A stretch of 64,000 bases of DNA from Bolinopsis microptera (Eukaryota > Ctenophora > Tentaculata > Lobata > Bolinopsidae), in the NCBI RefSeq assembly GCF_026151205.1, contig NC_087078.1:13933118-13997117 (forward strand), written 5' to 3'. The translations under genes and the position numbers were made by a program. Positions within the stretch are counted from its first letter, which is position 1. Every line of letters begins with the position of its first letter. The notes under the pieces are model-generated. The model ran no database searches and was not told the origin of the DNA. It worked only from the letters and a program-made list of their open reading frames with translations. Positions 1 through 64,000 of this stretch are shown here, piece after piece.

Positions 1-480
1 CTCCTCCGGCACCACTAAGCGTTTAGTGTGGTTTGTAAAGTTGACAATGGTGGAGATGTGTTGGTTGTCGAATATGTCATTGACAGAGAGGTAGTAGTCC
101 CGGAAATATTGACCTCTTATTTGGGCAATAGCCGGGCACTGTCCGAGAAAGTGTGAGACAGTCTCCTCTCCGTCGCCGCATTTAGGACAAGCACTTGTGT
201 CTGATTTGTGAATGATGTGTAGGTGTTTGTTGAGGCCACAATGTCCCGTGATGAGGTGCACTGCAGTTCTGTAATTTTGTCTGTTGTTACTGAGTGTAGT
301 GTTGAGATTTTTGATGATGTTGATGTTTTTATGTCCAAGTGTCAGTTTAGTGTGTCTGGGACCATTAGTAATCCATGATTCTTGATTAAGTTTTGTGACT
401 TTGTCGTTGATCAGGCGTTTGATGTAAGATTGTGGAATTGGGCAATTCAAAGTGGATTCACTGGTTGTGCCATTTTTGGC
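1..480 (-). pseudogene. LINE 3' fragment (Cys-His tail of a non-LTR retrotransposon)
   Basis: On the minus strand, split over frames, this reads as the C-terminal end of a non-LTR retrotransposon polyprotein. It has a CPKCGDGEETVSHFLGQCP-type Cx2C...H...C motif followed by residues like FRDYYLSVNDIFDNQH. Such Cys-His tails normally follow the reverse transcriptase or RNase H region of Jockey/I-type LINEs. The same sequence recurs on the plus strand at 36560-37030 and 40450-41215. Frameshifts and stops make it non-functional. It is cut by the window start and forms the outer part of the left arm of the inverted duplication. Confidence 0.75.
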
Positions 481-493
481 CAGCACGTCTGCT

Positions 494-847
494 CAGTGGC
501 GTAACTTTGCCTGTTGGCGCCCCCCCCCCCGCTCAGTGACGAAAAGCGCCCCCCCCTAAAAAATTTTGTGTCCCTTTAAAAAAAAAAAAAAAAAAAAAAA
601 AAGGTCGGGTACTTTTTTCTCGTCCCCCCTACAGCTTTTTGCGCCCCCCCCCCCTTGAAGCAAAAAAGGGCCGGGTACCCCAAATATTTTTTTCGCGTCG
701 ACCGAACGCTAAATTCGACAGGGAAATACACAAACAAGGCGTTTTTTTTCAGTGAAAGGGCCTAAAATTTAGGAAAATTGCGCCCCCCTTATACGGCGCC
801 CCCCCCCCCGCACAGCGGGGTCTGCGGGGCCCTAAGTTACGCCACTG
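494..847. mobile_element. hAT-like non-autonomous element with CAGTGGCGTAAC termini
   Basis: The element starts CAGTGGCGTAACTTTGCC and ends AAGTTACGCCACTG, a terminal inverted repeat of the type common in hAT elements. The flanks GTCTGCT (left) and GGTCTGCT (right) look like an imperfect 8-bp target-site duplication. The interior is dominated by C and A homopolymers and has no coding capacity. It sits inside the LINE fragment, and its inverted copy lies at 40096-40448. Confidence 0.65.
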
Positions 848-1192
848 CCGGTCTGCTTTTTCATTACCCCACAATCCGATGTGTGCTGCTATCCATCTGA
901 TCTCTAAGGTGATTTAAGCTTACACTTGACCCAAAAGTGAAAAGAAAACTCAAAAAGATTTGTTTACATAGTGTGATTGCAAATATAATAAACATATAAA
1001 CTCATAAAAATTTACAAGCCGTGAATGAATGGGAAAAGCGAGCGACCGATTTCATTTTCGGTATCATTTTGCAATTTTGAGAACGGTAATTCATGATTCA
1101 AATTGATATCATTTCCTTTTATTTATTTTGTTTGGGAAAGGAAGACACTGTACCCAACTCTAGTTCTACCCAAATATCATTTATATGTGGTA

Positions 1193-1343
1193 GGGGCCAT
1201 TTACTTAAGACGTCCGGCAAATACTAATAGGGATCGGAGGGGGTGGATTTGGAATTTCGGACACACCCGGACAGGGGCCGGACGGCGGGTGATCTTAAAA
1301 TCTGCGATTTTGGCGGACGTCCTAAGTAGAACTAAATGGCCCC
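1193..1343. mobile_element. Short inverted-repeat element (GGGGCCATTTA termini)
   Basis: Begins GGGGCCATTTACTTAAGACG and ends CGTCCTAAGTAGAACTAAATGGCCCC, so the two ends are imperfect reverse complements of about 25 bp. At about 150 bp with no reading frame, it fits a MITE. The second copy, in the opposite arm, is at 39595-39745. Confidence 0.6.
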
Positions 1344-2175
1344 TTAATTTAATGTAAGGGTCCTTTACAAAAAATCGACTCGTATTAAATTAAAAATTCA
1401 AAAAGAGAATCAATGCTGATGAAAAAAAAGAAGTTAAAACAGAACAGTTTACAAATACAAACATTAAAACTACAACTGACCACTGACTGAGAATACTGAC
1501 AACAAAACAACATTCCCTCTGATCTTGGACTTGAGGCGAGAGCTACATCTAGCAGGTGTTACGACTACGAGAACAAAAGTGCTATTATAATGTAGAACAG
1601 GAGGCCAGGGTCAGGTGGAAACGACTTGATAAACTTTATAACCGTTACCAGTGTCCAGTTACACTTAATGATATTTCAAGTTATGCGCAGCTGGCTGCAG
1701 CCAATCCACTATCTAGCTTTAGAGCTCGGAGTATTTTGTTCCCATGACACTGCCAGTCTTCTATCTAGAAATACAATTTGAGCTAATGTGTTTTGTTTCT
1801 GGTTTCTATGGTTCTGCTTCGCAACCGATTAATAATTCAACTCACGGTGCAATCTAATTTGGTGCGAATGTCAAATGAACACTATAATTAGTGTATTGAA
1901 TCAAGTTTCAGGTACCAATCAAATTGTCTCGGAGCTAGGTCAGCAGGGTTACTGTTAACGCAGTGATTGAAAAATGAAATACGAACCTATCATTGTTCCC
2001 TGACTTCAAATTTTGCTAATCAGTGACAAATTGTTGTGTAACTGTAAGATTTGCGCTAAAACAAAATAAACCTAGCCACGGGCACGAATAATAATATAAA
2101 GCAATACTCTGTATTACTATTACAGATGAGCCCAGTGTCATTAAATGTGACACTGGTCATGGGATCGAAAAGAGT

Positions 2176-2258
2176 TACCTGGGGACCCCAGGCTATTATG
2201 TTCATAAACATTATAAATAAAGATTTGGCGGAATGACAGGCTGAGCGCGGCCCAGTAA
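2176..2258. mobile_element. TTAC...GTAA short element, copy 1
   Basis: One of about ten copies in the window. This one reads TTACCTGGGGACCCCAGG at one end and GCTGAGCGCGGCCCAGTAA at the other. The shared core is GGCGGAATGACAGGCTGAGC plus a stretch like AGGCTATTATGTTCATAAA. Other copies: 2859-2913 (partial), 23558-23636, 23639-23684, 37264-37285 (partial), 37940-37985 (partial), 38579-38660, 39424-39522, 47398-47494, 51327-51412 and 52045-52137. No coding capacity. Confidence 0.7.
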
Positions 2259-3539
2259 GAAAAGAGTAAAAGTCTCGCCACCATAATATAAGTCTGGCAA
2301 CTGAGTTTTAATACTTTCAACACGTGTTCCTGCCCGTAGACTTAGAGTGTGCTTGCGAGGAGAAGATAGTACCGTAGGCGTACGCCACTACGCCAATAAA
2401 CGTTCTGGCAAATAAAGTGAAGATGGGAACATCCTCTCCAACACTACAGTAAGTGCAGGTTGTACTTGTAGGTTTATAAACTACCGTACCAAGACGCGCG
2501 CCGAGTTTGGACTCGTCGACGGTCATTCCGTGACGGTAAACCGGTGAACGGACATAATTTTGAATGGATATTAAAATGAACGCTCGAAGGCATTCATTTA
2601 GTGTATTTTAATTTAATTTAAGTTTAACTACTTCGTCGCACTTTAATTGAACGGACATTAAATTGAACGCTAGTATTTGTATAACTATAGGGCCTCCAGC
2701 GTCCAATTGACGTCCGTTCAAATAAATTCCGATAAGGTAAGTACTTTTTTTTACAAATCAGCATTTTATCTCATTTTAATTCTCCTAGTCCTTTATTCCC
2801 CGGACAACTGGTAAGAAGTGAAATAAGTCTCCCAAGATTTCACTTGTCATGAAGCTGGTTACCTGGGGACCTCAGGCTATTATGTTCATAAATAGAGATT
2901 CGGCGGAATTACAGTAGGTAGTGCGCCATCGACAGTGAGCCGCGCGTGCCGACTGTAGGATGGTTTTTTAGCGCTAATTTCGGCCAGCACAATTTTCTTC
3001 AATTTCAAACAAATAGATATTAAGTATCCTTCCCAACCTCCGATTGCAACAAAAATTTGTAAGCTTACTCATAGACTTACAAGGAAAGTGTCCGAAAAAT
3101 TTAAAGCATATCCAACCGTCAGACATTATGTTACAGCTAAAAGCAGCGTTTTTTGCCCCATTTTGATCACTATATCAACTCCGATATCCACCAAATTTTT
3201 CGGACAGTTGTGAAAGCCTTATTGGCATTGGAAGGTCGTCGCCAATTTTCAGAATGATCTCATTCAAGGAACTGAAGATATATCCAAATAATACGACAAA
3301 AATCAACGAATTTGGTCAAATTTGGTCAAATTACGCGACTTTTACAGCTAATTTTGCTCCAAAAGCCGCGCACCATCAAATATGGCACCTAGGCGACACT
3401 CACTGATCTTTCCAAAAAGGTATGACAAATTTGGTATTGTGAAAATTCTCACAGTCTCTAGAAAACAATGGTACAAAAATTTTTAAAATCCGAGCAAGTT
3501 TATTTTTATGGTGCACCCCTAATTACACACTAGACCTAT

Positions 3540-5360
3540 AATAGATGATCTCAGAGCTTATGCAGAAGCAAACCATGGGTGGTAAGCTGTTGACAGCTTC
3601 CAGCATGTGGAAGCTTCATCCAATTCTTCAGTGGTGGAATAGACTTTGTGAACATCGGTCCGGGATATGGGGTATTATCCCAACGCTAAAATAGACCATT
3701 CTAAATTGTCAGATTCTTAAAGACCAGGGTGTAGCAGGAGACACTATTGTGGCTCTTGGAGTTAGATCCACGACAATCTGGAGATCGTTCTCCTGGGTGC
3801 GTGGTTGGATCAAAGAAATACAGGGAGATTACATCAAAGAACAATGTTGAGGAAATGGATAAATGATATTTGAACAACTTGCTGATATACGCTATCTGAG
3901 AACCACAGGTGGCTTATTCAGCCTTCACCAAAGGAATTATGCCACCGATGAGGTTCTTCATGAGAACAATACTGACATTGCAGGAGTACTTTGCCCCACT
4001 GGAGAGCAAGATCATGCATGTGCTCATTCCAGCCCTCCTGGTCGTCCAAGTAACCAGCACGAGTTGAGATTATCCTCGAACTTCCTGTTCGTTGTGGCGG
4101 GCTAGGCATCATCAATCTGTCAGTATAACATCCCGTGAATATGCTTACTCAGTTAGCGGATAACTAAAGACCACGTGAGTGATTCAAACCAAAACAAGAC
4201 CCGGATATCCACCAAGCTGGACATGGGCAAGATAATAAAAAAGAAAGAAGAAACTGAGGAAAACGAAAGAGGAGTTTCTACTCTCAAAGGTTCAAGGTGC
4301 TCACACAAAGAATCAGAATATCAACTAAAGAACAACTTTGACCATGCAAGAGAGAACATACCACTGAAAGACCTCAACTAGGTTCTGAACAGGCAGTGTT
4401 CATGACAGCATACGCTAAGGTATGGTTGGCAGATCCCAAGGAGTGCCCTCTAATGTGCTTGGGGAAATGTTACAGTATCTCCACGCCCTTGACTGTAAAA
4501 CTAGGCGGTTACGTTAGCATGCGCCACAACGCTATTAGAGATACTGCTGCTTTCTTCCTCGAGAAGCAAATTGTAAATCATGTTGGTTAGAAACCAGCAC
4601 ACCGACAGTCCAACCAAAGCTCCTTCTCAAGAAAGACCAACACCCAGGATGATGCCCGTCTTGATGTTGGCAGCTGTCGGACTTGTAATGCACCCTTTGA
4701 AAGAACATTCTTTGACATTTAGGCGTCACACATCCTAAACTGTGGTCACAAACACATTTAAGGACGCTAGTAAGTATCTATAACGATCACGTGAAAGAAA
4801 AGAAAGATTCTGTATGAAGAGAAGGAGAGTACTTCGGTCAGAGAAAGGATCCTTTGTCCCTCTAGTCTTCACAACCTCTGGGAGGTATGGGACCGCTTAT
4901 TGCACTGATAATTTGTAGATCGTTGTCTCTGAGATGATAGCCGACCATAAAAAAAAACGAAGCCAAGGAGCCAGTCAAAATTCAGATCAGAAACCACGAT
5001 TCAGATTTGATCTGTTATGAAGTACACTCCAATTGAACTAGAGGTATCAGTGGAAGATCAACGGCTCTGCTCTTGAACTGCATGACATCTCTCCATCATC
5101 CTCATCCCCAGAAGACGTGCTTTGATGGTCTCCTAGATTTGTTTATGTAAATTTTGTTATTTTACTGTACTATTTTATGTTGTTATCATTTTTACGGACG
5201 AACTGCTACCAGGGGACTCCCAACCCACCGCTTCGGCGGGTAGATGACGCACCCTTCACAAATGAGCCACTTTGGTCTACTTGCTTGAGGTGGCTCAGCT
5301 ACATGGGTTGGGGGTCCCCCTATTTTTTTTTTTTTTTTTTTTTTCTTTTTTTTTCTTAGC
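3540..5360 (+). pseudogene. Decayed LINE (non-LTR retrotransposon) C-terminal region
   Basis: Plus-strand fragments in shifting frames resemble the C-terminal region of a retrotransposon polyprotein widespread in invertebrate genomes. About 4400-4590 reads ...GGYVSMRHNAIRDTAAFF, matching the family hallmark of a glycine-rich turn followed by RHNxIRD. It is followed by DDARLDVGSCRTCNAPFERT and a Cys/His end. Stops and frameshifts are frequent. The segment ends in a 3' tail with the GGGGGTCCCC region and a T-rich run at 5322-5358. No intact reading frame remains. LINE identity is by family resemblance only. Confidence 0.55.
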
Positions 5361-6430
5361 TATTGTATAAGTTGCTGGGGTGGGTTCCCTAAACATAAAG
5401 CTGAATAAAATCCTTTGCAATTCAAAAACGTTGTATAAGACTGCTATTTGGTAACTTTCCTAATTTTCGATCATATAAGATACTACTTACATGTGCACGT
5501 TCAAGAACTTATAACGACATATGGTAGCAAGACTACTGTCTTGAACACACTAAACCGCTATTCAACTGAGCAGAAAATTATGAACCTGGAAGAATCTGCA
5601 CATGTACCATACATGTATGGTAACTATCAAAAATTCTTAAATTTGATGTCCCCCAGTCGATTAAAGATATTTTCAAGTTCTGTCCTAGAAATGAAAAAAC
5701 TTCGTCTGATTGTCCATTATGAGGTTGAATCTCCCAACAGAACTTTTTGTACACTCTACGAAAATTGGAAATGCTCTCATCCACTATGTTCGTAATATGT
5801 GTTGCTAATAAAGAGGGGATAATAATCCCGGGTTCTTCCAAAAATTCAGGACTTATCAGCCCTCGTCAGGTATTATCAAATCTAACCTTAAAAAGCACTT
5901 GATTATCCCTCAAAATCGAGAGGTGACCTATTATATGGTAACTAATCTATTTTTTATCTCAAATTTACATCCGGTACGGCTCTGCACAACATGATATTCT
6001 CTCTCTGCCATGAATACTTGGCTAACCTTTCCAAAACTATGATTTAAAACTTAAACTAAACTAAACTCAACTGGGCTCTCCTATGTCACCAACTAGACCA
6101 TTAAGCAATTTTAGCTTAGATATTATATTTTTCTTGATTTGTATAATAATTTTTTTGTCTAGGGGTTGGTTGAGGGGGTTTCAAGCTCAGGTCACGCGCA
6201 AATCCTAAAGATAAGCAGGTGGCCTTCGCACTTGAAACCTCTTCAAACCTCCGCTGATTTATTGTGTATTAATATTGTTTGATTGTGCCGTAAATAATAA
6301 TTATTTGTTTATTAAATATTTGTTTTTTAAAACATTGTTGTTATAACAGTCTAGATCTTAACTTGGAGCCCGAGCGTGCTAAATCACTCTCCTGTCGAAA
6401 TCTTCGTGATAGATTGTTCTAAAAGGGCCC
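5360..6430. other. Spacer without a supported gene
   Basis: A 115-codon open frame lies at 5448-5795, and neighbouring frames add short gene-like strings up to about 5880, but I find no start context, splice sites or family motif. If the synthetase gene continued inside the window, its next exon should lie on the minus strand here; I see no matching sequence. Confidence 0.4.
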
Positions 6431-6439
6431 CCGATGGTT

Positions 6440-6725
6440 GTAACCAATTTCAATCGGATTTGTATTTTCGGACGCTGTTTCGAATCACCCCCTGACCATG
6501 TTTGTCGGACCAAAATTTCGCAACAAAGCGATTTTAACGGGATATGGTCGGGACAGGTCCCAGAATCATTCCAGAAAAAAAAAGTCCCAAAATCTGGATT
6601 GAGCCAAAATCCACAATTACCACTTTTTTACCACCTTTTTACCACTTTGGTTTTCCGCAAATAAGTCACGTTTGAATATCCCAGAGTTTCTAGTTTAACA
6701 GCAGTGTGTTTAGGAAAACAAATAG
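6440..6725. mobile_element. Terminal fragment related to the 8445-12537 element
   Basis: The stretch from TTGTCGGACCAAAATTTCGC through CCACTTTTTTACCACC to AAGTCACGTTTGAATATCCC matches the left terminal repeat of the larger element (8467-8700) with scattered differences. It lacks the CAGTCAAATCCG terminus, so it is a truncated, older copy. Confidence 0.7.
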
Positions 6726-6816
6726 GTAATCAAAGTTCCATACCCAAAGAAAGCTTTTGATAAACGGAAAATTTTGGAAGATTTTTGAAGAGGAGCTTTT
6801 CTGCAGCCCGTCTAAC

Positions 6817-9800
6817 CTTGGTGTCAGGGCTCATGAGAGCAATATCCACTCCGTAAAAAGGTCTCATAGCGGCTCCAGGCTTCAAGTTAGTGAGGTTATT
6901 GGGGTCTAGGCCAGGTCTGGGAGCTATCATTATACCACCTGACAGTTAGTTCAAGTTAGTGAGGTTATTGGGGTCTAGGCCAGGTCTGGGAGCTATCATT
7001 ATACCACCTGACAGTTAGTTCAAGTTAGTGAGGTTATTGGGGTCTAGGCCAGGTCTGGGAGCTATCATTATAACACCTGACAGTTAGTTCAAGTTAGTGA
7101 GGTTATTGGGGTCTAGGCCAGGTCTGGGAGCTATCATTATACCACCTGACAGTTAGTTCAAGTTAGTGAGGTTATTGGGGTCTAGGCCAGGTTTGGGAGC
7201 TATCATTATACCACCTGACAGTTACTTCAAGTTAGTGAGGTTATTGGGGTCTAGGCCAGGTTTGGGAGCTATCATTATACCACCTGACAGTTAGTTCAAG
7301 TTAGTGAGGTTATTGGGGTCTAGGCCAGGTCTGGGAGCTATCATTATACCACCTGACAGTTAGTTCAAGTTAGTGAGGTTATTGGGGTCTAGGCCAGGTC
7401 TGGGAGCTATCATTATACCACCTGACAGTTAGTTCAAGTTAGTGAGGTTATTGGGGTCTAGGCCAGGTCTGGGAGCTATCATTATAACACCTGACAGTTA
7501 GTTCAAGTTAGTGAGGTTATTGGGGTCTAGGCCAGGTCTGGGAGCTATCATTATACCACCTGACAGTTAGTTCAAGTTAGTGAGGTTATTGGGGTCTAGG
7601 CCAGGTCTGGGAGCTATCATTATACCACCTGACAGTTACTTCAAGTTAGTGAGGTTATTGGGGTCTAGGCCAGGTCTGGGAGCTATCATCATACCACCTG
7701 ACAGTTAGTTCAAGTTAGTGAGGTTATTGGGGTCTAGGTCAGGTCTGGGAGCTATCATTATACCACCTGACAGTTAGTTCAAGTTAGTGAGGTTATTGGG
7801 GTCTAGGCCAGGTCTGGGAGCTATCTTTATACCACCTGACAGTTAGTCCAAGTTAGTGAGGTTATTGGGGTCTAGGCCAGGTTTGAAAGGATCAATCTGA
7901 AAAGATCAAGTATCTATTTAACCTAACAAATATTCGACCTGTTTCAGTTTGCCACCAAGTATCCACTACGGGACATCGCCCCTCTCCCACAATGTCAAAG
8001 TACCACTGCCAAGCTTTAGGATTTATAGGCTCACCAACTGTTCCTAGCGTTCTCAGCGATGACCTGATAATAAAATATATATAATTTATAAATAGATATT
8101 ATATAACGTTGTGTAATGTAATAATGTATACAATGCTAAATTACACAACATTCCGATCTTAAGAGGGCCGGGGGGGGGGGCCTCTTAAGATGTTTCTGAT
8201 AGATGGGAGTGATATCTATCAGCGCAGCGGCTTTTGGTCCCATGTGGAAAAATATTGTTCCTACCTTACGAGACATTATTAAATACTTTTCAAATTTTAC
8301 AGAGTACAGCAATAGATGAATATAAAATAGAATCGTTCAAAATATCGCCCCCATCTGTAATCTGTGTGCGGGTGAGTGATATGATGTTGAAAGTATAGGA
8401 AGGTAGATAAAAAAATTAATAAAACAAAAATAATAATAATAGTACAGTCAAATCCGTCCTAATTTAAGCCTTTGTCGGACAAAATTCGCAACAAAGCGAT
8501 TTTAACGGGATATGGTCGGGACAGGTCCCAGGAATCATTCCAGAGAATTCCCAAAATCCTCGACTTCAGGAAAATCCACAATTACCACTTTTTTACCACC
8601 TTTTTACCACTTTGGTTTTCTGTAAATAAGTCACGTTCTGAATATCCTTGAAGACTCTAGTTTAAAGCATTGTGTTTAGAAAACAAAGAAGAACAACTTT
8701 TTCTTTAACAACTTTTTCAAAAATAAATTATTTAATTAATTAATTAAATAATTAATAAATTTTCAAATATTTCAAAAATATATTTTCACCAAAAATGTTT
8801 ACAATTACATTCCACGTATAATGAACTAATTTTTATAAAAATTTTCACTTTCAATATTTTGGACTTGTAAAATTTTCGAAATTTGTAAAGAAAAACCACT
8901 ATTTACCACTTTTTACCACATCGAATCTCCGCTAATAAAACGACTTCTGAATTTCGTAGAAGGTTCTAGATTGAACCAATGTGTTCAAAATATAAAAGAG
9001 AACAACTTTTTATCTGACAACATTTGGATTAGATAATTAATTGATATTTTAAATAAATAATAATTAAATTTTTATAAATTTCAAAATATAATTTTTATCA
9101 AAAATATTTGCCGTGACGTAAAACGTAAAATGAATTTACTTGAATAACAGAACATACACCGTCACATAGATTAGATAACAGATTAAAAATCCAGATAAAT
9201 GGAATAAACGGTAAAATATCCAAATTTGTACGATACCATTATAGCTTATAATACCTTCCGGGAATTATATCCACTAAAAGTCTCGGACACTGAGAGCTGA
9301 TAATTTGCCGATATATCCCGCAAGGGAAGCCAAGATATTATCAGCATAGACCTCAGACTGGCTGGCGGCAAGTTGTAAAACAAATAACACTGGCGTTCTA
9401 TATATTAGACACTATATTGTATCATGCGCACGTATCGGATTACACCCCTTCCAATTCGGAACCGGAAAATATTATAATACATAATACCTCCGGTTCTTCG
9501 GGCCGCAAATTCCCTCCAGCAAGCTGTCGGGAATTATCAAGCGGAGCCCGAAGAGCCGAAGGCATTATTATATTATAACTATTTACACATCATATCTCTC
9601 GACTTAGTGTTGTGCTTAACTAGATTGTTAAACTAGTTTGTTTGGAAGTGTAAGCTTCAGCTTTACTTTATGTTGACTTCTCTTCGTAAAAAAGTTGAAT
9701 CTGCTAAAAATCGAGGACTAAAATCACACGAAATAGTTAATATTTTGACAAAAGAAGAACACATCGTGTGCCTGATACTGTACGCGTGCAGATTCTATGT

Positions 9801-12800
9801 AAGTAGCTGTCAACTAATATACAATAATAGTAATATGTTTTTACCGTTTTACTTTTAAGTTTGATGTCAGCGGAGAGCGCAACTAGAGGTATTCTTAACC
9901 AATACAATGTTTTAATTTACCAGGCAAATGAGGAGTTAGTTTCGGTGAATAGCTTTAAGAGGGCGAATGATCGACGATGTAAATTTGTATGGAATGAAAT
10001 ATGGAAAGGGTTGCTGTCCCCAGGTGCTATTTAAACTATTTATCTTTTAAGTAAGTACACTTTAACTTTTAAACTATGCCCAGCAAATTTGAAACGGATA
10101 CGTACAGTCCTATTCTTTATCCTGACGCCTCTCATACCTTGTATAAATAAACAAATCAACGCACCACAGGTTGGATCAACAACCCCTGGTCACTGAACGA
10201 AATTAAACGGCAGTACAACGGCATGACTGATTCAGCTCAGAGTGACGTCTTGTGTGTATTATTGCAGACAGTGACCATAGACCAGTTCCAAAGATTCATG
10301 TCTAGCCTAGCGGTTAGAGCATCAGCGCAGAAGGTTCAGGGTTCAAATCCCAGTGTCACCTAGTCTAGGGAGTAGCTAAGGATCCATTGGATCTATGCGA
10401 TCTCAACGGTCGACTCAACCGAATGATAGGAAACTTAATTGAGGGTTAAATGAGGAGGGGTACCTGTTAAAAGTTCAAGAAACTTCCTAGGATACCCCTT
10501 CAGTGCATACTGTAAACATAGTGCTATTAACTATTATATCGGCCAATGAAGAGGAGTCCGTTGTAACAGAGTCAGGACCATCTTTGCTTTAGTCCACGAA
10601 CACAGTTTAAACAAATGTCCACTCTGTAACGTAGAGATCGCACCAAATGATAAATCCTCAAACTGGATTACAGACAGGGTAAGTTATTGTACGGGGGAGG
10701 GGGGAGGTGTTATAGTACACATACGTTAGGCTCTTATTAAGTTACTAATTCGCTCGCCCAAAAATTTCATATGACTTTCTCCGTAGCTTAGTGCACTGAT
10801 TCCCACTATTGGAATCGTTCTGAATAGCCGATCCTTACCAACTCCGTGGATTCGACTGGTGGTGTCTGATCCAGTGAAAGCGTGGCACAGAAATCGTGCA
10901 GAAAGCCCGATTTCAGTATCCTAGCACCCTGTCACGTGATAAGCGATTAGGTAATCATTGATAACCCAATCAATTTCGCTAACGAGATAAACAAATTGCT
11001 TGATAACTTCGTAATTTTCAATCCGTTTCGCACATCGTTTTGATTTGCAGAGAGGCAGTTGAGTGGTCTAATCAAGTTGTTGTTTCTGTAATTGGTGATG
11101 ATACTGATTTGCTTGTCATTTTACTGCACATGACAAAACACTTTGCATTTGACCAACAACTGTTTCTCACCACCAAAAGCTACATCTATGACATTGAGAA
11201 CATTCGAAGTGCGACTGGTAGGAGGTACGTAAACACGATACTGCTGCATGCCACGCTTTCACTGGATTGGTAAGGATCGGCTCTTCAGAACGATCGCATC
11301 CATCGATGAAAGTGTAATAGATGCCTTTTATTCGGCAAATTCTACACCAGCTACCATAAAGTATGTCGAGAACTTTTGATGCTGCAGCTGATTTCATCAA
11401 AATCGAGATCACTAGATGAAGCTAGACTTTCAGTTCTTGAACAGAAGTCGCAATCTTTAACAGCAGACATCAAGTGCGAACAGCTCCCGCCAACATCTGG
11501 GGCAGCTGAACAACATTCTTATCGTGTTTACCATCAGCTGCAGGCGTGGGATGAGAATGACCTAGATCCGATAAGTTGGGGATGGAAGATGAACAATGGG
11601 ACACATGTACCAGTGACCACTCTTATGAGTACAGCTCCGAAAAAGCTCATTTAAAAAATCATTTGCAACTGTTTAAAATCAGGTTGTGGCAATGCTTGTT
11701 CATGCAGAAAAGCAGGAATACATTGTGGATCAACCTCAAATGTCAGGACAATTGCACCAATGTGCTAGCTGAGGACTCATAAGTTAGACTCTTATCTAGT
11801 ATATATGGTTATATAAAGTACTACTTCGGTTTCCCGATTAATTTAATGAAAATTTGTTAATTATTCGTGATATGTAATTTTAAAATATTTTGATCAAAAA
11901 TAATTTTTATAATTTTTGAATATTTGTTTAATAATCGAATTAGCTAATTAATTAATTATCTAATCCAAAGGTTGTCAGATAAAAAGTTGTTCTCTTTTAT
12001 ACTTTGAACACATTGGTTCAATCTAGAACCTTCTACGAAATTCAGAAGTCGTTTTATTAGCGGAGATTCGATGTGGTAAAAAGTGGTAAATAGTGGTTTT
12101 TCTTTACAAATTTCGAAAATTTTACAAGTCCAAAATATTGAAAGTGAAAATTTTTATAAAAATTAGTTCATTATACGTGGAATGTAATTGTGAACATTTT
12201 TTATGAAAATATATTTTTGAAATATTTGAAAATTTATTAATTATTTAATTAATTAATTGAATAATTTATTTTTGAAAAAGTTGTTAAAGAAAAAGTTGTT
12301 CTTCTTTGTTTTCTAAACACAATGCTTTAAACTAGAGTCTTCAAGGATATTCAGAACGTGACTTATTTACAGAAAACCAAAGTGGTAAAAAGGTGGTAAA
12401 AAAGTGGTAATTGTGGATTTTCCTGAAGTCGAGGATTTTGGGAATTCTCTGGAATGATTCCTGGGACCTGTCCCGACCATATCCCGTTAAAATCGCTTTG
12501 TTGCGAATTTTGTCCGACAAAAAGACGGATTTGACTGTACTATAATATGGGGAGCAAAGAGACTAGGCTAGACTGTTGTTTCACTATCCAATAAACATTT
12601 CCATAGATGCTTAGTGACCTCAGCTTTGAAAAGACTAGTAGACACAATCTGTCTTACCTGTAAAGGGAGTCCATTCCAGGATCTAAAGTCTCGAGTTAAA
12701 AAGTCTGAGAAACAGTCTAAGAACACGCAATTATTCTTTAGGCATAAGTCTTTAAGTAGATTGTTAAAATCTAGAACATTCTTTGCTATGTAGGAATATA

Positions 12801-15800
12801 AACACTTAATAGGAAGACAACATTGGAAAATTATAATTGCAGCGGGAAATAACTGCTTAGTGGTGTCAATTAAGTCATTAAGATACTTCCTAAGGAACTG
12901 AACCCCATACTTAGAATGTTTTATGTCATTTGTACCAACACTCAATATAACTTTTTCAATATCGTCAGCTTCTGCAGCTGCATGAGTTTTATGAAAATGC
13001 TGAATGTTTTCAGTGATGTCTCTAATTTTTGCACCTCTTTGAGACACATTGATTACTTTCCTTCCCCGGAATCCCAACTTATATTTATGTTAGACATAGT
13101 TCCGGTGACCTAAATGATAAATTGGGAACGAAAATATGGGAATTTTTTTCGAAAACCGCCTCATTTCGTACCCCAAATTAAATCTTGATATTTGGGGATT
13201 TTATTCATCACCTTATTTTACAAAAATGAAACCCAATATTTGAGAAAATAAAATACAAAGATCTTCTCTGAGCGGCTATTTCATCTTGTAAACAATTTCT
13301 CCGGAGCCTTTGAAAATTAGCCTCAACTTAACTTATAATTTTTAAGGCAATTCATGATCGAATAATAGTGTTCATTAATTGTTTGATGAATCATATTTAT
13401 TTATAGCCCGAAAATATGGTGTTTTTTTTTTCGAAAAACTACCGACTTTCGTACCATTTAAATATGTCTCGTAAGGTAGCCAATATTATTTTAATCGTAT
13501 TTTAATCGTATGTTCTAGAGATCATTTAAAAGAGATGAGCCCGACAGAATTTTGGGAAAGGCTTTATTCGGTTTTGAAAATTTGGACTTCAAAAAATCAT
13601 AAAAAAACGACCGGCGATAATTTCGGCTAGGAACAATATTTGTCCATGGGACCTAAGAGCAGCTGATAGATATCACTGCCCTCTATCAGGAACAACTATA
13701 AAATCAATTTCGATAGAATTTTGATGCAGACCCCCCACCCCGGCCCCCTTAATCACATTTTCTCACACAGCAGTCAGCATAACGGCTGGATAGTCAAAAC
13801 TAAACACCGATACATTATATTTAACAACAATACTTCTTTTCAACTATTCCAAACTAAAGTATCAAAACACAATTAGAATTAATATAGTAATTATTCACAT
13901 AATTATCTACATCATAACTAAGTGATTACCTGTCGTATTTGGTCACATAACTATCACTGCTCTTCATGAGTAGTCTCACAGCTGTGGGAGCTCCGTAAAA
14001 CTGGTTTATTTTCAGCCTTTCAACCGTCTCCCAGTAACGACCTGAACCATTGTTACAAGATCAGTGCACCCCTACTTTTTCCATCGATCAATTCTAATCA
14101 TTTTCGCCACCAAATCGCTCAACTTAAAAGCGAATTATGTTAGAAAAGAGAATACAAACCAGGGTCGGGGTAATTAGGCGTACTCTCGAACATAACAGTG
14201 GTAGCAGCGTTACTGAGAGGACCGTACACCACGTACGAGTGACCGGTAATCCACCCCACATCCGCTACACAGGCGTACACGTCATCTGGCTTGTAGTCAA
14301 ATATTTGCTGGTGGGTGTAACCAGCGTACGTTAGATAGCCCGCCTGAGTGTGAACTAAACCTGACCAGTACCTTTTATCAGGATGTATTACTTACAAGTT
14401 GTTACCTACATTCTACACTTGGTAGATGGCGTTAGGCGGGGTATGGTAAAAAGACTCTCTAAAAAAAGAGGCACTATAATTAAGAGGTACTGTGATTAGA
14501 GGTGTCGCTGTATCATTGTATTGGACACTATCATCGCTATCAGATCTGTCTCCAAAGCAAAAGGAAAGCATAATCTTTAAGTCAGCACGCTCTCGTGTTC
14601 ATTCTCATGCTCGGGGATACTGTGACAATGAGGTTGTTAGTAAATAATTTGAGTTAGTGATGAGTGTTGTACCTTTGGGAGCTCCAGTGCTTCCAGAGGT
14701 GTATAACATGAACAGAGGGTCTTCAGAGTCTAATACTACTGGAGCACACTCTGACGAGGCACCAGCCATTTCCTGGAATAAATATAATGAATTCCAGCTG
14801 CGAACAAAGTGATAATCATAGCTGATGATAAATAATTCATTATAAATTGTTGACTTTATTAGTTTAAAAAAAGTTTATCAGCATAAAGAAACTTTTCTCT
14901 GAGAATAAGTAAAAGTAATGAAAAGTAAATAAGTAAAACTAATTACACTCTCAAGAGACACATCCTTGCTTGAAGTGAGCTCTACAGCTCCAGTTCTGTC
15001 CATAACAAATACTTTCTGGACAGAGGGGGCCATCTTCGCTGCCTCGTCCATAATACTCTTCAGAGGAATCAGTTTACCACCTCGTATAGCCTGGGTAATG
15101 GTACATGAGTGACATCGTATCATGATGAATGGTGATACAATGTAATGCATTGACATTACCATGGAATACGTTAATGGTAAGTACAGTATAATATTATACA
15201 TTTATCACATGCCTTCTCATGCGATATCAAAACTTTCGCCCACGAGGCTTGCCGAGTTAACGAAAGTTTCGATATTCCCCGAGGCTTGCCGAGGGTTATA
15301 TCGACATTTTCAATCACGAGGCTTGCCGAGTTTTGAAAATGTTGATATCGCATGAGAAGGCATGTGATTAATGTTTTATCACACTTTCTTTGGAGCCAAA
15401 TTTGGCAGGGAAAGCAGATTTTGATCAAACGTTAGTTATAAATCTCACCAAAGCAAAACTAGACATGTCGAACTTATTTATGTTTATAATGTCCAAGCTA
15501 TATATAGCTCTCGATAAGTTAGTATTTCAGATATTAAAGTTACAATACGTGAAATTAGAATCTCGCGTTTCACATTTATGACACAGTGAATGCTGTGTGC
15601 CGCGCTGAATTTGCTTTGTACTGCTACCTAGTGCATGCAATATTAATGTGTTTTCCGCCTATGGGTCTTGTACTTATGAGTCTAGAATATTCCGCCGCGA
15701 GCGCGTTTGATACGTAATTACATCCTGCAAATCAATTGATATGAGGTGATTCTAATACTTTATTTCTATTAGATATTTTTAGAGTCATTAAAACTGTAGA

Positions 15801-18800
15801 TGCAGTATAATGTATAGAACATCCGTTTAAGTGTTGATTATACATCACAGTCCTTATCGTATAATCTGTATCTGCGATAAGGTGAAAGAATTTCCTGGTT
15901 GTTAAATTTGGATAGAGCTGTGGCGCCATGATTGTCTATTTATCAGTCCACATTATACACTGCACACCCTAATTTACACCAACAATATTATCGTCCGTCT
16001 TGATTCTTGATTGTCTGTTATTTCAGAATGATTTAATCAATGCAACTTGTAATCGTTGACTTAGAATTTTATCAAGTATTCTGCTTAGTTCTTAGTCAGT
16101 ATACATCTTTACTTGCCATTATTTGCCATTATTTGGAGCCAAATTTGGCCTGGAAAGCAGAATTTGATCAAACATTAGTTATAAATCTCACCAAAGCAAA
16201 ACTAGACATGTCGAACTTATGTATGTTTATAATGTCCAAGCTATATATAGCTCTCGATAAGTTAGTATTTCAGATATTAAAGATACAATACGTGAAATTA
16301 GAATCTCGCATTTCACATTTATGACACAGTGAATGCTGTGTGCCGCGCTGAATTTGCTTTGTACTGATACCTAGTGCATGCAATATTAATGTGTTTTCCG
16401 CCTATGGGTCTTGTACTTATGAGTCTAGAATATTCCGCCGCGAGCGCGTTTGATACGTAATTACATCCTGCAAATCAATTGATGTGAGGTGATTCTAATA
16501 CTTTATTTCTATTAGATATTTTTAGAGTCATTAAAACTGTAGATGCAGTATAATGTATAGAACATCCGTTTAAGTGTTGATTATACATCACAGTTCTTAT
16601 CGTATAATCTGTATCTACGATGAGGTGAAAGAATTTCCTAGTTCTTGAATTTGAATAGAGCTGTGGGGTCATAATTACATAATTAGTGTCTATTTATCAG
16701 TCCACATTATACACTACACTCCCTAGTTTACATCAACAATATTATCGTCCGTCTTGATTCTTGATTGTCTGTTATTTCAGAATGATTTAATCAATGCAAC
16801 TTGTAATCGTTGACTTAGAATTTTATCAAGTATTCTGCTTAGTTCTTAGTCAGTATTCATCTTTACTTGCCAATATTTGCCATTATCTGCTTCGAGCTAA
16901 AAATTATCTGAACTGGAAATTATCAGAACATTTGTAATATTCAAATGTATCTCTTCAACATTTTAGAACGCAGTACTCCACCAGCCTATAACCACCCTGG
17001 TCATGGCCAGGTAGTTCACCCGTACTGTTACCAATATTGAATTGGTCTAATGAATGGCAGCACATTAATCATCGGACCTGTTTGCCCCAGGCCCAGACTA
17101 ATTTATAACCAGATTAGCTGATTAAGTTACGTCATTCGTCCCTTGATATATTTATATAAATAATATATTTTATAGGATGTTTTTATTGCACTTATTTGCA
17201 CTAACTAAAATTCAGTTAAAACTAGTCCTGGGATAGAATTTCCGCTCTTTATTGTACAGAATCTACATACAGAATCTCTTTATCAGTCTGTTTATAGATC
17301 AGCCACGAATTTCGCAAGCTAATCTAGGCGAAACCGGTTTGGAAAAGCCAAGTATAATTTCTGCACAATTTCTATATGGAATATGGCTCACAGAAGGGAT
17401 CAGATGGGGTTAAAAGTGAGGTCTGAGATGGCTGAAATGTGGCTAAATTAATATGCGAATGATCCCATATCGTAATGTATCACAATTTATTACGTTATGA
17501 TTTGCTGACCAGCCCTTTATCAATTCTTGACAATAATTTTCTTTCAAATATAACTACTTGACACCAAGATTCTTGTTTTGTGTGTTTTCTTCGTTCGAAT
17601 TAATCAAACATCGTTTAGTGTTTACTATTTTTTGTGAGGGCGACTGTAGTTTGTTCTGACATTTCCTTTTTAATTTCAAGTAAGTGATTAGGGAAATTAA
17701 TTAGCCTGATTGATTGTATCGCTGACAAGTACCAAAACTTTGTGCAACTTTCAAGTCTGCTCGTAAACTTTGATCTCGTTTTCAGTAATCTTAAGTCACT
17801 TAAAGCTCGTACAAGCCAGGGAGTTTTTACTTTGTTTCATCATTCTAAGCTTAATTAGGCTTTGAAATATGAAGTGCAGTAAAAAAGCAACAGCTTGAAA
17901 AAGTTTTACAACAAAAATTTTTATTTTGCTTAACAGATCTCAAACGCAAGGAAATATTTTTAAAATTATCCATAAATATACATTTTTCCTAATTGTGAAA
18001 TGTTCATCTGATCATTGCATTTACGGTCATAGACTACTTCAGGTTGTTGATTTAAATCTGTATCTAAATCAGTACCTCACAGTAGTAGAACAGTTGTTGA
18101 TAGTGGGTTCCTTGTTCCTATAGGAATATCGGGCACTCTCTGAGCAACTGATTGATATTTCATGCCCCCGGGTGAGAGCCAGTGCTCCCCATCGGGGCAT
18201 GCAATATCAATTCTGCTTTCCTGCCAAATTTAGCTCGAAAGTGTGATAATATATTATATTATAATATTATTACAAGAAAGAACGAACCCTGTCAGCAGTG
18301 AATGCTACTTTAGCTTCAGATTGTTCGAGACGTTTACCAAGAGCCTCTGCACTAAACCCAGCAAATACAACGTTATGTATAGCTCCTGGTATAGCTCCAT
18401 TTTAAGAGCCATGTTTGTATCAATAGTATAATTAGCGACATTAAATATAAATCACTAGAAACTAAATCAAATCAAAGTTAGACTAATCTATTATTATTTT
18501 TGTTAATTATGTCGCTGCCCACAATAAGCTTGAAATGCAATTTTTAAGCGATTCCGAAAATTTCATGCAAAAATTTGAAAACTGATGGAGTTATTTCGAT
18601 TTTAATGAAGTCATTTTGGCTAAGTATCCTGAACCGAGATATTATTATATGTGCAGTTTTGTTCATGGAGGTCTTTTTACTTAGTATCCATTATTCAACA
18701 GATATTGAGCTATATCTTTCACATAAAGTTAGTCTCATTCAAAAATATTGAAATTTGATCGAATTTTGGGCAAAAGCTTTCAAATTTGGTGCCTATGCCC

Positions 18801-21800
18801 AAATATGGGCATATGGTCAGCTCCCCTCCCCAGTCCCCCCCAAGATTTGAGAATGGTTCCTTAAATGAAATATTGTGCTCGTTTACCGCGCTCATATGGA
18901 TAGCAACTGACACAAGTGCCAGGGACTAACCATGTCAGAGCGTTTCTTGTAACCAACGACTCAAAGTTATGGGGGAAGAAAAAATAACTGCAGTAAATCA
19001 AAGACGGTCATATTTTGAATAACTTTTAAGCTATTAAAAGTTTTAGTTAAATTTCAATAAAAAACATAAAGGAGCTGACTGTAATAGGACAGTAAGGACA
19101 GCTGCAGCAAAGCACTGTTCAAACATTGCTGAAAAGATGATAATTCAATGGATAGAATGAAAAGAAACTTTCAAAAAATACTTTGAATAACTCCTAACAT
19201 CCTTTCAATATGTTTCAGTGTAACTAAACAAATCATCGTAACATTACCTATTCTAGCACAAGCTAACATGACAGCAGCAGCAGTAGGGCACATAGGGAGG
19301 TAAACACCCACTCTATCTCCTTTTGAAACCCCGTGAGATTTTAGCACATTTGCAATACGGCATGTCATCTCATGGAGTGCTCTGAGGAATTGCGTAGTTT
19401 CAAATTCCAATAATGTGGGTGGGATTAGATACTGGGATTGGTACGGTATCATGAGAACCGCTCTATACCTGGTTTTATCTGTTCTGTTCACCTTTCGTTT
19501 CCCACATGAAACATGGTAAAGAGAAGTTCTGTCTTTTATAACTCTGACTTACTTGTACGTTATCAATTGAAGTTATAACTTAATTGTACGTTACCAATTG
19601 AAGTTATAACTTACTTGTATGTGACTATCTCATGTTGCCCTGGCTCGTCGCGCTCCCATAGTATAGCTGCCTTGTCACTGTGTTCCACTAGATGTCTGTC
19701 CAACAGGTTTTCTGAATGTTTTTCATCATGAGTTTGAGTGGAGAATGGGGATGGTTGCTGATCCCCTAGTCATAAATATGAGCTTTTGTCATAATATAAA
19801 CTATGGTTGTATTGCTTTAATATTTAAAAATATCTAAGTTGTTATACCATCTTTATATTACCTGACACATTGAGTTTACCGCCTGTAAACCAGTTCACTT
19901 TTCCTGCTTTGAAATTGCAGTCCGAGATTGTCTGGTACGGCTCTCTCCAGTATATCCTTTCTGTTGCTATTTGGTTCCAAAACTCATCACTGAAACATTT
20001 TGCATTTAAAGGAAACCAAAAAACAGTAAACATGTACCAAATTTATACTGCAGTCCGAGCACAAAAGAAACAAATCATAACTCCAATAAACTGAGTCACT
20101 ATTAAAACTTTTAAAATGATGTTGAACAGATCTACAGATCATACACTTTAAAAACACTAGACTTAAATGACAGGTTGAAGACTGTTAGTAAAACAAAGTA
20201 TTTAGTAAAACAAAGTATTTTATTTATTAGCAGTGCAATCAATTCATATGATATAATTATAAGAATATAATAGTATGTCACACCTATTTAACTGTTACGT
20301 TTGAGTAGTCGTGCCATGGCTAAATCTAACTAGGACCAGTGGTGTCGATTAACATTTAATAGGTGAGTCTAAGTGACACAAATGGAAAATTTTAAGAAAA
20401 GACGGATCAAAACACAGATCCAAGGACAAGGAGACCCCACTGCAGGACCATACATGCTATTGGCTTGTGCATGGCCCAAAAGGTTCCAGTTGTCCAGGAA
20501 ACTGTACGTAGCTGGTCAACTAGTTTTGAGTTCAGACTAGACTTGATGAGTTCTGGGGTTTCTAGAGGTAAGATTTGATGGTGCCATGTTTGTTCAGGCG
20601 GACATGGAAATTATGCGATGAATATATATAGGTATATAAAAATCATATCAATATAAAAATAGAGATCCAAAAATAGATCCAAAGATTCACACGGCAACCA
20701 GGGAACTTCCAGACAGGATGCTTTTGAAACAGGTATAATTAGCGCTTTTGTAATTAATTGTATGCAAGGGATGGGATGCTGATCAACTAAGCTGGTTCAA
20801 TGCCCCAGCTATTTAGGGGGAGCCACTCAATTTCACGCCCAGGTGTTGTCAATTGCTAGGTTTCAAGCAAAAGCTTTTTGATACGGCTCTTGATAATTGA
20901 AATGGGGGAGGAAAGGTCGGAAAATTTACTAGAGCCAGGCTGCCGTTTTCTCAGAAAAGGCAGTAAGTCCAAATTTTCGAAATATGACAATTGCAATATT
21001 GGTATCAAAATTTTCGAAATATGACAATATTGGTATCAAAATTTTCAGTAGAAAATTCTCTACAACATTAGCTACATATTAATGTATAGAAACATTGTTG
21101 CATGCAATTCCTAAGGAAGTAAGTCCCAGTTGAGAAACATTATGTTTGGTTTTGGCCAATTATTTTCTGAGAGAAGGACGTAAGTCCGGACTTACTGCCT
21201 TTTCTGAGAAAATCTTGAAAATTTTCTGAGATAAGGAAGTAATTCCGTGGACTTACTGCCTTTTCTGAGATAAATTATCTGTGATAGGAAGAAGTAGCTG
21301 GACTTACTTCCTATAAAAGCATGCTAAAAACGGAATTTTAGAAAGCGATTTCCCAAAAATAACATAACTTTACTGCCGATTGATATTTTCGCTTGAAATT
21401 TTCAGAATCGCTGTATAATTACATTTCAACCTTACGTAAGTGATCAAAATTTTCATTTAGGCCTCAAAAAAAATTGGTGGCCGATTTTCAAAAACGTTGG
21501 ATGTATTTTAGTCGCAAAACATAAACATTGGAGCAGTTATTGAGCTGTTATAATCGCAGAGAATGTTTAGTTTAGGTATATCTTTTAGATCAAGTTCATT
21601 TTCATCAAAATATCGATAAGATATCATTTAATGCACTGAAATCGTTCAAAATTGGCGAGTTTGCCTAAATAAGGGCATACTATTATTCAAAAACATTTAT
21701 TATATGATATGGAGCAATTTAGATTTACCTAATTGTTTATATTTTACAATATAATCCAAAATACATAGATCCCAACCTCAAAAATTTAGTAAAAAGCTTG

Positions 21801-22599
21801 GACTTACTTTCTTCTCAGAAAAATATTGAACAGAGATTTTTCTCAGAAAAGGAAGTAAGTCCAAGTTTTCTCAGAAAAGGCAGTAAGTCCATCCAGTATG
21901 AAAAATAAGTTCGATTATTTGGCATAAAAATGGTTATATCTAAGCTTATGGACGGCTCAAAGCTTTAATTTTTTTGACAAATTAAAATTTGACTAATTAT
22001 TGATAACTCAACGTGTTTACTTTTGATCTTACGCAAAAAGTAAGCAGAGAAAAAACCATAAACGCAAAAGTCGCAATATCTCGAAATGGCAAATATGGAC
22101 TTACTGCCTTTTCTGAGAGACCATGACATTGTTTTCATTAGGAGTGCATTTGTCGAATATTTTATCAACCAAACTGTTCCATTATATAGTCGTACCTTTG
22201 GCGACAAAATTGTGTTTAGAAATGTCAAGTTTGTGTCGGGGGACCCGCATAGTTTGGCTACATGTTCTGGAACTTGTTTGGAATAAACTTGTCAGAGAGA
22301 TGGGTTGATGTTTCTGGCGAATATAATATATACAATACCTGGCCCTTTTTATTACTTATGTGCATTTTTCTACAGGCTTTTTAACAAGCAGGTTCATAAG
22401 AGGAGTTAAATCCATCACAACAAGATGATTCTTGACAGGTTTATATGACAATACAATTATAATACAGTTAATGAATTGGTGGACAAAATTACCTGGACTC
22501 GATGCTGTGTTGATGAAGAGTAGGGTAGTCTGTTGAGAGTGCAGCAGAGGCTACAGTTGACAGGAGGGAACGGGCAGTGTGGCCAGCCCGATGCAACAT
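6817..22599 (-). CDS. Acetyl-CoA synthetase (AMP-forming), mitochondrial-type, 11 exons, 3' end not in window
   Basis: Catalyses acetate + ATP + CoA to acetyl-CoA via acetyl-adenylate. Exons in transcript order: 22493-22599, 19862-19989, 19615-19711, 19248-19381, 18288-18385, 14947-15090, 14673-14772, 14160-14360, 13930-14041, 7939-8063 and 6817-6938. Lengths 107, 128, 97, 134, 98, 144, 100, 201, 112, 125 and 122 keep one frame through every junction (456 codons). Exon 1 begins [20 protein letters not shown], basic and hydroxyl-rich, suggesting mitochondrial import. Landmarks are [33 protein letters not shown], the adenylate P-loop [38 protein letters not shown] and [16 protein letters not shown] followed by [10 protein letters not shown]. 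The family usually has about 650-700 residues, so roughly 200 C-terminal residues, including the catalytic lysine domain, are missing. They lie left of the window or were lost; positions 1-6800 are repeats. The final donor CAAG|GTTAGA is the least certain junction. Confidence 0.92.
6881..7885 (-). repeat. 69-bp tandem array duplicating a splice acceptor plus exon start
   Basis: About 14.5 near-identical 69-bp units. On the minus strand each unit contains CTAACTGTCAG|GTGGTATAATG, which is the 3' splice site and first bases of synthetase exon 11, followed by that exon's next ~55 bases. The true exon continues past the last unit at 6881. The array therefore lies in intron 10 directly upstream of the exon. 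Although 69 is divisible by three, each unit has an in-frame TAA (AACTTGAACTAACTG), so using an upstream acceptor would truncate the protein. Confidence 0.93.
9670..9858 (+). CDS. Short open frame inside the transposon, unknown
   Basis: A 62-codon frame that starts with a basic, helical-looking stretch ([13 protein letters not shown]) and ends in an aromatic run. It lies just inside the left terminal repeat, where a first exon of an element-encoded protein would be expected, and a possible donor GTAAGT follows at about 9799. I do not recognise the sequence. It may be an N-terminal exon of the protein at 11040 or may be non-coding. Confidence 0.2.
   Translation: MLTSLRKKVESAKNRGLKSHEIVNILTKEEHIVCLILYACRFYVSSCQLIYNNSNMFLPFYF
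10301..10498 (+). mobile_element. tRNA-derived SINE
   Basis: Has a pol III type-2 internal promoter in tRNA spacing: A box TAGCCTAGCGG at 10303-10313 and B box GGTTCAAATCC at 10340-10350. A tRNA-unrelated body follows up to about 10498. It cannot fold as a full tRNA (no matched acceptor stem), so it is a SINE head, inserted inside the 8445-12537 transposon. Confidence 0.7.
11040..11790 (+). pseudogene. Broken transposon-associated protein with DDTDLLV motif and Cys-rich tail
   Basis: Plus-strand fragments match an uncharacterised protein family found in mobile elements of cnidarians, arthropods and fish. They contain the motif [18 protein letters not shown], where the clustered acidic residues recall PIN/FEN-type nucleases. 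An expected LLHAFTG-type block follows at about 11245, then a 100-residue linker. The tail [21 protein letters not shown] lies around 11660-11735. Frame changes at about 11250 and a stop near 11650 separate these parts, so the gene is dead here. Part of it (11246-11290) is repeated in inverted form at 10817-10880. It may be the element's own gene or a passenger; function is unknown. Confidence 0.55.
12568..13077 (-). pseudogene. SGNH-hydrolase-like fragment of a transposable element protein
   Basis: A 169-codon frame. Residues about 44-52 read VILSVGTND, the block with the conserved Asn/Asp of SGNH/GDSL hydrolases. [15 protein letters not shown] precedes it and [20 protein letters not shown] follows at about 104-123. 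This arrangement is typical of esterase-like domains carried by LINE ORF1 and other invertebrate elements. The catalytic Ser block (GDS) and the C-terminal Asp-His block are absent. The last ~40 residues look unrelated to the fold, so the frame is probably a 5'- and 3'-truncated relic. It abuts the right end of the 8445-12537 element. Confidence 0.6.
15206..15366. mobile_element. Foldback element with CGAGGCTTGCCGAG repeats
   Basis: The ends CACATGCCTTCTCATGCGAT and ATCGCATGAGAAGGCATGTG are exact reverse complements. The interior alternates AAACTTTCG or AAAATGT arms with three copies of CGAGGCTTGCCGAG, making nested stem-loops. No coding capacity. It lies in intron 5 of the synthetase gene. 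Confidence 0.7.
15391..16885. repeat. ~743-bp direct tandem duplication
   Basis: Unit 1 (15391-16134) and unit 2 (16135-16885) begin with TGGAGCCAAATTTGGC and end with CTTTACTTGCCATTATTTGC or a close variant. They differ by scattered substitutions and a short insertion at about 16673. Each contains GAATATTCCGCCGCGAGCGC and small shadow open frames. It lies in intron 5 of the synthetase gene. Confidence 0.93.
16886..18287. other. Intron 5 remainder, no gene seen
   Basis: AT-rich sequence with no family motif on either strand. A GC-rich inverted patch, CATGCCCCCGGGTGAGAGCC...CGGGGCATGCAATATC, at 18162-18208 resembles the short foldback elements elsewhere. Confidence 0.4.
19550..19620 (-). repeat. 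31-bp repeats carrying a duplicated splice donor
   Basis: Two 31-bp units (19550-19580 and 19581-19611) followed by the start of a third. On the minus strand the true exon 3 donor is TACAA|GTAAGTTATAAC at 19615/19614. A second intact TACAAGTAAG occurs 62 bp into the intron, and the middle unit has lost it (TACAATTAAG). Confidence 0.8.
20945..22118. repeat. Hairpin-rich element built on CTCAGAAAAGGCAGTAAGTCC
   Basis: The motif CTCAGAAAAGGCAGTAAGTC or its reverse complement occurs at the left edge (~20951), near 21170-21290 (several, in both orientations), near 21840-21895 (two direct) and at the right edge (~22097-22118). The outer copies are inverted, so the block looks like a 1.17-kb element with inverted ends and internal copies. 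No coding capacity is seen. It lies in intron 1 of the synthetase gene. Confidence 0.7.
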
Positions 22600-23557
22600 C
22601 AGTATCAAATAATCAACTAAAGACTAAATGCAACTCTTTTGAATGCAACTAAATTAAACTCAATATAACACAAGGATTCAATAAGAGGATTCAATGATAA
22701 AAAGCATTTTTAGAGCCATGTTTGTATCATGATCAGTAGTATAATTAGTGACTTAAAATATAAATCACTAGAAACTAAATCAAATCAAATCAAAGTTAGA
22801 CTAGTCTATTATTATTTTTGTTAATAATGTCCTTTGTATCTAGACTGAGTGGAGACATTATAGACTTGAAAGTGATCGAAAAAAAACGTTCTTTGACATT
22901 TACTGGAACATAAGATATTAAACATACTTCCGACATTCACAATTGTTTAAAATAGGAGAAGGGGCAAAATTGGCAAACACTATGCTCATGATACGATGGG
23001 CTTCAAAAGAACAAATCTTCGCTTCTATCTACTTTGTACTTCGGAGTGTCTTCATATCTGTTCGAGGTGTCAGGGAAAGTCTGCTAAGAAAAGTCATCCC
23101 TTTGAACCTTATTTCATCATGTGAATCTCATAGCTGTTTACATTATTTTTCGTACTAAACCTTCATAGTAGACTGTACTGCTTCGGTATTCGGGACAGAA
23201 GTTAATATTTGGTTTTGTACATCAATGAAAATATAGAGATTTTAACAAATTTTGGTTGCAATGTATATAATTGTTGTACACAAATGACCACTAAAAAACG
23301 TTGTGTAACACTTTGCGGACAGTCCCAATAAAAATATGTCATTTCTGTTACCGTTAGTTGACGATGTCAACGATCGACGATGGGAAGCAAGAATGCTAGT
23401 TCGCGCGGCGCGTCGAAGCGGCGAAGTCCTCCAACTGTTACCGGTGTACTGTTTTCTGCCAGTTGCATCATATCATATCACACATAATATATCGAATTTT
23501 TCCACTTCTCGCTAAACAAGAAGCTCGAGAAGAACGCCGTGCATAGAAATATTTACT
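22600..23557. other. Upstream region of the synthetase gene, no further gene seen
   Basis: Contains a partial copy of the sequence near 18410-18510 (GAGCCATGTTTGTATCA and the AAATCACTAGAAACTAAATC stretch) at 22710-22830. It also contains a copy of the 24040-24090 repeat (GAATGCTAGTTCGCGCGGCG) at 23391-23440. The synthetase promoter and 5'UTR should lie at its left end, but no box is clear enough to call. Confidence 0.4.
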
Positions 23558-23684
23558 TTACCTGAGGACCCCAGGCTTTAATGTTGATAAACAAATAGAG
23601 ATTAGGCGGAATGACAAGCTGAGCGCGGCCCAGTAATATTTACTGGGCGGCGCTCAGCCTGTCATTCCGCCGAATCTTTATTCG
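23558..23684. mobile_element. Two TTAC...GTAA elements head to head
   Basis: A full copy, TTACCTGAGGACCCCAGG...GCGCGGCCCAGTAA (23558-23636), is followed after two bases by a second, truncated copy in the opposite orientation (TTTACTGGGCGGCGCTCAGC...). Together they form a palindrome of about 45 bp per arm. Confidence 0.75.
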
Positions 23685-23854
23685 GGCTGAGTGAATTATG
23701 ACCTCCATCGCCCTAAAAAAGTTGCTCTATCCAGAGCCCTTGCGCTTGCAGTAGCGGGGGGGGGGGGGCCGGGACCAGGATTGGTAAATTATGACCGGGA
23801 CTTGACATACGTTGCATGCCACTTTTCGCGCGCGCCGCCGAAGGCGGAAAAATA

Positions 23855-24274
23855 TAATAATAATAATAATAATAATAATATATAATAATAATTATATATA
23901 TGATATATAAATATTGGTTGACGATGTCAACCCATCGAGATCGTTGCTCTGCGAAGCAGAGCAACGATCGACGATGCTTCGACGATGCTTCGACAATGCT
24001 TCGACGATGCTTCGACGATGCTTCGACGATGCTTCGATGCGAAGCAAGAATGCTAGTTCGCGCGGCGCGTCGAAGCGGCGAAGTCCTCCAAATATAAATA
24101 TAATATAATAATAATATAATAAAAACATAGATACATGTTACGTATCACAAATATCAGAGATATTTTTTTCCGCCTTCGGCGGCGCGCGCTTCGCGCGCGA
24201 AAAGTGGCATGCAACGTATGTCAATAAAAACATTGCATAATATCTCTGATATTTGGATACGAAACATGTATCAA
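23855..24274. repeat. Compound repeat: (ATA)n, GATGCTTCGAC array and CG-rich inverted-repeat element
   Basis: (ATA)n at 23857-23892 is followed by about six 12-bp units of CGATGCTTCGA type at 23972-24030. Next is a CG-rich block ending CGAAGCGGCGAAGTCC. The element at 24130-24274 has inverted ends GATACATGTTACGTATCACA and GATACGAAACATGTATC around the palindromic core GGCGGCGCGCGCTTCGCGCG followed by AAAAGTGGCATGCAACG. Related cores occur at 23800-23850, 52560-52605 and 56655-56735. Confidence 0.65.
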
Positions 24275-24697
24275 ACCGGGACCAGGATCGGGATTTTTGA
24301 TCCCAAATTAAAATTGGCCGGGATCAGTCAAATTTGGACACCAAATTTAGCGGAATCAACTATTAGTGCGGAAGTGATCCATGTTTGAAATGACAATTTG
24401 TTTAAGATCAAAAATTTGTTGAGTTTCATATTACAAATGATTACTTACTTTGGTTACTTTGTTGTAGGTTTACAACCTACCAGGACGGGCGTCGAGTTGG
24501 AACAAATATTTTACGAGTATCACCCGTTAATTACTTTGGTGTGCTTCATAGAATCCTCTATCGGGTCATCAGAGTTGCTGACCACCTGGACAGCGAGATC
24601 GCTGCCTTTATTCCACTCCAGTCCACTAACGAGTTCCCATTTCGACAGCTGTATCCTGCCACTAGAGGCTCATCCGGGAATGATTTCACAAACATTG

Positions 24698-25190
24698 TTA
24701 GCATTTTTTAAAGTGCTGGGGATCTTCGATAGTATGCATGTTTGGTGGAATTAAGTTCCACAATCGAGGTCCAATTACTACAAACGAATTGTTGTAGAGC
24801 GTTTGGTTGCCCTGACTGCTATATTTATTCAGAGTGAGAATAACTGCCTTTTGGCCATGTCGGAGTGTTGCGGAGAACTGGATGTTGACATCATTTGGGC
24901 ACTTGCCGTGCAGCACTTTCCACATGTGGATGATGGTATATCGTTCTCTCCTCCGTTGCAACGACATCAAATTTAAGGCCTTGAGTCTCTGACAGTAGTT
25001 TAGATGCTGTATGCCATCTATTCTCGTTGTGAACGTGCGCTGAACCCCTTTCAGTTGTTGGACGTCTGCACTCTTGGAAATATTCCATAAGGGGCAACAG
25101 TACTCGAGATGGCTTCTGATGAGGGATTTGTAAAGGGTCAGCATGGTGACTTTGTTCCTCGTCCATTGTTCCTCGTTTTTTTGATATGAT
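24698..25190 (-). pseudogene. LINE reverse-transcriptase C-terminal fragment
   Basis: A frame of about 150 residues starts LYKSLIRSHLEYCCPLWN and continues with KGVQRTFTTRI, a run of basic residues at RLKALNLMSLQRRRERYTII, and GPRLWNLIPPN near the end. These are the thumb and post-RT landmarks of Jockey/CR1-like LINEs (L..RP.LEY...W; QR..TR.I; LNL.SL..RR...D). No catalytic domain lies next to it, so it is a truncated copy. Confidence 0.8.
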
Positions 25191-25493
25191 TTTTAGAAAT
25201 TTTTCGCTTCACGCTGCAAATTTTTTCCAAAATCTTGATAAAAATTGTATCTTAAATCCCGGTCAAAATCACGGTATCTTGACCGGGACCGGGATTTGGT
25301 AAAAAGTCCAATCCGGCTACGGCTGGGCCCCAGTACCGGGATCAAGGCCGATCTCTGATAAGCACATGTACGATCTTACTCTCAAGAGGGCAAAATTATT
25401 AGCAATATATTGCATTCATGAAGAAGGCTCAAGAAGTGATTTTATATATTACTGACTGTCTTTTTGTTTGTTTTTTTTTGGTGCAACACTTAC

Positions 25494-25618
25494 TGACTTG
25501 ACCCATGAGAACGATGGGTCCTACTGAAGCCCAGCTGATTTGCATTGAGTCCACTATTCCAGGACGAATCTGCTGGTACCATTGCTGAGCAATGGCAGTT
25601 GGGTCGGGGGCGCCCCTC
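25494..25618 (-). CDS. Orphan exon of an unidentified gene
   Basis: A 125-nt minus-strand segment bounded by a good acceptor (CATTCTTAG|GAGGGG) and a strong donor (GTCA|GTAAGTG). It encodes GAPDPTAIAQQWYQQIRPGI and then about twenty more residues rich in Ser, Val and Met. The sequence looks protein-like and has no stop. I do not recognise the family and see no companion exons nearby. It is not part of the synthetase, whose start codon lies downstream at 22599. Confidence 0.4.
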
Positions 25619-26029
25619 CTAAGAATGACTGCCGTAGATACCGGGGATTGCATACTTATGTTTGATATGCGTTTATACTCACTCCTTGCTAAGCCATTAA
25701 TATTACACACAACCACAAGTCGATGCCAAGGAGTTAATGTTTTGGTGTATTTAGTCTAACTGGTATATATTTTTGACGTGCACAAGGATTGGTAAGGTAT
25801 TTGCTCGTCTTATCGGATGTAACGGCAATGTGTACACGTTATTATATATATTGTGTGTATTGTGTGTTTGTTACAATTGGGGTACGTTAATTGGAAGCGT
25901 CGTCACGCTTTCTAGTCACATACACCTGCCTCCGAGAGAATAATTCTCAGAACTAAGTGTAGTTTTCGATTTGTTGTAATTGGTGTGGTTTACTCTGCTG
26001 TTTCCACACAGCAGGGGGGGGGGGGGGCT

Positions 26030-26200
26030 GGGATTAATGATGCAGTGCTGGGGCTCGAACCAGCGATCTAACGATTGCTGGCCGCGCTGCCCGACACTAC
26101 CCGACCACCACCAAGCCCAAGGCTAGTGGCAGAGTCGGGAATCGAACCTGGCACCTCAAGCAATGCCAGGCGGATTTACCAACTGCGCCACCAGCTCCCC
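26030..26200 (-). mobile_element. Dimeric tRNA-derived SINE
   Basis: On the minus strand two tRNA-like heads follow one another. The first has A box TGGCGCAGTTGG (26179-26190) and B box GGTTCGATTCC (26139-26148). The second has an A-box-like GGCAGCGCGGCC and B box GGTTCGAGCCC (26051-26061). Neither forms a complete cloverleaf. A G-run (plus strand 26017-26030) follows the second head. Confidence 0.7.
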
Positions 26201-27267
26201 ATATTACTGACTGTATTTACCAAAGTATTATATCTGTACCTTTGTTGTCGGCACTGGCATCTGCATCTGTCTTTGAGGATCTGAACAACATCCCTCTATT
26301 TTTAAAGCTACATCCAGTAGCGAAACGTACCTGTGTGCCGCCCCTGCTTGACTTTTTTGTTCCTCCTAAAATTTTTCTAATGTCCCTCAAAAAATAGTGG
26401 GGGCAGTTGTTTCACCACTGGTTACATCAGCACACACCGAAACAGGCTCTCAACATTGCGAAGAAAACTTGTTAGCTAATAAACATCAACTATCTAACTA
26501 TGAATCTTTGCGTGCTTGTACTTGGAAGAACAACACAAACAGTTGTCTTGATTGGTTTCATCGGCTCAGACGACAACATAATGAACATCAACTGGCAAAC
26601 CTGACAAATAAACTGGACAAAACCTCCAAGCATCCACACTTGGAAGCAAGGTTTTTATACCTGATCATACATACTATTATCATTTTTCTTCAGATCAATG
26701 ATCATGTCTATTGTGTATGAACAGGGGACCTCCTAAGTGGTTTCTTCCAAATGTTGAAATCAATTTGATGATCAAAACGTTATCAACAGAGATTGTGTAA
26801 TAAATCATATCAAATATAGTGAAGTCACAGTTTTCATCATTGTTGATCATAAATTCGACTATATAGATTGATGATAGGGAGCAAATAAAAATCAATTTTC
26901 AGAAACATTTACGAAAATTCCGGAAAAAAACATATAAAAAATTGACGTTTAGTATTGATCATTGACTTTCAAAATCGGACAATTTCCAGTAAGTTTAACA
27001 TTCTATGTACATACTTGCATAAATCAGTTTGCCCTAAGCTTGTCTAGCAAAAATCATTGATCTTGTTCTACCCAGCATTCATTATTGATTCAATACTCCT
27101 AGTTCAACAGTATGAAATTTTATATTCCTTAGACTCATCCAAAGTGTAGGGTATTCGTTTCTTTGAATGATGATCTTTGATGAGCTGAATTTCTGCAGCA
27201 AGCTGATAATCCAAAAAAGTACTTGATGATAAATAAAGACTGAGGATGACTAAGGAGTACTTGATGA
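26201..27267. other. Spacer without a supported gene
   Basis: AT-rich sequence with scattered repeats of GTTGATCATAAA/TTGATGA type. The 107-codon frame at 26397 has no homology signals, and no splice-bounded segments stand out. Confidence 0.4.
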
Positions 27268-27557
27268 TTAAGAGTCTGTCTCATCATTGGTAAAGGTTCC
27301 ATAATTAAGTCCCACCTCTAAAAGATTAAGTCCACTGAGGAGACTTGCATCCAACATCTTCTGTTGTACAGACTCTTCACGATCCATCTCTTCCTCTTGC
27401 AGGTTCTTAAAACAGATAATGGCTAGCACTACACATTGAAGAAAAACTAAAACCAACGGTAGAACAAGTTTAGTCGTACTAAACGTCTGGAAATCTGATG
27501 CATTGTATAACACAAAATTTTCGTCTATTCTTGAATCTGTTTCATTTTTCAGAACAT
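27268..27557 (-). CDS. Last exon of a membrane protein (single transmembrane segment, acidic tail)
   Basis: The exon opens after a good acceptor (GTCGCTTCCAG|ATGTTC) and runs 96 codons to a TAA. It encodes DVLKNETDSRIDENF, a lumenal-type stretch with NET and NAS glycosylation sequons. A hydrophobic span KLVLPLVLVFLQCVVLAIIC follows, then a positive KN and an acidic cytosolic tail with dileucine-like motifs (DASLLSGLNLL). The shape suits the final segment of a type I or multi-pass endolysosomal or surface protein. Upstream exons should be at higher coordinates; I could not identify them. Family unknown. Confidence 0.5.
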
Positions 27558-28299
27558 CTGGAAGCGACAAAATAAACAAGTTATTGACCATCAGTATCCT
27601 GAAACATCGTTTGGGTGTTACAAAATGCAGTAAAAATATGCAAATACATCAAGTAAGATTTATCGATTTGTCAGCACACAACAAATTGTGAAGTAAGCCT
27701 GAAGTGTAAACAATGGATTATGGATTCATTATAAAAAGAGTTAACGTAATTTTAGAAAGTCACAAAGACATCATCTTTACGGTAGCCATATTTTATACCA
27801 TAAACTACATCAAAGGTATGAGAAGAAGATCCACAGAAATGGATAGGCCAAAATCGTTCAAATTGTGACAAACGACAATGATGATCTTCAATGCTTGCCT
27901 CAACAGTAAAAACTAAGGTTTAAAGATGCTATCATGATCCCATCTGTCGAATGGATTTCTATTTAAATCAATAGAACTCCTATTTTGGGGTTGTATTTGA
28001 TTGAGGCAGCCTACACAATACTTCACCAAGTAAGTGCCTCATTTCGTGGCTTATATTTAAATACTGACAAACAGTTGACATAATTGTCCCCAACAAGAGA
28101 GGTTATCAACTATGTAGGCATGTTCGTATTCACTGTTCCTCGCTGGTTCCAAGTTTTAGTAATGAGCATGCTTTGCATTGTGTGATCAACAAACTAATCC
28201 GAAAAAGGTGATATTAAAGAAATCAATCAATTTGGAACGTTTCCAAGACTAAAGGTCACATTTCTAGTTCTCCTGTTAGCCAGTGTTCCAGGAGAGGAT

Positions 28300-28760
28300 T
28301 CCACTATCCAATTACTATGTGAGAAAATTCGGCCCTGGATTTTGTAACCTTCAAAGGCAGAACAATCGTTAGTCTACGGGTATTAAATATCTTAATAAAA
28401 GTATTTATACATTTATAAATGTCCATAGGTACAACAACATTACACACTTTAACAAACACACAAGCAGGCACGTAGCCAGGATCACAAGGCAAAATCAAAA
28501 TATAAATTAACAGCGATTCTGATGCACAAATAAATTGCAAAATGATTCAACAGTAAATTTGCCCAACCACAATGAATGGAAAGAACAGCAGCATTGTACA
28601 GCCGGCTGTAAAGTATCTGACTGAGAATTAATTGCTGAACAAAACACCACTGCATGGAATACAGTATTTTATTGTCCGGTACACGATGCAGCATCTATGT
28701 GTATGGTATTGGAAGCGTCACTGTCTTGCTGTTGTGCACAGTACAAAGACAGCTCTATAT
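28300..28760. repeat. LINE remnant and dispersed repeat (inverted copy at 46186-46415)
   Basis: From about 28491 to 28760 the sequence is the reverse complement of 46186-46415. Shared landmarks are CAAATAAATTGCAAAATGAT, ACAGTATTTTATTGTCCGGT and AGCGTCACTGTCTTGCTGTT. The adjoining minus-strand frame at 28304-28540 resembles the end of a LINE polyprotein, but only weakly. Confidence 0.6.
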
Positions 28761-29085
28761 AATATAGATTGGAAAATCCGTTTAATTTTCAAGATGTTAT
28801 TGTCCTTTGGATCAGATCTACATGACGTCATTCCAATTATTGGGAGTGGGAACATTTTTAGATTTAATTGCTGTAAATTACTAACTTATAAAATAGAAAT
28901 GATAAAAAAAGAAAAGAAGTATTTGCGATCCTCTTAAGAGAGGTCAAAGTTGGTTATATTTAACAATAGTAAGATTATAAATATTCTGCCTCTCCATCTT
29001 CTATTCTTCTTGCAAACTCAGGATAAAATCAATACCCATAAAACTTGTAACAATCTAACAAGGATAGGCTCCGGTTCCAGAAAAA

Positions 29086-29216
29086 CCTGATTTCACCTGA
29101 TTTCACCTGATTTCACCTGATTTCACCTGATTTCACCTGATTTCACCTGATTTCACCTGATTTCACCTGATTTCACCTGATTTCACCTGATTTCACCTGA
29201 TTTCACCTGATTTCAC
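29086..29216. repeat. 10-bp tandem repeat (CTGATTTCAC)n
   Basis: About thirteen perfect units of CTGATTTCAC, ending in CTTATTCC. It lies just upstream of the CIMIP2-like first coding exon. Confidence 0.95.
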
Positions 29217-29275
29217 TTATTCCGAGAGTTTTGTTTTAAGAACTTACTCTAACATGAGCTATCTTCATTACAGGG

Positions 29276-32200
29276 ATGGTACAAAGCACGTTAGTTACTC
29301 CGGCACCTTACCATTTACCAGGGTATGTACTAGGTCACTTAGTAACCTAGTAACCTAGTAACCTAGTAATTTAGTAACCTAGTAATTTAGTAACCTAGTA
29401 ACACAGGAACATTATGAATAAGTGACTTAGTGACTAATTAACCTATGTTACGTTTAAACCTAGTAACTTAGTATCTTATGTACGTGCACTGTGCAGTCTT
29501 ATATTAAGACGAGCAGTTTTACAATGAGATATGATGTTAATTTGAATATTAGTTAATTTTAATTTTATAATTTCTGCTGTCGTTTTGTATGATATCAATA
29601 CATTGCAGGTATTTGGGGTATGTTCCCCAGTTTAAGTTTAAGATCGGAGGAACATATGGACAAACTACACATTCTATCCTGGACACCTCCGACTATCTTC
29701 AGAGCAAGGTTATATACTGTTATACTGTCATACTGAGGAATTTGTTTCCCTTTGAATCAATCAAACTAGATGAATTGTTGTAAATACTGAGATCAAACTA
29801 TCAATCTACAGGCTATCGTCAAACATGTTGCAAGGCGTCATCTTCAGTGACATAAGCCCTAGAAATTGTAAAAAGTTAGTAAAACCCAAAATTCCTTTAA
29901 AAATCTGAACACTCTTAAAACGGTTATAAAGTTAAAATTAAGATGTTAGGAGTAATGGAAGGCCAAAAGGATTTATAGTGTTAATTCCCAAAGGTTTTAA
30001 AGTTTTAAGTAGTTGAATATATTTATGTTCACGGACATCCAAAGTTTTAGGACTAGAATTATCAATAATTGACACATTAAAAATTTTATTGAAATCATCC
30101 CTTTGTCTGAAACCATGATCCAACAAGTGTAAACCCAAACTATATTCATCACTTGTTTCATCTACCTTATCACCATTTAAAAGTTTATAATATTTGACCC
30201 TATGTTCTCCAGTCCTAACCCGTAGAGATCGAGTTGTGCGACCGACGTAAGCCTTTCCACAGACACTACATTGGAATAGATACATGATGTTGTAGCTCTG
30301 GCAGTTTCCAGGGGAAGCTTTAACCTTCTTGCCGTTCACTTTGAATTCACGGGTGCCTTTGACAAGTTCACAACATTTGCATCTTGGCACATTGCATTTG
30401 CTGGTTGGGCCATGTTGAGCTCCTAAAGCAAGTTCTTTCAATTTGACGAGGCGAGATTTTAGGCTTGGCCCTGTTTTCTTTGTGTAACTGAAAATTGTCT
30501 TCCTAGGCGTGGCGGATGTTGAGGGGGTGGCTTGGGATGTTTCAGCAGTGTCACTTTCACTGAAACTCCTCGTTCTTGAGAGGTGTTCTTCATACTTCTT
30601 AGTCACAGACACCAGATCATCATCACTACCATAAGTAGATATGACCCTGATTGGAAGATGTAATGATGTCTGGTCATCAGGAGCCTGAACTTTGCGTGAC
30701 AGTGATCTTGCTGTGTTAAGGACCTTATTACTGATGTTCTCAATCATTTTTCTAGGGTAACATGCGGCAAGGAAGGCTTTTTTGAGGTTGTTGAGATGTT
30801 CTTTCAGGCGTTCTTGGCAGTTGATGATCCTTCTGAGTCTAAGGCATTGAGAGTACACGATACCGGAATAGATATGGTTAGGGTGGGAGCTTTTAAAATG
30901 TAGATATGAACGAGAGTCTGTTGGCTTTATGAACAAATCCGTTTGGAGGGATCCTAAGGAATCGAAGGTGAACATTATGTCAAGGAAAGATACGTATTTA
31001 CCAGGATCTTCTATTTGGTATTCATCAATGATTAGGCCATGGGAGAGGAGTGCTTTGTTAACATCTGCAATCCAAATTTTGAACTCATCTGTAGTTCCCT
31101 CAAACAAACCTGCTCCGTCGTCAATGTAACGCCTGGCTGATACGATCTTATTCATGAGCTCTGGGTTACTATAAACACATTTGTTCATTAGGTAGTAGAC
31201 TGCTATGTTTGCGATTTGGACACATAGTGATCCACCCGTAGGGATACCGATGATACTGTCATACTGTTATACTAATCTGGGGAGTGGGGAGGGTACGGGG
31301 TTTAGGAAGGGGGAGGGAGGGGAGGGAGGGGAGGGAGGGGAGGGAGGGGAGGGAGGGGAGGGAGGGGAGGGAGGGGAGGGAGGGGAGGGAGGGGAGGGAG
31401 GGGAGGGAGGGGAGGGAGGGGAGGGAGGGGAGGGAGGGGAGGGAGGGGAGGGAGGGGAGGGAGGGGAGGGAGGGGAGGGAGGGGAGGGAGGGGAGGGAGG
31501 GGAGGGAGGGGAGGGAGGGGAGGGAGGGGAGGGAGGGGAGGGAGGGGAGGGAGGGGAGGGAGGGGAGGGAGGGGAGGGAGGGGAGGGAGGGGAGGGAGGG
31601 GAGGGAGGGGAGGGAGGGGAGGGAGGGGAGGGAGGGGAGGGGAGGGAGGGGAGGGAGGGGAGGGAGGGGAGGGAGGGGAGGGAGGGGAGGGAGGGGAGGG
31701 AGGGGAGGGAGGGGAGGGGAGGGAGGGGAGGGAGGGGAGGGAGGGGAGGGAGGGGAGGGGGGAGGGAGGGGAGGGAGGTGAGGGAGGGGAGGGGAGGGAG
31801 GTGAGGGAGGGGAGGGAGGGGGGGAGGGGGGGAGGGAGGGGAGGGAGGGGAGGGAGGGGAGGGAGGGGAGGGAGGGGAGGGAGGGGAGGGAGGGGAGGGA
31901 GGGGGGGAGGGTAGGGAGGGGAGGGAGGGGTTTAGGGAGGGGAGGGAGGGGAGGGAGATGGGGATGGAACATACTTAGCTGAACAAGTCTTGTTTACAAT
32001 TGTTGCTGGGAAGGATACTAGGTTAAATACAGATAACAGGTTCACATTATATTGTTTTCAACACAATCATACCAATATTACTGTATGGAATAATTATTTT
32101 ACTCTTTCATTCAATACAAGATTTCAGGGTATTTCTATGCTTTTATTGTCCATTGAAAATCTGCAATAATATGAGAGAGTATTACTGAATAGAAGCATAC

Positions 32201-33436
32201 TTTTGATCTAGTAGAATAAGCATACTTTTTGATAAATTGAAATAAGCATATTTTAAAATCTAAGTCCAGAGAGCCACCTGATCTAACTAAAACTGCTAAA
32301 TAGCCCCAAGTACTGAAGATAAGTACTCAGATGACAACACAATATCAAGCACTACCTTTACAAGTAAACTCAGTCAGTGTTAGGAGCCGAGTGTGGTTTT
32401 TCTTTCTTCTTAGTTGCTTGTTATGTTGTTATTTTGATTATTTGACACATTTTATGTAGAATTAAAAAAATACTCTTTTTGACTTAATCATGATAACACA
32501 CTGTGGACTGATCTAGAAATAATAGTGGTTCATATAATATGTAGTTACTACCATCCAGTTAATAGTACTTAACTGTCTCAGTCTTTTGAAATTTCAACTA
32601 ATTAAAACGTTATAACTTTGGAAATATACAAGGCGATTAATCGAAGATTTAAAAACATAGCAATGACTCTTAATTTCTAAATACTTGTGGTACAATACCA
32701 GATAACTGAGTAACCAGTCTCTCCTTTCCCAGCAGATGCCGTACCGTGTAATTAAGGAGGTAAAGTTCCAGGAGCCGTTAGCCAGAAGTAAGCCAGCGTC
32801 TCAGGAGGGTTGGAGCAACACTAAACTTAAGGGGAGCATGGTACCAGGTTACACTGGTTAGTGTAATTTACCAATTAGTTAATTAGTCAATTAGTAGAGT
32901 CAATTTATTTTTTTAAATACCTTATATTTCCTAGATTACTACCATTTTATGAATTTTAACTGCGCTCAACTTTGAGATTTAGTTATAAAGTACAGTGTCC
33001 GATATCCCAGGCTACGTGCCGAAAGGACAGCATTTCTTCGGACAGCGCTACGCACAGGCATGCGACAATGCGCTCAAGTCTTTCGAAGCTGATCTCATCG
33101 TTAAGGAGAAGAGTGAAGAGATACTGAAAGTGAGTTATCTACAATGAGTCTAGAGTTGTATAATTACACTGAGTAATAGTTATTTAGTTACGATGAGTTT
33201 AGAATAACTATAGCTAAACTTAGTATCGACTAACTGAGTATCCGCTAATTGAGATATTGAAAATGAAACGTATCCTTTTACCCTTGAGTGAATGAGTAAC
33301 AAAAAGGCCCCCTATTTTACAGATGGTACCGAGAAGACCGCTGACTCCGGTTAGTAAAGCTAACGCGTACCCTGCCAAACCACGCGACTTCCAGTACGGG
33401 ACATCACCTTACCGGCTACCTAACAACCACGATGAG
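29276..33436 (+). CDS. CIMIP2/FAM166-like ciliary microtubule inner protein, 5 exons, 3' end not found
   Basis: Exons: 29276-29322, 29609-29708, 32736-32856, 33011-33129 and 33323-33436. Lengths 47, 100, 121, 119 and 114 keep frame throughout (167 codons). The protein starts MVQSTLVTPAPYHLPGYLGY and continues VPQFKFKIGGTYGQTTH, then MVPGYTGYVPKGQHFFGQRY after a basic linker. This repeated PGYxGYVP...G..YG pattern is the signature of the UPF0605/DUF2475 family (FAM166/CIMIP2), proteins inside axonemal doublet microtubules. The last exon read ends DFQYGTSPYRLPNNHDE at a GT donor; at least one more exon is expected but was not found. Exon 3 has a NAGNAG acceptor (CCCAGCAG|ATG), which could add one Gln. 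The acceptor-like CATTACAG|GG just before the ATG suggests an upstream 5'UTR exon. Intron 2 carries the Penelope-like element and the polypurine repeat. Confidence 0.85.
29340..29400. repeat. GTAACCTA short repeats
   Basis: Imperfect 8-9 bp repeats of TAGTAACC/TAGTAATT in intron 1. Related TAGTTACC-type strings recur at 33440-33490 and 34350-34395. Confidence 0.8.
29830..31265 (-). mobile_element. Penelope-like element, 5'-truncated, with RT and GIY-YIG endonuclease
   Basis: A 416-codon frame (29938-31188), extended upstream to about 31265 by GIPTGGSLCVQIANIAVYYL, covers the later reverse-transcriptase motifs. RYIDDGAGLF holds the catalytic YxDD at about residues 21-24 of the ATG-initiated frame. 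The C-terminal third has the Cys-rich insert CNVPRCKCCELV and then a GIY-YIG endonuclease: IMYLFQCSVCG, AYVGRTTRSLRVRTGEHR and a late REHKYIQLLKTL with the catalytic-type Glu. RT plus GIY-YIG defines Penelope-like elements. The N-terminal half is absent and the frame stops at TAA next to the polypurine repeat, so this copy is truncated, although the retained frame is intact. It is antisense within intron 2 of the CIMIP2-like gene. Confidence 0.93.
31300..31962. repeat. 9-bp polypurine tandem repeat (GGGAGGGGA)n
   Basis: About 650 bp of GGGAGGGGA units with occasional one-base changes near the 3' end. The plus strand is nearly pure purine with G-runs every 4-5 bases, so G-quadruplexes (and H-DNA on the pyrimidine strand) are possible. 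The long Gly-Glu and Leu-Pro-Ser open frames here are artefacts of the repeat. Confidence 0.97.
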
Positions 33437-34650
33437 GTTTGTTACTTAGTAACCTGGTAACTTGGTAACTTAAATTTAGTAACTCAGTTTAGTAACCATG
33501 GCTCAGTAGCTGTTTAACTTTCTGACTTAAACTCCGAGGATAAGTTCTGTAGCAAGTTGTATTCACAGCCTTTTCTTTAATCCAATTGTTGTTATCTGTT
33601 GTTATAATTAACTAATTATAGTTATTATAATTAGTATTTGTGGCGTGAGTGTAAAGCTGGCGATGATTTTAAGAAGATTATTTTAAGTGAGATAATTTTT
33701 ATAATAACATATCGCATGTTGCATATGTCCCTCTCTGGAAAGTTTGTATTTGTAGATTTTTCTCCATAGCAACATTACAGCCACTGATGCAATACTCGTA
33801 AGCCCATAATATTATTAATTACTGTTCCTTTGGCAACGAGAAATTCGAGACCATAAATAAAGTATGATCTGACGCGGGGTGCTGAAACGTACACTTTGTA
33901 CCGAGTAGGACGAATAAATTCCATTGTTTGTTTTTATATTGCTGATATCAACATGTGAACAAATACAGAATATCCGCAATGAGCATCGTCAAGATTTGGC
34001 GAGTGCAGGGAAAATATTCAAATTATCTTCATCATGTCCTCAGTCCTCTTCAATAACACATTCTTTTTAATTATTAAATTTGTTAGTTATTTAAACTCTA
34101 ATCTGTAACATCTCAATATCCACTTAGACTTGATGGTGTTGAACAGATTATCGCCTTTTCTAGATTTAGCAATTCTAATGAAAGCTGCTGTCCCAGTTCA
34201 TTTAGGTCTACTCGACCAGCAGGTCATTCATCCCAGCATCTCCTGTACGGCGTAACAACCGCCCCCCCCTGCTTATTTGTAACGCCATTAGAAAATATTG
34301 ATCGGCGGAATGAGAAATAGGAACGCAATGCTATTGGTTAGTATCAGCTTGAGGTAACTAGGTTACTTATTTACTAGGTTACTAGGTTACTAAGAGACGC
34401 CGATGAGAGGTCTTCTGATAGCTTTTAAAAATGAATTATTCTAGGCAAGAAGTTTAGAATTATTAAACTAAAAAGTTATAATACATTCAATTACTTGTTT
34501 TATAAAACAATAATACACAAATGTTACATTTCATCTATAGATTTCGATTCAGTCTAAAATGTTCAGTTTCCACCAAATTCAGTGCATGTTTTTGCATCAT
34601 GACTAGAGTAGTGAGCAATAATGAATTCTACTAAAACTAAATGTGTAACT
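33437..34650. other. Spacer after CIMIP2 exon 5, no exon recognised
   Basis: The next exon of the CIMIP2-like gene should lie here or beyond, probably with another PGYxG block. I read both strands and found none. The stretch holds AT-rich sequence, TAGTTACC-type repeats (34350-34395) and a C-run at 34262. Confidence 0.4.
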
Positions 34651-34659
34651 ATCACTTCT

Positions 34660-35695
34660 TTAAAATATTAATGATAAAAGAGCCTTCCAAAAGTGAAAAT
34701 AGTTTAAATTAGATTTTTCTCTCTTATTTATATCTACAAAATTGTTCGCTAATTCACCGTAAGAATGTTCAGTTTGTGCTTCCTTCAACCGTAATTGATT
34801 TGTCCAAGCTTCAATTTCCCTCTCATTTATCGTCTTCACCTTGGTTAGGATCAAGACCTCCGTTTTCTATAAACGCCCTGAGTGTTGTCTCTGCAGCTTA
34901 GGATCAGGACCTCCGTTTTCTATAAACGCCCTGAGTGTTGTCCCTGCAGCTGCCGGATCTAATTTACAATGCTCTCATCTTCCAGCATGTAGATGTGAAA
35001 TTGGTCCTCAGCACCGTTAATGACTGCTACACAAGCCAGACAGCTGTGATCTAGGTCCCTGAAAACTGGAGACGAAGGTGCCCTTCTTTTCTTGTACTTC
35101 ATATACTGTACCAACTCAACATCGTTCTCCTTGATGTTCACCAACATACCTGTCACCTCTTTCTTCACGTTTATTTCAACTCCGTATTTGTGAGCGGTTA
35201 GTCCGCCCCTGGCCTTGCCCCTGTCTCCTGTCTTGCTCTTGGTCTGCATATGAGTAAACTCAAATTCCCACTCCGAGCTGAAACACTGTACTGCTATTAA
35301 ACGCTTAGTGGTGCCAGAGGAGTTGGACCAGACAGGTGTAACATAGCGACTACTTTAACGCCGTCTTATTTCGCCTCTCTCTTCCACACTCAACCACCAC
35401 TTAAGCGTTTATCTATGACACACCCCACAACACTTACCATCATCCTTGATTACACATCTTGATTCCACTGGCATCCTCCCACAGGACTGCCATACCCCAG
35501 AGGTAGGCAAAGCATTCATATGCTATCCTCTCGTGGGCCAACTAGGCCCCAGCCTCTCTAAAAAAAACTGTACTGCTATTTCTTGTCCGTGAAACAGGGA
35601 ACTTCTGCCTCTTCCGGGTAGGATTGGGCAGAACAATCTGAAAACTGGACTGCAAAATCAGTGCAGTCCACTTTTGTGAGCCCAAACTCCGGCAT
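34660..35695 (-). CDS. Unidentified gene, at least one exon (34959-35277), interrupted upstream by a LINE copy
   Basis: The exon 34959-35277 follows an acceptor TGTTTCAG|CTCGGAG and reads 105 codons to a TAG. It starts SEWEFEFTHMQTKSKTGDRG, is basic in its first third, then reads KENDVELVQYMKYKKRRAPS and ends AEDQFHIYMLEDESIVN. Upstream, after removing the LINE copy at 35299-35566, a 39-codon frame begins at 35695 (MPEFGLTKVDCTDFAVQFSD). It could be the first exon, but no convincing phase-2 donor is visible. Downstream, the frame at 34660-34854 (NEREIEAWTNQLRLKEAQTE) may be another exon. I do not recognise the family. Confidence 0.4.
34847..34952. repeat. 53-bp tandem duplication
   Basis: Two copies of AGGATCA(A/G)GACCTCCGTT...TGCAGCT with two or three differences. 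On the minus strand each unit carries CTGCAG|RGACAACACTC, an acceptor-like site, so this may be a second case of splice-site duplication. The unit length is not divisible by three. Confidence 0.85.
35299..35566 (+). mobile_element. 5'-truncated LINE insertion with 14-bp target-site duplication
   Basis: Matches the LINE 3' end at 40925-41190 (AAACGCTTAGTGGTGCCRGA through CCCAGCCTCTCTAAAAAAA). It is flanked on both sides by ACTGTACTGCTATT (35285-35298 and 35567-35580), a classic target-primed insertion signature. It defines the 3' end of this LINE family as CAGCCTCTCT followed by an A-tail. Confidence 0.93.
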
Positions 35696-36559
35696 CTTTA
35701 ATTATTCATGCACATATAAAAGTATATACAACGCTGACCCAGAATGACATGCCACGGTACCACTATAATATTTGCTTCGATTCTCCGTGATACTGAAGCA
35801 CTAGCAGTACAGATATTTGCTGCTTGTAATTCCTGGGTCGTTGCATGAACCTAGTCATTCCCCTATCTGCTATAACAAGATATTTTTTAATAATCGCCAT
35901 AATATGTCAATGTTAAATCAATGTGTTTTAACTTACTTAAATGCAAAAGCCGTAGCGAGGTTACCCAGGTAAATGATCTTTGCCAAGTTGAAATTTGCGT
36001 TTTCTGAAACTACTCTCTGCACTGGTAATTGTATTTAAAAGGGACACAAAATGTATGTTACGTGACGCAAAATTATTCCCCGCGCGAACGCGATAAGATT
36101 CCCTTTCATCATCAGTTTCAGTTAATTCTGGGTAATATTTCGCCGTAAAATCATATTGGCAACGTGTGCGTTCCATGTTCTCAAATTAGGCAACGGGTAA
36201 GTTTTTATAAATCTTTAACTTTAACTGTTTGGAAACAGGTGTTGCTATTTTATGCTGGTAATCCCAAAAATGCTTGAGATCGGCTCCATTTCATCCATTG
36301 TGTCTCGCTAAATACTTGGCTTAGTTTTCATAGCTTCGACTAATCATCAACTGTTTGGCTGGGGACGGTATTCAACTGTCGAGGCCTACTGTAACAGCCA
36401 TTTAATACGCTTAGAGTTTTCCAGACAGCTACTAACCGATATCCAATGGTTCCTCAGAGGATTTAAATATATTTTTTTAAAAAAATTGAAAATTATACCT
36501 TGTTTAAGCCTGAGTTAAGTGGGCAAACTTTCAATGAAAATTAGTATTCCAGAAAACAA

Positions 36560-37030
36560 ATCCAACTTTTAACAGACTGAATCAGGAAACTTGGTTAACT
36601 GACGGTCCCAGACACACCAAACTGACACTTGGCCACAAGCACGCCAACATCATCAAAAACCTCAACACTACACTCAGCAACTAAACAACAGACAAGATTA
36701 CAGAACTGCAGTTCACCTCATCACGGGTCACTGCGGCTTAAACAAACACAGCTTCACACCATTTGCAAATCAAACACCAGTGCTTGTCCTATGTGCAGCG
36801 ACGGAGAGGAAACTGTCTCACACTTCCTTGGACAGTGTCCGGCTATTGCCCAAAATTAGAGGTCAATTTTTCCAGGACTACTACCTCTCTGTCAATGACA
36901 TATTCGACAACCAACACATTACCCACGATTGTCAATTTCGCAAACCACACCAAACGCTTAATTGTGCCGGAAGAGCTGGATCAGACCGGGGCTATCTTGG
37001 CCCAGCCTCTCTTAAAAATTTTAAAAAATC
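36560..37030 (+). pseudogene. LINE 3' fragment, second copy
   Basis: Reads in shifting frames as the same Cys-His tail as 1-480. Here the motif is CPMCSDGEETVSHFLGQCPA, followed by FQDYYLSVNDIFDNQHIT. The copy ends CCCAGCCTCTCTTAAAAA near 37017. Stops and frameshifts inactivate it. It lies just outside the right arm of the inverted duplication. Confidence 0.8.
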
Positions 37031-37139
37031 AAACTCTTAACAGAAATAAGAATTTACTTCTTATTAAAATTGTTTTTTGTGAAGATGACAGATGTGTTCA
37101 ACTCTAAAATTGCAAAGTATGCAACAAGTTAAATTACTG

Positions 37140-37240
37140 GCAGTCTCCCAATTGTAGGTTTACAACCTACCAGGACGCGCGCCGAGTTGGACTCGTCGAC
37201 GATGGAACAAATATTTTACGTACGAGTATCACCCGTTAAT
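37140..37240. repeat. Dispersed GTAGGTTTACAACCTACC repeat
   Basis: Starts with the palindrome GTAGGTTTACAACCTACC and continues AGGACGCGCGCCGAGTTGGA and ACAAATATTTTACG. A copy lies at 24464-24535. Partial relatives with GTAGGTTTATAAAC occur in both arms (about 2450-2525 and 38335-38380). Confidence 0.7.
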
Positions 37241-37276
37241 CTCCCAACTCCAAGCTTCTTACTGTGTACTGGGCTG

Positions 37277-40200
37277 CGCTCAGCCTGTAATTAGGGGTGC
37301 ACCATAAAAATAAACTTGCTCGGATTTTAAAAATTTTTGTACCATTGTTTTCTAGAGACTGTGAGAATTTTCACAATACCAAATTTGTCATACCTTTTTG
37401 GAAAGATCATGCAGTGAGTGTCGCCTACTGCCTAGGTGCCATATTTGATGGTGCGCGGCTTTTGGAGCAAAATTAGCTGTAAAAGTTGCGTAATTTGACC
37501 AAATTTGACCAAATTCGTTGATTTTTGTCGTATTATTTGGATATATCTTCAGTTCCTTGAATGAGATCATTCTGAAACTTGGCGACAACCTTCCAATGCC
37601 AATTAAGGCTTTCACAACTGTCCGAACAATTTGGTGGATATCGGAGTTGATTATAGTGATCAAAATGGGGCAAAAAAAAAAAAAACGCTGGCTTTTAGCT
37701 TAACATAATGTCTGATGGTTGCATAGGCTTTAAAACGTTTCGGACACCTTCCGTGTAAGTCTAGGAGTAAGCTTACAAATTTTTGTTGCAATCGGAGGTT
37801 GGGAAGGATACTTATATCTATTTGTTTGAAATTGAAGAAAATTGTGCTGGCCGAATTAGCGCTAAAAAACCATCCTACCAGTCGGCACGCGCGGCTCACT
37901 GTCGATGGCGCAACTACCTAATGTATGTCCGCCGAATCTCTATTTATGAACTTACTGATTAGCCTGGGTGTCCCCAGTTAACCAGCTTCATGACAAGTGA
38001 AATCTTGGAGACTTTTTTCACTTCTTACCAGTTGGTCCGGGAATAAAGACTAGGAGAAATTAAAATGAGATAAAATCTGATTTAAAAAAAAGAACTTACC
38101 TTATCGGAATTTTATTTGAACGGACGTCAATTGGACGCTGGAGGCCCCTATAGTTATACAAATACAAAGCGTTCAAATTTAATGTCCGTTCAATTAAAGT
38201 GCGCGAAGTAGTTAATTTTAAAATTTTAAATTAAAAATACACTAAATGAATGCCTTTCGACGTTTCATTTTAAAATATCATTCAAAATTATGTCCGTTCA
38301 ACTGGTTTCAACCGTCACGGAATGACGTCGACGATCCTATACTCGGCGCGCGTCTTGGACGGTAGGTTTATAAACCTACAATAAAACCCTCACTTACTGT
38401 ATGTTGGAGAGGATGTTTCCCATCTTCACTTATTTGCCAGAAGTTATGGCTTTTGGGGCTTTCGCCTACGGAAACTATCTCTCCCGCAAGCACACTCTAC
38501 GGAGGAACACGTGTTGAAAGTATTAAAAACTCAGTTGCCAGACTTATATTAATGGTGGCGAGACTTTTACTCTTTTCTTACTGGGCCGCGCTCAGCCTGT
38601 CATTCCGCCAAATCTTATTTATAATGTTTATGAACATAATAGCCTGGGGTCCCCACTAGGTAACTCTTTTCGATCCCTGACCAGTGTCACATTTATGACA
38701 CTGGGCTCATCTGTAATAGTAATACAGAGTATTGCTTTATATTATTATTCGTGCCCGTGGCTAGGTTTATTTTGTTTTAGCGCAAATCTTACTGTACACA
38801 ACAATTTGTCACTGATTAGCAAAATTTGAAGTCAGGGAACAATGATAGGTTCGTAATTCATTTTTCAATCACTGCGTTAACAGTAACCCTGCTGACCTAG
38901 CTCCGAGACAATTTGATTGGTACCTGAAACTGGATTCAATACACAAATTATAGTGTTTCATTTGACATTCGCACCAAATTAGATTGCACCGTGAGTTGAA
39001 TTATTAATCGGTTGCGAAGCAGAACCATAGAAACCAGAACAAAACACTAGCTCAAATGTATTTCTAGATAGAAGACTGCAGTGTCATGGGAACAAAATAC
39101 TCCAGCTCTAAAGAGATAGTGGATTGTGCAGCCAGATGCGCATAACTAAATTCATTAAGTGAACTGACACTGGTAACGGTTATAAAGTTTATTCAAGTTG
39201 TTTCCACCTGGACCCGGGCCCTCCTGTTCTACATTATAATAGCAACTTTTGTTCTCGTAGTCGTAACACCTGCTAGATGTGCTCTCGCCTCAAGTCCAAG
39301 ATCAGAGGGAATGTTTGGTTTTTTGTTGTCAGTATTCTCAGTCAGGGGTCAGTTGTAGTTTTAATGTTTGTATTTGAAAAACTGTTCTGTTTTAATTCTT
39401 TTTTTTTCATCAGCATTGATTTTACCTGAGGCCCCCAGGCTATTATGTTCATTAACATTTTGATTAATATAGATTTGGCGGAATAGATTTGGCGGAATGA
39501 CAGGCTGAGCGCGGCCCAGTAAACATTGATTCTCTTTTTGAATTTTAATTTAATACGAGTCGATTTTTTGTAAAGGACCCTTACATTAAATTAAGGGGCC
39601 ATTTAGTTCTACTTAGGACGTCCGCCAAAATCGCAGATTTTAAGATCACCCGCCCTCCGGCCCCTGTCCGGGTGTGTCCGAAATTCCAAATCCACCCCCT
39701 CCGATCCCTATTAGTATTTGCCGGACGTCTTAAGTAAATGGCCCCTACCACATATAATGATATTTGGGTAGAACTAGAGTTGGTACATGGGTCTTCCTTT
39801 CCAAACAAAATAAATAAAAGGAAATGATATCAATTTTGAATCATGAATTACCGTCTCAAAATTGCAAAATGATACCGAAATGAAGATCGGTAGTCGCTCG
39901 CTTTTCCCATTCATTCACGGCTTGTAAATTTTTATGAGTTTATATGTTTATTATATTTGCAATCACACTATGTAAACAAATCTTTTTGAGTTTTCTTTTC
40001 ACTTTTGGGTCAAGTGTAACTGTAAGCTTAAATCACCTTAGAGATCAGATGGATAGCAGCACACTCGGATGTGGGGTAATGAAAAAGCCAGACCGCAGTG
40101 GCGTAACTTAGGGCCCCGCAGACCCCGCTGTGCGGGGGGGGGGGGCCGTATAAGGGGGGCGCAATTTTTCCTAAATTTAGGCCCTTTCACTGAAAAAAAA

Positions 40201-40336
40201 ACGCCTTGTTTGTGTATTTCCCTGTCGAATTAGCGTTCGGTCGACGCGAAAAAAGATTTGGGGTACCCGGCCCTTTTTTTTGCTTCATGGGGGGGGGGGC
40301 GCAAAAAGCTGTAGGGGGCGAGAAAAAAGTACCCGA

Positions 40337-40371
<35 letters not shown>

Positions 40372-40945
40372 GGACACAAAATTTTTAGGGGGGGCGCCTT
40401 TTCGTCACTGCCGGGGGGGGCGCCAACAAGGGCAAAGTTACGCCACTGAGCAGACGTGCTGGCCAAAAATGGCACAACCAGTGAATCCCACTTTGAATTG
40501 CCCAATTCCACAATCTACATCAAACGCCTTGATTAACGACAAAGTCACAAAACATAATCAAGAATCATGGATTCCTAATGGTCCCAGACACACTTAACTG
40601 ACACTTGGACATAAAAACATCAACATCATCAAAAATCTCAACACTACACTCAGTAACAACAGACAATATTACAGTACTGCAGTGAACCCTCATCCACGGG
40701 ACATTGGGGCCTCAACAAACACTACACATCGATTCACAAATCAGACACCAAGGGCTTGGTCTCTAAATGCGGCGACGGAGAGGAGGACTGTCTCACACCT
40801 TTCTCGGACAGGGCCGGCTATTGCCCAAATTAGAGGTCATATTTCCGTGACTACTCCTCTCGTCAATGACATATTCGACAACCAACACAATCTCCACCAT
40901 TGTCAACTTTACAAACCACACTAAACGCTTAGTGGTGCCGGAGGA
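37277..40945. repeat. Right arm of the inverted duplication
   Basis: Reverse complement of 1-3526. It is slightly longer (about 3.67 against 3.53 kb) because of indels in homopolymers and repeats. It contains copies of the short elements at 38579-38660, 39424-39522, 39595-39745 and 40096-40448. Its outer LINE copy continues to the natural 3' end at about 41215, which shows what lies left of the window start. Confidence 0.9.
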
Positions 40946-41215
40946 GTTGGGACCAGGACAGGTGTAACATAGCGACCTATTTTAACGCCGTCCTTGTTTC
41001 GCCCCTCTCTTCCACACTCAACCACCACTTAAGCGTTTATCTATGACACACCTCACAACACTTACCATCATCCTTGATTACCATCTTGATTCCACTGGCA
41101 TCCTCCCACAGGACTGCCATACCCCAGAGGTAGGCAAAGCATCCATATGCTATCCTCTCGTGGGCCAACCAGGCCCAGCCTCTCTAAAAAAAAGAAAAAA
41201 AAAGAAAGAAAAAAG
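40450..41215 (+). pseudogene. LINE 3' fragment, third copy, with A-rich tail
   Basis: Same family as 1-480, on the plus strand. The Cys-His region is frameshifted (GDGEE near 40775), followed by VNDIFDNQH and a 3' UTR with CTTCCACACTCAACCACCAC. It ends CCCAGCCTCTC followed by an A/G-rich tail to about 41215. Confidence 0.8.
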
Positions 41216-43860
41216 CTTAAATTCCCTGTAAACTATAATATCATTATCATCTAACTACATATTATAATTATGAATATAACTTTAATCTTATAATATATCT
41301 AATCATGAATATACTAAAGTGACTCAATTTCAATTTGTTGAGGCAAAACTACAAGTACATTTGTAATTGTACGAATGTTAACATACGCAATATGCATTGA
41401 TTATTTTGTTCGCCAATGGGGTTTGTCTGGGTGTCAAAGATCTTCAAGGTGGGTGCTACTTTGTGATGAACTTTAGAAGGATGGGATGGTAATACTCGGT
41501 CTGGCCGTCTGGAAGCCCATGAATTCCAGTTCAGAAACCAAGTAAGGAGGTGCGGCTACTGATGAGAAGCCTCCTTAAAGTTTATTTGGGTTAGAAACGA
41601 CATTTGGGTCCCTACCCTCGCACAAGATATTTTCAATTTTCTTGTTGTGTTCCACAATATAAACATATAAACACGATTATGATACCATAACGCTGTGCAA
41701 CAAATTATTGTTATACTTATAGTGTTATTTTTTGTAATACAAATTTCTGCAAAATATAATAATTTGGAAACGTTAACAATTTTGATAGTAAAAATCAATT
41801 AAATTTGTCAGGTGCTGCCCCCAAGGAAATTCAAATAAAAGGGTGCAGTGCATGAAAGGGTTGCAGTACATGAAAGCCGTGCCGTACAAAATTGAACGAG
41901 TGGCTTTAATTTCATTTGTGTTAAATTTGAGTAATCTCCTTTTGTTTGGTATCCTAATTCATCATGAGTTAACCAAAACCTTGATTATATAGCTTAAAAT
42001 TATTAAATTACCACTGACGCGGAGTGATCTAAAATATTATGGGGGATGTGTCTTGTGCCTGTGAAGCAGCTATAAATAATAGCATTATAATAGGTGGTGG
42101 CCATTCGCCATATAAGAATTTTATTTTTACTTCCTTCTTCGTGTGAGTAACTCTAATGCGGTTGTTGGTTGTGTGCTTAATTTGTTTGATACTTTCGAAG
42201 TTCTGATATCTTTGGATGATGATTAATCACAATACACTCACGTGACTTACTTAAACACGTTCTCTACATGGCCCTGAGGGACAATTGAAAACCGTAACCC
42301 TCTGGCTCTGATCCAACCTTAACCCTTACCCAATCCCTAACTAAGCGCCTACGCTAAAATCCTAACGATAAATAAGACCCAATTCCTTATATGGCCATCG
42401 AAACAGTATTTCCCCGGTAACTGGCCAGGTTGGCATTTTAACCCTGTCATGTGCGGTGATTCGAAAAAGATATATGAGACAAGAAAAACGCATCACACAG
42501 GACGCGAGGTATTGAGTTAGGCCTCCTCAGACTAACTTAGTTACGTGTAACTTTATTACATCTTACACCTGAGTTTAGCTCCATTCATCTGCAAGTTTGT
42601 TATATATTTTTAATAATATATTTTTTAAATAATATTTTATTCTTATTTTTTTAATGATATTTTTTATAATATTTTATTCATAGTTCTAATCGAGGTGCGA
42701 AGTAAATAGTTAGTGTTATTAACGTCTTAGCTACTGGTTTATAAGCTTTTTCTTTTGGTGCTATTAACTTATGCATTTATTAACTAAACCATTTTTCTTT
42801 ACACCTTGATTCATGAAGGTAAACACGCCGTCCGTCTGTATACCGTGGATTGTGTGAACTGTAGTACTAGTAGTAGTACACATCTTACTATATATAAGGC
42901 GAGACGATATCTATATCAATATGGATCCGTGCCATTTTACTGACACCACGGCATCAACTTTGTCGCGACTTTCCGCAAAAACCGTAAAAGATTTACAACT
43001 GAAATTTTTTACTGGTCAATGCTTAATGGCCTTCAAATTAGCATGAAAAAATAAAAAATTGGCCAAGGAATAAGAATTTTAGTGCCCAAAATTTGGACTC
43101 CCAAGTGGTGTCAAAAACGCGAATTAAATAGGTAATAATTATTTTAGTGTCTCGAGTCTTGACACCGCTTTAGGGTTAGACGGGATCCTGCTAGTATTGA
43201 TAATGATATAAGAGTATAAGAGTATATGTGCACATATAATCGTGATGATTTTCCCTTTCAGACTGTACAATTCTTAGAATAGAAAAGTAATGCCCTCGTA
43301 ACCCCCCCCCCCCCGTCGTAGCCCCCCCCCCCCCCCCTGTGCCCCCCTCTTAGCACTATGCTGGGTGTTTATCGAGCTACAATGATGAGATTGTGGAATA
43401 TTTTATTCCGTTTATTGTATAATTTTTCCTTCACTACGACTAAGACGAAATACCGGAGCCAGTTCCTTAATCCTTGTGTAATGTGTTCTACTGCCAGGAA
43501 ACATGTTGGTTTCTCCATTTTCTCCATTTTAAAACCAATTTTAAACACGCTAATACAGCACTTCTGTAAAAGTTACTAGCTGTCGGCACTTTATAGCTGG
43601 ATAGTGACAGACAAACACAGCTAGGAGTTGAAAGGTATCGTGGTAGTGTTAACAACCAGTTCATATGAGCTATTGATCTCTTCCTAGTTGTCTGGTTGAA
43701 GTTGGCGTCTGATTATAATATAAATGTGCCGTAAAATAGGGAATTGTTATTATTTTGTTATTATTTTGAGTGATGATCCACGTCAACTTTAAAAAGCTCC
43801 GCTGAAGTCGGAATCATGGTGGAATTATATCTTTATTCGTTTAGTATATTCAATGTATAG
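41216..43860. other. Spacer without a supported gene
   Basis: AT-rich. Contains a degenerate CCCTAA-like stretch at 42300-42370 (AACCTTAACCCTTACCCAAT), part of a dispersed family, and long C-runs at 43303-43336. No splice-bounded or family-like coding segment was seen. Confidence 0.4.
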
Positions 43861-44020
43861 GGGTCGTTCACATATTTCGTAATCATTTTTTGGAACATTT
43901 TTATCCCCCCCCCCCCCTCCGTAATCAGTTTTACACATATAGCTATTGTGTCAAAATTACACCAGCCGTAATCATTCGGAAACCCCCCCCCCCCCCCCCC
44001 CCCCTCAGCTGATTACGTTA
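43861..44020. mobile_element. Inverted-repeat element with GGGGTCGTTCACATAT termini
   Basis: Starts GGGGTCGTTCACATATTTCG and ends CAGCTGATTACGTTATT, with C-runs inside. Copies with the same ends (GGGGTCGTTCACATATTACG and its complement) lie at 56955-57070 and its two tandem repeats, and at 57955-58073 in reverse. No coding capacity. Confidence 0.65.
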
Positions 44021-44382
44021 TTATTGAGTTATTTTTATATTTTGCAGGTGTCACTTTGTTGTAATACCTTTTTGCTGTATCTCTTAACGAGACACCTCTT
44101 AAATAGTAGTTCCAAATTGAAATATAAACCCATCGTACATGGTATGTGTAATAATCCTGCTAGATATATGGCAAACGTTCCTCAGAGGTGATGACTATTC
44201 ATCGCATCATTTATAGCGCTTCAATATTGTACATAGCACATATTTGAAGTTCTAAAGCTAAAGTAAGAAAATCTAAATTCGTGTGAACTGCAGTATTAAT
44301 TTATATTTTCGGAGATTTTTACGATTTCCGTGTTTAGTTGTAGTTGAGCATGGAATGAAACCAGAAATTCAATGCGCATCAA

Positions 44383-44534
44383 ACAGGGACAAAAGGATTT
44401 CGCGATTATTTTGGCCAAAAATAGCGATACCGCGAATTTTAACAGACTATACATTAAACTATACATAAAATTTGTCGCAAATAATGGGAAAAAACGCGAT
44501 TCTGTACATGCCGCGATTTCCTTTTGTCCCTTTG
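44383..44534. mobile_element. Short inverted-repeat element (CAGGGACAAAAGGA termini)
   Basis: The left end ACAGGGACAAAAGGATTTCG and the right end CGATTTCCTTTTGTCCCTTT are imperfect reverse complements of about 25 bp around a 100-bp AT-rich centre. A MITE by size and structure. Confidence 0.65.
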
Positions 44535-44851
44535 CCATCAAAGAATAAAATATTCTCAGGTCTTACTTTCGGATTTATTCTATGATTAGATTGCCATATT
44601 TTTAACTCGGTGCCTATAATTGTCACTTTACTATCTCATTATATTCTCGATTAAAACTTTCTTGTATTGATCAATTTTGAAGGAACCTATCTTTTTAGTT
44701 CAAAAGACAATTTCCTGGGTGTGACGTTTTTTTGCTCCCAGTCCCATGAACCCCAAAATTATTTTATCAATCAGAGCTCAGGAGTTTTACAGTAGTAATA
44801 ATGATTTAAGTATGCACATTAAATCATTATCTCTCAGATCTAGCTATAATT

Positions 44852-45626
44852 ATGGGTGAATGGGCACATGGACTTATGGGATGTATGGATGACATTGGAA
44901 CCTGTGAGTAGATAAATATATATTTTTAAAAAGTACTTTCTTCGTATTATTTCACTTTAATGCTCAAACTTATTTTGTTCTGAAAGTCCTCGTGAACTTT
45001 TAGGACCAAGGACTGTAAAATTTATTAATAAAACAGTTATGAAAACTCAACAATCTCAGATCAGTTTTCCCACAGGTTTGATAGCATGGATAGTACCCTG
45101 TGTAACATTCGGACAAAACGCGGAGGCAGCTGGAACCGCTAGTTCTTGTCTAATCGGAGGTATCTTGTTCCTCATTCCTCTGGTGAATCTTGTGTGCTGG
45201 TTTCAAACAAGAGGGGCAATTAGGGAACAACATGGAATTGAGGTAAGGAGATTCCCACAACAATCGTTAAAACAGCGTATATTATGGGATCGCTTAGCCG
45301 ACCAACCGAAATTGAAATAAAATTTGTTCACAAATTCATTGAATTGCAATAAGCTTTAATTTCAACTACCCTCAGGGTTCGTTAGTGTCTGATATTCTGG
45401 CTATCTTCTGCTGTCCACTGTGCGCTTTGGTACAGGAAGCACAGGTACGTTAGTTTAACTTACTTGATTTAGAATATATAACTTTTAGGATAAAACCATC
45501 GAGTAGGTATTCAAGGATGATATATCAACATTCCATATGTACCCAATATTTTATCAAACTAAAAAATATACTCCACATTTTCAGCAAGTCAAGTCCGGTC
45601 CAGGTGGAGGCGTTGCCAGATCCTAA
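44852..45626 (+). CDS. PLAC8-family (Cys-rich) small protein, gene A
   Basis: Four exons: 44852-44903, 45076-45242, 45376-45444 and 45585-45626 (52, 167, 69 and 42 nt), all in phase, giving 109 residues. The protein begins MGEWAHGLMGCMDDIGTC. Next comes a hydrophobic Cys-containing segment (IAWIVPCVTFGQ), a second hydrophobic stretch (LIGGILFLIPLVNLVCWF), TRGAIREQHGIE, and the C-terminal CC block LAIFCCPLCALVQEAQQV. This order, including the CCxxC near the end, defines the PLAC8/cornifelin domain. The family includes membrane-associated regulators of size, ion handling or stress, but its biochemical role is not settled. It is the first of three tandem paralogues on the same strand with identical intron positions. 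The start is the only ATG giving the family N-terminus. Confidence 0.93.
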
Positions 45627-45974
45627 GTCTCGTGGGCTACCTATAAGTGTCCGAACTCGAGAAGGTTATAGAGGAAACTACAAATATTCACCATTTCTAA
45701 TCATCTACAGAGATTTGTCAAGGTGCTCGACAGTTTTAACTTAAAGGTTAATTTGTTTTACATTCGGCATTAGAAGTTGGTGTAGATTTTGTTTGGATAG
45801 ACAATATACATAATATTGTGATTACATAGTAATATAGATTCGTTTTTTTAGCTTTTCTCACTAAATGTTTGTGTTTAGAACTTATTGAAGATATTGAATG
45901 GCGAATTTCCTTTTTACTAGAGTTTAGTCTTTTAATAAAGCATGTTTTCAACCAAACTATATAAAATGAAATTT

Positions 45975-46595
45975 CAGGGTGTTTCAAATGTCTTGTTAGG
46001 ATGTACTTTTTGAATAATTTGTTATCCATTTGTCTAACGTCCAAACAGTGGTTAAGGGTGTTCCAGTTTCCTTGCTGATCGCTTGGGAGAATTATTAAGC
46101 TTTCTCTTAATTTTCTTGATATTCGATACTGATCTCCTTCTTAGAACTCCCCAAGTTAGTATAATATCAATCTACTTTATATAGAGCTGTATTTGTACTG
46201 TGCACAACAGCAAGACAGTGACGCTTCCGATACCATACACATAGATGCTTCATCGTGCACCGGACAATAAAATACTGTATTCCATGCCGTGGTGTTTCTT
46301 CAGCAATTAATTCTCAGTCAGATACTGCATTCATGGTGGCTGGGCAAATTCACTGTTGAATCATTTTGCAATTTATTTGTCCATCAGAATTGCTGTTAAT
46401 TTATATTTTTGATTTTACCTCGGTTGCTAGGGGACCGATTCCGGCTGCTTATATGGTGGTCATGGTAACGTAAAACATTCAGAAGTCACCATTAAACCTT
46501 AAAACTACAAGTAACGTTTTACACAATGAAGTTTAGACAAATGGATAAAAAGTTATTAAAAAAGTACATTCTAACAAGACTTTTGAAACACCCTG
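45975..46595. mobile_element. DNA element with CAGGGTGTTTCAAA inverted ends
   Basis: The left end CAGGGTGTTTCAAATGTCTT and the right end AAGACTTTTGAAACACCCTG are reverse complements, and the similarity runs about 70 bp inward to TTATCCATTTGTCTAA. The interior includes the dispersed repeat 46186-46415 that is inverted at 28491-28760. There is no transposase frame. Confidence 0.7.
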
Positions 46596-46599
46596 TACT

Positions 46600-49143
46600 T
46601 GTAGTTGTTACAAACCAGTTCTTTGTTATTTAGATTTATTAATTATATTTATAATTATTATTCATAATTATCTAATATCTTCTTATCTTGAATTCAACTG
46701 TTATTGGCAGAGTTTTTTTTCGGGAGTTTATATAATCCCAAATTGAGTTTTTTATTGACATAATATACATATGATATTTAGCACATCACAGTAATCAAAA
46801 CTTGCGAATATTACTTTTACTTTGTATGATTTAGACAAATAAAACTCAATGCACACGATCCGGAAGTATTTCCTCGGCTTCTTTATTTTCCTGATCTTTT
46901 CAAGAAATATTGAAAACTTTCCGCCAGAGAAGAAGTAAAATTAAGCTAAGTCCTGTAGGTACCTACTACCTATCTAAAAATAAAGAAAAAATAAAACTTC
47001 GATAGTTTCAAAACAGCATTATCTATCACTATGGGAATGTAACGACAACGTGTTTATCACACGATTCATTATCTCACAAACGTCCAGATATTTTCATGAT
47101 AAGAAAAGCTACTGCTGTTACCATGTTATATGTTTCCAAGATATTTTAATAACTTAGTTTAATACTGTGTTAATACAGGCGTAACGTTGCCTGTTGGCCC
47201 CCCCCCCCCCCCCCCCCCCGCCGAAAAAAGCGCCCCCTGTTGGCGCCCCCCTCCCCTTTTGGTGCCCCTCCCTAAAATTGAACAATTTAGGTGATTTTAG
47301 AGGATACGCCGGTAAAATCTCTAACACAGTCTGTGCCACTTCCATCTACTCCCAGCAAATACCACAAAATAAAAATGGACCAGTATTAATCAAATCATTC
47401 ATATCATATCTCGATTTACTGGGCCGCGGCTCAGCCTGTCATTCCGCCGAATCTCTATTCTATTTATGAACATGATAGCCTGAGGTCCCCAGTTAAATCT
47501 CGATATCTTATATTACAACTCTTATCTTGGTAACGTGTTCCGGTCCAAGTTTAACCCTCGCCACCATGATGTGCTCCTCATACGGCCCAGTTATCTCTCT
47601 CAACCTCCGGGTTTTGGGAAAATGTACTGATAGTGCACAGTTGCAATTTTACAGCCGTCCGTATTTTACATCCGTTAAGTTTGCAGACGAATTGTATATT
47701 GAGGGTGCGTTATTGTTATAGATGCACTAATGCGGCGTATGTTTATAGTCTTATAGATTGGCAAAAAGCAAGACTTATTTAACATCCTTAATATACATAC
47801 TATAAAATACCTTATTTTTAGTTCCCTCTATACCTAGAAAAGTAAAGGAACAATATTCTCTTCTAGACTCTTCAGATAACGGGTGATATATTTGAAATTC
47901 GAAACCAAGACTGGTTTTAGAACTTTATGACACGTGCAACCCTTCTTATCACACGTGTTACCCTCCTTCACAATTTGTTAAGGTTAAGGTAACCCTAGCA
48001 ACCTGTGATGAACACTAACAGTGACGCGATCATAACCTTCGTTAGAATTAGTAGGCGGTGGCCGGTGTTAGGTTACTCAAAACTACTCACGGTTTTGTTT
48101 CTCGTTACTTTGTGTTAAGGTGGGATCATTCTACCTTCAAGTTAATAGGGGTCGGTTCCAGTGAAGTGGTCTTTATTTCCAGCTCCAGTATTATAGATAG
48201 TATTGTTAGACGTTAGTGCTGGTATAGTTCAGTGTAAATGCAATGTTGATTTACTTCTAAAATCAAAATTTTGAAAAATATTTACAGCTCTTATATTATA
48301 TTTATAAATTAAAATGCAATCCAACAGAATCGCAACCGCATCGAAGGGCCGTGTCGTTTGTGCGGCAAAATTTGTATGTTGTAAATGTAGTGTTCCTGTA
48401 ATGTGTCGTTTGTAATTTAAAAAAAGTATTATTTTAAATATTCGTGGTATCATATGCCACGCAAGATATCAAATATGTTTTGAAACAATCCTTAAACTCA
48501 ATTCACTTTGTTATTTGTAATGAACATTTTTTGTATTTGATGAACATTTTTTGCACGATCGTTTGGTCGTGTAAATAGTATAAGACATTAGTAATGCGAT
48601 CGTGCAAATTTTAATTATAATTTGAACAAGTAACTGGGTGATCGAGCCATACTTTCTGATAGTACAATTGCTTTTTCATACTGAAATCAAAATTTCACGG
48701 TATTACTGCATTCAAAATATAGCGCTGTAAAACTTTACACTAGCCATGTCCCTATATCATATACAATATCCATATGTAATATGTACTTGTAGGCATCCAC
48801 ACTCTGCAGCCTTATGATCCCTATCATTAAGTACAGGATCCTTATACCATTCATAGTGAAACTTTCTCTTTTGAATATAGTTTACTGCTTTATTTCGGCC
48901 CGTTGCCGCCAACTTCTTTAACTTGCTACTGTCCAGTTTTTTTTCTCATGTTTTATTTCACCTCAAAGTTCAAACATGTCCCACCCCTTAGGATAGCTAG
49001 GGAACCTTTTTTAGATTGTTGATAATTAGTTAAGACTTATAACCGATTAATTGACAATTTAAGATGGCCTGATTAAGCATCCTCATGGTCATGCATATAT
49101 TGTCAATAATCAATAATATTTCCAAAGCTATTAGTATTACACA
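46600..49143. other. Spacer between PLAC8 genes A and B
   Basis: Contains a C-run with GCGCCCCCTGTTGGCGCCCC (47197-47265), related to the hAT-like element in the arms, and a TTAC...GTAA element at 47398-47494. Otherwise AT-rich. The small frames at 47527 and 48229 show no family features. Confidence 0.5.
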
Positions 49144-50269
49144 ATGGGCGATTGGGCGCACGGACTATTGGGCTGCTTTGATGACTTTGGAACATGTGAG
49201 TTGTAGCACAGGAAAATCATTATCATTTTCTTATGATCTTATAAGCTTGCAATCTAAAGAATGTCCATATGTTTGTTTGTAGTTTAATTTTTTTTTACTG
49301 GATGTGATCATTGTTCAAATTGAGGTTTAAATTATAATCTTCCAGTATTAATTTCTTGAGTTTAGGTATTATCGCGTGGTTCGTGCCCTGTGTAACATTC
49401 GGACAAAACGCCGAGGCAGCTGGAACCGCTAGTTCTTGTTTGATCGGAGGTATCTTCTTCCTCATTCCTCTGCTGAATATTATCTGCTGGATTCAAACAA
49501 GAGGGGCAATTAGGGAACAACATGGAATAGAGGTAACCAGCCTTGCTAATGGAAGTATTTATAAATCTTGTTATACCAATATTACCCGCCAGCATAATTC
49601 ATAATTTTTCATTTTCCCTTCTCACTCTTCAATTATATATTCACTGATGAGCTGCCAACATTATAATTAAAACGCCTAATATGCAATTAAAGTTTCAGAT
49701 TCTAATTAAATTTTCAATTTTGTTAAATCTCGCTCATTACAGGGATCGTTAGTTAGCGATTTGTTGGCTATTTGCTGCTGTTCTCTTTGTGCTCTAGTGC
49801 AAGAAGCACAGGTTAGATGTTTTGTACTTTCGTGTCGTCAGATAACTTGATAAGAATAGAATGCTAATCAATTAAGTCTAAAGTTTATTAATTGTGGTTC
49901 AATTTTAAGACACATAAACGGAAAACATGCAATTTATTTCATATTGCAATATATAGTACTAGTATATATATATATAATAATAATATTTCATATTGCCAAT
50001 GCTAAATATGATTTTCATCGAACTGCTTGATTTACCTATCTGAACGTAGAATTGTTTAAAATATAATCAATAACCTCTTGAAAGGTTAAAATTAAAATTT
50101 AGCGTTGCAGTAATTTTTACATTTAAGTACTAATGTTAATTTTTTATTAAAGTTAAAATAACGAGTAAATTTGTATAAAATATTTTGTATCTATAACAGT
50201 CCAATAACAGCTCATTTATCGTTGCAGCAAGTAAAAGCAGGTCCCGGAGCAGGGGTTTCTCGAGCATAA
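49144..50269 (+). CDS. PLAC8-family (Cys-rich) small protein, gene B
   Basis: Four exons: 49144-49195, 49366-49532, 49743-49811 and 50228-50269, with exactly the lengths of gene A (52, 167, 69, 42) and 109 residues. Begins MGDWAHGLLGCFDDFGTC. The second exon is nearly identical to that of gene A at the DNA level (for example TGTGTAACATTCGGACAAAA and GGGGCAATTAGGGAACAACA), while introns and spacers do not align. The C-terminal block reads LAICCCSLCALVQEAQQV, and the tail is GPGAGVSRA. Membrane-associated by family resemblance. Confidence 0.93.
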
Positions 50270-51326
50270 CTACTAGCTTCTGCTTATAGTGATGAAACAA
50301 TTCTACTTGTTGTAGTGATGAAGCACCCTTACCTAAAGAATTACGAGCTGTTACTGCAGCCATATTCAGCCCAACTAACATTATATTCAATCAATTATTG
50401 TGTCATTGAGTATAATTACTTATTAGATTACATTAAATTTAGATGAAGACTCGCCTTTTTGAGTATATAAACTATAATGGGTAATACGTTAGTATGTTGT
50501 TGTTAATTGTTGTTAATGTTAATTGTAATGTTATTATCACATTTCACAACTACGTCTACAGTCTAACTCTATATATATAGTACACAGTAAAACCCCGATT
50601 TCCCGCTAACCCCGATCTACCGCGGCCATTTCTTCCCCCAAATAAGGCTTAACAAAAACATACATAATGTAATTGTAAAAGTGTAAATAATCAAAACCCT
50701 GATTTTTCGTAAACCCCGATTTACCGCGGCTTTTTCCTTTCTCCCAAAGTACTCCGCAGTAAATTAGGATATTACTTGTTACTGACAGTGACAACTGTAT
50801 ATTTATAATGTATTTGAAAACTACCGAAATGTGGGTAATTTTAGCTGTGCAAAGATTTGACCGCGAAAATTTTTCCTCGTGAGTCTGGAATCGCGTTTGA
50901 AACTAAAATAAAAATAAAAGACATAATAAATACCAAGTAAGCAAGTAAAAAAACAAACAATCATTCATCATCATCATACAATATACAAATTTCTCATATT
51001 GCATATGTTAAACTTTAATATTGAATGTACTTTATGAAGGTTTGATTGTTGACAAAATTGGTCCGTTTGGGGACTTATTTAAATTTGACCATTGTTAATG
51101 GTTTGGCCCGGCGCGCGCTACTTCGTAGCACGTCCATCGGGCCATTTCGAGAAAAAAGCAGCGCGCGCTACTTCGAAGAAATTTAGACGAGTAACATCCG
51201 TCAAGGACTTACTGTAATGGTGATTTGGGCATGATCAAAAGGCATTTATAAAAATATAACCGTCCGTGCGTAATCAATAATCTAAAACATAAAACCTTAA
51301 ACTTAAAGTTCGAGCGGGTACATTTT
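50270..51326. other. Spacer between PLAC8 genes B and C, proximal part
   Basis: Contains a pogo-like terminal sequence CAGTAAAACCCCGATTTCCC at 50586, with a related inverted stretch AACCCCGATTTACCGCGGC at 50712. A CG-rich repeat GCGCGCGCTACTTCG occurs twice at 51112-51175. No gene seen. Confidence 0.45.
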
Positions 51327-52700
51327 ACTGAGCGGCGCTTAGCCTGTCATCCCGCTTAATCATTAATCCGGAATCTCTATTTTATGTTTATGAAAATTAT
51401 AGCCTAGGGTCCCAGGCCAGGCTGACCACAGGTGGCAGGTAAGTGAAACAAAAAAGTTTGTAGCGCAATGCACTACTGACTACTGGGCCGGCCGCGCCGA
51501 GCTGCGAAGGTGGAAGGATTGACATCGTCAATTAAGAAAAAGTAATCTAATAGTAGTTTGGTAAATTTTTGGACGCTGATTTCGAATCAATATCCCATGT
51601 CATGACGTAAAATAAAAATGATTCACTAGAGAGATATGGACAAAAAACTATTTTATATTTTTGTCACGTGACAGGCTAGTAAATTGTAAAACACAAATTC
51701 GATTACTGAGCACTTAGGGCTCGAGCACCGGTTACCAGTAACTTAACTGTTAGTGTTAGGGCCGGGTTAATTAGCAATTAGGCATTAGGGTTAATGGTTA
51801 AAGTAGAAGGTTGTGGATATGGGAAACAGGATAGCTTCGTTCGGGTTTATGGCTAGGGTTAGAGTTGAGATTAGAGTTTATGTATGATGTAAATTGTAGC
51901 GCGATGCACTACTGGGTCGCGCGCGCATCAAATAATGCTTCTCGCAACCACGTATGCAGATTGGCGAAATGCGAAGGATTGACATCGTGAATCAATTCAT
52001 GATGATGAATCGAGATAAATTATTTTGCAATGTAAACATTACTGATTTACTGGGCCGCGCTCAGCCTGTCATTCCGCCGAATCTCTATATCATGTTTATG
52101 AACATGATTATAGCCTGAGGTCTCCATGATCCAGGTAATGTATACAAACAACAAAGTTATTATATGCTCTTATACAAATCACTTGGAATACTTTTGAAAG
52201 AGAATAATAATAACAAGCTCAAAAACGCTACTGACGTATTTATTGTAGCGCGATGCGTTACTGTGCCGCGCCGCGCACTTAATAAGGCTTCTCTGGCTAG
52301 ATCGGCGAGATGCACTACTGTGCCGCGCCGAGCTGCCATGAATTGACATCGTCAATTAAACGTATTTACTTATAATTCGCCCGCCCAAAAATTTCACCCG
52401 ACGTGACTTTGGTTTTTATGGTTTTGCAGCCGTAAAAAACGGTTTTACATAAACCCTAATCCCAACCCTAACCCTAACCATAACCCCGAAGCTAACCATT
52501 ACCCTTACCACAACCCTAACCCTAACCCGGGCTCAAAACAATCGAATTTGTATTTTACTAGCCTTCGGCGGCGCACGAAAAGTGGCATGCAACGTATGTC
52601 AAATCACGTGACCAAAACGGGTTTTTTTGCCCACAGCTCTCCAGGGAAGCATTTTAACCCTACGTCATGGGGGGTGATTCGGAATCAGCGTCCAAAAATA
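51327..52700. repeat. Cluster of short elements with telomere-like cores
   Basis: Two TTAC...GTAA elements (51327-51412 and 52045-52137). Three copies of a TAGCGCGATGCACTACTG... ...TTGACATCGTCAATT unit (51455-51535, 51898-51990 and 52245-52355). Two blocks of degenerate TTAGGG/CCCTAA repeats (51740-51880 and 52448-52535) lie near GGACGCTGATTTCGAATCA or its complement. A CG-rich GGCGGCGCACGAAAAGTGGC block occurs at 52567-52590. Confidence 0.6.
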
Positions 52701-53350
52701 CACCAATATTGATCACTTTCATGCCCAAAGGGCCTTTTTACAAGAATTTTCTTAAAATTTGGGCGAGCGATTTAGTAGGAGCGGACGTATTTCTCCATAA
52801 AAAGCACAATAGCGTAGGAAGATTTTGTCGATGGGCCTCGAAAGTGATCTTAAATGATTCCCCGTTCAATTTTGGTCTAGGAACGCCAACTTAGTGCACA
52901 ATCAAGCAAGTTATAGACATATTTCAATTTTCATACGTATCAAATTGGATGTACTTTGTACTTTTGGCGGAGATATATTGTATATCGTGCGCACTCTCAA
53001 CTCTCCATCCACGCATGGCAGTCCACGCGCAAGTTAAACACGTGCTAGATGTTGTTAAACAGAGACGCGCTAAAACTCCGCTTAAACCTGCGCGCTAAAA
53101 CTCCGCTAAAACCTGCGAGCTTCTTTCACTACCTTGTTTTGTGTTTTCGTTCGCGTGTAATGAATGATTTACGTTTTGACAGCGCTTGGTATAGTACTTT
53201 TAAAAATAGAATTCCAGTTAACAAGTTTTCATATTTATAAATTTAATGCCAATGGTATGCTTCACGCTATAAAATATTAATTGTTTTCCATAAAACGTCC
53301 GTTCATAAATAAATATAAATATCAATATTATTTTTGAAAGGAACTACAAA

Positions 53351-54440
53351 ATGGGTGAATTTGCACACGGTCTTTTTGGCTGTTTTGATGACTGTGGAAC
53401 ATGTAAGTTGTTGCACTGATTTATAAATTTACAAAAATTGTTGCAGTTTGCACATGCAATAACAAATAAGCTCAATAACATTTAAATATTGAGCCTTTTG
53501 GCTAGAGAATACTTTCTTAGATATTTTGGACAGTTTTTAATATTGGTAATGTTAATCAATTGTAATTGATTGATATGTAATATTTAGGCCCGTGGCCAGT
53601 TTTCATTATATTTATATAATTGAGCTTATTATAACCATTTTCAATTTTTTTGTACTCGAATAAGCTAAAATTTACCACAACTGCAGAATATGCAGTTGGT
53701 TAAATATACCTTTACTCGAGTCAACCAATTTTCGAAACACTCAGGTTTGATGTCCTATTTTCTTCCTTGCTACACGTTCGGAACAATCACCGAGGCAGCC
53801 GGAACTGCTAGCTGTGCTCTCGGAACTATCCTCTTCTTCGTTCCTCTTGTCAACATATTCTGCTTTGTAAATACAAGAATGGCCATGAGAGAACAGCATG
53901 GAATTATGGTAATTACTATACTAGCCTTGTCTTGATATAATAATAAAATTTCTGGTTTCCTCTCAAAATCAGTCTGATATAAATGTTGCAGAGTTTGAAA
54001 ATACATATGACCGCCGTCCGCCGGTAAAACTGTTCAACTTCAAAACTGTTACGGTTTTAGAGTTTTAATCATTTACAATGACAAATTTCAGGACTCTACA
54101 TGCAATGATCTGTTTGCGATATTTTCACTGATGCTGCAAACATTATAATTAAAACGCCTAATTAAAGTCCCAGACATTTTCAATTTTGCTAAATCTTATT
54201 CATTACACTTACAGGGATCGTGTACTGAAGATGTGTTAATGACACTTTTCTGCGGTTTTTGTTCTATAGTGCAACTAGCTCAGGTCAGTTCGCCTCAGTT
54301 AATACTAAGAATAAAAACGTGTGAAATGTAAGGCAAATTAATCCAGTGCCACTTGCCAGCTTCTTAGATATCATCTAATCATATGTTAATCATTGCAGCA
54401 AATAAAGGTGACTCCCGGGGCAAGCGTTGCTCGAACATAA
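53351..54440 (+). CDS. PLAC8-family (Cys-rich) small protein, gene C (divergent)
   Basis: Four exons: 53351-53402, 53745-53908, 54215-54283 and 54399-54440 (52, 164, 69 and 42 nt), giving 108 residues. It begins MGEFAHGLFGCFDDCGTC and keeps EAAGTAS and REQHGI. It differs strongly from A and B elsewhere: SYFLPCYTFGTI in the first hydrophobic segment and LFCGFCSIVQLAQQIK at the end, where the usual CC pair is reduced to CGFC. Exon 2 is one codon shorter. Intron positions match A and B, so all three came from one four-exon ancestor; C is the oldest branch. An AATAAA follows at 54550. Confidence 0.92.
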
Positions 54441-56860
54441 AGTTAACTACTACCATCGATGAAGTGATTCTAACAGTAGGACTCAGGAATTGTCAGTATT
54501 TGGAATTATGATAAATTCGTCAAATCCTGCCTTCTGAAAGAGCATAAAAAATAAACGTGGAGCACGATTATACAGCTTTAGATAATTAGTATTTTAGGAC
54601 CTTAGCTACGTTATTAGAATTGTTATGTTTTTAAATATTGCTGAATCATACTTTCAACTTTTAGAAGTGAAAACATTAAATAAATTATGGATAGCAACGG
54701 TGTGTTATAATATAACTGATTTTTGTGCAATTTAAAATGTTCATTTGTGCAGTGCCAGTATATCTGTATACGTTAATCTATTAAGATTGTTATTGTCAAA
54801 AGTTATAGTCAAAGAATACTAAATTTTCTATCAAAAGTTACATTCCAATTTTCTTTTGTATTCGACGACTATCGAATATAGATTTGAATACCCCGATTCT
54901 GAAAATAAAGACATTACAATAAACCCACCACTTTATATTATAATTAAATGGAATCACCCAAAAGAAATGATTAGGAATCGGACAATATTTATTAATACTA
55001 AGGGGACACCAGCAAACTCTCAACCATATAATAACTGCATATTGCAATATTGGAAATTATAGATATAACGTCATTCATAGTCATAACTTCGGTCGGATAA
55101 TGGGTATGCACTTGTGACTTGGAGATCACAGTATTCACATTATTCTTTGACATGCAGCTAAAAACAAAGAAGCGCAATTTGAATATTGGAATGAGCCACC
55201 ATAAATTTCCCGACAAAGATTTGATAATATCATTTATGATACTTTGCTTGTTGCTTGACTCAAAAATACCTCAGAACTTTCTGGAATGATAAATAAAAGA
55301 CGATCTGCTAGCTGAACCTGTATACGATACTTGATAGTGGGTACCACTGATTTTTATCAACTTTAAAATCACTTGAATTGAAACTAATAATTACTTGACT
55401 GGTCTGAATTTACCGCCAAAGATACTGATTTTGAGAATAACCTTTACGTAACGTGATAAATGATTAAATTGTTATTGCTTTATTGTGACCAGTTCTCTAT
55501 TTTATGCTGATAACAATGCGCATACCTCATACCTAATGAAATTGAACCATATCAACCTTAGCAACAACAACTTACTGTTTTTCGGGTTGTACAAACTTAT
55601 ATTATTACAAACTGCTCGCTTTCATTTACTTAGAGCTCATATTGAATCTGAAATTGTTCTGTGTTTTTGGCCCAATGATCCTAATAATGAATATTAACGT
55701 TTATAATTACAGGGCAGTAATTATATTTATAAACAGATTCAGTATGAATATAAATTATGATAATGGTCCGGAAAAACTCCTCCGGGAGAACTGAAACTGC
55801 TGCTTTTAGTGTGTTTTTTAACAAAAGTCGTTCAGCTGTGCAGTAGTAAATTCATTTTCACCGTTATCAGTTATATCACCGTTACACTAAGACACGGTAC
55901 ACGTACTCAGTAGTTCGACAAACCCTAAACTTAACTTGTCGTGCATGTCTAACTACAGTACGTGAATCGTTTGATGCACCAATGCAGTGTATAGAATATA
56001 AAATTCTTTCACTGTTTATTAATTTTGCAGATGGCAATGCCGGTTAAAATTTTGAATTTGATTGCTAGGTACAAGGTAGTTTAATCGGACAATTTTACTG
56101 AAACTTTAATTTAAAGTTTATGTAAACTATTTTGTTCGTCTGCAAAACCGTAAAAACCAACATCACGTGATAATTTTTGGGCGAGCGAATTAATAAAACT
56201 GTAAAAGTAAAAGCCGTATTTTGTACCAAATTAAAAAACAAAAAAACTCATTTTCATTTCTATTTTGTTAACGACGATAATGTTTAAAATGAATTTAAGT
56301 TCAAAGTTGGCTAGGGCGCCAATGCCTGATCACTGAAAACCTTTTGGAAAAAATATTGAAGATCGACTGTCATGTAAAGTGATTTAGTGTTTATGGTTTA
56401 GACTTTAGAATCTATATGCTATCTAAATTAGATAGCACGCCTGAATTGAACGGAAGAAATGCGCGCGATACCAGATACGTGAGCGATTGGGCTCCTTACT
56501 ATCACATATCGTCATATCAACTATAGTGATATAGTCTCCGCCAACCATAACCCTAACTCAATTCCTAACTAAAGCATATGCACTATGATAAAAACCCTTT
56601 TATTGATAACTCTAACGAGAAATTAAACTAACTTCCGTATATTATATAGTCTTAATCTTGACATACGTTGCATGCCACTTTTCGCGCGCGAAGCGCGCGC
56701 CGCCGAAGATATTTGGGATACGTAACATGTATCTATCTTAATCTTTTGTCATTCACTCATATCACGTGCAACGTGATCGAGACAGATTAATTCGCGGCAT
56801 GTAGGTTTACTGTGTTCCTACTTGGGGCTCGGCAATATATAATACCTGATCTCACCAAGG
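54441..56860. other. Region downstream of the PLAC8 cluster, no gene seen
   Basis: AT-rich. Contains ACGTGATAATTTTTGGGCGAGCGAATTAATAA (56165-56195 region), which also occurs inverted at 52375-52400 and in part at 10747-10770, and a CCCTAA-like stretch at 56545-56590. A CG-rich inverted-repeat element lies at 56655-56735. The frames at 54856 and 55485 look like chance frames. Confidence 0.45.
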
Positions 56861-57788
56861 GAGTATTTTACCGTATGTCGCGTGGGGTTATATTAATATT
56901 ATTCGGAATCAGCTTTCAAAAATACATCGATTCAGAAAGATTTGATATTCATAAGGGGTCGTTCACATATTACGTAATCAATATTTTAGCAATTTTTACC
57001 CCCCTCCCCCCTTCCGTAATCAACCGTAATCAAGACCCAACCCCCCTCCTGACAGCAATATTACGTAATCATGGCCTGACCCCCCCTCCCCCTTGACTTT
57101 TTTCCTAGAAAACACTTTTCTCTACGTTTCATGATACCCTGATCGTGCTATCATGATAGCATGATCAGGGTATCATGAGTATTTTACCGTATATCGCGTG
57201 GGGTTATATTAATATTATTCGGAATCAGCTTTCAAAAATACATCGATTCAGAAAGATTTGATATTCATAAGGGGTCGTTCACATATTACGTAATCAATAT
57301 TTTAGCAATTTTTACCCCCCTCCCCCCTTCCGTAATCAACCGTAATCAAGACCCAACCCCCCTCCTGACAGCAATATTACGTAATCATGGCCTGACCCCC
57401 CCTCCCCCTTGACTTTTTTCCTAGAAAACACTTTTCTCTACGTTTCATGATACCCTGATCGTGCTATCATGATAGCATGATCAGGGTATCACGAGTATTT
57501 TACCGTATATCGCGTGGGGTTATATTAATATTATTCGGAATCAGCTTTCAAAAATACATCGATTCAGAAAGATTTGATATTCATAAGGGGTCGTTCACAT
57601 ATTACGTAATCAATATTTTAGCAATTTTTACCCCCCTCCCCCCTTCCGTAATCAACCGTAATCAAGACCCAACCCCCCTCCTGACAGCAATATTACGTAA
57701 TCATGGCCTGACCCCCCCTCCCCCTTGACTTTTTTCCTAGAAAACACTTTTCTCTACGTTTCATGATACCCTGATCATGCTATCATGA
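56861..57788. repeat. 316-bp unit in three tandem copies
   Basis: Copies start at 56861, 57177 and 57493 with GAGTATTTTACCGTAT and are almost identical. Each holds one GGGGTCGTTCACATATTACG element and ends in the palindrome CATGATACCCTGATCRTGCT...AGCATGATCAGGGTATCATG (the last copy breaks off inside it). The repeated 70-90 residue frames here follow from the triplication and are probably not genes. Confidence 0.95.
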
Positions 57789-58073
57789 TGAGCCGAAATC
57801 ATTGTTATGATATCCGGCCAAGCACCTTCTAAACTACTTACTATTATAGCCGGATATTCGATCAATTTCTAAATTTTATCACTATCAGAGTGAAATTGAG
57901 TGGAATTTGAATTAACATATTGTCAAATTGTCATTATTCTAGTGGGTAAAAAAGAAAATTTTGATTACGTAATCAACTACCAAAACCCCCCCCCCCCCTG
58001 TAATCAACCGTAAGCATTTGGAAACCCCCCTCCCCCCTCGGCTGATTACGTAATATGTGAACGACCCCTAAAT

Positions 58074-60166
58074 TGTCAGTGTACAGTGTCGGGGCCCTTT
58101 CAGAAAATTTTCGAAATTCGAATATAAAGTTTATTTGGTATAAATTAAAATGGTAAATTAAAATACATGATACAAAAGTGAACGGGTGAGGGTGATACTC
58201 GTGAGTCGTGACTCGTAGATATAGCGGTTTTAGCACAACCAATTCGCATCTCATGATGCTATTCTAGGAGAACTCTTTTGTGTTTAGTTAGAGCTGCCAA
58301 ACTGAGAAATATGGGAAATCTTGGAGCACGATGACCTTGGAGGCTCAGGTCTGTTTCAAATATTCTTTGAGCATGTGTCACAATTAGTTTTCAGTTTTCA
58401 GTTTTCAGTTTTCAGTTTTCAGTTTTCAGTTTTGACAGTGTTGAAGAATATAAACAGCTTGAATTTAAAAATTAAATAAAACGTAACAAATTTCATCAAT
58501 CAATTTCATTGATTATTTCAAACTATGATAAGGGGTCCTACATACAATTACACGTATTACGTAAGCCAGCTAAGCAAAAAGGGTTTAGAAAGGCTAGTAG
58601 AGTATAAGGTATACATTACTAAGGCTTACGCCAGTACTATTTCTACGCAATAGTTAGGTGTAATTGTAAAGTGACTTACGGTGGGGAATTGGGAGGGTGT
58701 CTAATATTACCAAAAAAATGGCTTACATAATATGTTTTATACATTGTACCCCTTGGTTTATGCATTATGTTAGAATATGGATTTGATCCATAGTTGAAAC
58801 TGCAATGTATCTTTAGTTATTAATATTTGCACAGCCTCTATAATTTTCAGATTTATGATAAAAACTCAAGATTGAACTAAAAACTACAGCGATCTGTCTC
58901 AATAGTTATAAAATCTAAAATATTATTATTTATAAATTATAAATTTTATAAAACGCTGTTGACCGTTGAAAAGCATAACAAAAAGACAAATGCACACGAC
59001 ATAATAATAATAATCATTCAAAGTTGTAAGTTATTCTAACAGGACGAGAATTCGTCGGAGAATCAGCAGAACTCCATGTTTACACGACTTTTAGGGTGAA
59101 AATGGTTTTCATAATCTTGTGAAGTCGAAAGATTGCGCAAAATCAGATACAGAATCCGAGAAACCAAGATCATTGGTTTTACTTTTTATTGTTTCGAAGT
59201 ACATTTTACTTCACAATGTTTCCAGGATTACACCTCAATTCAAGGCCATGAATTGGCAAAGAAAATTCACAAATAAGTTCATAAACTTTATGTCTACAAA
59301 TATGGGATGAAAATTGAAGATTATCTTAAAATTTGGGGATCGTGTAAAGATGGGGTTAAGCTGACTTGCTCTAATAACTTGAAATAACAATATAATAATA
59401 ATAGTAGTAGTCTATCTTGGACATTCATATAATGACCCATCCTGCAAAAATTGTGAACAGCGAATAATGATTTCAAACTGAAAATATCTGACTCGGCTTC
59501 TCAGTTCGATAAACTTCAACTTGTTATATTAATTTGAGCGCTTTTGCTGGCGCTTACATTGCCAGCAAAAATTGTATGCTTTGGTGCTTTAAATACATTT
59601 TATATTTTTTACATCATCAGTCGCGAAGCCAAGCCGTTTTTCATCAATACGAATAAATAAATAGATCAGAGATCGGTAAAAAAAACGTAATTATTATCAA
59701 AAATCGTTATCTAGTTAATTTGCTCATCATAAAAAATGAGCTGAATGACTGTGATTGTCAATGGACTTTTAAGTTTTATCATCAGCAACAAATCACTGAA
59801 TACCTCATCACTTGAGGCATATGTTCTATATTGCCTGCCCGTACTAACTTGTAACGGTAAATAACCGCAAGAAATGGGGAATAACCGCGGGAAATAACCT
59901 CAGGAAATAACCGCGGCATCAACAACACTCTAGAGTAGTCACCACGTGTTGTCTGAACAAGTAACGACAGGAAATGATCCAGCTGAAACACATTGTAGCC
60001 ATAAAACCTAACAGCGACTCCAGTCTCCTAGCTACCCAAACAGTCTTCTGGGAGGATGGTCTCCTTCTTGTCCTATATTCGGCGGTCGCGCGCTACTGCA
60101 AGCGAGAGGGCTCTGGTTAGAGCAATCCTTGTCCTATATGATCAATAAAACCTAATTTCATCTATT
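58074..60166. other. Spacer without a supported gene
   Basis: Contains a 7-bp repeat (TTTTCAG)n at 58386-58436, a CCGCGGGAAATAACC-type short repeat at 59855-59915 and AT-rich sequence. A short plus-strand string encoding EILEHDDLG lies at 58320-58350 (see findings). Confidence 0.45.
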
Positions 60167-63100
60167 TTACTCAATGCGATGAGATGGCCCCGACACGATG
60201 ATATCCTTGGGTTTCCTGAATGAGTTGCCCCGGAGAGTAGGTGTACCTTTGTAGCTGCTGGTGAAACTACCCCGGTGTTTGAACGAGCCCCGACTCAGGT
60301 TATCTGACAGCCTGTAGGCGGAGTCCCGGTGTGAGGAAATGGGTCGTGACGGTCCGGACACTTGTCTAGAGGTGCTGAAACAGTTCACTAATTAATGAGT
60401 TAATTAGTTGGTTAATTAGCTAATGAATCAATTAGCTAGGTTGCGACCGCTGAGACTATAATCTGAGAGTGCTATAGAATCAGTCGTCTGGTATATGAGC
60501 TATAAATAGATATGTTATTTAATATTTAGCCCTGGTATCTAGTGCTTTTATAAGTGTACCGGCGAAAAGGGTCACAAGAGAATGTGATCACTATTTTTTG
60601 CACCGTTTGATCGTAATGGCATTTTAATTTTGAAATGCTGCAATCTATCAGCGCGATCCATTGACTAAGGTGTTAAATATTGCTAGGAGATTCTCCCTTG
60701 GGGCATGTGTCAAATGAAATTATCAGAGAATGTGAGGCGGATATGGCATCACAAGAGAGCGGAACTTTGAAATAGAGCCACTTATGACAGTGATAGGTTG
60801 AATCTCTGGTGACCCTTTGCCCGGATTAAGGTAAGCTTCAATCTTGTTAAGGAGTATTCGGATTGGTAATTATTACCCTTGTTTACTAGTTACTGTCACG
60901 TGACGTCCCTTTCGCATGACACGCGAGAAATAAAAAAGGTAAAATTGAAGTAATGATAAAACAGGAAGTACGGTGACGTGTCACTGTGACACAGGATCAC
61001 CTCACTTCTATAATGTAATGTTGTAAAATCGTAAAACCATACAACATCATATAAGTTTTGCGTCATGTTCACTGATATAATATATTAATAATTCTATGCT
61101 CAATAAATAACTGCTGCTGATCAAATACGCAGATTGCACTCTGAATCATAGTTACAATTTATAATTATAAGTGCAGTGACATCAACAGGGAACCCTCAAT
61201 TTACTACACGATAATTACATCCACTACATAGATCCCACTCAGTACCACTTTATAAACAGTATGTTTATAAGCACACTATATCAATATGTTTATAAACACT
61301 AGCCATGCAGTCGGTTGTCGAACAGATCACTGCTCTCGGAGTTCATTTACAGCATCTGTCTTAACGACCAGCGCATATCTTATGCAAATATGTAAAAATG
61401 TATGTTTTATATTCTTTATTCTTATATATGCAAATATGTAATATGTATGTTGGTGCTTAAGATTGTAGCAGTATACTTGGTAGAATCAAGTCAATTGATA
61501 ACAAGTGCTTAACAAAGATAAAATCAACTTATTTTCTTGTAAAACGCAGCTGACGGAATCAAACGAGATCAGGAACAAGTAATGGCAATTACACTACGAC
61601 AATGAAAACAAGTATAAAATACAAAACACGAACAATGAACAATTAAACAAACCTCCAACACGTATCACCTAGGTAACGTATCACCTAGGTGGTGACCCGC
61701 GGGATATGGACCACGAGGGTCGGTATTTATAGCTACTGGACGACTTGTTCCGGGCCTTTAGACTGGAGCTGGACTTGCCTCCCACCAGGGAAACGTACCC
61801 CTTCTTGGAGCGGCCCGATCTGGGGTAGAGGGTAGACATCATCCAGTTATAGACCAAGATCTAGGGTAGACATTGTACCTAGATCTTGGTACAAATCAAC
61901 CTTATCTTAAAGATAACAGAAATAAACCTTTGTTTTCAGCTGGCGGATTTTTTTGATAAAATCAGTTAGTATTTTGAAAGTCTATGTTTTTTCCGCCAAT
62001 ATTTTTTATGTTTCATTTTGTCGAAAAACATTATTGTGTCGTCTCAAACAAATCTAAAATCTTACTTGCCCACTGGGAACGACACTTATTTATAGTAAAG
62101 ACGGTGTTTCCGTGGTAATTTATATGTATTCTAATGATGGGTCGTACAGCCCCAGCACATCGTGCTCCCGAATCTCGTACCCCAGACTTTCAGCCCAGAG
62201 CTCCATAACATATTACCTCAGTGGCCATGGGCCCTAGGACCCAGGTGAATTCATGTCCCAGCAACTACGAGGTCCTAGAGCACGACGATCTAGGGATTGC
62301 AATCTGTGGCACGGGCCTCTTGGACAGAACGACACGAAACTAATTAGTAGTCATCCGTTAGAAACCAAAATTATTTATTGCAAAACATTTTAAAAGGCGA
62401 ATATTATAAGTATTATTAGAAATACCTTGTACCGTTGTTAAGATATTATTAGTAATATTAATTGTATTTTATACCATTGTTAAAATTATATTGGTACTAT
62501 TAATATTATTTTGTATCATCCGACCAAGATATTCTGAACTATCATGGCTATATCATCAAGGACCCAGAATTCGCAGTCACACCCACAATAACGTACAATT
62601 AAGATAGACACTTCGTCATACTCTCTACATTATATTATTCGCATATTATTCACATATTCACCACAATCCACATTATATTGACATGATATTCACACATTCC
62701 ACACAGTATTTACATGTCACACACATCAGGACAGGAGAACTGGCTTTAATCACGGTAGTATTGCATTCACCTTACCATTCAAACAAGTTTCATTCCGGGC
62801 AGCCCAATATTTCCCGTGCAAACAGGACTCATAATCAAGTTAGTTTTATCAAATTATGCATTTGATTTGATTTCTTTTAGGATCCCTTTACTTCGTAAAA
62901 ATCAGGGAACATTTAAATCCAAGATCACACATTTTGAACTTGATCCCACCTAAATGTTTGCACAAGAAGGATTGGTCCGCCATGATATTAGAGATAAGAC
63001 TCACAATTTTGCGTCCATGTGTCAGCCCATTGATGTGTCTGAACCCATGGTCACCATGGCAACCATGGCCGAGGCCATGGCCGTTGGAATAGCTTTTCAC

Positions 63101-63854
63101 ACTCTTAACACTTGCACTATAAAGTTTAATCTGTTCAATATACTCTTACATATCAGCTTAACACTGCAATTTGGAGAAAGGGAGTGAGCTGCGTGCAATA
63201 ATAGTGGTATGGTTATAGGAGCTGAATAAGGAAACAAGTAACCATCTTGTGTATCAGAAAGTGGTAAAGTTAAGACGGATATGCTATTATTGCACGCTGC
63301 ACTCTCGGTACGCTTAATTAATTAAGAATGCTAGTCACTCGCGCACTTGTTCACATTTCACACTCATTAGAAACACAGCTGCATTCCAAATAGGCATACG
63401 AAACCCTTCAAACGCTGTTTTAGTGGCGAAATATAGAAGTGTTGTGCTTAGAAAAGCTGGTCACATGATAACTGGTCACATGGTCACATGATAACTGGTC
63501 ACATGGTCACATGGTAACTGGTCACATGGTAACATGTCACATGGTAACTGGTCACATAATAACTGGTCACATGATAACTGGTCACATGATAACTGGTCAC
63601 ATGGTCACACGGTAACTAGTCACACGGTAACTGGTCACACGGTAACTGGTCACACGGTAACTAGTCACACGGTAACTGGTCACATGGTAACTGGTCACAC
63701 GGTAACTGGTCACACGGTAACTGGTCACATGATAACTGGTCACATGATAACTGTGATTGATGACACATACCTTCCAGAAGTCTGAATCTTGTTATTCGTT
63801 GTTCCATTCCAGCTCTGAGTCAGTCCCCTAACTTCCTTCTGGAACTGGGACATC
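60167..63854 (-). CDS. Ser/Arg-rich protein of unknown function, last three exons
   Basis: Exons in transcript order: 63771-63854 (84 nt), 61685-61819 (135 nt) and 60167-60374 (208 nt, ending TAA). Phases agree at both junctions. The acceptors are good (AACTTCAG|GATG; CTCTACCCCAG|ATCGG; CTGTTTCAG|CACC). The first exon reads MSQFQKEVRGLTQSWNG; the second is GRSKKGYVSLVGGKSSSSLK with further Ser runs and YRPSWSISRGSPP; the last reads SRQVSGPSRPISSHRDSAYR, then SRGSFKHRGSFTSSYKG and ends SGPSHRIE. The tail is basic, Ser-rich and probably disordered, with many possible phosphorylation sites. The gene continues beyond the right edge unless the Met at 63853 is the start. I do not recognise the family. 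The first exon is flanked by a 15-bp satellite. Confidence 0.75.
61850..62680. other. Intron of the Ser/Arg-rich gene, with short coding-like strings
   Basis: Holds small inverted GATCTAGGGTAGACATTGTA/CCTAGATCTTGG repeats at 61858-61890 and two short coding-like strings on opposite strands (62140-62210 minus and 62225-62335 plus) with similar peptide sequence. Otherwise AT-rich. Confidence 0.35.
63461..63755. repeat. 15-bp satellite (CTGGTCACATGGTAA)n
   Basis: About 19 units of CTGGTCAC(A/C)(T/C)(G)(G/A)TAA-type repeats, some of half length (GGTCACATG). It lies in the intron about 15 bp downstream of the donor of exon 63771-63854. The His/Thr/Gly-rich open frame across it is an artefact. Confidence 0.95.
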
Positions 63855-64000
63855 CTGAAGTTAAAGGAACGTTAGTTGGGAAAACACCGGATAATAAGTT
63901 TAAACATTTCAGAAATACCTAAACACGAAATGCGAGCTCGCAGTGTAGTTGTTAACTAAAAATAAAAACCTGAAATAGTAAAGGAAAGGGTTGCCAGCAC

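Follow-up and report, generated by a model that had tools for sequence, protein, structure and literature searches.

A minisatellite of splice acceptors, most likely neutral, in an acetyl-CoA synthetase intron of a ctenophore

The window, i.e., the whole stretch of 64,000 nucleotides of Bolinopsis microptera DNA that was analyzed, carries on its minus strand part of an acetyl-CoA synthetase gene, in which a 69-bp minisatellite lies across the end of intron 10 and the start of exon 11 (Table 1). An amplification of about 14 copies at this acceptor had been pointed out in an earlier note and is real, as judged from both TRF (14.5 copies) and the number of acceptors (14). Each unit of the window array joins 11 nt from the 3' end of the intron (CTAACTGTCAG) to the initial 58 nt of exon 11. 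The acceptor that the note placed at 6938 was located correctly, with exon 11 reading from 6938 to 6817. The span given for the array (6881..7938) held for positions 6881-7882, but not for positions 7885-7938, i.e., 54 nt at the start of the intron, which are not part of the repeat.

Table 1. Features of the acetyl-CoA synthetase locus in the window, and two arrays elsewhere in the genome
Feature	Position	Strand	Remarks
69-bp minisatellite, 14.5 copies	6881..7882	-	TRF: period 69, 98% match, score 1934
Exon 11, 122 nt	6817..6938	-	first 58 nt = last unit; donor CAAG|GTTAGA; boundaries transferred from full-length copy
Intron 10, 1000 nt in window copy, 1208 nt in full-length copy	6939..7938	-	
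Non-array stretch, 54 nt from exon 10 donor (GTCGAA) to array	7885..7938	-	no significant likeness to unit
Exon 10, 125 nt	7939..8063	-	ends ...WWQTETG at ACAG|GTCGAA
Arm of inverted segmental duplication	6724..35699	.	partner C7:14164423-14136142 (BLAST of both regions)
3' breakpoint of window gene copy	6724..6724	.	93 bp beyond exon 11; exons 12-15 missing
Upstream exon segments compared, truncated copy	13929..19988	-	some reach slightly into introns
31 bp x 2.4 repeat across exon b donor ACAA|GTAAGT, acetyl-CoA synthetase gene	19547..19619	-	present in both gene copies
Thiolase exon (L053) to TATCAG|GTAAAC, first of 16.4 copies, 26-bp unit	C4:15344724 region		
WDR62/MABP1-like WD40 exon end + donor (L054), 10.1 copies of 29 bp	C5:13821520 region		

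When the window's own genome was searched with the array, a second array was detected on the opposite strand at C7:14163001-14164266. An exon 10-11 protein query against the same genome gave 31 matches, all of them within these two loci. The second array belongs to the sole full-length copy of the gene found, which is located ∼222 kb from the window copy in inverted orientation. Its 14 exons (C7:14158786 to 14166423), set by hand from GT-AG boundaries and numbered as in the earlier note, form a single open frame, read as 636 aa, which passes the exon 10|11 junction at the last acceptor. The full-length copy scores 863.3 bits against the TIGR02188 acetate-CoA ligase model (cut-off 724.95), and its protein matches PF16177, PF00501 and PF13193, the last of which sits in the C-terminal exons. 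These C-terminal exons were found once, in the full-length copy; a search for them at the window copy found none, and a fourth C-terminal-exon match, at C7:13795665, was not counted (different frame, 33% identity). In view of the open frame over 14 exons and the TIGR02188 score, the full-length copy looks usable, despite its array of acceptors.

The acceptors of both arrays were located by the string ACTGTCAG, which gave 14 in the window array and 17 in the second. Since the units are 69 bp long, with a single unit each of 75 and 64 bp, there is no space for an acceptor missed by this count. The AG is present at all 31 acceptors of the two arrays, and is followed directly by GT at 14 of 14 in the window array and at 16 of 17 in that of the full-length copy (30 of 31 in total). 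In both arrays the terminal unit, which forms the real start of exon 11, is identical to the consensus, and the 120 nt of exon 11 that were compared between the two gene copies are all identical. The gap in intron 10 length between the copies amounts to three units plus 6 and minus 5 nt.

The window copy is truncated at one breakpoint of the inverted segmental duplication. In terms of sequence, the two arms differ by large insertions and by ∼1-3% substitutions in the aligned blocks. Ten exon segments, exons 10 and 11 included, show 8 differences over 1353 nucleotide sites (3 synonymous, 5 not), with neither a gap nor a stop. By eye, similar repeat sequence occurs at window positions 6480-6720, directly beside the 3' breakpoint of this copy, and at 8453-8700, within a 4.8-kb insertion (8276-13081); the presence of like repeats at both places suggests a possible role of a transposable element in shaping the breakpoint. 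Farther along the same arm, a minus-strand ORF at 29938-31266 encodes what we take to be a Penelope-type reverse transcriptase with a GIY-YIG-like end. Beyond the full-length gene, at C7:14170918-14171711, there is an 84-bp tandem repeat, by eye a zinc-finger array. An Rfam scan of the window returned no matches at the gathering score.

It seems improbable that the copies represent two alleles or haplotigs joined in error, or that the length of the array is wrong. The substitutions and insertions that separate the arms would also be possible for alleles, and the Bolinopsis assembly, if it is the same one, was built with wtdbg and haplotig purging according to the available part of its description; however, no collinear continuation was evident past either breakpoint in the fetched stretches (only short repeat-like matches), the segment C7:14100000-14109999 gave no match at all, and the window and the fetched flanking stretches that were read contained no N runs. 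An artefact is also rendered less likely by the fact that the array was assembled twice with different counts, and the two versions have distinct unit variants. Even if the copies were alleles, the array would be carried by both.

Variant-bearing units number 8 of 14 in the window array and 6 of 17 in that of the full-length copy (the 75-bp and 64-bp units included), and none of the unit variants is common to both arrays. The mean difference among 69-bp units is 1.2 bases in the window array and 0.8 in the other (15 of 17 units compared), versus 1.0 between arrays, so that the expansion was fairly described as recent in the earlier note. Within the window array, one variant is common to units 4 and 10, and another to units 6 and 12; the same six-unit offset in both cases suggests duplication of a block. 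A third variant is shared by units 9 and 10. Private variants occur in unit 1 of both arrays, but also in inner units. The length of the array is unstable, with 14 versus 17 acceptors in two gene copies of one genome, one of which also includes units of 75 and 64 bp. As the array is present in both gene copies, it would most simply be older than the inverted duplication, and would have turned over since.

The consequences of splicing at the different acceptors were read from the sequence. Exon 10 ends ACA G, such that splicing to any upstream acceptor brings the frame to a stop 20 codons on (12 in the 64-bp unit). The in-frame TAA described for each unit was confirmed: all 13 upstream units of the window array terminate at the TAA at the end of the unit (exon 11 frame), as do 15 of the 16 upstream units in the full-length copy, the 16th (the 64-bp unit with its deletion) stopping earlier. 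From the last acceptor, the reading frame continues through exon 11. The related claim, that only the last acceptor gives a full protein, applies to the full-length copy (C7:14158786-14166423) but not to the window copy, which lacks any exon beyond 11, so that even its last acceptor yields no full protein. From the exon 10 donor, the distance to the first array acceptor is 103 nt and to the last 1000 or 1208 nt (window and full-length copies, respectively). The exon part of each unit includes CACTAAC, whose branch-type A lies 17 nt upstream of the next exon start. This is a fitting distance for a branch point, and each unit thus likely offers a predicted branch point to the next.

The donors were scored crudely, by the number of consensus matches among nine positions, for 13 donors from this one gene. 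The exon 10 donor GTCGAA matches at 5 of 9 positions, joint lowest among the 13, and the exon 11 donor at 7 of 9. The donor recreated after splicing to an upstream acceptor (ACAG|GTGGTA) matches at 6 of 9. On such grounds, the array might act as a recursive ladder, in which each upstream splice recreates a donor and is undone stepwise, the mRNA always being exon 10 joined to exon 11. The 30 acceptors with an immediate GT would suit this scheme, as would a recreated donor scoring above that of exon 10 and the juxtaposition of acceptor and donor sites that defines ratchet points in the parts of the literature available. We nevertheless consider the scheme very improbable, as GTGGTA is a weak donor where a strong recreated one would be expected, and as Drosophila ratchet donors weaker than the donor of the following exon lead, in the available part of the source, to exon inclusion; here, the exon 11 donor is the stronger.

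The equality of the acceptor cores speaks against a preference for the last copy, since the upstream copies would be favored if sites were chosen by scanning or in order of their appearance. Another possibility is that the array acts as a leaky switch, in which upstream acceptors serve a real fraction of the transcripts; these would carry the TAA of the unit and be degraded, with enzyme output dropping as units rise. This appears rather unlikely. Equal acceptors, a stop after every upstream one, the unequal number of units in the two gene copies and the low consensus score of the exon 10 donor are all compatible with such a switch, and the human CBS 31-bp VNTR is associated with reduced CBS activity in the title of a reference; in contrast, both the amphioxus arrays and human CBS 844ins68 described below are reported with normal mRNA in the accessible parts of their sources.

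Among known systems, the closest counterparts are the amphioxus 'mirages', which the available part of the original report describes as minisatellite-like duplications of intron/exon boundaries (PMC3087553). Of these, the globin gene BflGb6 carries repeats in which the 3' end of an intron is combined with the 5' portion of exon 2. Its two haplotypes have 6 and 3 units, and according to the authors RT-PCR points to undisturbed regular splicing; they propose a path to new introns (PMC3087553). Further cases were described in Adh, TnC and PGBD5, as far as the accessible portion of that paper extends (PMC3902484). Like these mirages (BflGb6, BflGb9, Adh3, TnC and PGBD5, in the parts available), the ctenophore array shows a tandem unit across a boundary, splice signals, differences in copy number and an intact gene, and BflGb6 shares the exact side, i.e., intron 3' end plus exon 5' part. 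The ctenophore belongs to another phylum, and the amphioxus sources contain RNA evidence, whereas sequence alone is considered here. Compared with BflGb6, which has 6 and 3 units, the array is also larger (14 and 17 acceptors), and its units are more uniform (98% alike against 81-100%).

Other likenesses, again drawn from partly available sources, are more distant. In human CBS 844ins68, the intron 7/exon 8 junction is duplicated and two sites compete, experiments having indicated that normal mRNA is maintained by use of the distal site; that case involves one extra copy only. The human CBS 31-bp VNTR and the IFI6 (6-16) minisatellite likewise multiply splice sites, but on the donor side, according to the notation c.1444_1467+7 for the former and the title of the reference for the latter. 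The intron gain in potato RdRp also started from a tandem duplication over an intron 3' end and an exon start, in that case a single one, which produced a new, used intron. In a literature search, no boundary minisatellite in ctenophores was evident by title, most subscription papers lying outside its coverage.

Taken together, the array is best explained as a boundary minisatellite like the mirages, neutral and unstable, in which splicing mostly uses the last copy; we assign this reading a probability of about 0.74. The first extra copy would have arisen when a short stretch around the junction of intron 10 and exon 11 was duplicated in tandem; slippage or unequal exchange would later have expanded and homogenized the array. 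Each unit would amount to a compact 3' splice site, with CACTAAC as its putative branch point. In the full-length copy, the last acceptor would be expected in most transcripts, since only the last copy makes a short exon (122 nt) closed by a donor. Transcripts spliced to an upstream acceptor, which reach the stop at the end of the unit, would probably be subject to nonsense-mediated decay, and the array itself would have no special function. Of the possibilities raised in the earlier note, that of a neutral satellite born from an exon edge is thus the one that appears to fit best, in agreement with the kind already known from amphioxus, the mirages.

A different origin would be the birth of the intron itself by tandem duplication of an exonic AGGT (the Rogers model), exons 10 and 11 having once been continuous and the intron representing amplified coding sequence. 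The AG|GT junctions of the units agree with such an origin, and intron births of this type have been reported, as far as the sources were available; the 54 nt on the donor side, however, resemble the unit no better than shuffled sequences often do (the local score was equalled or exceeded in 95 of 1000 shuffles and the anchored score in 70 of 300), and we regard this origin as improbable. An origin of the array by microhomology (ACTTGA, present both where the intron ends and within the exon) is not claimed, as the pre-array stretch fails to beat shuffles.

The occurrence of similar structures was analyzed further, within the gene and in the genome. The repeat across the exon b donor has TT instead of GT in its middle copy, and the third copy is intact. 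Outside the big array, a tandem copy holds 12 of 319 random gene positions (6 of these 12 in the 31-bp repeat), versus 1 of 26 other splice sites. The exon b repeat is thus real, but occurs at the background rate of tandem repeats and by itself lends no support to the mirage reading. A short direct repeat at the exon d acceptor fails the random-position test and was not counted. By eye, a clear coding boundary was not found at the window repeats at 34845, 56861, 29085 and 62430.

Genome-wide, there are 2462 occurrences of the perfect donor CAGGTAAGT, with 496 pairs (180 + 316) at a spacing of 10-40 nt. The control was a single motif, the donor read backwards, which is about half as frequent (1212 occurrences) and gave no such pairs (0 + 0). 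Of the 496 pairs, 100 were listed; these fall in 12 loci, all of which were examined, and 67 of the 100 come from two arrays, C8:17904441 and C10:1535228. Two of the 12 loci have a recognizable exon that ends at the array, three have a suggestive open frame and seven have none. The exon of the thiolase locus (L053) matches Pfam thiolase at 1.9e-10 and a PDB acetyl-CoA acetyltransferase at 5e-11; the last donor spacing is 31 bp, and a later thiolase exon lies downstream of the array. The WD40 exon (L054) matches PF24782 with an E-value of 1e-5, under the Pfam cut-off. The three suggestive frames (L041, L048 and L062) had no Pfam match, L048 giving a weak PDB hit to importin 7 (E 0.81), nor did the frames at L047 (86 aa) and L051 (55 aa), which are among the seven loci without a coding flank. 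Boundary arrays therefore appear to recur in this genome, two other genes seeming, from their sequences, to have donor-side ones.

Several further arrangements were observed in this genome. At L060 (C8:7268791-7269160), a 37-bp unit is repeated ten times. Its consensus extends from GTAAGT to TTTCAG, such that at the unit junctions a perfect donor comes immediately after an acceptor, in the manner of ratchet points set in a row; a coding flank was not seen. At L062, from C10:1535207 onward, 32-bp units with CAG|GTAAGT lie behind a short open frame, and the pairs span 1535228 to at least 1537028 among the matches listed. A ctenophore photoprotein query gave 61 matches on C1, C2, C3, C5, C9, C10 and C13, the near full-length ones with 85-90% identity and many in regular tandem arrays with a spacing of ∼0.94-1.03 kb. 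Queries with COX1 and lancelet GFP had no match. No tandem telomere motif was present in the five contig-end stretches that were read.

It could be proposed more broadly that ctenophore genomes repeatedly amplify splice boundaries, and that the arrays are recursive splice ladders from which upstream choices are removed. We hold this broader proposal to be improbable; if the ladder were real, very large arrays would be tolerated and could later be converted into switches or new introns. The structure is instead viewed as a boundary minisatellite of a known kind, most likely neutral, for which the phylum is new, and whose partner, a full-length gene, carries the same array. A structure known from lancelets would now extend to a lineage that branches at, or close to, the base of the animal tree, with signs of recurrence, and the birth of repeats at splice boundaries would then not be peculiar to lancelets. 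The full-length gene, in which 17 acceptors are nearly equal, and its truncated sister with 14 offer a natural test of how the spliceosome chooses among them, and likewise of the tandem-duplication route to new introns.
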